Source: a virus. From it: a stretch of DNA of 38,094 nt. This document shows positions 1 to 38,094 of this stretch, piece by piece; within the stretch, counting starts at the first letter, position 1; each line of letters begins with the position of its first letter. Where the stretch lies: positions 1-38,094 of IMG/VR virus record IMGVR_UViG_3300020733_000460. One strand, written 5' to 3'. Below the pieces are notes generated by a model. It made no database searches, had not been told where the DNA came from, and worked only from the letters and a program-made list of their open reading frames with translations. The position numbers and the translations under genes are program-made.

Positions 1-2
1 CA

Positions 3-89
3 ACGCATTATATTGGTGTTACTAATGGAGCCGATACTCATAACTTAAATGTTACTTATATACATAGCCCACCTGATACACGAAACTAA
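3..89 (+). CDS. 3' end of an unidentified gene (partial)
   Basis: An open frame enters from the left edge and ends at a TAA at 87-89, giving about 28 residues ending in HSPPDTRN. Its stop overlaps by three bases the stop of the convergent zinc-ribbon gene on the other strand, a compact arrangement typical of phage genomes. The residue mix (Thr, Asn, Gly, His) would suit a virion protein, and virion genes follow downstream. Too little is present to identify it. Confidence is only that a coding frame ends here. Confidence 0.45.
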   Translation, partial: THYIGVTNGADTHNLNVTYIHSPPDTRN

Positions 90-373
90 AGTTGGTCTAA
101 CGTCTTAAGACTACTGGCAGGCATACTCCAAACTTTACGACTTTCTACACCTTTGGCCTGGGCAAATTTCTTAGCATCACAATTACTACACACGTGATAT
201 ACGTTATTGTTTAATCTTTTTGGATCCATCGATCCTTTATCTCGAGTAAACACTTCTGTACAACAGTCACATCTAAATACCAATACTTGTTTTTCACGCA
301 CATAGGTGTGTGTTTTGCCGCGGTTACTGCTACGCACATAGTGGTTTTGTCTAAGTTCTGTTCTGATATACAT
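86..373 (-). CDS. Small zinc-ribbon phage protein
   Basis: This is a 95-residue protein with two cysteine pairs, C35/C38 (with C37 between them) and C62/C65, spaced like a zinc ribbon. Between and after them are basic stretches such as [10 protein letters not shown] and [16 protein letters not shown]. From memory, similar short proteins with the phrase GSMDPKRL are widespread in T4-like marine phages, where they have no assigned function. The pattern suggests a nucleic-acid-binding or HNH-like structural fold, but no catalytic His-Asn pair is evident. It is the only minus-strand gene here apart from phoH. No Shine-Dalgarno sequence precedes the ATG; instead a late-promoter-like motif lies 4 bases upstream, so the mRNA could be leaderless, or translation could begin at the GTG of residue 13. 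Confidence 0.75.
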
Positions 374-376
374 AAC

Positions 377-385
377 TGTATTTAC
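377..385 (-). promoter_or_regulatory. Late-promoter-like motif, minus strand
   Basis: The minus strand reads GTAAATACA, matching the TAAATAC core seen before several late genes here. It ends only three bases before the ATG at 373, so a start site 6-8 bases downstream would fall at the start codon. The match could be chance in AT-rich DNA. Confidence 0.35.
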
Positions 386-406
386 ATTAAGGTTATAAAA
401 GGCTTT

Positions 407-416
407 GATAAATATT
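407..416 (+). promoter_or_regulatory. T4-like late promoter motif before the Fe-S carrier gene
   Basis: The sequence GATAAATATT resembles the T4 late promoter TATAAATA and closely matches the sites at 27641 and 32739. It is followed by an AGAGG ribosome binding site at 421-425 and the ATG at 431. It would transcribe the Fe-S carrier together with the giant virion gene. Confidence 0.6.
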
Positions 417-430
417 ACAAAGAGGCAATT

Positions 431-754
431 ATGATCACTATTTCCGAGTCTGCAAAGACAAAAATCAAGGATATTTTACTTGAAGAAAACAATCCTAAAG
501 TAGCATTACGTACCTTTGTACAAGGTGGAGGATGCAGTGGATTCAGTTATGGCTTTACACTCGACGAAGAAATCAACGAAGATGACTTTGAAATCCCCCT
601 AGATAATTACAAAATACTTGTAGATAGTATGAGTATGCAATATCTTACAGGTGCTGAAATAGATTATAAAGAAGAATTAATGGGCAGTAGTTTTGTAATA
701 AAGAATCCTAATGCAACAACAACATGCGGCTGCGGTAGCAGTTTCGGAGTTTAA
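431..754 (+). CDS. A-type iron-sulfur cluster carrier (IscA/ErpA/HesB family)
   Basis: The product is 107 residues, the family's usual length. The three cluster-binding cysteines are all present: C35 in GGGCSGF, and C99 and C101 in TTCGCGSSF near the C-terminus, the same numbering as E. coli IscA. Family members accept Fe-S clusters from a scaffold and pass them to apo-proteins in the cytoplasm. The ATG at 431 was chosen because AGAGG lies 5 bases upstream and the protein then starts exactly at the family's N-terminus; a longer reading from 287 would run through the divergent gene and promoter. It sits under a late-type promoter, and the 4313-residue virion gene starts 3 bases after its stop, suggesting it serves virion assembly or late metabolism rather than early takeover. 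Confidence 0.93.
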
Positions 755-757
755 TAA

Positions 758-3700
758 ATGACACAACAAATTATCAATACAGGTATACAGGGTAACGACG
801 GTACTGGTGACAGTATTCGCGATTCGTTTAATAAAGTTAATAACAACTTCAGTGAACTTTATGCTGTATTTGGATTAGGTGGAAAACTTTCAATTACCGG
901 GCTAGGTGATTGGCCAATTGGTTCTAATAATGCTCCTCTTCCTTATTCTAGTAATCAACTTATTACTACTAATGCTACAGGAACAAGCCTATATCCAAGA
1001 ACTTTAACCAACAGCGATGGTAATATAACTATCACATTTAGCAACAATGCTATTGATTTTAAAACTACAGCTTCAAAACTAATTAATGATGCTAGTCCTA
1101 CACTAATTCAAAATATTAACGGACAGAATACTTATACCATCGGTAATATTGTTGATCCTAGTCCATCATTAGTAACTGCATTTAACTCGATATATGCCGG
1201 TTCTCCTACTTCACTAGGACGTTTACCTGTTACAGTCAAGTATGCTTCTCAGCATTTTGTAGCCGGTACAGGTAGTAATTTTTCAAATATTAACTCAGTA
1301 ACCGGTGAGTCAACTAATATTACAACTGCTCCTAACGCAGGAACATATACTGTTACCGCGGCTATCAAATCACGTCCACAACCATTAAGTCCACAAATAT
1401 TGTTAGCTGATGGTGTTACTCCAGAACCTGATTATAACCCATCTCTTACTAGCAATTATCTAGCTACCGAAGTAATGCAACGTAAGGATACTGTATATCG
1501 CGGCGGCGATACAATGACTGGTGCCCTTACACTTAGCGATCATCCAGCACCGTTATCAGGATTTGGCACTCCTAAATCTAGTGCAGATTTGCAAGCGGCT
1601 ACAAAATATTATGTTGATAACAATACGTTTTACAGCTCAGTTAATTTATATGTAGCAACAACAGGCGATGATAATCAAACATTAACTCCAGTTGGTCGTC
1701 AGGGTCGTGCCTGGCAGTATGCTTATAAAACTATCAGTGCGGCATGTTTGCAAGCAGATAGTTTAATTTCTCTAAGTCAATTAGAGCCAGGGCCATATCG
1801 TCAAACAATTACCTATACACAAAATGCTGTACAAACTCAGTCTATTGTTACTTCTAGTCCAAGTCTAGGTCTAACAGGAAACAATGGAAACTCAACTTAT
1901 ACTCAAGCACAGTCAATTCTTGAAAGTAACAAAACGTTTATTCAAACAGAAACGATTGCATACATTAATCAAAAGTATGTTCAGCAATTTTCTAACACTG
2001 GATTTTATACCATACTATCTAATCTAGTCCAAGGTATCGGTTACGATATTATCTTAGGAACTAACTTTAATAGTATAACTTATACAACTAGTTTGTTTAA
2101 CTCATCATTGACAAATCAAAGTATTGTTAGTAATCAATTAGCTCAAGTAACTGATGCTATTAATCAAATACAAAATCAGATTGCCACATATTCATATTCA
2201 AGTGGTAACGGTGGATTATTACAACAATATATCCAACAAGTTGTTACAGCATTACAGTATGATCTATTATTAGGTTCAAATTTCCAAACCACTATGGCTG
2301 GTCTAAATTTTAGCCACTATGGTACAGGTCTTACAACAACAGAAATAGTGTGGGCATTGAATCAAGGTGTTTCACCAACAGCCAGTCTTGAAAATATTAT
2401 ATTAGGTGCTATTGGTACAAGCAATGGACAAAAGGCATTGCTTGATCCGTATTTTAATAATTTAATTAGCATTATACAAACAGGTGTTGCGGCAACACCA
2501 ACATTCCCGTCAACTAGTTCAACAAGCATAGAACAAACCGATGCTAAGACTTTATTATTGAATAATATTTCTTTCATGCAGGCAGAAATTGTAGCTTACT
2601 TAACTAGTAAGTATCCTACAGTTGCTTACAATAAAACTACTTGCCAACGAGATGTAAAATATATTGTATGGGCATTAGTCTATGATTTAATCTACGGTGG
2701 AAATAGTCAAAGTGCTTATGCAGGATTACAGTACTGGGGTGCTAGCTATAATGTTAATACATTCCAGGATCAAGAAAAATCAGCCACAGTCGCTGCCGTA
2801 ATTTATTTAAAAACACTAGCGCAGAACGTAATAACTAATACTGCACTAGGTACTAACGGAACAGTTTTATATCAAACTACTGTACCACAGTATACTAACC
2901 AAACATTGAATCATGTAGTATCTGGAGATACATTAAGCAATGGTATTATTGCTAACATCACTACAATACAGACAATTCTTAGTAGCAGTAGCGAAAGTGT
3001 TGCACTAGCATCTTATAGTCCACAATCGCCAACCACACCATCTACTGGTACAATTTACGGTTATATTGTTAACTTTAATGCATCTGGTTGGGCAACAACT
3101 GTTGACAACAACATTCAAACTCATTATCAAATTATTAAGAGTTCTGGATTTAACGGCAAAGTTAGTGCCTTGTTTAACAATATCAATCAGATATTAACCT
3201 ATGGTGCTCCTACAAGTTCATTGTCCGGTACTGCAACTATATCAATTACTAATGCTAGTTCTGTAAACGGATTTACAACTAATAACACTTACAATTTATT
3301 TGTAGGACAGCAAATTACTTTTGCAAGCACATGGGGTGGAAGTGTTAACATTGCCGGAACTGCTAATTCAGTTTATTACATATACTCTATAAATTCGTCA
3401 AACAACACTTTCCAAGTTAGTACAACTGATCCGAACCTAAGTGGTACAGTGGCTGTTTCAGTAGTGAACACAACTGGAACTAGCACCGCAACAGTATATA
3501 CTCGTCCAACGCCATACATGCCAAGTGCTAATCCAATAAATTATGGAGCGGCAGTAGCAGGTATTTTAGCAAACTTACAATTCCTTGCCGACGATGCTTA
3601 TTGGTTTGCACAAAATAATCACCCAGGGTTTGGCGGCGGCGCCAACGGTGCAACAGTATTCAAACAAAACATTATCTATCTAGCTGAAGCTATCGCATAC

Positions 3701-6700
3701 GATTTAGCAACTACAACTGCTGGCAATTCTGGAAATAACTCTGCTACAGTTTATGCTACTAATCAGATCATGCTAAACTTTACATCAGGTAGTTCTGAAA
3801 ATTTAATTTGGTATGGCGGAACTCTTACTGTTATTGGCCATTTGCTCGATAGTATAACCAAGGTATCTGAGAACTCGACTGTTACTCCACAGTCCGGAGC
3901 TACTATTGCTCAAACACGCAGTTCAAGTTTCGATAGTGCACACGCATTTGCTTCCGGTGCTATCACTACATTGTTCACGAGCACTATTGAACCAATCATG
4001 AGTGGAACTACAGTTAGTCCAGTATATCCAATTCTATCTAGCTATTCTACTAATCAAGCGCAGTTATACCTTGACACACAAATTGTCATCGGACAATCGG
4101 CTACTATTGCCAACAACATATTAGCCTATATGGCCGGCAAATATACAGGTGGCTTTAACTATAATCAATCTACTTGTTTTAGAGATGTAGGATACATTGT
4201 TGATGCAATGGTTATTGACTTGTTGACTGGTGGTACATATCAATCAATCAATGCAGGTAAGAGCTATTTTAAAAATGCTTCAGGTTCTACTATTGCTATT
4301 GGAACACAGTATACAGAAACATTTGATGGTTTAAAACAAGCACAAATTATTGCTACACAAGTTTTAAATCAAGTATCGGCATTAAGATATCAAAGTCAAG
4401 TTTTACAGTATCCATCGTCATTTAGTTCTGTACTAGGGCCAGCAAGCGGTGCAGTTAGTACATTCAATACCAACTACACTACAATGTTGAGTATTATACA
4501 AAATGGTATTAACTTTGCTCCTACTCCAAGTTTTGGTTCAGGACTATGGACTATACAATTTGCTAACGGTGGACGCGGTTATGTTGATCAAGGAACACCG
4601 GGTGATGTACACATTTTACCTGGACAAATTCTAATCGGTAATACTAGCGGAGCTCAAGGTGTTATTGTTAGTTACTCACAGGGTACAACTAATAGTTACG
4701 ATACTATCGTACTACAATTAACACAACCTGGATTCTTCCTTCAAAATGAAACATTAGATTTTGGAGCAACTACTAACAATTTACAAATAGCTATTAATGT
4801 TGAAAGTGGAATCTACTATGAAGACTTCCCAATTAAATTACCGCCTAACTGTACTATCCAGGGTGATGATTTCCGTAGAACTATAGTTCGTCCAGCTAAT
4901 CGTATTAGTCAAAGTCCTTGGATCAATACATTCTTCTATCGTGATGTAGTTATAGATAATTTATTAACTGGACAAATTAATTTCCCAAGTCTAGGACGAG
5001 GCGGTATTGACTATGCTGTTGCGGCCAATACTACCCTAACACTAAGTTCAACTAGTGGTAATATAACCGGTACACTAGGATCAGGTACTGCACCAGCAAG
5101 CTGGGTTGGTCTAATCCTAACAGATGCTATTGCATTGTTCACTGGTTATATCAGCGGCAATACTTTAACTATTTCTAGTGTTACTTCTGGAACTATTTCA
5201 GGAGCAAACAATGGATTTAGTGCTACATATAGTTCGCCCAACTTTGTAGGACAATCTATTACTGGGCCTGGTATTCCAGCCGGTACTTATGTTACCGGAA
5301 CAACTTACGCTAGTTCTAGTTCAACTGTGGCATCAGGTGTAAATTCACAGTGGATATTGAATAATTCGCTAACTGTTGGATCTAGTGGTAGCCCTGTTAA
5401 TATGATTGCTAACACAGGTCTTGCTCAAATTACCAATGTCAGCGGAAATATTTTCTATGCCACAGTGTTACAAGGATATCCATTCTTCTCAGCTGAATCA
5501 AATCCTACAGCAATAGCATCAGGTTACTGGCACTTGTTTGGAGCATTGCCATATGGTTATCATTATCTAACTGATCCACAAAACGTTTATTCGACCCCAT
5601 TGAATAACAAACTAATTGACATGTTCTTAGTAAATGATGCTACACGTATCAGATTAATTTCAGGACAGGGACATGGCGGCTTCATGATGGTTTTAGATCC
5701 AACTGGACAAATTAAAGCCAAGTCGCCATATGCTCAAGAATCTGGTTGTTTCTCTGGTAGTACTAATCAGCCACGTTTTGCAGGCGGACAATTTATTGAC
5801 GGATTTACTGGAAGACTGTTAGGTAACATTACAAATGTTAATGCACTAAATGGTGTTGCAGGATTAAGTTTAACATTTACCGGGTCACAAAATACAGGTC
5901 TAGATGTTCGTGCTCCTCAAGTTCCAGCATCATTCTTTATTCAAGGTAATCGTTATCAAATTAACGAAGTTCTATCTTATACTCAAGCAGTTCCGCAAGT
6001 AACTGCTAGTTATGTATCAGGTGGTGCTAGTGGAGCATCTAGTGTAGTATTAAGTTCAAACACAGGCATTGTGAGCGGTATGTTAGTCAGCGGAACTGGT
6101 GTTCCGGCTTATACTTATGTTAGCCCGCTGTGGAATGGTACAACAACTATTCTGTTAACTGCGGCATTAAATGCACAGGCAGCAGGTTCATACACATTCT
6201 CATTACCACAGACAACATTGATTTTAGATGCGTCAACTCCTTATAACACTATCGGAGCATTTGGAAATAGTTATACAGGTTTAACTACTACACTAGGTTC
6301 TGTTATCGATGCAGTAACTTATGACTTGGCATTAGGTACAAACTATCAAAGTATTAAAACAGGTTTAACATTAATCCAACCTCAAAACTTACCTAGTGGA
6401 CTAGCCCTTTCATTAACCAGTCAAGGTATTACATATTCTGGTACAACTATTGCCGCATTGGGCAATGTGTCTGGTACTGCTACTATCAATACTAATCTAG
6501 GTATTGTAAGCAATATTCTTAATAACGGACTAAGTGCAGTTCCTCCTATTTCTTGGGCAACATCTACTAGCACTTATACTGCAACTAATCAAATAGCTGT
6601 AAAGAATATTCTGCAGATTAATAAAGCATTTATACAAGCAGAAATTACAGCGTGGATTTCAAATACATTCAGTATCAGTTCTAACGCGGCTTATAGTGCT

Positions 6701-9700
6701 ATCAAGAGTCAACGAGACCTTGGTTACATTATCGATGCATTAACTTACGATATACTTTATAATAACTCAGCATCAAACAGCAATAGCATGATTTATGATA
6801 TCGCTCAAAGTTATTATTCTGCTGGTACTAGCACATTACAAATCACTATTGGTACTAACACAGTTAGTGTACAGGCTATATGTCTAGCATCATATGTAAG
6901 ACTTAATCAGATTTTACAATCAATTATTATTAACCAAGCTATTACTCCAACAGCAGGTAATAATTTAGTGCAGGATCGTACAACCTACACTTACACAACT
7001 GGATCACTTCCAACTGCTGAGCAAACTAAAATTGCTGGATTGATGAGTTACTTAGTTGACTATGTTAGTGACGGATCATTTAACTACTCAGCTATTGCAA
7101 CTGTAACAAACAACAGTGCAGTATTAAACAATGTATCTTGGGTTCCAGGACTTACTGTTGGTGCAACTGTTAGTGGTACAGGAGTATCAGGAACTATTAG
7201 TGCATTAACTGGTCCAGCTATTACTATTACAGCAGGTACAGCTAATAGCAATATTGCAACACTTACCTATGCCACCCAAACATCTGTGCCGTTCATAGTA
7301 GGCGGTACATTGACTGTTGCTAACATGACTCCAAGTGCCTATAATGTGACAGGTGCTACTGTTTTATCAGCAACAACTACACAAGTTACCTATGCAATAG
7401 CTAGCACACCTTCTAATGCATCAGTGTTTGGCACTGCAACTAGTTTGTATACTGCTAACTTGGGTGGTCCAATTACGCTAAGTGCTGTTGCTACAGCGAC
7501 TTCGACAACAACAAATGGCAGTAACATCGATGGTACTGTAATTACATTTGCCAGCACCAATCTAACTAATAACTACCCGCTTGGAAGATATTCCCCATAT
7601 GTAAGTTCAGCAGACTTTACACGTATTGAAAGTAATAAAACTGCAATGATTGGTACATATAGTTCTACATCTTTTGTCGGTTACCTTAATGGAACAACAT
7701 TAAATGTTTCTAGTGTAAACAGTGGAACTATTACAGTCGGTATGACTATTGCCGGAAACGGCGTTGCTTCTGGAACTATAATAACTGCCGCTGGTACAGG
7801 TAGTGGATCTAGCGGCAGTAGTACTTGGACGATTAGTCCTTCTCAAGTTGTAGGTAACGGTAGCAGTACCTTTACAATAACTGGTTCAGTTGCTACAGGT
7901 ATACTAAATTATATCAACAATGGTGGTTCGTTGACAGTGCCAATTGAAATGGGCGGCAATCGTTCTATGTTGGCAAATGACTATACACAAGTTAACGATT
8001 TAGGCTACGGTGTACTTGCAACTAACAACGGTTTAACTGAGCAAGTTTCAACATTTACCTACTACAATCATACTGCGTATTGGGCATTAAACGGCGGACA
8101 GATTCGATCAGTTGCTGGTTCAAACTCAAATGGTGATTATGGTCTACGTTCAACAGGATATGATTTAACACAAATACCAAACGTTGTAACTATAACTAAC
8201 AATCAAGTTCAGACTGCTAAGATTTATAAACAAGGATCAACAGCAAGTTATATGGTGCCAACTGCGGCTACACCTGCGCTAAGTGTTTGGATTATTGGTT
8301 ATCAATACACACCGTTTAACAATTCAGAATTAGAAATTGATCATACTCTAGCAGGTGGTGGTATCAGTCGATATTCAGTTGCCAACGTACAACATGCTGG
8401 TATTAATATCAATGGACAAGACGTACTACAATTAAGTTTTAGTACAGCAGGTACTGGAGGTACAAGTACAAGCGGATTACAATATCCATTGTATGACGGA
8501 CAAATTGTAACTATCCGTGTATTACAAAACCAAAAAGTTAATAATGTTGCTACTGTACATCCAACTCGTCCAAGTACTAGTTTCCAATATTCAAATAATT
8601 TGTCTAGTGTTTATAGAGTTATTACTTATAACCTAGTTGAATCAACAGGTGAAAGTCTTGTACAATTAACTCAGGCTGCCACAGCTACTTTCTTAAGTCC
8701 TACTAGCAATGCAGTCAGTAGTGCTGTTATACAAGTAGTACTCGTAAGCGGAACTATTGCGGCAGGACAGATCATTTCAAGTAAATCGATTAGCGGTGGA
8801 TTGACAGTTTATAGTGTTTCACAAATTGGTAGTTCTACAACTTATGCTGTAACACTTGCTGGTCCTAACGGTGTTGGTGTTGGAACTCCTCCAACACAGC
8901 CTACAGTCGGTGAAGCAATAACTTTTTCAAATGTACAACAAACTACAGCAATTATTCAAGCTGACTCATCGTTTAATTACACTCAGTTAGCTACAGATCC
9001 ACAAAGTATTACTACTCCTGATCCTACAGCATATCTAACAGGTTATGCCAGCGGTTCTGTAGTAAGCGGAAGTACTGCTAGTTATACTCTAACTGTTAAT
9101 AGTGTAACTGGCACTATCACTACAGGAATGTATGTAGGCGGTTTAGGTTTTTATCAAACAGGTGCATACGTTTCAGCCGCTAGTTATAATAGCGGTACTG
9201 GTGTTTGGACGTTGACACTATCTGCATATCCAACTATAACTCCTACAGGTTTTATTTACTTTGCTATTAAAACGCTAGGTGCTCAAGTTACTGATAATAA
9301 GATAGCAGTTACTCCATTGGCGCAATCGAATGCTATATCACAAATCCAAACAGGTACTTACATAACTTCTTGGAACGGTCGTGTACATATTATTAAAAAT
9401 TATGTGCCTGCTGTAAGTGTAGCCACTGCAAGTTATGTCAGCGGTGGTACACAAGGTACTCCTACACTAACAGTTAATCAAGCAACTGGTACTATTAATG
9501 CAAGCGTTCCAGCATTGAATCAATATGTATATGTTCAAGGAACAGGTTATACTGGTAGTCCTATCTATGTTTCAGCAGTAAGTGGTCCTGATGGCAGTGG
9601 AAATTATACTATTACACTAGCTGGTGCTACATTGCCAGTTAGCGTGTCAGCAACAACATTAACATTTGGTACTGCACAACAAGCATATATTATCCTTGAT

Positions 9701-12700
9701 CCAAATCCAGTGTATAACGTAGCAGGTACAAACAGTGCCGCATACGCTTTAACTTTTGCTAACTCTCAATATAGTGTTAATACTACCAGCTACGAATATG
9801 TTACATACAATGTAGCAAGTACTCAAACTTATACCAATACTACACCAGTATTACCGCCAGTTGATAGTTACATTACTATCAGCGGACAGGCAACTACAGG
9901 GTACAATGGTACATATCAAGTTGTTGGAAATACTAACCAATCAGTTATTACTGTAGGAAGTACCACTGGTATACAAGTTGGTATGATTTTATCATCTAGT
10001 ACTGCTGGTGCAATAATTCCTCCTAACTGTCTTGTTCAACCAAACGCGGCTGGACTAAGTTCAACAACACAATTTACAGTAAGTCCTGCTGTTTGGTTAC
10101 CGCCAAACGCACAAATTACTGCTACATTCCCGTTAACTGTAATAGCTGTTACACTGGTTCAAAGTACAGGCACAGGATATTCAACTGCACCGTCATTGAT
10201 TTTTACTAATCCTAATGGTTTTACCGGTATTACAGCACAAGCATATTGTACTGTAGATCCAAATACACAAACTATTAATAGTGTTGTTTTAGTCACAGGT
10301 GGTTATGGTTATGCTACTGCACCTACTGTAACAGCAAGTACAGGTAATGCAAGATTTACAGTTACTATGTCAACTGTTACTCCATATAGCGCAACACTAT
10401 CTGGTCAACCTTTTGTAAACACAACACAAATTACAGTAGGTTATCCAAGTGCAGTTACTGAAGTTAATAATGCTACAGTCATCGGTGGCGGTACAGCTGG
10501 ACAAGTAACAGGTGTTTCAGGAAACTATGTTACTATTTCAAGCACAGCTAACTTAATTGTTGGTAATCAAATCTTGTTTACATTACCAACATCTGCTAGT
10601 TCGCAAGTTGGTAACATTGTTGCTGGAGTTCCTGCAACAAGTACAGCGGCAGCTACAGTTGGTACTACATACTATATTCAAAGTATATACAGTGCCACAC
10701 AGTTTACTATCAGTACTTCACAGTTTGGTAGTGCGTTTGCAGTGGGTACTGCATCTGGCACATTGAATTGGGTGTCTAGTAACTTCAATTTTGGAGGTAG
10801 CAATACTTATATAGGCAATGCAATTAGTGCCGCCAGTGTATCAGGTTCAGCTGGTAATCCATACAGCGTTACATTTACAGTAGCTTCGATAAATGTAACC
10901 AATGGAGCATACTATCGTGTTTACAACAGTACTAATCCGTTATACAACGGAACATGGCCATGTTCTAGTGCTACACTGACAGGACAAACAAGCATTACGT
11001 TAACCTACCCAGGTAATCCTGGAACCTTTACTGGTACAGCGTACATGGCTCCAGAGATTACTACAAGTAGTAGTTCAGTATTAGGTATAAGCAAACCATT
11101 TAGTACTGGAACAACTTCTGCGTTGAAAGTAGGATATCCTGCTAATTCGACAGGACAAATTATTGTTAACATTAGTACTTGCCGTGCTACAGGACATGAT
11201 TTCTTGTTAATCGGTACTGGCGGTTATAACACCAGTAACTATCCAAATACAATTTTTGGATCACCTGCTATTCCTGCTAAACCAGCTAACCAAGTGTTTG
11301 AAGAAACTGTAGGTCGAGTATTCTATGCATCAACAGACGAAAATGGTATCTTCCGTGTTGGTAAGTATTTTACTGTTGACCAAGGTACTGGCACTGTTAC
11401 ATTCTCAGCTTCGATTGCATTGAGTAACTTGACAGGTTTAGGATTTAAACAAGGTGTTACTGTTACTAAATTCTCAAACGATGCTTCGATGTCAGACTAC
11501 TCTGACTTTGTTGTACCGACACAAACTGCGGTTATTGGATACATTGATGATCGTTTAGGATTAACAAGAACAGGTTCAGCAACAACAGCCAGCAACTTGA
11601 TTGGTTACGGTTATTTAAGTTTAGGTGGACAGTTAGCCATGAAGGGCAACCTAAACATGGGTAACACTAATAGAATTATTAATCTAGGTACACCAAGTAG
11701 TGCAACTGATGCGGCAACTAAAGCCTATGTAGATGCTACTGGATTCTTAGCAGGTTTAGAAGATGTTCAAATTACTACACCTAGCCCGGGCAATATTTTA
11801 ACATATGATACTACTACCGGTACAGCTACAGCTACTGCCGCAAGTACAAATTATATTAGTGTTAGTACAACAACATATTTGCAAGCAGGCGATACTATTG
11901 TGTTTACATGGGTCAGCGGCACTGGATTGTCAGCTGGCGGATTAACATCAGGTACAACATATTATATCACTGGTACACCTACCACTGCATATCCTAATAC
12001 AACATCAGCAGGAACTATTACTGTTAGTACAAGTTTAAAAGGTAGTAATGTAACTCTTACTCAAGCAAATGCTGGAAGTACTGTAACATTTGTATCAAGT
12101 CGTTGGAAAAATATCAGTATACCTCAAGGATCTAATCCTGTAGTTAGTGTTCAGGGAACTACAGGTGATGGTATTAATACTGCGACATTGACTTATTACG
12201 CTTCAACAAATCAGTTTGTTGCAGGACAAACAGTTATTGTCAATGGCGTTGTTCCTACAGGATACAACGGTATTTGGACTGTACTTACAAGTTCATTTAA
12301 TACAGGTACTGGAAACATAACAATCGGTGGTTCGGGTAATCCAATTACTACTTCAGGTACAATGACAAGCCCAGTAGGTGTTGGTACTATTATCGGTAAT
12401 AGCAGTAATTGGACTTATAACTCACTGTCAACATCGTTTACTAATATTATTAATTCAAACAGTATTGTTGATAGTATGGTTAATAGTTATGCGGCTATAC
12501 AACAAAGTAAATTGTTAATGCAATATGCTACTGCTAGTACTTCAACTGCCCCAACAGGCTACACACAAAGTACAACAGGATTGGCACAGTTTAATAGTAA
12601 TGTATTCACATCAACCTTTGGATGGATTGACTTAGTAACTGCTAGTTCAAGTTCTACAGGTATCCAACCAAGTAAATTAACGTATCAAACTCAAGGTACA

Positions 12701-13699
12701 GTAATAGGTTTCTTAGGAAATACAGATGGTACTACTGCTTCTGCCACAAGTCCATTAAATACTCTTACCCTTACAGATGTTGTCAAATACGGTAATGGTA
12801 TTACTAATGACAGATTTACTGGCGGATCCGTAACTACTGGTATCATGTATATGGGCAGTACCAGTGCTGGTAATAGTGGTAAGGATTATAAGATTGGCGG
12901 CACATCTCTTACTGGATTCCATAATAGCTATAGTTTGATAGCTGTTAATACTGCACATGGTACTGCTACAGTTCCACAGTCAGATGCAACTACTGGTTTC
13001 ATCGATGTAACAGGTTTACAAATAAGTGGTGCTAATGCTATTGCTTATAACTCAGGTTCAAGCTCTTACGTTTATACTACACCAAGTGGGCTAACTTGGG
13101 CAACTGTAAGTGGATCAAGTACTGGAACTGTTGTTATCGGAACTAATTCTAATGTCACAATTGGTAGCTCGGCCAGCACTGATGTTAGCGGCGGTAATTT
13201 GTTTGTCAACTATATCTATGCCGGTGGTTATACTGCAACTCCTGGAACAGGTGGTAGTTCAACATTATACGGACAGTTTAGACTTGGCGGAGCATCAACT
13301 TTCACAGCAACTTACTCAGCTGACTTAGCTGAGTATTATGAAGGCGATGCAGAGTACGAAGTCGGTACTGTAGTAGTGTTCGGTGGTGACAAAGAAGTAA
13401 CTGTTACCAGCCAAATAAACGATACACGATTAGCTGGTGTAGTTAGTCATACAGAAAAGGCAGCCTTTGTCATGTATGATGATTGCCCAGGAATGAAAAA
13501 TCTTGTAGCACTAGCAGGACGAGTTCCAGTTAAGGTTGTTGGCCGTGTTAAGAAAGGTGACATGTTGACAACAAGTGCAACACCGGGATATGCTGTTAAG
13601 GCATTGAATCCAACATTAGGATCAATCATTGGTAAAGCATTACAAGACAAGGATTACGGAGAAGCCGGAATCATTGAAGTTGCTGTAGGGAGAAATTAA
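758..13699 (+). CDS. Giant fibre-like virion protein, 4313 residues
   Basis: This is a very large Thr/Ser/Gly/Asn-rich protein with a GGAG site at 746-749. The N-terminus carries the NDGTGDSIRDSFNKVNNNF motif shared with the genes at 13699 and 13991. Helical modules of the type AEI-AY ... RDVGYIVDA ... YDL recur at about 1927-2110, 2217-2310, 2541-2735, 4080-4272, 6283-6372 and 6597-6780. A beta-helix-like stretch lies near residues 1345-1400 (SGIYYEDFPIKLPP). Many beta repeats of the forms G-GIPAGTYV, YNGTW-V and YYI-SI follow. Around 11290-11560 is a segment (GRVFYASTDENGIFRVG) typical, from memory, of marine T4-like tail proteins. The C-terminus (from about 13315, ADLAEYYEGDAEYEVG) resembles the intramolecular-chaperone/Peptidase_G2-type ends of fibres. 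It is most likely a long tail or adhesion fibre. The host receptor is unknown, and autocleavage is only inferred. Confidence 0.85.
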   Translation: MTQQIINTGIQGNDGTGDSIRDSFNKVNNNFSELYAVFGLGGKLSITGLGDWPIGSNNAPLPYSSNQLITTNATGTSLYPRTLTNSDGNITITFSNNAIDFKTTASKLINDASPTLIQNINGQNTYTIGNIVDPSPSLVTAFNSIYAGSPTSLGRLPVTVKYASQHFVAGTGSNFSNINSVTGESTNITTAPNAGTYTVTAAIKSRPQPLSPQILLADGVTPEPDYNPSLTSNYLATEVMQRKDTVYRGGDTMTGALTLSDHPAPLSGFGTPKSSADLQAATKYYVDNNTFYSSVNLYVATTGDDNQTLTPVGRQGRAWQYAYKTISAACLQADSLISLSQLEPGPYRQTITYTQNAVQTQSIVTSSPSLGLTGNNGNSTYTQAQSILESNKTFIQTETIAYINQKYVQQFSNTGFYTILSNLVQGIGYDIILGTNFNSITYTTSLFNSSLTNQSIVSNQLAQVTDAINQIQNQIATYSYSSGNGGLLQQYIQQVVTALQYDLLLGSNFQTTMAGLNFSHYGTGLTTTEIVWALNQGVSPTASLENIILGAIGTSNGQKALLDPYFNNLISIIQTGVAATPTFPSTSSTSIEQTDAKTLLLNNISFMQAEIVAYLTSKYPTVAYNKTTCQRDVKYIVWALVYDLIYGGNSQSAYAGLQYWGASYNVNTFQDQEKSATVAAVIYLKTLAQNVITNTALGTNGTVLYQTTVPQYTNQTLNHVVSGDTLSNGIIANITTIQTILSSSSESVALASYSPQSPTTPSTGTIYGYIVNFNASGWATTVDNNIQTHYQIIKSSGFNGKVSALFNNINQILTYGAPTSSLSGTATISITNASSVNGFTTNNTYNLFVGQQITFASTWGGSVNIAGTANSVYYIYSINSSNNTFQVSTTDPNLSGTVAVSVVNTTGTSTATVYTRPTPYMPSANPINYGAAVAGILANLQFLADDAYWFAQNNHPGFGGGANGATVFKQNIIYLAEAIAYDLATTTAGNSGNNSATVYATNQIMLNFTSGSSENLIWYGGTLTVIGHLLDSITKVSENSTVTPQSGATIAQTRSSSFDSAHAFASGAITTLFTSTIEPIMSGTTVSPVYPILSSYSTNQAQLYLDTQIVIGQSATIANNILAYMAGKYTGGFNYNQSTCFRDVGYIVDAMVIDLLTGGTYQSINAGKSYFKNASGSTIAIGTQYTETFDGLKQAQIIATQVLNQVSALRYQSQVLQYPSSFSSVLGPASGAVSTFNTNYTTMLSIIQNGINFAPTPSFGSGLWTIQFANGGRGYVDQGTPGDVHILPGQILIGNTSGAQGVIVSYSQGTTNSYDTIVLQLTQPGFFLQNETLDFGATTNNLQIAINVESGIYYEDFPIKLPPNCTIQGDDFRRTIVRPANRISQSPWINTFFYRDVVIDNLLTGQINFPSLGRGGIDYAVAANTTLTLSSTSGNITGTLGSGTAPASWVGLILTDAIALFTGYISGNTLTISSVTSGTISGANNGFSATYSSPNFVGQSITGPGIPAGTYVTGTTYASSSSTVASGVNSQWILNNSLTVGSSGSPVNMIANTGLAQITNVSGNIFYATVLQGYPFFSAESNPTAIASGYWHLFGALPYGYHYLTDPQNVYSTPLNNKLIDMFLVNDATRIRLISGQGHGGFMMVLDPTGQIKAKSPYAQESGCFSGSTNQPRFAGGQFIDGFTGRLLGNITNVNALNGVAGLSLTFTGSQNTGLDVRAPQVPASFFIQGNRYQINEVLSYTQAVPQVTASYVSGGASGASSVVLSSNTGIVSGMLVSGTGVPAYTYVSPLWNGTTTILLTAALNAQAAGSYTFSLPQTTLILDASTPYNTIGAFGNSYTGLTTTLGSVIDAVTYDLALGTNYQSIKTGLTLIQPQNLPSGLALSLTSQGITYSGTTIAALGNVSGTATINTNLGIVSNILNNGLSAVPPISWATSTSTYTATNQIAVKNILQINKAFIQAEITAWISNTFSISSNAAYSAIKSQRDLGYIIDALTYDILYNNSASNSNSMIYDIAQSYYSAGTSTLQITIGTNTVSVQAICLASYVRLNQILQSIIINQAITPTAGNNLVQDRTTYTYTTGSLPTAEQTKIAGLMSYLVDYVSDGSFNYSAIATVTNNSAVLNNVSWVPGLTVGATVSGTGVSGTISALTGPAITITAGTANSNIATLTYATQTSVPFIVGGTLTVANMTPSAYNVTGATVLSATTTQVTYAIASTPSNASVFGTATSLYTANLGGPITLSAVATATSTTTNGSNIDGTVITFASTNLTNNYPLGRYSPYVSSADFTRIESNKTAMIGTYSSTSFVGYLNGTTLNVSSVNSGTITVGMTIAGNGVASGTIITAAGTGSGSSGSSTWTISPSQVVGNGSSTFTITGSVATGILNYINNGGSLTVPIEMGGNRSMLANDYTQVNDLGYGVLATNNGLTEQVSTFTYYNHTAYWALNGGQIRSVAGSNSNGDYGLRSTGYDLTQIPNVVTITNNQVQTAKIYKQGSTASYMVPTAATPALSVWIIGYQYTPFNNSELEIDHTLAGGGISRYSVANVQHAGININGQDVLQLSFSTAGTGGTSTSGLQYPLYDGQIVTIRVLQNQKVNNVATVHPTRPSTSFQYSNNLSSVYRVITYNLVESTGESLVQLTQAATATFLSPTSNAVSSAVIQVVLVSGTIAAGQIISSKSISGGLTVYSVSQIGSSTTYAVTLAGPNGVGVGTPPTQPTVGEAITFSNVQQTTAIIQADSSFNYTQLATDPQSITTPDPTAYLTGYASGSVVSGSTASYTLTVNSVTGTITTGMYVGGLGFYQTGAYVSAASYNSGTGVWTLTLSAYPTITPTGFIYFAIKTLGAQVTDNKIAVTPLAQSNAISQIQTGTYITSWNGRVHIIKNYVPAVSVATASYVSGGTQGTPTLTVNQATGTINASVPALNQYVYVQGTGYTGSPIYVSAVSGPDGSGNYTITLAGATLPVSVSATTLTFGTAQQAYIILDPNPVYNVAGTNSAAYALTFANSQYSVNTTSYEYVTYNVASTQTYTNTTPVLPPVDSYITISGQATTGYNGTYQVVGNTNQSVITVGSTTGIQVGMILSSSTAGAIIPPNCLVQPNAAGLSSTTQFTVSPAVWLPPNAQITATFPLTVIAVTLVQSTGTGYSTAPSLIFTNPNGFTGITAQAYCTVDPNTQTINSVVLVTGGYGYATAPTVTASTGNARFTVTMSTVTPYSATLSGQPFVNTTQITVGYPSAVTEVNNATVIGGGTAGQVTGVSGNYVTISSTANLIVGNQILFTLPTSASSQVGNIVAGVPATSTAAATVGTTYYIQSIYSATQFTISTSQFGSAFAVGTASGTLNWVSSNFNFGGSNTYIGNAISAASVSGSAGNPYSVTFTVASINVTNGAYYRVYNSTNPLYNGTWPCSSATLTGQTSITLTYPGNPGTFTGTAYMAPEITTSSSSVLGISKPFSTGTTSALKVGYPANSTGQIIVNISTCRATGHDFLLIGTGGYNTSNYPNTIFGSPAIPAKPANQVFEETVGRVFYASTDENGIFRVGKYFTVDQGTGTVTFSASIALSNLTGLGFKQGVTVTKFSNDASMSDYSDFVVPTQTAVIGYIDDRLGLTRTGSATTASNLIGYGYLSLGGQLAMKGNLNMGNTNRIINLGTPSSATDAATKAYVDATGFLAGLEDVQITTPSPGNILTYDTTTGTATATAASTNYISVSTTTYLQAGDTIVFTWVSGTGLSAGGLTSGTTYYITGTPTTAYPNTTSAGTITVSTSLKGSNVTLTQANAGSTVTFVSSRWKNISIPQGSNPVVSVQGTTGDGINTATLTYYASTNQFVAGQTVIVNGVVPTGYNGIWTVLTSSFNTGTGNITIGGSGNPITTSGTMTSPVGVGTIIGNSSNWTYNSLSTSFTNIINSNSIVDSMVNSYAAIQQSKLLMQYATASTSTAPTGYTQSTTGLAQFNSNVFTSTFGWIDLVTASSSSTGIQPSKLTYQTQGTVIGFLGNTDGTTASATSPLNTLTLTDVVKYGNGITNDRFTGGSVTTGIMYMGSTSAGNSGKDYKIGGTSLTGFHNSYSLIAVNTAHGTATVPQSDATTGFIDVTGLQISGANAIAYNSGSSSYVYTTPSGLTWATVSGSSTGTVVIGTNSNVTIGSSASTDVSGGNLFVNYIYAGGYTATPGTGGSSTLYGQFRLGGASTFTATYSADLAEYYEGDAEYEVGTVVVFGGDKEVTVTSQINDTRLAGVVSHTEKAAFVMYDDCPGMKNLVALAGRVPVKVVGRVKKGDMLTTSATPGYAVKALNPTLGSIIGKALQDKDYGEAGIIEVAVGRN

Positions 13700-13962
13700 T
13701 GACACAACTAACTATCAATTTAGGAACTACAGCCAACGACGGCACAGGAGATCCGTTGCGTACAGCATTTACTAAAATTAATTCTAATTTTACAGATGTT
13801 TATACTCAAATCGGAGTTTTACAGTCAAACAGCAGTTTAACTATACCAAGTCAAAATACATATAATGGAGCAGTATTAACTACTAACGGTTCTACTTTAA
13901 GTTGGACTACGGCTGTTACTACCAAAGCATTTGCTGTAGCAATGGCCGCGGCTATGGCGTAA
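13699..13962 (+). CDS. Mini fibre-family protein (N-terminal motif plus C-terminal tail only)
   Basis: The product has 87 residues. It opens with the same block as its neighbours (NDGTGDPLRTAFTKINSNF) and ends with KAFAVAMAAAMA, closely matching the end of the next protein (KSLAIAMSAALG). Only about 40 residues lie between, with no room for a receptor or shaft domain. It starts with a TAATG overlap on the giant gene's stop and has a strong AGGGAG site at 13687-13692, so it is well translated. It may be an adaptor, cap or trimerisation plug for the fibre family, or the remnant of a larger gene reduced by deletion. The intact reading frame and ribosome site favour a working gene. Confidence 0.8.
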   Translation: MTQLTINLGTTANDGTGDPLRTAFTKINSNFTDVYTQIGVLQSNSSLTIPSQNTYNGAVLTTNGSTLSWTTAVTTKAFAVAMAAAMA

Positions 13963-13964
13963 CG

Positions 13965-13973
13965 GTAAATACT
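13965..13973 (+). promoter_or_regulatory. T4-like late promoter motif
   Basis: GTAAATACT shares the TAAATACT core with the sites at 27641 and 32739. It sits in a 28-base gap, followed by an AAAGAGAG ribosome site and the ATG at 13991. It would give the downstream virion genes their own late start. Confidence 0.55.
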
Positions 13974-13990
13974 AAAAGAGAGCGGCAACG

Positions 13991-14833
13991 ATGACACAAT
14001 TATTACTACCAGTACAACTAGGAACATACGCAAATGACGGTACAGGTGACGATTTGCGTACCGCATTTCAACGAGTTAACAATAGCTTTAGTGCATTAAG
14101 TAGCGCAATAGGTATTACAGGTGCTACAAATTTAGGTGCAGGCGTAGGCATCTATAAAGACATAAACAGTGGCACCAATAGCTTAGAATTAAAGAGTTTA
14201 ACTAGTACAGGTAATACTGTTATAATTACAGCACCAGGTACAGGTAGTTCTGCATTAACAGTAAACTTAGAAGCTAAAACTATAGTAGCCAACGATACTA
14301 ATCCATCATTAGGTGCAAACTTAAATTTAGCTAACAACTACATTTATGGCGGAGATACACAAACTACAGTTTACGGATACGATCAAAGAATTAGTGATAA
14401 CTTGTTGTCATTACTTCTTAATACTAATAATTTAAATGTAGATTTAGGATCTTTCTCAGCTCCTACAGGTGTTGAAACAAACGCTACAGGTTACAGTTTT
14501 GATTTTGGTAATAGTTTTATTGTTACTAACAATCATGTAAATTTTGGTTATATTAGTACTACTGATCTTATACAAGACAACCAGGATCATAAGTTAACCC
14601 TAGGCGGCAACTTAACTACTTCCGGTGGCAGTATAAGTTTAAATGTATCAGCTAACTCTGTACTAACATTACCTAACAGCGGAACGTTATTAACTAGTAC
14701 TAGTCCTTCTATGAGTAATCCAGTTATTACTGGCACAGCAAATGCTACTAACATTGCAGTATCGGGTAGTATTACTGTAGGCGGATTAAATTTAAAATCA
14801 TTAGCAATCGCTATGAGCGCCGCATTAGGCTAA
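13991..14833 (+). CDS. Fibre-family virion protein
   Basis: A 280-residue protein starting with the shared block NDGTGDDLRTAFQRVNNSF and ending with the shared KSLAIAMSAALG tail. The body is rich in Thr, Asn, Ser and Gly, with phrases such as LGANLNLANNYIYGG and LGGNLTTSGGSISLNVS that are common in phage tail fibres and beta-prism shafts. There are no catalytic motifs. A purine-rich AAAGAGAG ribosome site and a late-type promoter precede it. It is probably a short fibre or fibre-associated protein attaching through the same N-terminal dock as the giant protein and the 87-residue one. Confidence 0.8.
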   Translation: MTQLLLPVQLGTYANDGTGDDLRTAFQRVNNSFSALSSAIGITGATNLGAGVGIYKDINSGTNSLELKSLTSTGNTVIITAPGTGSSALTVNLEAKTIVANDTNPSLGANLNLANNYIYGGDTQTTVYGYDQRISDNLLSLLLNTNNLNVDLGSFSAPTGVETNATGYSFDFGNSFIVTNNHVNFGYISTTDLIQDNQDHKLTLGGNLTTSGGSISLNVSANSVLTLPNSGTLLTSTSPSMSNPVITGTANATNIAVSGSITVGGLNLKSLAIAMSAALG

Positions 14834-14837
14834 TACT

Positions 14838-17800
14838 ATGCCACTAAGTATCTGGACTCAACCAACAGGCTACCAATTTACTAACAACGGACAACCATTT
14901 CCGGAGCAGGTAGCTGTTAATATTCCATTACCTCTAGGTATTGGAGATGTAGCTCCGCCTAGTTATGACGGAACTGGACATAATCCAACTGCACCATTAA
15001 GAAACGCGGCAGGTACTGCTTTTGCTAGATACCCTGTAAATAGTTATTCAGATGGTATACATGCCATGCGTACTGATTTAACAAACCCAAGAACTATAAG
15101 TAATCTAGTAGTATACGATCCGATTAATCAAGGCAACCAAGATGATCCAAATGGCTACAGTGGATTTATGTATGCATGGGGACAATTCATTACGCACGAA
15201 ATAGCGTTCGAGCGTGTAGGTAATCAAAACATCGATGTTATTGTTCCTCCTGGAGATACTAAGTTAACACCAGGCAGTCATATTCCAGTTAATAGACTAC
15301 AACTTGTACCGGGCACAGGACAAAATGGTGTAGTAGCAAACTTTATCAATGATACAACTGGATGGATAGACGGTACTGTAATCTACGGGCTGGCTTATCC
15401 GCCGGGCGTTACACAAGGGACTACTGTTTTTCAAAATCCTGTAAATTTACGAGAAGGTGGCGAGACAGCTACCACAGGAAAACTATTAACATCCGGCGGC
15501 GGCTTATATGCGCCTGTTGACCCAATCACTGGTATGTTTGTATTTGGAGATCCAAGAGGCACTGAAAATCCAGATTTAACTAGCATACAAACATTAATGA
15601 TACGAGAACACAACTGGCATGTTACCAGATTAACTGCGCAATATCCAACTTGGACCGGTGAGCAATTATATCAACGTGCCCGTGCATTAGTTATAGCCGA
15701 AGAACAAATTATTACCTACAAGGAATGGTTGCCTAAAGTTTTAGGAGCAACTGCAATTCCTGCCTATACAGGGTTTCAACAAGGAGTCGATGCAACTATA
15801 AAAATAGAAGTCGATGTAGCGGCTTTGCGATTTGGCCATAGTATTGTGTCGGACGCACAGGATCGTGTGGACGAACAAGGTAATGTTACTGAATCATTAA
15901 CTATAGCGCAGGCTTTCTTTTTAACTCCAGCACAATACGAACGTAATGGCGGTGCTGATGGATTCTTAAGAAAATTAGCAAGCGATGTGTCAAATAAATT
16001 AGATGTACATATTATTGAAGATTTACGTAATCTACTTAACGACCCACCTGCCGCAATGGATCTTGCCGCAACAAATATTCAACGCGGACGAGATGCTGGT
16101 ATTCCTAGTCTAAATCAAATGAGACAAATTTTAGGATTGTTTACATATACTAGTTTTGAACAAATTACTATAGATGCCACAGTAGTTGCTGGGTTAAAAG
16201 CGGCTTATACTAATATAAATGATATAGATTTGTGGGTAGGAGGACTGGCAGAAGACCCAATTAACGGTGCTATGGTCGGTGCTACGTTCCGCGCTATACT
16301 AATCGATCAATTTACAAAGTTACGAGATGGAGATAATCAATGGTATGAAAATAAACCATGGAGTCCGAGCGATTTAGAATGGATTAATAATACTACATTA
16401 AGTGATGTAATATTACGTAATACTTCTACCGTACGTATGCAAGCAGATGCATTTATAGCAGTTGACCGTGCAGATTTATATAATGGAAATGTATCGACTA
16501 TTGTAGCTCGAGCATCATATCCTACCTCCACTAATGTATCTAATTTAACATTTAGTATAATTAGTGGAGCATTGCCCGGCGGACTGGGTATAAAAGATGG
16601 CTATATCGTTGGTAGTCCATTCGTTACCCAAGGATTAGATGCTTATCAATTTTGTATTAGAGCCAATGGAACTGCTAACTCAACAGCCGCACAGTTTGAT
16701 GCTGGCAAATTTATACCAGGTGGAACTATTACTGGAACATTTTTAGTGGGTATGACATTAACTGGTTCCGGTATTCCTACAGGAACTTATATTGTTTCAG
16801 ATAACGGTGACGGATCATTTGCTGTAAATGTAACCAAGAATATTGCCAGTGTTAGCACAGCTGGATACGGATTTGCAGATAGAACATTTAAGATGAACAT
16901 CAATGGTGCTAATGCACCTGTGTTTACAACACCTGCTGGTAATTTACCTGTTGGTACACATCAACAACTTTATGCGTTAGACAATACTTTTGTTAGTTAT
17001 CAAATTGAAGCGTTTGATGAGAACACGCTATTAGGAAATAATTTAAAATATTTTATTGCAAGCGGAGATGGAAAACTTCCTCCAGGGTTAACTCTTAGTA
17101 ATTCAGGGGAGATTAGCGGATACATACTTCCTAATCCACAAACTGTAGTTACTGTTGATTCGGGTACTGGTGCATTTGATGATGCATATTTTGATGATGC
17201 AGGATATGATTTTGCCACATTGCCAACAGATGGATTTGATAGTTATCAATACGATGACGTCACTTGGGACTATAGTTCTAATGTAGTACCGCCTAGCACC
17301 TTAAATCAAAATTATCAATTTAAAGTTACAGTGTCAGATGGCATATCAAGTGCTCAAAGGGTTTTTAAAATATTTGTATTAGGTAACGATGCATTTAGAG
17401 CAGATTCAACAGAAAAAGATGGATTCGCTGGCGGATTCACTGCTGACTCTAGTTTCCTAAGAACACCAGTTTGGTTGTCTAAAACTAATTTAGGAACTTA
17501 CAGAGCTAATAATTATCTCACTGTACCAGTTGCATTATATGATAACAGTAATGTTATATTTCGTTTAGAAACTACTAATTGCGAAGTGTATGCAGTTACT
17601 AAAAAATTAACACAGTTTGATAATATACAATCTATTACACTCACAGGAAACCTTACACTTAATAGTCCAGTAATAACTGGTGTAGAACATGCTTATGCCT
17701 ATACTGCCGGACAAACTATAGAAGGAGCAGGTATTCCGAGTGGTAGTATAGTTAGTAGTACCAGTAGTGATATACTATTATCTAATGTCGTTATTACTAG

Positions 17801-19757
17801 TACTAACGGAACATTTACTTGTGATTTTGCAACAAGCCAACTGTATGTTGGACAAAAGATTACGGTCTCAGGACAATTTGGAGTTTCTTCACAGATAGCT
17901 GACTACACTCCTCCAAGTATATCATCCGGCGGAAAAACATCATCTGTTTATTATATCACTGCTACTAATGGATTCACATCTTTTACACTATCAAATACAT
18001 TTAATGGCATTCATGTAACGACTATCGCAGGTACTCCGACTGGAGTAACATTTACTGCTAATGCTTATACACTAACATTGTCAACTAATGCTACATTGAA
18101 TCTTACAGGTTCGACTATGATTTATGGTGGAACTAGTCTAACTATATCAAATGCTTCTAAGGCTCCAACTCCAGGACAATACTTTACCTTTGATAATTAT
18201 ATTGCAGGAGCTAGCAGTGATATCTATTTAATATCAAGTGTAGCGGATCTAGGAAGCGGATCTTATAGATTAACTCTCAGTACACCTTTAAAAATCGTCC
18301 CTCCAGACTTGTCAGGTTTCTATATAGGCACATTGAGCCAACTACCGAATGGCACTACTTTTGATGTTAACACTGGAGAAATATACGGCAAGGTTCCATA
18401 CCAACCAGCCATAACTCAAGTATATACTTTTACGGTAACTGCTGTACGATCTAATCCGTCATTGACAAATTCTGAATACGTTATTAGTTTTAAAACATTC
18501 AACATAGTAATTCTAGGACTTGTTACTAGTCAAATAACATGGAATAGCCCAAGCGCATTAGGTTCTATTCCTGCGGCGTATCCGTCTACGCTGTCTGTTT
18601 CAGCAAGTAGCAATGTTCCTAGTACTACAGTTCTCTACTACTTAACTGGAGGTAGTTTACCTTACGGGTTGTCATTGAGCATCGATGGTGAAATTGTAGG
18701 AACTCCAACACAATATGGGTTAGGGGCAGATTCTGGTGTATATGGACTAACTACTTTCCATGATACTGATTCAAACGGTGTTAGATATGTAAATCAAACT
18801 TTTGATAACAGTTCAACCACCATTGACAGAAAATTTACTTTCCAAGTTACTGCTAGTGATTCATATCAATATAGTGCATTACCAAAAACTTTTACAATAA
18901 ATGTAACCAGTCCAAATTCTGTTCCTTACAGCAATATTACCACACAACCATTTTTAGCTCCTGCACAAAGAAATGCATGGCGAGCTTTTATCAACAATAC
19001 TGCAATTTTTACTCCTAGCAGTATATACAGAGCAAATGATCCTGTGTTTGGAGTGCAGACTAATTTACAAATGTTAGTCTATGCTGGTATACAAACTGAA
19101 GCGGCGGCGGCCTATGTCGGAGCAATGGGATTAGGATTCAAACGTAAACGTTTTAAATTTAGTAGTGTTAAAACTGCTGTAGCAATAGATCCTAACTCAG
19201 GTAATGATGTTTACGAAGTTGTGTATGTACAAATGATAGATCCGTCAGAAACAAGCACGTTACATCCTTCTGCATCATTCAAGTCTAAAAGTTTAGAACC
19301 AGAAACTATTACAGTAGATGACAGTAACAGTATTTGGTCAACTAATCTTAGCGATTTAACTGCTAATGCACCTTTTAGCACTCGACCCGGATATGAAATA
19401 ACTGTAGACAGTACCGGATATCAAGTTAGCAATCCTAATACAGATACATACTACAACAATACTATTACAAACTGGCAAAATCATTTGAGTACTGTAGGAT
19501 TGACAGAACGCAACTATTTGCCTCTTTGGATGCGTAGTATTCCGTCTGGATCTAAAGCACAACTAGGGTATGTGCTTTGTGTGCCGATTTGCTTCTGTAA
19601 ACCAGGAACTAGTGCCAAAATTTTAACAAACATCAAATATAGTGGCTTTGATTTCAACACTATAGACTACACCGTAGACAGATTCACGATCTCTGCTGTC
19701 ACCGGTTATACAAGCGATAAATACCTTGTATTTAGAGACGATAGGATAACAGTATGA
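14838..19757 (+). CDS. Virion protein with an N-terminal animal-type heme peroxidase domain, 1639 residues
   Basis: Residues ~50-515 match the animal heme peroxidase (myeloperoxidase/peroxidasin-like) superfamily. Visible are distal His H120 in WGQFITHEI, catalytic Arg R240 with E243 in GDPRGTENPDLTS, REHN at 256-259, EQIITYKEWLPKVLG, proximal His H334 in LRFGHS, N413 in NIQRGRD, and IDLWVGGLAEDP followed by FTKLRDGDNQWYEN. The myeloperoxidase heme-ester Asp is Thr here (T119) and its Met is Asn (N244), while the ester Glu is kept. At least four putative-Ig (He_PIG-like) units follow near residues 565-615, 744, 1168 and 1271. The last ~90 residues (ERNYLPLWMRSIPSGSKAQLG to the end) resemble C-termini of T4-like virion proteins. 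There is no signal peptide, so it should assemble in the cytoplasm into the particle. The ATG follows the preceding stop by four bases. The peroxidase call is strong; the place in the virion is inferred. Confidence 0.88.
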   Translation: MPLSIWTQPTGYQFTNNGQPFPEQVAVNIPLPLGIGDVAPPSYDGTGHNPTAPLRNAAGTAFARYPVNSYSDGIHAMRTDLTNPRTISNLVVYDPINQGNQDDPNGYSGFMYAWGQFITHEIAFERVGNQNIDVIVPPGDTKLTPGSHIPVNRLQLVPGTGQNGVVANFINDTTGWIDGTVIYGLAYPPGVTQGTTVFQNPVNLREGGETATTGKLLTSGGGLYAPVDPITGMFVFGDPRGTENPDLTSIQTLMIREHNWHVTRLTAQYPTWTGEQLYQRARALVIAEEQIITYKEWLPKVLGATAIPAYTGFQQGVDATIKIEVDVAALRFGHSIVSDAQDRVDEQGNVTESLTIAQAFFLTPAQYERNGGADGFLRKLASDVSNKLDVHIIEDLRNLLNDPPAAMDLAATNIQRGRDAGIPSLNQMRQILGLFTYTSFEQITIDATVVAGLKAAYTNINDIDLWVGGLAEDPINGAMVGATFRAILIDQFTKLRDGDNQWYENKPWSPSDLEWINNTTLSDVILRNTSTVRMQADAFIAVDRADLYNGNVSTIVARASYPTSTNVSNLTFSIISGALPGGLGIKDGYIVGSPFVTQGLDAYQFCIRANGTANSTAAQFDAGKFIPGGTITGTFLVGMTLTGSGIPTGTYIVSDNGDGSFAVNVTKNIASVSTAGYGFADRTFKMNINGANAPVFTTPAGNLPVGTHQQLYALDNTFVSYQIEAFDENTLLGNNLKYFIASGDGKLPPGLTLSNSGEISGYILPNPQTVVTVDSGTGAFDDAYFDDAGYDFATLPTDGFDSYQYDDVTWDYSSNVVPPSTLNQNYQFKVTVSDGISSAQRVFKIFVLGNDAFRADSTEKDGFAGGFTADSSFLRTPVWLSKTNLGTYRANNYLTVPVALYDNSNVIFRLETTNCEVYAVTKKLTQFDNIQSITLTGNLTLNSPVITGVEHAYAYTAGQTIEGAGIPSGSIVSSTSSDILLSNVVITSTNGTFTCDFATSQLYVGQKITVSGQFGVSSQIADYTPPSISSGGKTSSVYYITATNGFTSFTLSNTFNGIHVTTIAGTPTGVTFTANAYTLTLSTNATLNLTGSTMIYGGTSLTISNASKAPTPGQYFTFDNYIAGASSDIYLISSVADLGSGSYRLTLSTPLKIVPPDLSGFYIGTLSQLPNGTTFDVNTGEIYGKVPYQPAITQVYTFTVTAVRSNPSLTNSEYVISFKTFNIVILGLVTSQITWNSPSALGSIPAAYPSTLSVSASSNVPSTTVLYYLTGGSLPYGLSLSIDGEIVGTPTQYGLGADSGVYGLTTFHDTDSNGVRYVNQTFDNSSTTIDRKFTFQVTASDSYQYSALPKTFTINVTSPNSVPYSNITTQPFLAPAQRNAWRAFINNTAIFTPSSIYRANDPVFGVQTNLQMLVYAGIQTEAAAAYVGAMGLGFKRKRFKFSSVKTAVAIDPNSGNDVYEVVYVQMIDPSETSTLHPSASFKSKSLEPETITVDDSNSIWSTNLSDLTANAPFSTRPGYEITVDSTGYQVSNPNTDTYYNNTITNWQNHLSTVGLTERNYLPLWMRSIPSGSKAQLGYVLCVPICFCKPGTSAKILTNIKYSGFDFNTIDYTVDRFTISAVTGYTSDKYLVFRDDRITV

Positions 19758-21304
19758 CCAGTGCAATAAACCCCTCAACCATTTCAACAACTTTCCCCGT
19801 AGCAGGACAAGATAACGATAGCCAAGGCTTTCGTTCAAACTTCGCCGCTATTCAAAATAATTTTACCACTGCTGAAAATGAAATTACAGCATTGCAAACC
19901 AACGGAATTGATGTTACCCAAACAACTAACGCACTGCAAGGTACGATATTAAGCAATGGCCAATATCAGCAATTTAGCGGAACACTTTATAGTGCCAGCG
20001 GTGTTAGTAGTTCAACTAATGTCAATCTTGCAGTTGGTGCTGTACAAAAATTTACACTATCAAACAATGCTACTTTAACATTTACTAACTGGCCTGCATA
20101 TACTGGAACTAATGTATTCACAGATGCTATTGTACTAATTAATAGTGATACAAACGGAGTATGGACTCCAACATTTGCAACTACTAACGGCGTACCAAAA
20201 TATGATGCGTCATTTCCTGCTACATTTACTGTAGGCGGAGAAAGTGTTGTGTCAATATCAACTACTAGTGGTTATGGTTATACTACTGCGGTTACTATAG
20301 GTTTCACTGGCGGGTCTCCGCAAGCAAATGCAGTAACTCCGCAGGCCACAGCAACTTATAATATGGTAGCTGCCAATGTAGCTAATTTAGCAGTAAATGG
20401 TATTGCTACTACTGGCGCAACAGGTACAGGTAGTAGTGTAACATTTACTTTTGCTAGCCAACAAGTTATTCCATTCCCAACGCCTTTTGGACAAAGCATT
20501 GTAGTTTCAGGAGTTACTCCTTCTGCATATAATGGCGTTTGGGTCGTAACTAACTGTACACTAACTAGTGTAACTGTTAATTGCCCAGCACAAGGATCAT
20601 ATTCTGGAGCAGGTACTATACAAGGTGGTGTTGCTGGTAGTGGTTATGCTGTAAATGATCTAGTAACTGTCGCAGGATATCCTAACACATTATTTACAGT
20701 AGCTACATTGGCTACTAATTTCCCAGGGCAAATTACAGGCGGACAGAGTAGTATAGGTAATATTCCAGCAAGCTATTACAGTCTGTTGTCGGTAGGCATG
20801 CTAATTTCAGCCAGTAGCGGACAAATCCCATCTAACGGTTATATCTTTAGTATCGGTTCAGTTAGCGGCGGAGTGTTTTCAATTGTTATCGGACAAAGCG
20901 GAATCGCTGTACAAGCAACTGGTTCAACAACGCCGACAAATGTTATCATAACATACACTAGCACTACAGGCCCAATCGGTACATTAACTGTAGGCGGCAC
21001 TGGATCAACTGGTTTAACATATCCTTTATCCGGAACCCTTTATCAATTACAAACTGTTACAGGTAACGGAAGTGGAGCTCGTGCAGTAATTAATTGTGGT
21101 ATTGGTGCTATCAACATTACTAATCCAGGTATTGGATATACTTCTACTCCACCGTCAGTTACTATTACAGGTGCCAACCCAGGTACTGCCGCAACTGCTA
21201 CAGCAACACTAACTAGCGGTACGGCAAGTAAAACCAAAGTAGTTCAAGCATGGACTATAGATGGCGGAGCAAACGTTAATATTCGTTATTTAGGTCAATA
21301 CTAA
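19754..21304 (+). CDS. Virion structural protein (tail-fibre type)
   Basis: A 516-residue protein that starts by an ATGA overlap with the peroxidase gene. Its N-terminus (FPVAGQDNDSQGFRSNF followed by AAIQNNF) is a variant of the docking block of the upstream fibre genes: a short polar start, then SQGFR-NF--I-NNF. The body has beta repeats also found in the giant protein: YNGVWVVTNC, GYGYTTAVTIGFTGG and GIGYTSTPPSVTITG. The C-terminus KTKVVQAWTIDGGANVNIRYLGQY is compact and ordered. There are no enzyme motifs. It is probably a tail or fibre component acting with the peroxidase protein, to which it is translationally coupled. Confidence 0.82.
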   Translation: MTSAINPSTISTTFPVAGQDNDSQGFRSNFAAIQNNFTTAENEITALQTNGIDVTQTTNALQGTILSNGQYQQFSGTLYSASGVSSSTNVNLAVGAVQKFTLSNNATLTFTNWPAYTGTNVFTDAIVLINSDTNGVWTPTFATTNGVPKYDASFPATFTVGGESVVSISTTSGYGYTTAVTIGFTGGSPQANAVTPQATATYNMVAANVANLAVNGIATTGATGTGSSVTFTFASQQVIPFPTPFGQSIVVSGVTPSAYNGVWVVTNCTLTSVTVNCPAQGSYSGAGTIQGGVAGSGYAVNDLVTVAGYPNTLFTVATLATNFPGQITGGQSSIGNIPASYYSLLSVGMLISASSGQIPSNGYIFSIGSVSGGVFSIVIGQSGIAVQATGSTTPTNVIITYTSTTGPIGTLTVGGTGSTGLTYPLSGTLYQLQTVTGNGSGARAVINCGIGAINITNPGIGYTSTPPSVTITGANPGTAATATATLTSGTASKTKVVQAWTIDGGANVNIRYLGQY

Positions 21305-21543
21305 TGTTGCTACATCCATTAGCCGGAGACTTGGCAAATCTTAAAGACAGCGAGCTTGATGGTAAGATTCAAGATCTTACCAAAAAATATTTTATGACTC
21401 GAAACCCTGGAATCCAGGCTCAAATGGTTGCTATGCTCAATACACTGAAAGAAGAGCAAACACGACGTCAGCAAGCCGCTTTGAAGAAACTAATGGACTC
21501 AAATCGAGACAAAGGTCTTGACAAACTTATAAATGTCAGCTAA
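21304..21543 (+). CDS. Small conserved helical phage protein
   Basis: A 79-residue, largely helical, charged protein that starts on the last base of the previous stop (TAATG). It contains HPLAGDLANLKDSELDGKI, KKYFMTRNPGIQAQM and DKGLDKLINVS. From memory, proteins of this length with the phrases PLAGDL and KYFMT occur beside tail or assembly genes in T4-like marine phages, without a known function. It has no membrane segment, signal peptide or cysteine. Its position at the end of the virion run suggests an assembly helper, which is inference. Confidence 0.75.
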   Translation: MLLHPLAGDLANLKDSELDGKIQDLTKKYFMTRNPGIQAQMVAMLNTLKEEQTRRQQAALKKLMDSNRDKGLDKLINVS

Positions 21544-21552
21544 AATGCTGAT

Positions 21553-22062
21553 ATGCGTCTAGATAAATTCGGTAATCCTATTTTCAATTCAGTAGATATA
21601 TTCAAATTCCTTTATCAAGGAAAGCTAACCAACCTCAAAGATATTACAGTAGATTATACTGAAGAAATTGGTGAGTTAGAAAAGACTGCTGGTTTCACAT
21701 TTCAAAGATTCAACGAGCAATTAAATTCTATTGATATTGCAGATTTTGATTCTGCATTACAAAGCGATTGGTTTATGCCCGAAGAATATAAGGACTTTGA
21801 TGTTGAAGAATGGTGTCTAAGTCGTTGTAATACACAGCAACAAAAAGACAGAGTATTAGATGAAATGGGTGCTTACTTAGAACGAGGTATGATTCCATTA
21901 CTACAATGGACTAAGCATTTTGTAGACACTTGCAACGAAAATGGTATTGTTTGGGGTGTAGGTAGAGGGTCTAGCGTAGCTAGTTTTGTATTGTATCTAC
22001 TGGGCGTACACCAAATAGATTCAGTCAAATATAATTTAGACTGGCAGGAATTCCTGAGATAA
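21553..22062 (+). CDS. DnaE-like polymerase III alpha palm fragment lacking the catalytic aspartates
   Basis: A 169-residue protein whose second half (residues ~100-169) matches the start of the bacterial replicative polymerase alpha palm. It has a helix region LDEMGAYLERGMIPLLQWTKHF, then GVGRGSSVASFVLYLLGV (GRGSS at 137-141), then YNLDWQEFLR. In DnaE this is followed within about 15 residues by the PDFDVDF metal-binding motif. Here the gene stops just before that point, so it cannot polymerise by itself. The intact frame and the uninterrupted operon suggest a retained function, such as nucleotide binding or interference with host polymerase, rather than decay. The N-terminal 90 residues are acidic and unrecognised. 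A hairpin (TCAGC/GCTGA) lies in the 9-base gap upstream, and no clear ribosome site is seen. Confidence 0.7.
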   Translation: MRLDKFGNPIFNSVDIFKFLYQGKLTNLKDITVDYTEEIGELEKTAGFTFQRFNEQLNSIDIADFDSALQSDWFMPEEYKDFDVEEWCLSRCNTQQQKDRVLDEMGAYLERGMIPLLQWTKHFVDTCNENGIVWGVGRGSSVASFVLYLLGVHQIDSVKYNLDWQEFLR

Positions 22063-22088
22063 GTAGTAACATAATCTAGGAGATTAAT

Positions 22089-22400
22089 ATGACACAAAGA
22101 CAAATTTACAGATCTGCCAAAGGTAAAGAAATTGACATGTTTAAGCTGATGAAACAAAATGAATTAGTTCCAGCTGTAGGAAATGCCAATGTAAATGCAC
22201 GTGGGGATAAATTAGGTCCAGATGGACAAATTATCAAAACTCGAGAAGAAATTTTATCAGAAAAACTAGTATCAGTATCTGCTCCAGTAATAGAGGAAGC
22301 ACCGGTACCACAACCTGTTGTGCAACCTGTAGCACAAAAAGCTCCAGTTCAACCAACTAAAAAAGATATTAGTAATCAAGATCCGGAAGGAAACGAGTAA
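22089..22400 (+). CDS. Conserved phage protein with a Pro/Val-rich tail
   Basis: A 103-residue protein with AGGAG at 22078-22082 spaced 6 bases before its ATG. The first ~60 residues (RSAKGKEIDMFKLMKQNE, then VNARGDKLGPDGQIIKTREE) form a conserved block that, from memory, recurs in T4-like marine phages without a function. The remainder is a low-complexity linker of Pro, Val and Gln (repeats of QPVVQPVAQ) ending in a charged tail. Its stop overlaps the ATG of the GroES-like gene by one base, so the two are probably translated together. It may be a scaffold, adaptor or virion accessory protein, but nothing shows which. Confidence 0.72.
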   Translation: MTQRQIYRSAKGKEIDMFKLMKQNELVPAVGNANVNARGDKLGPDGQIIKTREEILSEKLVSVSAPVIEEAPVPQPVVQPVAQKAPVQPTKKDISNQDPEGNE

Positions 22401-22831
22401 TGGCCGAATCAAAAGGTATAGGACACGAAGGTTACAAACCAAAATTAAAAGGTAAACTTAAACCTATCCGAGATAACGTTCTTATCACAGACATGAACTT
22501 TGATGGGCGAGTATCAAAAGGCGGCATCTTAATTCTTAGTGACGATGGTAAAACAGAAGGTGTTCGTCATCGCTGGGGCCGTGTTTGGGCTATTGGGCCC
22601 GAACAAAAGGATGTTAAAGTCGGTGATTGGATACTGCTAGAACACGGTCGTTGGACTCGAGGTATTACTGTTGAAGACGATGACGGTACTGATATTGTTG
22701 TTCGTCGTGCAGATATCAAAGCTATCTTGATGGTTAGTGACGAAAAGCCTGGTGAAGAATGGGAAACCGTTGGACAGCATACAAAAACACAAGGACAAAC
22801 ATTTACCCCAGACATGTTTGGCGCCCGTTAA
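22400..22831 (+). CDS. GroES/gp31-like co-chaperonin
   Basis: A 143-residue protein with a GroES-type fold. It shows PIRDNVLITDMNFDG, a mobile-loop-like stretch KGGILILSDDGKTEG with a hydrophobic GIL tripeptide, GRVWAIGPEQKDVKVGDWILLE (the GroES beta-barrel signature), and a C-terminal RRADIKAILMV strand. It is longer than the ~97-residue bacterial GroES because of a basic N-terminal extension of ~20 residues and a 25-residue tail, as in phage versions such as T4 gp31. The predicted role is to cap host GroEL so that phage proteins, classically the major capsid protein, can fold. It overlaps the upstream gene by one base. The next block starts at a host-type promoter. Confidence 0.85.
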   Translation: MAESKGIGHEGYKPKLKGKLKPIRDNVLITDMNFDGRVSKGGILILSDDGKTEGVRHRWGRVWAIGPEQKDVKVGDWILLEHGRWTRGITVEDDDGTDIVVRRADIKAILMVSDEKPGEEWETVGQHTKTQGQTFTPDMFGAR

Positions 22832-22841
22832 TCTTTTGAGC

Positions 22842-22866
22842 AACAGGACTATTGACTAGTCCTGTT
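22842..22866. terminator. 10-bp inverted repeat with the -35 box in its loop
   Basis: AACAGGACTA (22842-22851) and TAGTCCTGTT (22857-22866) form a perfect 10-bp stem with a 5-base loop. No T-run follows (CTCTCC instead), so it is a weak or factor-assisted terminator, an RNA 3' end, or an operator. Its loop TTGAC is the -35 box of the next promoter. Confidence 0.5.
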
Positions 22867-22880
22867 CTCTCCTGTATACT
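22852..22880 (+). promoter_or_regulatory. Sigma70-type (early) promoter
   Basis: TTGACT (22852-22857), a 17-base spacer, then TATACT (22875-22880). This is a near-consensus host promoter. The predicted start near 22887 falls inside the AAAAGGAG ribosome site (22885-22892), giving a leader of only about 12 bases before the ATG at 22899. Confidence 0.75.
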
Positions 22881-22898
22881 ACACAAAAGGAGATTCTT

Positions 22899-23141
22899 AT
22901 GAGTACACATCAAGAAGCAGTTGAAGATATTAAAAAAGCAAAGGCACTATTAGACGCACCATTACCCGGTGGTAAGTTTTTTACACACACTAGTCTTAGC
23001 ATGATCAAAAGCGGATTTAGAATTGCCGCTGGATTAGCACTTGCAGGTGGTGGTTGGTTAGAAATGAATCCTTATATTCAAGGTGCAGGACTTGTGTTTG
23101 TAATAGCAGAAATTTTAGGCATTGCTGAGGAATTAGTATGA
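22899..23141 (+). CDS. Small predicted membrane protein, early gene
   Basis: An 80-residue protein. Residues 1-40 are polar and charged (VEDIKKAKALLDAPLPGGKFF). The second half has one or two hydrophobic stretches, SGFRIAAGLALAGGGWLEM and YIQGAGLVFVIAEILG, long enough to span or sit on the inner membrane. AAAAGGAG at 22885-22892 sets the start. It is first behind the sigma70 promoter and joined to the clamp loader by an ATGA overlap, so it should be made early. I do not recognise the family. A role at the membrane during takeover or replication anchoring is possible but unsupported. Confidence 0.75.
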   Translation: MSTHQEAVEDIKKAKALLDAPLPGGKFFTHTSLSMIKSGFRIAAGLALAGGGWLEMNPYIQGAGLVFVIAEILGIAEELV

Positions 23142-24052
23142 AAGAACTATGGGTAGAGAAGTATCGCCCTAATACCCTAGATGGGTACGTGTTTGCTGAT
23201 GATCATCAAAAAGCACAAATAGAAAACTGGATTAAAGAAGGATCGATTCCTCATTTATTATTCAGTGGAAGCGCAGGTGTGGGTAAAACTACACTTGCTA
23301 AGATTTTGCTTAACAAATTAGATATACAAGACAGCGATGTTATGTATGCTAACGGAAGTAAAGAAGCACGTAAGGTTGAATGGGTAGATAAGCTGATTGG
23401 CTTTTGTCAAACTATGAGTTTTGGAGAATTTAAAGTTGTACTAATCGACGAAGCGGACTTTATGAATCCTAATTCGGTGCAACCTGCACTTCGTAATTTA
23501 ATGGAAGAATACAGTCATACTGTTAGATTTATCCTAACTTGTAACTATCCTAATAAAATTTTACCAGCAATTCATAGTCGTTGCCAACAGATAAAAATTA
23601 ATAAAACAGACTTGACAGAATTTACAGCTCGTGTAGCAACAATCTTAGTAACAGAAAATATTGAATTTGATTTAGATACATTAGATACATACGTCAAAGG
23701 TACATATCCAGATTTACGTAAATGTATTAATAATGTACAACAAAACAGTATCGATGGCAAATTACACAATCCAGAAAGTACAGATTCAAGTACAGATTAT
23801 CGTGTCGCAATGATAGATTTGTTTAAGGCAGGCAAAATTAGTGAAGCTAGAAAACTAGTTTGTAGTCAAGCACTTCCGGAAGAAATGGGAGATATCTATC
23901 GTTGGTTATACGACAACGTAGCTATCTTCGGTGATGATGCTAAACAAGATAAAGCATTGCTTTATATTCGAGAAGGGCTAGTTAATCACGCACTAGTGAT
24001 CGACCCAGAAATTAATTTGGCAGCCACTCTAACTAGACTGAAAAACTTATAA
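23138..24052 (+). CDS. 44: Sliding clamp loader large subunit (T4 gp44-like AAA+ ATPase)
   Basis: A 304-residue protein, close to T4 gp44 (319). It begins with the clamp-loader phrase WVEKYRPNTLDGYVF. Visible motifs are Walker A GSAGVGKT (44-51), Walker B/DEAD box LIDEADFM (D104-D107), sensor 1 FILTCNYPNK, and the SRC arginine-finger motif HSRCQQI (147-149). In T4 four gp44 subunits and one gp62 use ATP to open the gp45 clamp and load it on primer ends. No gp62 or gp45 gene is in the window. It starts by an ATGA overlap with the membrane protein and ends 4 bases before a bidirectional terminator. Confidence 0.95.
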   Translation: MKELWVEKYRPNTLDGYVFADDHQKAQIENWIKEGSIPHLLFSGSAGVGKTTLAKILLNKLDIQDSDVMYANGSKEARKVEWVDKLIGFCQTMSFGEFKVVLIDEADFMNPNSVQPALRNLMEEYSHTVRFILTCNYPNKILPAIHSRCQQIKINKTDLTEFTARVATILVTENIEFDLDTLDTYVKGTYPDLRKCINNVQQNSIDGKLHNPESTDSSTDYRVAMIDLFKAGKISEARKLVCSQALPEEMGDIYRWLYDNVAIFGDDAKQDKALLYIREGLVNHALVIDPEINLAATLTRLKNL

Positions 24053-24055
24053 AAC

Positions 24056-24082
24056 AAAAAGGACTCCGAAGAGTCCTTTTTT
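24056..24082. terminator. Bidirectional intrinsic terminator between the clamp loader and phoH genes
   Basis: AAAAA, GGACTC, loop CGAA, GAGTCC, TTTTTT: a 6-bp GC-rich stem closed by a stable tetraloop, flanked by A5 and T6. It works in both directions and separates two converging genes. Confidence 0.9.
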
Positions 24083-24090
24083 ACATCCTA

Positions 24091-24810
24091 TTATTCTCCA
24101 TAAACCGCTAACACCTCCTTCACGGCATTATGGCGTTCGATGTCGTTGGCGTCAAATCGAATAATATCGATATGTTCCAAATATTCTTTTTGTTCGAGTA
24201 GATTGCAAAAATCAATCAGACCATTATCGCTCAATCGGTCTGCTTGAGCCAAATCTCCTGTCACTACCATCTTAGACCCTTCTCCTAAACGGGTCAGTAG
24301 CATTTTCATTTGATTTACTGTAGCATTTTGCATTTCATCTGCAACGATGTATGCGTTCTTAAATGTGCGTCCACGCATATACGCAAGTGGGCTTATTTCG
24401 ATTACACCTTCCTCTAGCATTCCTGCTATTTCTTTCTTTTGATAGTATTCGCCCAAGACATCGAATATAGGTCTTGTCCATGGTGCCATCTTTTCATTTA
24501 AGTCACCTGGTAAAAATCCTAAATCTTCGTCTACGGACACGGCGGGTCTGGTTACCACGATTCTGTCAACCTTGCCTTCCTGAAACAGTTTAATTCCATA
24601 TTGTACAGCCAACATAGTTTTACCCGTACCGGCAGGACCGATAGCAAGCACTATACTAGTATGTTCTGAATATAATTTGGAAAGATACAGTTTCTGATTA
24701 GCGTTACGTGCTTGAATACTCACACGTTGCTTTTTTGCCGGAAGATACGGCTGGAAATCAATGATATTAACTTCTGATGTAAAACGCTTTTTCACTCGTT
24801 GTTTACTCAT
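24091..24810 (-). CDS. phoH: PhoH-like ATPase
   Basis: A 239-residue protein, the usual size of a single PhoH domain. It has Walker A GPAGTGKT (58-65), DRIVVTRPAVSVDEDLGFLPGD, a Walker B region YIVADEMQNATVNQMKML, and VTGDLAQADR. PhoH proteins are ATPases related to the N-terminal half of superfamily-1 helicases. The gene is a common phage marker, and its exact function in infection is unsettled; RNA handling is proposed. It faces the early genes across a shared terminator. Its start codon is preceded by GGAG, 8 bases upstream on the minus strand, and this site lies in a stem that can form in its own leader (see 24819-24878), so translation may be switched. Confidence 0.93.
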   Translation of the reverse strand: MSKQRVKKRFTSEVNIIDFQPYLPAKKQRVSIQARNANQKLYLSKLYSEHTSIVLAIGPAGTGKTMLAVQYGIKLFQEGKVDRIVVTRPAVSVDEDLGFLPGDLNEKMAPWTRPIFDVLGEYYQKKEIAGMLEEGVIEISPLAYMRGRTFKNAYIVADEMQNATVNQMKMLLTRLGEGSKMVVTGDLAQADRLSDNGLIDFCNLLEQKEYLEHIDIIRFDANDIERHNAVKEVLAVYGE

Positions 24811-24818
24811 TAAGTTGC

Positions 24819-24878
24819 TCCTACTTTACTGTTAAGTAGGACTTGTAGCGACCGCCCTGATAACTACAGAGGTCCTAC
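24819..24878 (-). promoter_or_regulatory. phoH mRNA leader with two mutually exclusive hairpins
   Basis: In phoH-mRNA sense, three related blocks occur in order: GUAGGAC (24878-24872), GUCCUAC (24842-24836) and GUAGGA (24824-24819), the last containing part of the ribosome site. Blocks 1 and 2 pair over 7 bp, continuing into UGUAG/CUACA (5 bp) around a 15-base loop. Alternatively blocks 2 and 3 pair as UCCUACUU/AAGUAGGA (8 bp, 7-base loop), hiding the ribosome site. Block 2 cannot do both, so the leader can be ON or OFF. I do not recognise it as a named riboswitch class. Confidence 0.55.
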
Positions 24879-24880
24879 AC

Positions 24881-24890
24881 TATTATTTAC
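24881..24890 (-). promoter_or_regulatory. Late-promoter-like motif for phoH
   Basis: The minus strand reads GTAAATAATA, sharing GTAAATA with the site at 13965. A start a few bases downstream would place the first transcribed bases at the first leader hairpin block (24878). Confidence 0.4.
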
Positions 24891-24928
24891 TGAATAACCT
24901 GAAAAAGTAATCTGATATGTTCTGATTT

Positions 24929-24971
24929 TGATCCAGCTAAATAAAGTATAAGATTACCTAGGACTGGATCA
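24929..24971. repeat. 8-bp inverted repeat flanking a promoter-like stretch
   Basis: TGATCCAG (24929-24936) and CTGGATCA (24964-24971) are perfect inverted copies with 27 bases between, and the last base of the right arm is the A of the next ATG. The interval holds CTAAATAAAG (24937-24946), a weak late-promoter-like match. It could be an operator or an mRNA hairpin over the start codon. Confidence 0.4.
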
Positions 24972-25564
24972 TGCACCACGACATTTTAGACGTTATACGC
25001 AATATACAAGAACTCTATGAAAATAATTCAAGCCTTGCTGTGTTGAAGGACTTTGAACGAGTCTTAGATGAGATGGATATGTATGCCTACGAAAACTGGG
25101 ATTCAGGCGAATTAGCCTACGGTCCAAAGGTTGATCGTCATTGGATCACAGCTGGCTTTATGTGGCCTCGTGATAAGATGCCAAATCCTACAGCAGGTAA
25201 GAGATTAACAGATCTAGGTTGCAAAGTTGTATATCAAGAAAGTCATTTATTAGAGCCACGCAAGATTAAGAGTCCAGACGACCTACGTCCAGGAAGTAAA
25301 AAAGGCAAGCTAGACCGTAAGCCTATTTGGATTGTAGAAGTACAAATGCCAAAGAAAATAGCGTTTGATATCTACAAAGGTTACATGGATAAAATGCGCA
25401 ACGATGATTCAGAAGCATTGCTTACTGATTCTTCAGCGCCAGTGCAAGGCGGACCTGCTCCGGCACCTGCTCCAGGTGGCATGCCTTCAGCACCTGCTCC
25501 TGGCGGAGCACCCACAGCTCCTGGCGGAGCTACACCAGCGGCACCCGGCGGAGCTCCAGTATGA
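24971..25564 (+). CDS. Conserved T4-like phage protein with a Pro/Gly/Ala tail
   Basis: A 197-residue protein. Residues 1-150 form an ordered domain (DEMDMYAYENWDSGELAYGP, HWITAGFMWPRDKMPNP, KPIWIVEVQMPKKI). From memory this domain is common in marine T4-like phages with no assigned role. The final ~40 residues are low-complexity (repeated APGGAP units). The start has AGGA 7 bases upstream (24960-24963). Its stop overlaps the next gene by ATGA. The low-complexity tail and the neighbouring conserved virion-like genes hint at a structural or assembly protein, but this is not shown. Confidence 0.78.
   Translation: MHHDILDVIRNIQELYENNSSLAVLKDFERVLDEMDMYAYENWDSGELAYGPKVDRHWITAGFMWPRDKMPNPTAGKRLTDLGCKVVYQESHLLEPRKIKSPDDLRPGSKKGKLDRKPIWIVEVQMPKKIAFDIYKGYMDKMRNDDSEALLTDSSAPVQGGPAPAPAPGGMPSAPAPGGAPTAPGGATPAAPGGAPV
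25496..25554 (+). repeat. Tandem short repeats coding for the PGGAP tail
   Basis: GCTCCTGGCGGAGC occurs at 25496-25509 and 25517-25530, with a diverged third copy at 25541-25554; spacings of 21 and 24 keep the frame. Each copy is itself a small hairpin (GCTCC/GGAGC). They encode the Pro-Gly-Gly-Ala tail and may be prone to slippage. Confidence 0.7.
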
Positions 25565-26283
25565 GTTTAAGAGAAAGTGATTTAAGAAACTTAGTTAAAA
25601 AAGTTTTTGAAATTGACAGTTTCAAAAGTAACATCGGTGATGACGAAGACATCTGCGTATTAAGTTTTACTGTGGATCAACAAGATCCAGCAAAAGATTT
25701 AGAAAATTTCATTGAGATGGGATTTAATTTTGTACTAGACGCAGATTGCACACCTGGTGAACTAGATGATGGCAAGTACCGTGTGTATGTAGAAATAGAA
25801 CGTACACGTCATATTGGCAAACAAATATTTGAAATTATCGAAGGCGTTAAAAAAATAACAGGATTGGAAGACATGCGTTTCCGTTATTTTAAAAGTTTTA
25901 AAAGCCAAGATGCTACGTTAGAAAACTTAGAGGCAACTGTTCCGCAAGATAAAAATGCCTATAACATTGCAACCGAGGAAACAAAACTAGATAACTTTAG
26001 TGAATTTTTTAAACGTAGTTACGCAGATAAAATTACAGTGCTCGATGAAAATATAACTTTTCAGAGAACTTTTAGTGGGCCGGTAACATTTGAAATAGTA
26101 AATAGTGGTAGCAAAGAAAAAATGCACAACATGATTAAAGGACCAATCATGTTAGAAAGTAAAGACATGGCTGAAGTTATGTTCTTAACTAAAACGATCG
26201 GCAATTACAATATTAACAAAATTGGCGATACATTTATATTTGAAAACAGCGGATGGGCTGTAGTACTTAAAAGGAAACTATAA
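25561..26283 (+). CDS. Conserved phage protein, unknown function
   Basis: A 240-residue mixed alpha/beta protein coupled by ATGA to the gene before and by one base to the endolysin after. It has alternating strand-like and helical stretches (DDGKYRVYVEIERTRHIGKQ, MRFRYFKSFKSQ, ITFQRTFSGPVTFEIVNSG, GDTFIFENSGWAVVLKRKL). There is no signal peptide, membrane segment or recognised catalytic motif. It appears in the same order as the preceding 197-residue gene and is likely co-expressed with it. Being upstream of the lysis genes suggests late expression, possibly as a virion or assembly component; this is inference. Confidence 0.72.
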   Translation: MSLRESDLRNLVKKVFEIDSFKSNIGDDEDICVLSFTVDQQDPAKDLENFIEMGFNFVLDADCTPGELDDGKYRVYVEIERTRHIGKQIFEIIEGVKKITGLEDMRFRYFKSFKSQDATLENLEATVPQDKNAYNIATEETKLDNFSEFFKRSYADKITVLDENITFQRTFSGPVTFEIVNSGSKEKMHNMIKGPIMLESKDMAEVMFLTKTIGNYNINKIGDTFIFENSGWAVVLKRKL

Positions 26284-26915
26284 TGGCAGACGGATTTACA
26301 TTTGATTTTTCACAAGAAAAATGCACAGCAATACTACAAAATAATCCATACAGTGAACACTGGCATGAAGCATTATGTAAAATTTTACCTGACTATGATA
26401 TTAATACTGTAGAGCGTGTTGCTTGCTTCTTAGGACAAACTATGGTCGAAAGTGGCGGTTATAGATTACTTGTAGAAAATTTAAATTACAAAGCAGAATC
26501 GCTGATGAAGTTGTGGCATAGTCATTTCCCAACACCAGAAATTGCACAACAGTATGCACATCACCCAGAGCAAATTGCCAACAGAGCCTACGCAGGACGT
26601 ATGGGCAATGGTCCTGAAGAATCAGGTGATGGTTGGAAATATTGTGGACGCGGTTTGATACAGTTAACCGGCAAGGCAAACTATGCCAAGTTTGCAGAAA
26701 GTATTGATACTCCTGTGGATCAAATTCCAGAATTCTTAGGCACATTTGAAGGTGCTGTACAATCAGCTTGCTGGTTCTGGGAAAGTAATAACCTAAATGA
26801 TCTAGCAGACAAAGGCGATGTTCTTGGTTTAACTAAAAAGATTAACGGTGGCACAATCGGCTTAGAAGAACGTCAACAACATACAGCTAACGCACATCAA
26901 ATCTTAACGAGTTAA
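26283..26915 (+). CDS. Endolysin, glycoside hydrolase family 19 (chitinase-like)
   Basis: A 210-residue single-domain GH19 enzyme. It carries ACFLGQTMVESGGY with the general-acid Glu E56, VENLNYKAESL with E65 as the likely second carboxylate, YAGRMGNGPEESGDGWKY, and the substrate-groove motif GRGLIQLTGKANY. In phages of Gram-negative bacteria such enzymes cut the peptidoglycan glycan strand. It has no signal peptide, so it needs a holin to cross the inner membrane. The inner and outer spanin genes follow directly, and a holin-like gene lies 760 bases downstream, completing a lysis set. It starts on the last base of the preceding stop. Confidence 0.93.
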   Translation: MADGFTFDFSQEKCTAILQNNPYSEHWHEALCKILPDYDINTVERVACFLGQTMVESGGYRLLVENLNYKAESLMKLWHSHFPTPEIAQQYAHHPEQIANRAYAGRMGNGPEESGDGWKYCGRGLIQLTGKANYAKFAESIDTPVDQIPEFLGTFEGAVQSACWFWESNNLNDLADKGDVLGLTKKINGGTIGLEERQQHTANAHQILTS

Positions 26916-26917
26916 TA

Positions 26918-27388
26918 ATGGAACAAATTCAGTGGATGTTTAGCATAATACCGGATGCAATACTAAACTGGGTATATTGGGCGATTATTGCAGTAGGTAT
27001 TACTGGAATGTTTGCCGGTTGGTTTAGCAAGTTTATTCCTGTATATGGAAAGTATATAGGATTTATTAAACCTATTGGAATTGTTCTTGTTGTGTTAGGT
27101 GTATGGTTACGTGGTGGGTACGATACTGAAATGCGCTGGAGAGATAAAGTAGAAGAAGCGCAAGCTCAAGTTGCCAAAGCAGAAGCTGCCAGTAAGGATG
27201 CAAACGCTAAATTAGAAGACGAGCGTAACAAAAAAGCTAAGGTTAGAACTCAATACATTACTACTGTTAAAGAACGTATTGTAAAAGATACACAAATCAT
27301 TGACGCAGAATGTAAAGTTGCTCCTGAGGCAATCAAAGATCTTAACGATGCCGCAACAAATCCAGTTAAGAAAGAGGTTACAAAATGA
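26918..27388 (+). CDS. Inner-membrane spanin-like protein with two membrane segments
   Basis: A 156-residue protein. Hydrophobic segments at about residues 17-36 (WVYWAIIAVGITGMFAGWF) and 48-65 (FIKPIGIVLVVLGVWL) are followed by a charged, Ala/Glu/Lys-rich coiled coil (~75-125) and a C-terminal part with one Cys (DAECKVAPEAIKDLNDAA) resembling the ends of Rz-type inner spanins. Inner spanins link through the periplasm to a lipoprotein partner and fuse the two membranes at lysis. The partner gene overlaps it downstream. Rz normally has one N-terminal segment; two here is unusual. It could instead act as a holin, though its coiled coil and position favour spanin. Confidence 0.75.
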   Translation: MEQIQWMFSIIPDAILNWVYWAIIAVGITGMFAGWFSKFIPVYGKYIGFIKPIGIVLVVLGVWLRGGYDTEMRWRDKVEEAQAQVAKAEAASKDANAKLEDERNKKAKVRTQYITTVKERIVKDTQIIDAECKVAPEAIKDLNDAATNPVKKEVTK

Positions 27389-27645
27389 ACCGACTTATAC
27401 TAATCGGTGCGTTACTATTAGCTGGATGTAGCTCAGTTCCAGTAGTTGTAAAGTTTCCAGATGTTCCAGCAGATATGCTAAATGCGTGTCCTGATCTAAA
27501 ACTAGCACCGGATACTAATAAATTAAGCGAAGTGCTACCAGTTGTAGCAGATAATTACGGACAGTATTATGCCTGTAAAGATAACAACGACAGTTGGATC
27601 GAATGGTATAATACTCAAAAGAAGATATTTAACAGCGTGAAATAA
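27385..27645 (+). CDS. Outer-membrane spanin-like lipoprotein
   Basis: An 86-residue protein with a lipoprotein signal: basic start MNR, hydrophobic core LILIGALLLAG, and a lipobox with lipidation Cys at residue 15 (LAGCSS). The mature part contains FPDVPADMLNACPDLKLA and DNYGQYYACKDNNDSWIEWY, a pattern I recall from lipoproteins in the lysis region of T4-like marine phages. Two further Cys could form disulphides. It overlaps the inner-spanin gene by ATGA, the usual gene order for two-component spanins. It should sit in the outer membrane inner leaflet and contact the coiled coil of its partner. Confidence 0.82.
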   Translation: MNRLILIGALLLAGCSSVPVVVKFPDVPADMLNACPDLKLAPDTNKLSEVLPVVADNYGQYYACKDNNDSWIEWYNTQKKIFNSVK

Positions 27646-27650
27646 ATACT
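27641..27650 (+). promoter_or_regulatory. T4-like late promoter motif before the holin gene
   Basis: AATAAATACT overlaps the spanin stop codon and is followed by AAAAGGAG (27662-27669) and the ATG at 27676. It matches the site at 32739 in nine of ten bases and is one of the best late-motif examples in the window. Confidence 0.65.
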
Positions 27651-27675
27651 ACTATTAAGCCAAAAGGAGCGAACT

Positions 27676-28293
27676 ATGGCAAAAGAAAAAGAATCAAGCA
27701 CAGAATGGATGCAAAAACTATGGCGTCCAGCGATGGGTTGGATGTACATGTTGATATGTCTACTAGACATGGCAGTATTTCCAGTACTATGGTCATTGCT
27801 TCAGGCAATGATGCATGTACCTATTACACAATGGAATCCACTAACACTACAAGGTGCTGGCTTATTCCATATCGCGATGGGTGCTGTATTAGGTATTAGT
27901 GCGTTCGGTCGTACACAAGAAAAACTAGCAGGTACGGCGGCTAATCCAACAGCTACAAGTCAAACAATGACAAATAACACAAACATGTCAGGTGTTCCGG
28001 CAGGAATGTCAGGCGGTATGGGCGGCGGCTTCGGTGGAAGCTCAGGCGGTTTTGGAGGATCATCAAGTGGCGGATTCGGTTCATCAATGGGCGGCGGCTC
28101 AGCATTTGGCGCACCTACATCAGGAGGTTTCGGCTCTTCCACCGGTGGTTTTGGTGCAACACCAGCACCGGCCGCAGGTGGTTTTGGCGGAGGCGGGTTT
28201 GGAAGCACACCTGCAACAACAGCAACAACAGCACCAGCAGTAAACGCAAGTGGCAAGAAAGTTATTCCAACTTTTGATCAACCAGCAATATAA
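27676..28293 (+). CDS. Holin-like membrane protein with a Phe/Gly-rich tail
   Basis: A 205-residue protein. Residues 1-85 carry WRPAMGWMYMLICLLDMAVF, then VLWSLLQAMMH, then LQGAGLFHIAMGAVLGISAF: two or three membrane segments in the style of three-segment phage holins. From about residue 110 to 195 it is almost wholly Gly, Ser, Phe, Ala and Thr with repeated GGFG units, a disordered low-complexity region not usual for holins, and it ends in a short basic tail. A strong AAAAGGAG site and a late motif precede it. The endolysin and spanins lie just upstream, supporting a pore-forming role. The tail's purpose is unknown. Confidence 0.72.
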   Translation: MAKEKESSTEWMQKLWRPAMGWMYMLICLLDMAVFPVLWSLLQAMMHVPITQWNPLTLQGAGLFHIAMGAVLGISAFGRTQEKLAGTAANPTATSQTMTNNTNMSGVPAGMSGGMGGGFGGSSGGFGGSSSGGFGSSMGGGSAFGAPTSGGFGSSTGGFGATPAPAAGGFGGGGFGSTPATTATTAPAVNASGKKVIPTFDQPAI

Positions 28294-28303
28294 GGAAAAT
28301 ATT

Positions 28304-28480
28304 ATGAAAAAATTATTAGCACTATTAGTAGCAAGTTGTTTTTTAGCTAGCCCGGTAATGGCTGAAACAAAGAAGCCAGCACCAGCTAAAAAAGAAGTTA
28401 AGCACCATAAAAAAGCTGAAGGTACTGAAGTAGCAGGTACCAAACCAGATACAGTTGCACCAGCTAAAAAGAAAAAATAA
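28304..28480 (+). CDS. Small exported Lys/Ala-rich protein
   Basis: A 58-residue protein. It has a clear signal peptide (MKKLLALLVASCFLASPVMA, cut after AMA-like VMA|E at residue 20) and a mature part of about 38 residues made mostly of Lys, Ala, Pro and Thr (KKPAPAKKEVKHHKK, ending PAKKKK). TAAGGAAAA precedes the ATG at 28304, so this start is preferred over upstream in-frame positions that would lie inside the holin gene. A very basic small periplasmic peptide last in a lysis operon could bind peptidoglycan, lipopolysaccharide or teichoic-like anions, but no family is recognised. Confidence 0.65.
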   Translation: MKKLLALLVASCFLASPVMAETKKPAPAKKEVKHHKKAEGTEVAGTKPDTVAPAKKKK

Positions 28481-28493
28481 GCAACTCAAAAAC

Positions 28494-28522
28494 TTGACAA
28501 GCTCCAAGTAAGATAGTATAAT
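28494..28522 (+). promoter_or_regulatory. Perfect consensus sigma70 promoter before dnaJ
   Basis: TTGACA (28494-28499), 17-base spacer, TATAAT (28517-28522): an exact match to both consensus hexamers with ideal spacing. The start should be near 28529, giving a leader of about 25 bases. Confidence 0.88.
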
Positions 28523-28547
28523 TACTATTATTATTTGGAGCTTTTTT
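28499..28547 (+). terminator. Intrinsic terminator hairpin that contains the dnaJ promoter
   Basis: AAGCTCCAA (28499-28507) pairs with TTGGAGCTT (28535-28543), the pairing continues inward imperfectly, then ATAGTA/TACTAT closes around TAAT. A T-run (28542-28547) follows. It would end transcripts from the lysis genes. The -10 box lies at the tip, and GGAG (28537-28540) in the right arm is the only ribosome-site-like sequence before dnaJ. Confidence 0.75.
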
Positions 28548-28553
28548 ACGACT

Positions 28554-29414
28554 ATGATTGATTATTACCAAACACTAGGAGTTAGCGAAAATGCTAGCCC
28601 AGACGAAATAAAGAAAGCATATCGAAGCTTGGCTAATAAACATCATCCAGACAAAGGTGGAGATCAAGCCAAGTTTAAAGACATTAGTGTTGCCTACGAT
28701 AATTTAGGTGATCCACAAAAACGAGCTGAATACGATCAACAGCGACAGTTTGGCGGTGGACAACAATTCCATTTCCATACAGGTAATCCTTTCCAAGGTG
28801 CTGATCCATTTAGTCAAATGTTTGGCGGTGGACATCCGTTCGGAGATATCTTTGGGCAGATGCACAGACAACAAGTTCGTAGAAATAGAGATTTAAACAT
28901 ACAATGTTCAGTAACTTTTATCGATGCATATAAAGGCAAACAATTAGAAGCAAACTATAGACTTCCAAGCGGACGTAATCAAAATGTTGTTATTAATGTT
29001 CCAGCAGGTGTTAGCCATGGGGATACTATTCGCTATCCCGGATTAGGCGATGACAGTATGGCAGGAGCACCGCGAGGGAATCTTAATGTTACTATCTTAG
29101 TTCAACCCGATCCTAATTATGAGCGCAGGGGTGATGACTTATATCATAACGTAGAAATTACAGCTATCGAATCCATGATCGGTGTTAAGAAAAAAGTCAA
29201 GAATCTAGACGGTGTTAGTTTAGATTTAGAAATACGTCCCGGTATCGAACACGGTACAGAGTTCGCCAGTGCAGGCACAGGATTTCCAAATGTTAATACT
29301 GGATACAAAGGCAGATTTGTGTCAGTAGTAAAAATTAAACCACTAGCCGTTATTGATCCTGCACTTGTTCAACAACTGAAAGATATCGATGCTAAAATTA
29401 GTCAAAGAACCTGA
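28554..29414 (+). CDS. DnaJ/CbpA-like co-chaperone (class B J protein)
   Basis: A 286-residue protein. The J domain (1-65: YYQTLGVSENASPDEIKKAY) has the essential HPD at 31-33. A Gly/Phe/His-rich linker (~70-105: QFGGGQQFHFHTGNPF) follows, then two beta-sandwich client domains (NVVINVPAGVSHGDTIRYPG; LDLEIRPGIEHGTEF). There is no CXXCXGXG zinc domain, so it is CbpA-like, not DnaJ proper. J proteins stimulate host DnaK ATPase and hand it clients, so the phage may steer host Hsp70. It stands behind a perfect sigma70 promoter and overlaps the deformylase gene by 26 bases. Confidence 0.92.
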   Translation: MIDYYQTLGVSENASPDEIKKAYRSLANKHHPDKGGDQAKFKDISVAYDNLGDPQKRAEYDQQRQFGGGQQFHFHTGNPFQGADPFSQMFGGGHPFGDIFGQMHRQQVRRNRDLNIQCSVTFIDAYKGKQLEANYRLPSGRNQNVVINVPAGVSHGDTIRYPGLGDDSMAGAPRGNLNVTILVQPDPNYERRGDDLYHNVEITAIESMIGVKKKVKNLDGVSLDLEIRPGIEHGTEFASAGTGFPNVNTGYKGRFVSVVKIKPLAVIDPALVQQLKDIDAKISQRT

Positions 29415-29877
29415 TCCAATTCTAAAACAAAAAGCCGAGCCTTGGGATTTTGAAAATCACGTTAATGCCGCAGTTATCGAGCGTGAAATGCTTGAAATTA
29501 TGAAAGCAAACAACGGTATCGGGCTTGCCGGCAATCAAGTTGGATTACTACGCAGAGTATTTGTTATGAAACTCAAAGACGGTAGAGAAATAGGATTCTT
29601 TAACCCCGCTATTCTTGTAGGTGACAACGCAGATATAGATGCCGAAGAGGGATGTTTGAGCTTTCCAAACTTATGGCTTAAAGTTAAGCGAAGTGATAAA
29701 ATTACAGCCATGTATCTTGACAATGCTGGCAAACAGTGTATAATAGAACTTGAAGGCATTGACTCTAGATGTTACCAACATGAGTTAGATCATTTAGACG
29801 GTATTACATTTACCGAGTATGTAAGCAATTTAAAATTAAGTATGGCACGTAAAAAGCAAAGGAAATTAAATGGTTGA
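29389..29877 (+). CDS. def: Peptide deformylase
   Basis: A 162-residue protein, normal length for the family. All three motifs are intact: GIGLAGNQ (43-50), EGCLS (87-91) and HELDH (131-135). Metal ligands are C89, H131 and H135, and the catalytic Glu is E132. It removes the formyl group from the N-terminal Met of new proteins. Phage copies are known in cyanophages and other marine phages. It lies inside an operon with a J protein and a Clp ATPase, a set for folding and turnover of new protein. The start overlaps dnaJ by 26 bases and the end overlaps the Clp gene by 8. Confidence 0.95.
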   Translation: MLKLVKEPDPILKQKAEPWDFENHVNAAVIEREMLEIMKANNGIGLAGNQVGLLRRVFVMKLKDGREIGFFNPAILVGDNADIDAEEGCLSFPNLWLKVKRSDKITAMYLDNAGKQCIIELEGIDSRCYQHELDHLDGITFTEYVSNLKLSMARKKQRKLNG

Positions 29878-32155
29878 ACCAAGCGACAATCTACAAGCAG
29901 TATTTGAAACAGCAATTGAAACTGCTAAGAAACTTCATCACGAATATCTAACAATAGAGCATTTATTGTTTGCTATGATGTCCGAAGAAAGTTTTGCTAA
30001 TACTATACAAGGCTATGGTAGCAACGCAGATGCTCTAAAACAGAGTTTAACAGACTATTTGCATAATAAGTGCGGTGAAATTACAGTACCAGATGTTGTA
30101 GTCAAACCCAAGAAAACACAATCAGTTGAACGTGTTCTTAATCGTGCGTTTACACAAGTCTTGTTCAATGGACGTCAAAAGATTGAACCCACAGATGTAT
30201 TCCTTGCTATGATGGGAGAGAAACGTAGCTGGGCTGTATTCTATATTGCTCAAGCTAACATTGATAAAGATAAATTTGCCGACTACATCAACAATACAGT
30301 TGAAGAAGACGGCGATGAAGAAGCACCTGGTAGTAATATGCAAGGTGATAGAGCACTTAAAGCATTTACTACTAATCTTAATGACGAAGTTACTAAGAAA
30401 AAGATCGACCCAGTTATTGGTCGTGTAGATGAATTAGAAAACATTGCACTTGCAATGGGTCGTCGAAACAAGAATAACGTTATCCTAGTTGGAGATCCTG
30501 GTGTAGGCAAGACGGCTATAGCCGAAGGTTTAGCATACAACATAGTACAGGGCGCAGTTCCAGATTTCCTTAAGGATTACAAAGTCTACAGTTTAGATAT
30601 TAGTGCCATGCTTGCCGGTAGTAAATATCGCGGTGACTTTGAAGAACGGTTTAAACAAGTACTTAAAGGTCTTACTAAGAAAGGTAAGACTGTGCTGTTC
30701 ATTGACGAAGCTCATATGATTAGTGGTGCTGGCTCAGCAAGCAATTCAGCTAACGACCTTGCCAACATGATGAAACCTGCACTAAGCAAAGGCAACATCA
30801 AGGTTGTAGCTTCAACTACATGGGAAGAGTATCGCAAACATTTTGAAAAGGATCGTGCGCTGATGCGTCGATTCCAACGCATTACCGTTGACGAGCCCAC
30901 TATCGAAGTCACACGTCAAATCCTTAAAGGTATTAAGAAGTATTACGAATCTCATCACAATGTTAAGATCCGCGATGATGCCATCGATGCCGCTATCAAA
31001 TTGTCAGTTAAGTATCAAGCAGATAAGAAACTACCAGATAAAGCAATTGATTTGATTGATTTGGCTTGTTCACGGTTTAACCTTAAACTAGCAGATGAAC
31101 GTATTGTTGCCGAAAAAGAAATTCAGTTTGAATTGGCTAAAGTTGTTAATATGCCAGAAGAAAAGATTATGGAAACTGAATCTAGCAATTTGGTTAACTT
31201 GCAAGATAATCTTGCACAACAAGTGTACGGACAAGATTTGGCTCTTACAGAAGTTGTAGATAAGATTATGGTAGCACAAGCTGGACTTAAATCAGAAAAC
31301 AAACCAGTGGGATCATTTGTATTCATGGGTCCAACAGGAACTGGTAAAACGGAAACTGCCAAAGCATTAAGCAAACACTTAGGTGTTAAACTGTTGCGTT
31401 TTGATATGAGTGAATATCAAGAGAAGCACAGCATCAGTAAGCTGATTGGTAGCCCTCCAGGATATGTTGGCTTCGAAGAAGATGCAGGACAGTTGATTAC
31501 ACAAATTCAAGAAGCACCTAATGCTGTATTGTTGTTAGATGAAGTTGAAAAAGCACATCCAGATGTTATGACTGTATTGCTACAGCTAATGGACAATGGG
31601 TTTATTACAGGATCTAATGGTAAGAAAGCAGACTGCCGCAACATTATTCTTATTCTTACTACTAACGCCGGTGCTCAAAGTGCTGAGAAGAACGCAATTG
31701 GCTTTGGCGCACAAGATAAAGACTACAGCGATGCAGACTTGAAGAAGTTCTTAACTCCGGAGTTCCGCAATCGTCTAGACGGTGTTGTTACATTTAACAA
31801 ACTTGGCAAAGATACTATGGTTAAGATTGTTAACAAGTTTATTGACGAGCTCAAAGAACAAGTTAAGGATAAAGCAGTACGCATCAAGATTAATAAAGAA
31901 GCCACCGAATGGTTAATTGCCAAAGGCTTTGATAGTAAGATGGGTGCTCGTCCTTTACAGCGTGTCATTGACAAAGAAATCAAACGCAATCTTGCTAAGA
32001 TGATGCTGTTTGGAGAACTTAAAAACGGTGGCTGGGCTACTATTACTGTTGACAATGATCAGTTAGTAATTGTTGCCAAAGCTAAAGAAATTAAAGTTCC
32101 ACTGCTAACTGTAGATGCTACACAACCGTTAGTTGATATTCCAGATGCAATATAA
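29870..32155 (+). CDS. ClpA-like double AAA+ unfoldase
   Basis: A 761-residue protein, almost exactly E. coli ClpA length (758). It has a Clp N-domain (1-~140, HHEYLTIEHLLFAMM); D1 with Walker A GDPGVGKT (208-215) and Walker B FIDEAH; and D2 with Walker A GPTGTGKT (487-494) and Walker B LLLDEVEKAHPDV. There is no long ClpB middle coiled coil. Just before TPEFRNRLD it keeps an IGF tripeptide (610-612), where ClpA has its IGL ClpP-docking loop. No ClpP gene is in the window, so host ClpP is the likely partner. Redirected proteolysis of host proteins is inferred. Confidence 0.92.
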   Translation: MVEPSDNLQAVFETAIETAKKLHHEYLTIEHLLFAMMSEESFANTIQGYGSNADALKQSLTDYLHNKCGEITVPDVVVKPKKTQSVERVLNRAFTQVLFNGRQKIEPTDVFLAMMGEKRSWAVFYIAQANIDKDKFADYINNTVEEDGDEEAPGSNMQGDRALKAFTTNLNDEVTKKKIDPVIGRVDELENIALAMGRRNKNNVILVGDPGVGKTAIAEGLAYNIVQGAVPDFLKDYKVYSLDISAMLAGSKYRGDFEERFKQVLKGLTKKGKTVLFIDEAHMISGAGSASNSANDLANMMKPALSKGNIKVVASTTWEEYRKHFEKDRALMRRFQRITVDEPTIEVTRQILKGIKKYYESHHNVKIRDDAIDAAIKLSVKYQADKKLPDKAIDLIDLACSRFNLKLADERIVAEKEIQFELAKVVNMPEEKIMETESSNLVNLQDNLAQQVYGQDLALTEVVDKIMVAQAGLKSENKPVGSFVFMGPTGTGKTETAKALSKHLGVKLLRFDMSEYQEKHSISKLIGSPPGYVGFEEDAGQLITQIQEAPNAVLLLDEVEKAHPDVMTVLLQLMDNGFITGSNGKKADCRNIILILTTNAGAQSAEKNAIGFGAQDKDYSDADLKKFLTPEFRNRLDGVVTFNKLGKDTMVKIVNKFIDELKEQVKDKAVRIKINKEATEWLIAKGFDSKMGARPLQRVIDKEIKRNLAKMMLFGELKNGGWATITVDNDQLVIVAKAKEIKVPLLTVDATQPLVDIPDAI

Positions 32156-32735
32156 AACTACAAGAAGTTTATTCAGAGGATTATATCAGTACAAGATTGT
32201 AGTGACTTGTGCTGTTTCCTCTGCATTTCGATTAGGCGACATGAACGAAGCATTGTCTAAAATTAATTCTATTTTAGATAAAAACAAAGACGATATAGAA
32301 TATGCTAAAAAATTAGCTATTGAATTGTCAACACAACAAGATTTAGACATTCGTGTTGAAAGTCCTTGGATTAGTATCTATACTAATGAAAATAAGCTAA
32401 TTAAACGAATAACAAAGCTCAGTCCAGAACGTGTAAAATATATTTGCGAACCAGCATCTGGAACTAGTTTAGCAGAAGGCACAGTTATTATGCCCAAGAT
32501 GGACTACGATTATCGCATCACACTGGGCAAAACAACACAAGAACATTCAGCGTTTGTAGAATGGGCCGATGGTAATAAGAATCTCAAGCTGACTAAGAGT
32601 TGTATACGTGATTTACTACGCAATCGCACATGGGGTGGTACACATTTTTATGTAACGGGTGACAAAAACCTGCTTTTAACCCGTATGCACCTAGGTGAGG
32701 GCATTGCCAAAGTCGAGCGCATCGTTAAAAGCTAA
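32145..32735 (+). CDS. Conserved T4-like phage protein, unknown function
   Basis: A 196-residue protein from the ATG at 32145, inside the end of the Clp gene. An earlier TTG at 32133 is possible, but ATG followed by YKTTRSLFRGLYQYKIVV gives the N-terminus I recall for a family present in many marine T4-like phages. It has helices in the first half and mixed beta in the second (ISIYTNENKLIKRI, VKYICEPASG, RITLGKTTQEHSAFVEWADG, IRDLLRNRTWGGTHFYVTG). No catalytic motif is recognised. It is translationally coupled to the Clp gene and should share its early promoter; an adaptor role for Clp is possible but only inferred from position. Confidence 0.75.
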   Translation: MQYKTTRSLFRGLYQYKIVVTCAVSSAFRLGDMNEALSKINSILDKNKDDIEYAKKLAIELSTQQDLDIRVESPWISIYTNENKLIKRITKLSPERVKYICEPASGTSLAEGTVIMPKMDYDYRITLGKTTQEHSAFVEWADGNKNLKLTKSCIRDLLRNRTWGGTHFYVTGDKNLLLTRMHLGEGIAKVERIVKS

Positions 32736-32738
32736 AGC

Positions 32739-32748
32739 GATAAATACT
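32739..32748 (+). promoter_or_regulatory. T4-like late promoter motif for the head-internal cassette
   Basis: GATAAATACT lies just after the preceding stop and before a 57-base gap. A 5-bp hairpin (GCAGA/TCTGC, 32755-32768) lies in the predicted leader. It is the only promoter-like site seen for all the genes up to the right edge, which overlap or abut. Confidence 0.65.
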
Positions 32749-32792
32749 CTAACCGCAGAGTTTTCTGCTGAATTATTAAAACGGGCTTAAAA

Positions 32793-33167
32793 ATGCGCTT
32801 AAGAGAACTATTAGAAGGTACTTTCTTTAAAGATACGGACTTTGTAAAACACGAAGACGATGGGCGTCGCGTTATCGATTACGATTTAGTCGACGACTTA
32901 TCACATTTTATGGATCACGATGATACTTGCTATCGTCGATACACATATCCAGTACTAGCAAAATTTCTAGAAATGAAAGATGGTAAGAAAGATCCTAAAC
33001 CAGGCATTTTTGAACCCGCAGTAAAAGACAGTTATAGAGCCTATATTAAACAATTTCCTATTCGTGAGTTACCAGACGAACTAGATGAGGACACAATCAA
33101 GCAAGTATGTGAAAAATTATATGATGATCACAGCAATCATCATGCCGAAGGCAAGTACAAAGGTTAA
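32793..33167 (+). CDS. Predicted head-packaged protein with a capsid-targeting-like N-terminus
   Basis: A 124-residue acidic protein beginning MRLRELLEG. A T4-type prohead protease site (hydrophobic-x-Glu) fits after E8. T4 internal proteins and Alt carry comparable N-terminal capsid targeting peptides cut by gp21. The rest is helical with many Asp, Glu and Lys residues (YDLVDDLSHFMDHDDTCYRR, ELPDELDEDTIKQVCEKLYDD) and no recognised enzyme motif. It is first in a co-oriented cassette whose members share this N-terminal pattern. The ribosome site is weak (ACGGG). Confidence 0.7.
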   Translation: MRLRELLEGTFFKDTDFVKHEDDGRRVIDYDLVDDLSHFMDHDDTCYRRYTYPVLAKFLEMKDGKKDPKPGIFEPAVKDSYRAYIKQFPIRELPDELDEDTIKQVCEKLYDDHSNHHAEGKYKG

Positions 33168-33169
33168 AC

Positions 33170-36100
33170 ATGCTATTACGAGAGTTGTTTGTCCGTAAGC
33201 CTCACTTTATCATTACTGAAGGTGGTAACGCTGAAGTTGATGATGTTGAAGATCCTAACGTCAAGCATCGTGCTGATCGTATAGACTTAGCTGTACACAA
33301 TCGCACACAAGTAATTGCAATATTAGATCAAGTACTACACGGAATTAATCAAGCGTTTGAAGCACAAAATAGTACACCACTATGGAATCCACATCTATTA
33401 AAGAGTAAAGAATTCTTAGGTGGATCATCGTTACACTTTTTTAATGTACCACATATATCAGACGAAGAATTTTTAAGAGTAAAACCGGTAGTTGGCGATA
33501 TCGACACTCAATGCGATAGACAACTAGAACCTCAAGTTAAAAATTTCTTAACAACACATCACGGTCGACAGATAGGTCCTGCAAAGTTACTAGGATTTAG
33601 TAACAACGGCGGACAATTTAATGCATTATTTGAAATAACATCAAATCATTTGCCTATTAAAGTTCAAATAGACTTTGAATTTGGAGAATATGATCCAAAG
33701 ACCAATGCTCCGACTCCTTGGTACAGATTTAGTCACAACTCAGAGTGGAATGATTTAAGTACACAGGAAAAAGGTAAGAAAGACGGCACTGGAGTTGTTA
33801 GTGGCATCAAAGGTGTGTTCCACAAATATCTATATAGATCATTAACTAAAGGTTCACCAACAACAAAGTATGTTCAGATGAAGACTAAACTTAAAGGTCC
33901 GATTACTGACAGTAACATATCATTCGCGGTACATGGCGCTACCGGTGGTGGACTAAGTCAAAAGTATCAAGAGACCGGACGCGAGCAAGACGGTATTCCA
34001 ATTATGATTGAAATACCTACTAAAGATAGACCTTATATACAAGATTTAAATCAACAGTTTGAATTGTTCTTTGGTCGTCAACCTAATAAACAGGAAAGCG
34101 AAAAACAAAAGAGTTTTGTTGGTACTATTGATTTAATGAATGATTTCAAAACTCCTGAAGAAAATCAAATAACAATGGATGCTTTCATCCAATTGTGTTT
34201 TGAGCCAGGATCACAGATGATTAACAGAGACGACCCGGAAGGCGATCGTGCTGTTAAAATGTCTGCTATTAACTATGCACTAGCACATCTTAACTTATCT
34301 GATAAAACAACTTTAGAAACAAAAGCCAAAACAATGGCAGCTGAATATGAAGAAGAGCATCATGAAGTTGAACAGTATAAAAAAGATTATCCAGAAGAGC
34401 GTCAACCAAGAGCACAAGTTGCTAAACTACGTGCGGCTCGTAATGCCAGTCGTCCATTAACTGAATCTGAAGTTAAAGCACAACTACGTAAAGGCATGCC
34501 GCACTTACGTGATTTAAAGCCAATGGATTTGTTAGACTTGTTAGATGAGCTACATGACAATGGCAAGTTTGAATTAAAGAATATTCCACTTAATGTTAAA
34601 GTAGACGGCTTTGGTGGACGCTTTGGTAAAAATGCAGAAGGCAAACCTTTTATGGGTACCAGTCGTACCGAGCCACGTTATGAAGCAAGTTTTGTAAAAT
34701 ATCATCAACAAAAAGGAACCACTGATCCAGATATACTAGGTCGTGCTCAGATGTTTGATGATTTGTTTAATGAAATGATGAAAGCTATTGAATTAGTAGA
34801 CAACAAGCTAGGTCCAGAATTTTTAGTAAACAAACAAGTAACATGTGAAGTCTTATTCATTCCATTTGCTACAGAAACACCAGAAGGCAAATTAAAATTT
34901 GTTGGTATACATTATGACAAGTTACCCGACGGTATTGAACTGGCTCTTGTTCCATTCCATATCAGTGATGCTACTACAGGTGAATCAATACCCGATGGTC
35001 ATAGACTAGTTGAACAATTAACAAAACTTGGACAACAAGACAGTGTTATGTTTATTAACAATAGACTAATGCAACACAAGGCTCTAGATGTTACTGCTAT
35101 TGTCCCCCCAATGGAAAACATTGAACAAATTAAAGCAATGTTAACTAGTGGAAAACTAGCACTAAAACGTGAAGCTAAAGAAATACTACAACCAATAGCA
35201 CTGGAATTAGAAAAAGCTATTATTAACGATCCCAATATTGTTGGTAAAAATTTACTCGGTGATGAGTACGAAGGTATTGTTATTAACAGTCGATTAGGTC
35301 CTATTAAAATTACCAGCCAAGAACAACGTAAAGTCATTGCAGATAAAAATGCTGCCAAGGCCGCCGCAAGAGCTGAACAGCCTCGTGAAAACACTAATAA
35401 AACCGCTGTAGTTGCTATAGGTTCGTTTGTCGGACACAAAGGACATCAAGAGCTTTGGAACTATACAGTTAACAAGGCTAAAGAACTAGGTGGTGATCCA
35501 TATTTGTTTATTGGTAATGCGGAGGGTAAGGATGATCCTATTCCTCCTAGCATTAAAGTTCAAACATGGCATAAATTATATCCACAATATGCTAATCATA
35601 TGAGTACAGTTACTCAAGAAGGTGGTACACTACTACAAAAGATCAAACACGAATTAATTAATCCGTTGCCAGGAAAACCTCCACGATACGATAATATTGT
35701 TATTATGGTAGGAGAGGATCGTGCTAATATGAATATTGCACAAGTCCTAATGAAAGCAGTTAACAAATTTGCCGGTTATGAGCATGTTCGTGTAAGTCTA
35801 GAAGTTACCCCACGTGGTCAAGGTGTAAGCGGCACACAGCTACGTAAAATGGCCGCAACAGCCGCACACGGTCATAAAGAACCAGCTATGGAATTCTGGC
35901 GAGATGCATTTAACGGTGGATCATTTGGAGCTAAACCATTACCAGATTCTTGGATTAAACATCTAATGCAGGTAACACAACAGGGCATGGGCATGGTTCC
36001 TGGAACTTCTGTAAATGTTGTTAATAAACGTGATCCTAAACCACAACCTCAAATACCAGCACAAGTGCCAGCACAAGATGAGCCGCCTACTGAACCGCTA

Positions 36101-36532
36101 AATATAAAAGAAGCCAATAACTGGATTAGAAAAATGCGAGCAAGCGAATTTACAAGAAAAAAACTAGCAGAAGGTGATGTTCCATATGCTGGAAAAGGCA
36201 GTGAGAAACTTCACCATGTGCATATTCAAGCATTAAAAAATGCTATGAGTATTCCTAATATCAGTATGAACAAGGCTAACGGTAGCCCATATATGCAATA
36301 TAGATTTGGTATAGCTATGGCTAATCCAAATATGCCTCGAGCAGGTGCTATGAGTGGAGATCCACTAATTACTGCTTACACAGATGCAGATATGCAAAAA
36401 GTAAAAGATGCCGCCAAGGCTGTAGGGGCAGGTGCTATTACACATTTGTCCGATGGTGTGAGTAACGAAGCAGATGGTGGTAATATTGTCAGTCCAGTTA
36501 GACAACCAAAGAAAAACAAGTACGGAATTTAA
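33170..36532 (+). CDS. Triple nucleotidyltransferase polyprotein, predicted head-packaged (1120 residues)
   Basis: Four regions are visible. (1) Residues 1-17, MLLRELFVRKPHFIITE, fit a capsid-targeting peptide with a prohead protease site after E17. (2) Residues ~80-290 look like a Pol-beta-type nucleotidyltransferase: GGSS at 84-87, D110/D112 in VGDIDTQCD, D168 in VQIDFEF. (3) Residues ~450-720 look like a ligase-type covalent nucleotidyltransferase: K477-V-D-G with R484 (motif I), E560 in CEVLFIPF, EGIVI at 701-705 (motif IV), IKITS with K713 (motif V). (4) Residues ~745-930 are an HxGH nucleotidylyltransferase: GSFVGHKGH (751-759) and GVSGTQLR (885-892). A Pro-rich linker (955-975) precedes a last domain starting at M989 (MRASEF) and ending KKNKYGI. 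Substrates are unknown; RNA or NAD-type repair is a guess. Confidence 0.72.
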   Translation: MLLRELFVRKPHFIITEGGNAEVDDVEDPNVKHRADRIDLAVHNRTQVIAILDQVLHGINQAFEAQNSTPLWNPHLLKSKEFLGGSSLHFFNVPHISDEEFLRVKPVVGDIDTQCDRQLEPQVKNFLTTHHGRQIGPAKLLGFSNNGGQFNALFEITSNHLPIKVQIDFEFGEYDPKTNAPTPWYRFSHNSEWNDLSTQEKGKKDGTGVVSGIKGVFHKYLYRSLTKGSPTTKYVQMKTKLKGPITDSNISFAVHGATGGGLSQKYQETGREQDGIPIMIEIPTKDRPYIQDLNQQFELFFGRQPNKQESEKQKSFVGTIDLMNDFKTPEENQITMDAFIQLCFEPGSQMINRDDPEGDRAVKMSAINYALAHLNLSDKTTLETKAKTMAAEYEEEHHEVEQYKKDYPEERQPRAQVAKLRAARNASRPLTESEVKAQLRKGMPHLRDLKPMDLLDLLDELHDNGKFELKNIPLNVKVDGFGGRFGKNAEGKPFMGTSRTEPRYEASFVKYHQQKGTTDPDILGRAQMFDDLFNEMMKAIELVDNKLGPEFLVNKQVTCEVLFIPFATETPEGKLKFVGIHYDKLPDGIELALVPFHISDATTGESIPDGHRLVEQLTKLGQQDSVMFINNRLMQHKALDVTAIVPPMENIEQIKAMLTSGKLALKREAKEILQPIALELEKAIINDPNIVGKNLLGDEYEGIVINSRLGPIKITSQEQRKVIADKNAAKAAARAEQPRENTNKTAVVAIGSFVGHKGHQELWNYTVNKAKELGGDPYLFIGNAEGKDDPIPPSIKVQTWHKLYPQYANHMSTVTQEGGTLLQKIKHELINPLPGKPPRYDNIVIMVGEDRANMNIAQVLMKAVNKFAGYEHVRVSLEVTPRGQGVSGTQLRKMAATAAHGHKEPAMEFWRDAFNGGSFGAKPLPDSWIKHLMQVTQQGMGMVPGTSVNVVNKRDPKPQPQIPAQVPAQDEPPTEPLNIKEANNWIRKMRASEFTRKKLAEGDVPYAGKGSEKLHHVHIQALKNAMSIPNISMNKANGSPYMQYRFGIAMANPNMPRAGAMSGDPLITAYTDADMQKVKDAAKAVGAGAITHLSDGVSNEADGGNIVSPVRQPKKNKYGI

Positions 36533-36910
36533 ATGAGAGCTCGAGAGTTTATTACCGAACGCACTGGACAGCATCATCCAGAACATAAAGCTGTGGCCCA
36601 AGGTACTCGACGTGTTCGTGATCCAGGCGGGTATTATCCTAGCTATCATCAATATCGTACAGGCATAGTGTTAGGTATGATGACCGGAGACGGCAAAACT
36701 CCAACTAATGTAGATCATGAAAGCTGGATGGGTCCATATTGGACACAGCATCCTTATACAGAAGTAGAACATAATATGTTTAGAGATGCTCGCAAAGTAA
36801 TTCCTACAGAGGACCACGAAGTATTGCCATGGTCAAAGAGTAAAGAACCAGATGAAATTCATAAGATTAGTCCGGTTGCCGCAAAGAAAAAGAACAAGCA
36901 CGGTGTATAA
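36533..36910 (+). CDS. Predicted head-packaged protein with shared C-terminal peptide
   Basis: A 125-residue protein that starts immediately after the stop of the 1120-residue gene. It has an N-terminal MRAREFITE, a fit to a T4 capsid-targeting peptide cut after E9. The middle (YHQYRTGIVLGMMTGDG ... HPYTEVEHNMFRDARK) parallels a domain in the next protein and at the end of the upstream giant. The C-terminus ISPVAAKKKNKHGV is the family peptide. The function is unknown. The shared ends and the neighbouring stop/start coupling argue for a common fate, probably packaging into the head. Confidence 0.72.
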   Translation: MRAREFITERTGQHHPEHKAVAQGTRRVRDPGGYYPSYHQYRTGIVLGMMTGDGKTPTNVDHESWMGPYWTQHPYTEVEHNMFRDARKVIPTEDHEVLPWSKSKEPDEIHKISPVAAKKKNKHGV

Positions 36911-37470
36911 TGAGAGCTAAAGAATTTATTGTCGAAGCCGCAGAATCAACAGATGCTATCAGCAATCCGGACAAGTTAGATCGTCAGGGTAAAACTTTGG
37001 CGCAAACTAAGAAAGACAGCAAATTAACTCAACCTAAAAAAGAATATCACCCTAAGCCTTTTAAGACTGGAAAGTTAGGTGTTCCTTACGATAGTTCTCC
37101 GCATGATACTCATAGTCGCCATCAGGATAATACAGAATACGGTAGTGTTCGAGGAGACTTATCCGATGAAGCTAAAGCCGCCATGCCAGGCGCATTTAGT
37201 GTAGAAGATTTGCCTAGTGATTTCTATGGGGTGTACAGATTAGGAATGGGACTAGCGGCAGGTGATCGCAATGTTGCTACCGCTGACAACGTTGGTAAGC
37301 ACCCATTTTTTATGCCGTTTGCTCCTGAAGAACATGCTAAATTTGACAAAGAAATTAAACGTCAGGGGCATAAAACCAAAGCTAGAACCACAAAAGATAG
37401 TTTAGAATTATCAACTAACAACATAGTTAGTCCAGTAGCTAAACTAAAACGTAACAAGTACGGTGTGTAA
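36910..37470 (+). CDS. Predicted head-packaged protein with shared C-terminal peptide
   Basis: A 186-residue protein starting on the last base of the preceding stop (TAATG). It has MRAKEFIVE at the N-terminus (likely cut after E9), then a basic Pro/Lys-rich linker (LTQPKKEYHPKPFKTGK), then a domain (FYGVYRLGMGLAAGDR ... HPFFMPFAPEEHAKFDKEI) similar to the preceding protein and to the end of the 1120-residue one. It ends NNIVSPVAKLKRNKYGV. No catalytic residues stand out. Three related copies in tandem suggest duplication and divergence of a packaged protein or peptide-tagged cargo. Confidence 0.72.
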   Translation: MRAKEFIVEAAESTDAISNPDKLDRQGKTLAQTKKDSKLTQPKKEYHPKPFKTGKLGVPYDSSPHDTHSRHQDNTEYGSVRGDLSDEAKAAMPGAFSVEDLPSDFYGVYRLGMGLAAGDRNVATADNVGKHPFFMPFAPEEHAKFDKEIKRQGHKTKARTTKDSLELSTNNIVSPVAKLKRNKYGV

Positions 37471-37700
37471 TGGATGAACTAGCACGTCTTAAGAAGTTAG
37501 CAGGCATTAATGAATTTAAGGGCTTGCAACCTTATGGCGGAAGTAACATCAGTATAACTGGTACAGAGAAACGCATTATCGAACGTGAACAAAATATACA
37601 ACCTGGAACTGAAGAATGGTTCAAACTATGGTTTAGTTTACCTAAATTTATGGGTGGAGAACGTGCAGTAGGTAATGGGTTTAGAGGAATCAAAAAATGA
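37470..37700 (+). CDS. Small cassette protein
   Basis: A 76-residue protein, overlapping its neighbours by TAATG before and ATGA after. It begins MDELARLKKLAGINE, an amphipathic helix that I recall at the start of many head or scaffold-associated proteins in large marine phages; a cut after E15 would fit the prohead protease pattern. The rest is short (PGTEEWFKLWFSLPKFMGG) and lacks the shared C-terminal peptide. The function is unknown; cassette membership is inferred from coupling and the N-terminal helix. Confidence 0.65.
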   Translation: MDELARLKKLAGINEFKGLQPYGGSNISITGTEKRIIEREQNIQPGTEEWFKLWFSLPKFMGGERAVGNGFRGIKK

Positions 37701-38094
37701 AAATTAAAGAATTGTTAGAAGGCCCTTATGAAGATGGCGTAAATGATGGTAAACGAGGTCATCGAAATCCACGTGCCAGTTCTATATATGGTCCTTCATC
37801 AGATCATTATGAAAAAGGTTACCAACACGGCGTCACCTTAGGAAAAAAAGAAGGTGAAGCAAACGTAAGAAGATATGAAGAGTGGCTTAAACCTTTTTCA
37901 CATCTGTCAAATGAAGAACTTCACGACCTAGCAGAAAAATTTAGACGTAGTCCAGAAGATAGAATGGCAAATGGACAACCGTATCCATATAACAGTAAAT
38001 TTCAAGCAATACATCAAGTATTAGGTCAGCGAAGACACAATCCAAATTATGGGTTAGATGCTAAACATGGTGTAGCGGAATCAGCTAGTGCAGG
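37697..38094 (+). CDS. Predicted head-packaged protein, right end cut by window (partial)
   Basis: The frame is open for 132 residues to the window edge. It starts at an ATGA overlap with MKIKELLEG, nearly the same as MRLRELLEG at 32793, so a capsid-targeting-like peptide with a cut after E8 is likely. The remainder is charged and helical (DHYEKGYQHGVTLGKKEGEA, EELHDLAEKFRRSPEDRM). The last residues seen (GVAESASA) include another hydrophobic-x-Glu-like site (VAE), possibly a second cleavage point. The C-terminus is not visible, so whether it has the shared KNKYGV peptide is unknown. Confidence 0.65.
   Translation, partial: MKIKELLEGPYEDGVNDGKRGHRNPRASSIYGPSSDHYEKGYQHGVTLGKKEGEANVRRYEEWLKPFSHLSNEELHDLAEKFRRSPEDRMANGQPYPYNSKFQAIHQVLGQRRHNPNYGLDAKHGVAESASA

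What the first reader, a model, noticed from the sequence alone, without database searches (positions are those of the whole stretch)
33170..36532. One phage protein carrying three unrelated nucleotidyltransferase signatures, predicted to be injected
The sequence shows in one frame a Pol-beta-type pattern (GGSS, DID, later D), a ligase-type pattern (KVDG...R, EGIVI, IKI) and an HxGH pattern (GHKGH, SGTQLR), with a capsid-targeting-like N-terminus. Each pattern belongs to a known superfamily. From memory, single HxGH nucleotidyltransferases with a similar N-terminal peptide occur in marine T4-like phages, but I do not recall the triple fusion. An injected enzyme set able to transfer nucleotides, seal ends and make a dinucleotide-type cofactor could counter RNA-cutting or NAD-depleting defences at the moment of entry; that function is inference.
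Basis: partly seen in the sequence, partly recalled or inferred. Interest (0 to 1): 0.88.

Follow-up and report, generated by a model that had tools for sequence, protein, structure and literature searches.

The report
Phage polyprotein carrying three nucleotide-transferring enzymes
A large family of uncultured T4-like phages makes one long protein that joins a polymerase-like, a ligase-like and an adenylyltransferase-like enzyme behind a head-packaging tag, with apparent cutting sites for the phage's own head protease between parts, so the phage may deliver a ready-made end-repair kit with its DNA.

Summary
The 1120-aa ORF 33170-36532 is one intact frame with three enzyme domains: Pol-beta nucleotidyltransferase (A, 18-432), ligase-type covalent nucleotidyltransferase (B, 433-738) and HUP/HxGH nucleotidylyltransferase (C, 739-945). 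AlphaFold2 gives confident domains (mean pLDDT 85.5; A alone 92.8). Structure searches return Pol mu/beta/lambda for A, ligases (best Z 11.0, Naegleria RNA ligase) for B and PPAT/NMNAT (Z 12.7) for C. Catalytic residues are invariant or nearly so in 62 relatives; 69 distinct complete fusions were found, so the fusion is no artefact. The predicted products, A and B-C, match the gene partition in cultured Vibrio and Campylobacter phages. Related contigs carry T4-type gp23 and prohead protease. A published cyanophage virion proteome contains the C homologue (T4-GC190). Packaging is therefore likely; cleavage, injection, activity and substrate are unproven. Best guess: a delivered nucleic-acid end-repair set, RNA favoured over DNA. 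A new architecture built from known superfamilies.

The parts
33170..36532 (+). precursor polyprotein, 1120 aa
   Evidence: single ORF; 69 distinct complete A-B-C relatives
33170..33220 (+). targeting propeptide, residues 1-17, ending at the predicted prohead-protease site ITE17|G18GN
   Evidence: pLDDT < 50 at 1-6 and 8-18; conserved M.L.ELF...xE|GGN; standalone homologues start M-GGN
33221..34465 (+). domain A, residues 18-432: Pol-beta-superfamily nucleotidyltransferase (G85-S86, D110, D112, D168)
   Evidence: model pLDDT 92.8, pTM 0.90; Foldseek and VIA rows shown are Pol-beta superfamily, best Z 8.4; phrog_19290 E 2.3e-16
34448..34484 (+). disordered A/B linker (about residues 427-438) with predicted cleavage site LTE432|S433
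   Evidence: pLDDT < 50 at 426-439; a site in the linker of 49 of 56 relatives
34466..35383 (+). domain B, residues 433-738: ligase-type covalent nucleotidyltransferase (K477-x-D-G, E560, E701-G702, K713)
   Evidence: VIA Z 11.0 to Naegleria RNA ligase over 435-726, Foldseek DNA ligases; invariant motifs; phrog_12709 E 4e-6
35384..36004 (+). domain C, residues 739-945: HUP/HIGH nucleotidylyltransferase (HKGH 756-759, SGTQLR 887-892)
   Evidence: VIA Z 12.7 to PPAT and 10.8-11.6 to NMNATs; PDB profile hit NMNAT 4yp7 E 8e-6; phrog_3041 cytidyltransferase
36134..36532 (+). C-terminal module, residues 989-1120, with its own targeting-like start MRASEFTRKKLAE1001|G; paralogous to the next two genes
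   Evidence: 30% identity, E 2e-7, to 36533-36910, and 29%, E 1e-5, to 36910-37470; separate ORF in L002/L003
32793..33167 (+). small gene with targeting-like start MRLRELLE|G, conserved directly upstream; its homologue is fused into the N-terminus of the polyprotein in L041, L044 and L179
   Evidence: profile of the upstream genes of 51 loci hits it at E 5e-39 and the three inserts at E 2e-45 to 6e-44
36533..36910 (+). small gene, start MRAREFITE|R
36910..37470 (+). small gene, start MRAKEFIVE|A
37697..38092 (+). gene cut by the window end, start MKIKELLE|G

Best explanation
It is a precursor polyprotein of a T4-like phage. The N-terminal peptide targets it into the prohead, and the phage's gp21-type prohead protease then cuts after LxE/IxE motifs. 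This releases A (Pol-beta enzyme, mature N-terminus GGN), B-C (ligase-type plus HUP nucleotidylyltransferase) and one or more small tail modules. The pieces are delivered with the DNA and repair nucleic-acid ends at the start of infection: A adds nucleotide(s) to a 3' end, B seals through an enzyme-nucleotide intermediate, C makes or uses an adenylylated cofactor. RNA, for example tRNA cut by anticodon nucleases, is the favoured substrate. Shown by computation: one ORF, three folds, conserved catalytic residues, conserved fusion, motif placement, and a T4-type head protease in phages of the same family. Inferred: packaging, cleavage, injection, every enzymatic activity, and the substrate.
For: Folds. 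Conserved catalytic residues in 62 fusions. Motif [LIVMF]xE|[AGS] per 1000 aa: propeptide 38.6, A/B linker 15.5, C-extension 7.2, but A, B and C cores 0.7, 1.3 and 0.8 (0.2-0.3 of shuffled); control ORFs of the same phages 5.2; non-tagged homologues 2.9 and 4.1. Only the propeptide, a short loop and the A/B linker are disordered in the model. Predicted products equal the genes of Vibrio phiKT1024 (974 = M-GGN A; 979 = B-C) and Campylobacter CP220 (gp100, gp026). Six of 14 larger contigs hold both gp23 and the S77 protease, with matching sites in gp23, gp21 and gp22. T4 Alt is cut at ITE-6 and LTE-619 (PMC5694885). T4-GC190, the class of P-HM2 gp163 that matches C, is in S-SM1 virions (PMC3037559). 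Segments occur both as separate tagged genes and as parts of the polyprotein. A was not found without B/C in cultured records. A Pol-beta enzyme plus a ligase is the described pairing in phage RNA repair (RlaP; PMC7824862).
Against: No virion proteomics or N-terminal sequencing of this family. The prohead protease was not sought in the window's own genome beyond this 38-kb fragment and was not found in 8 of 14 fragmentary contigs. B is also similar to DNA ligases by Foldseek, and A to DNA polymerases mu/beta, so RNA as the substrate is not favoured by structure alone. C has no obvious role in tRNA repair. Vibrio phiKT1024 already has an annotated Rnl1 and a tRNA nucleotidyltransferase, so the trio may do something else. 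In Vibrio, Stenotrophomonas and Xanthomonas phages no targeting peptide is evident on A, so packaging is not universal.
Confidence: 0.45

Rival explanations
1. Same packaged and processed polyprotein, but the substrate is DNA: A fills gaps and B seals nicks in the incoming or damaged phage genome, as a PolX-ligase pair does.
For: A is closest to DNA polymerases mu, beta and lambda. Foldseek also lists DNA ligases, including that of ASFV, for the whole model. In cultured T4-like phages the genes lie beside uvsX, the gp41 helicase and DNA polymerase. Few PF01068 DNA ligases were seen in the 14 contigs.
Against: B has no evident OB-fold domain, which DNA ligases need (established knowledge); the best structural match by Z is an RNA ligase. 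C has no known role in DNA repair.
Confidence: 0.25
2. Nucleotide or NAD cofactor supply: C (an NMNAT/PPAT-like enzyme) restores a dinucleotide cofactor depleted by host defence, and A and B use or sense it.
For: C matches NMNAT and PPAT at fold and profile level; phrog_3462 NMNAT hit for the Vibrio B-C protein.
Against: A Stenotrophomonas phage holds the trio plus a separate NadM-Nudix and NadV pair; NadV is found in only 3 of 14 contigs of the fused family; HxGH is degenerate in the Campylobacter and some other B-C proteins, which suggests that C is not always a classical NMNAT.
Confidence: 0.15
3. A multi-enzyme made and used in the cytoplasm during infection; the N-terminal peptide and LxE motifs are incidental.
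For: Several cultured phages have A, B and C without any evident targeting peptide.
Against: Peptide and E|GGN kept in nearly all of 56 non-redundant members; motif enriched in linkers and depleted in cores; inserts land exactly at the motif; a C homologue was found in virions.
Confidence: 0.15

Closest known systems
T4 internal and ejection proteins with a capsid targeting sequence (Alt, IPI-IPIII)
   Same: Short N-terminal peptide ending in I/LxE; site for a gp21-type protease; enzyme cargo in the case of Alt; neighbouring genes share the peptide
   Different: One precursor carries several enzymes with internal sites; cargo is nucleotidyltransferases; packaging not yet shown
Polyvalent proteins (Iyer et al. 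2017, PMC5512222)
   Same: Phage proteins joining disparate enzyme domains, predicted to be packaged and injected; processing into separate products was suggested there
   Different: Processing here would be by the prohead protease at LxE sites in T4-like phages; Pfam found none of their signature domains (ArdC-N, DarA, DdrB) in P0001
RlaP Pol-beta plus RNA ligase repair pairs (jumbo phages, PMC7824862)
   Same: Pol-beta nucleotidyltransferase working beside an ATP-grasp-type RNA ligase
   Different: A does not match the RlaP or any other Pfam model; B matches no Pfam ligase; the third enzyme C and the polyprotein form are new
Cyanophage T4-GC71 (DUF6267) and T4-GC190 (cytidyltransferase) pair
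   Same: Ligase-motif protein followed by a HUP enzyme, adjacent or fused (P-HM2, S-PM2); GC190 is a virion protein in S-SM1
   Different: No Pol-beta domain found there; separate genes or a two-domain protein; sequence similarity of the B parts not significant

Membership tests
Pol-beta nucleotidyltransferase superfamily (A) | GS motif, DxD and a third D | tested here: met
   G85, S86, D110, D112 and D168 invariant in 62 sequences and kept in standalone homologues
Pol-beta nucleotidyltransferase superfamily (A) | Pol-beta palm fold | tested here: met
   All VIA rows shown are Pol mu/lambda/beta, TdT, TUT7 or Trf4; best Z 8.4, rmsd 3.9, 180 aligned
RlaP family | match to the Pfam family model | tested here: not met
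   No such hit for P0001 (E up to 10) or for 12 A domains (E up to 1)
Ligase-type covalent nucleotidyltransferases (B) | motifs I (KxDG), IIIa, IV (EG) and V (K) | tested here: met
   K477, D479, G480, R484, E560, E701, G702 and K713 invariant in 62; also in X1 and IME-SM1 proteins
Ligase-type covalent nucleotidyltransferases (B) | nucleotidyltransferase fold | tested here: met
   Naegleria RNA ligase Z 11.0, rmsd 3.7, 194 aligned; DNA ligases by Foldseek
RNA ligase versus DNA ligase (B) | substrate | not testable with these tools
   Only fold similarity available; no OB domain evident
HUP/HIGH nucleotidylyltransferases (C) | HxGH and ISxTxxR-type motifs | tested here: met
   H756, G758, H759 and R892 invariant, S887 and T889 at least 90% in 62
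HUP/HIGH nucleotidylyltransferases (C) | Rossmann-like HUP fold | tested here: met
   PPAT Z 12.7, NMNAT Z up to 11.6; PDB profile hits
NMN adenylyltransferase (C) | substrate specificity | not testable with these tools
   PPAT, NMNAT and FAD synthetase matches are similarly ranked
CTS-bearing T4 head proteins | short N-terminal peptide ending in I/LxE | tested here: met
   ITE17|GGN in P0001; conserved in the family
CTS-bearing T4 head proteins | gp21-type protease and gp23 in the same phage | tested here: met
   6 of 14 relatives' contigs hold both; the window's own genome is a fragment and could not be tested
CTS-bearing T4 head proteins | present and cleaved in virions | not testable with these tools
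   Only the related T4-GC190 has published virion evidence
Polyvalent proteins | disparate enzyme domains in one phage polypeptide, likely packaged | tested here: inconclusive
   Architecture fits; signature domains not found in P0001 by Pfam; packaging unproven

The most novel reading that the evidence does not exclude
A T4-type head protease is used as a polyprotein processing enzyme: phages load proheads with long, modular precursors whose enzymes are released by cuts at LxE sites and delivered as a set. The core set (Pol-beta, ligase, HUP) is a previously unrecognised entry-stage nucleic-acid end-processing pathway spread across T4-like phages, and it would also give a biochemical identity to DUF6267 of cyanophages.
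Probability: 0.5. Interest if true: 0.85.

Novelty: new variant of a known kind. Interest (0 to 1): 0.72.

Why it matters
If true, the phage head is loaded with a processed polyprotein, a strategy better known from eukaryotic viruses, and several phage protein families of unknown function (phrog_19290, phrog_12709, phrog_27149, DUF6267 with its HUP partner) become parts of one testable pathway. It would add a pre-made repair or counter-defence set to the small list of enzymes known to enter with T4-like DNA. DUF6267-type proteins alone match in 466 phage records.

Tried and rejected
Frameshift or assembly artefact: rejected, 69 distinct complete fusions from many samples. Pfam, NCBIfam and PADLOC names for A and B: nothing usable. 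PDB sequence search for A and B: only chance hits. Profile-profile link between fused B and the Vibrio/Campylobacter or DUF6267 B parts: not significant (E 0.14, 0.07, 0.29), so that link rests on motifs and gene order. Cellular relatives in one genome per bacterial and archaeal species: none found. Canonical RNA ligase PF09414 in relatives' genomes: none in 14 fragmentary contigs. Geometry of catalytic residues in the models: coordinates are not readable by the tools, so clustering was not measured.

Full report
Observation. The window encodes one intact 1120-residue ORF at 33170-36532. Scans of viral contigs returned many relatives. Six-frame analysis found 69 distinct complete ORFs with all three domains in the same order, 56 after removal of near-duplicates. 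In an alignment of 62 of them the catalytic residues are invariant or at least 90% conserved. So the fusion is real, widespread and under selection.

Folds. AlphaFold2 on residues 1-945 gave mean pLDDT 85.5. Only residues 1-6, 8-18, 201-208 and 426-439 fall below 50. Foldseek and VIA-align place 742-943 with phosphopantetheine and NMN adenylyltransferases (Z 12.7, rmsd 3.2, 152 aligned, for the best; NMNATs 10.8-11.6) and 435-726 with Naegleria RNA ligase (Z 11.0, rmsd 3.7, 194 aligned), DNA ligases appearing by Foldseek. Domain A folded alone (pLDDT 92.8, pTM 0.90) matches only Pol-beta superfamily members in the rows shown: Pol mu, lambda, beta, TdT, TUT7, Trf4 (best Z 8.4). Profile search of the PDB confirms C (NMNAT 4yp7, E 8e-6) but finds nothing for A or B. 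PHROG hits are phrog_19290 (A, no function), phrog_12709 (B, no function) and phrog_3041 (C, cytidyltransferase).

The parts elsewhere. In cultured T4-like phages the same parts are separate genes: Xanthomonas phage X1 has A, one other gene, B and C in a row; Stenotrophomonas IME-SM1 has A, B and C in a row; Vibrio phiKT1024 has A and a fused B-C protein; Campylobacter CP220 has A and B-C about 66 kb apart. tblastn finds A in 15 Campylobacter, 6 Vibrio, 16 Stenotrophomonas and 1 Xanthomonas records, and B or B-C in the same numbers (Xanthomonas). In uncultured relatives of the Vibrio type, A lies upstream of B-C on the same strand, within about 1.6 kb, in 9 of the 11 non-Campylobacter loci. 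B parts of the Vibrio/Campylobacter type share motifs with the fused B, but no significant profile match.

Polyprotein evidence. (i) T4's protease removes the targeting peptide of Alt at ITE-6 and cuts its C-terminus at LTE-619 (PMC5694885). P0001 has ITE17|GGN and LTE432|S. (ii) Contigs that carry the fusion also carry gp23 (PF07068) and the S77 protease (PF03420) in 6 of 14 cases tested, with conserved candidate sites such as KYLAE|SATAG in gp23, VVLE|SDD in gp21 and many in gp22. (iii) The motif [LIVMF]xE|[AGS] occurs at 38.6 per 1000 residues in the propeptide (partly by definition), 15.5 in the A/B linker (49 of 56 proteins) and 7.2 in the C-terminal extension, but only 0.7, 1.3 and 0.8 in the A, B and C cores, 0.2-0.3 of shuffled expectation. 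Other ORFs of these phages have 5.2 (1.46 of shuffled), standalone untagged A 2.9 and untagged B/C 4.1 (small samples). (iv) Standalone A genes begin M-GGN, the N-terminus predicted after cleavage, and there is no site between B and C, which are one protein in Vibrio and Campylobacter phages. (v) Segments move between 'own gene' and 'polyprotein part': the small gene upstream in 51 loci (32793-33167 here) is fused to the N-terminus in L041, L044 and L179, ending in xME|GGN; a metallopeptidase-like segment (HELTH, HELVH, HELHH) is inserted at the same point in L013, L073 and L132; the C-terminus of P0001 is a copy of the next two genes' family. (vi) Long C-terminal extensions contain an HD domain (L008), an amidoligase (L076) and a possible GNAT (L071), with repeated QGVAE|G/A motifs (32 V[AGST]E[AG] against 3.4 expected).

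Packaging. No virion data exist for this family. The nearest evidence is published: T4-GC190, a 'putative citidylyltransferase', was detected in purified S-SM1 virions (PMC3037559). P-HM2 gp163 is annotated T4-GC190 and matches domain C (blastp E 7e-9). In Methylophilales phage Melnitz the B-like protein starts ...KYITE|D and the C protein MKKFSEIIE|ARGD, seen by eye.

Mechanism. I commit, at 0.45, to a packaged and processed end-repair set with RNA as the favoured substrate: a Pol-beta enzyme beside a ligase is the RlaP-RNA ligase theme of phages (PMC7824862), where restoration of a lost nucleotide before sealing is predicted; B's best structural match is an RNA ligase and no OB domain is evident. 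DNA repair (0.25) is close behind, because A resembles Pol mu/beta and the genes sit beside replication genes in cultured phages. Simple NAD rescue is less likely. A purely cytoplasmic enzyme (0.15) is disfavoured by the motif statistics. All activities are inference.

Verdict. Known superfamilies, known targeting principle, new architecture and probably a new use of the head protease.

Noticed in passing
L021:2736-3953, L228:5995-7774, L229:5950-7206: DUF6267 (PF19782, T4-GC71, no function; 466 phage records match) carries ligase-like motifs KWDG, EG(Y/F)VAI and VK(L/I)VDR. It precedes the HUP protein and in S-PM2 appears to be one B-C protein split in the record by a frameshift (p141/p142). 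BFVD fold search lists an S-PM2 protein of 591 aa over 673 columns, E 1.8e-15.
   Followed up: partly
L017:4858-5862, L020:3116-3980, L018:7925-8737, L021:1246-2736, L229:4881-5966: Next to or fused with the separate A/B/C genes lies a protein that by eye has a PD-(D/E)xK-nuclease-like pattern. Pfam found nothing.
   Followed up: no
L215, L216, L218, L219, L224 (standalone A genes): A hydrophobic-x-E|A/S motif sits 6-18 residues from the C-terminus, suggesting C-terminal processing like that of T4 Alt.
   Followed up: no
window 14838-19757: A 1639-aa phage protein with a complete animal haem peroxidase domain (PF03098, E 6e-112).
   Followed up: no
window 758-13699: A single ORF of 4313 aa, not identified.
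   Followed up: no
window 21553-22062: A 169-aa ORF that by eye resembles a piece of bacterial DNA polymerase III alpha (GRGSS...YLLG).
   Followed up: no
L008, L071, L076 C-terminal extensions: HD_4 domain (E 2e-17), a weak GNAT hit and an amidoligase (E 1e-10) as further polyprotein cargo.
   Followed up: partly
flanks of the fusion in most loci: Conserved downstream neighbours: an 85-105-aa protein MKQYRIT.DN..QDSDDDCYLAPEDPIHEL and a Dps-like protein (by eye), then more genes with targeting-like starts.
   Followed up: no
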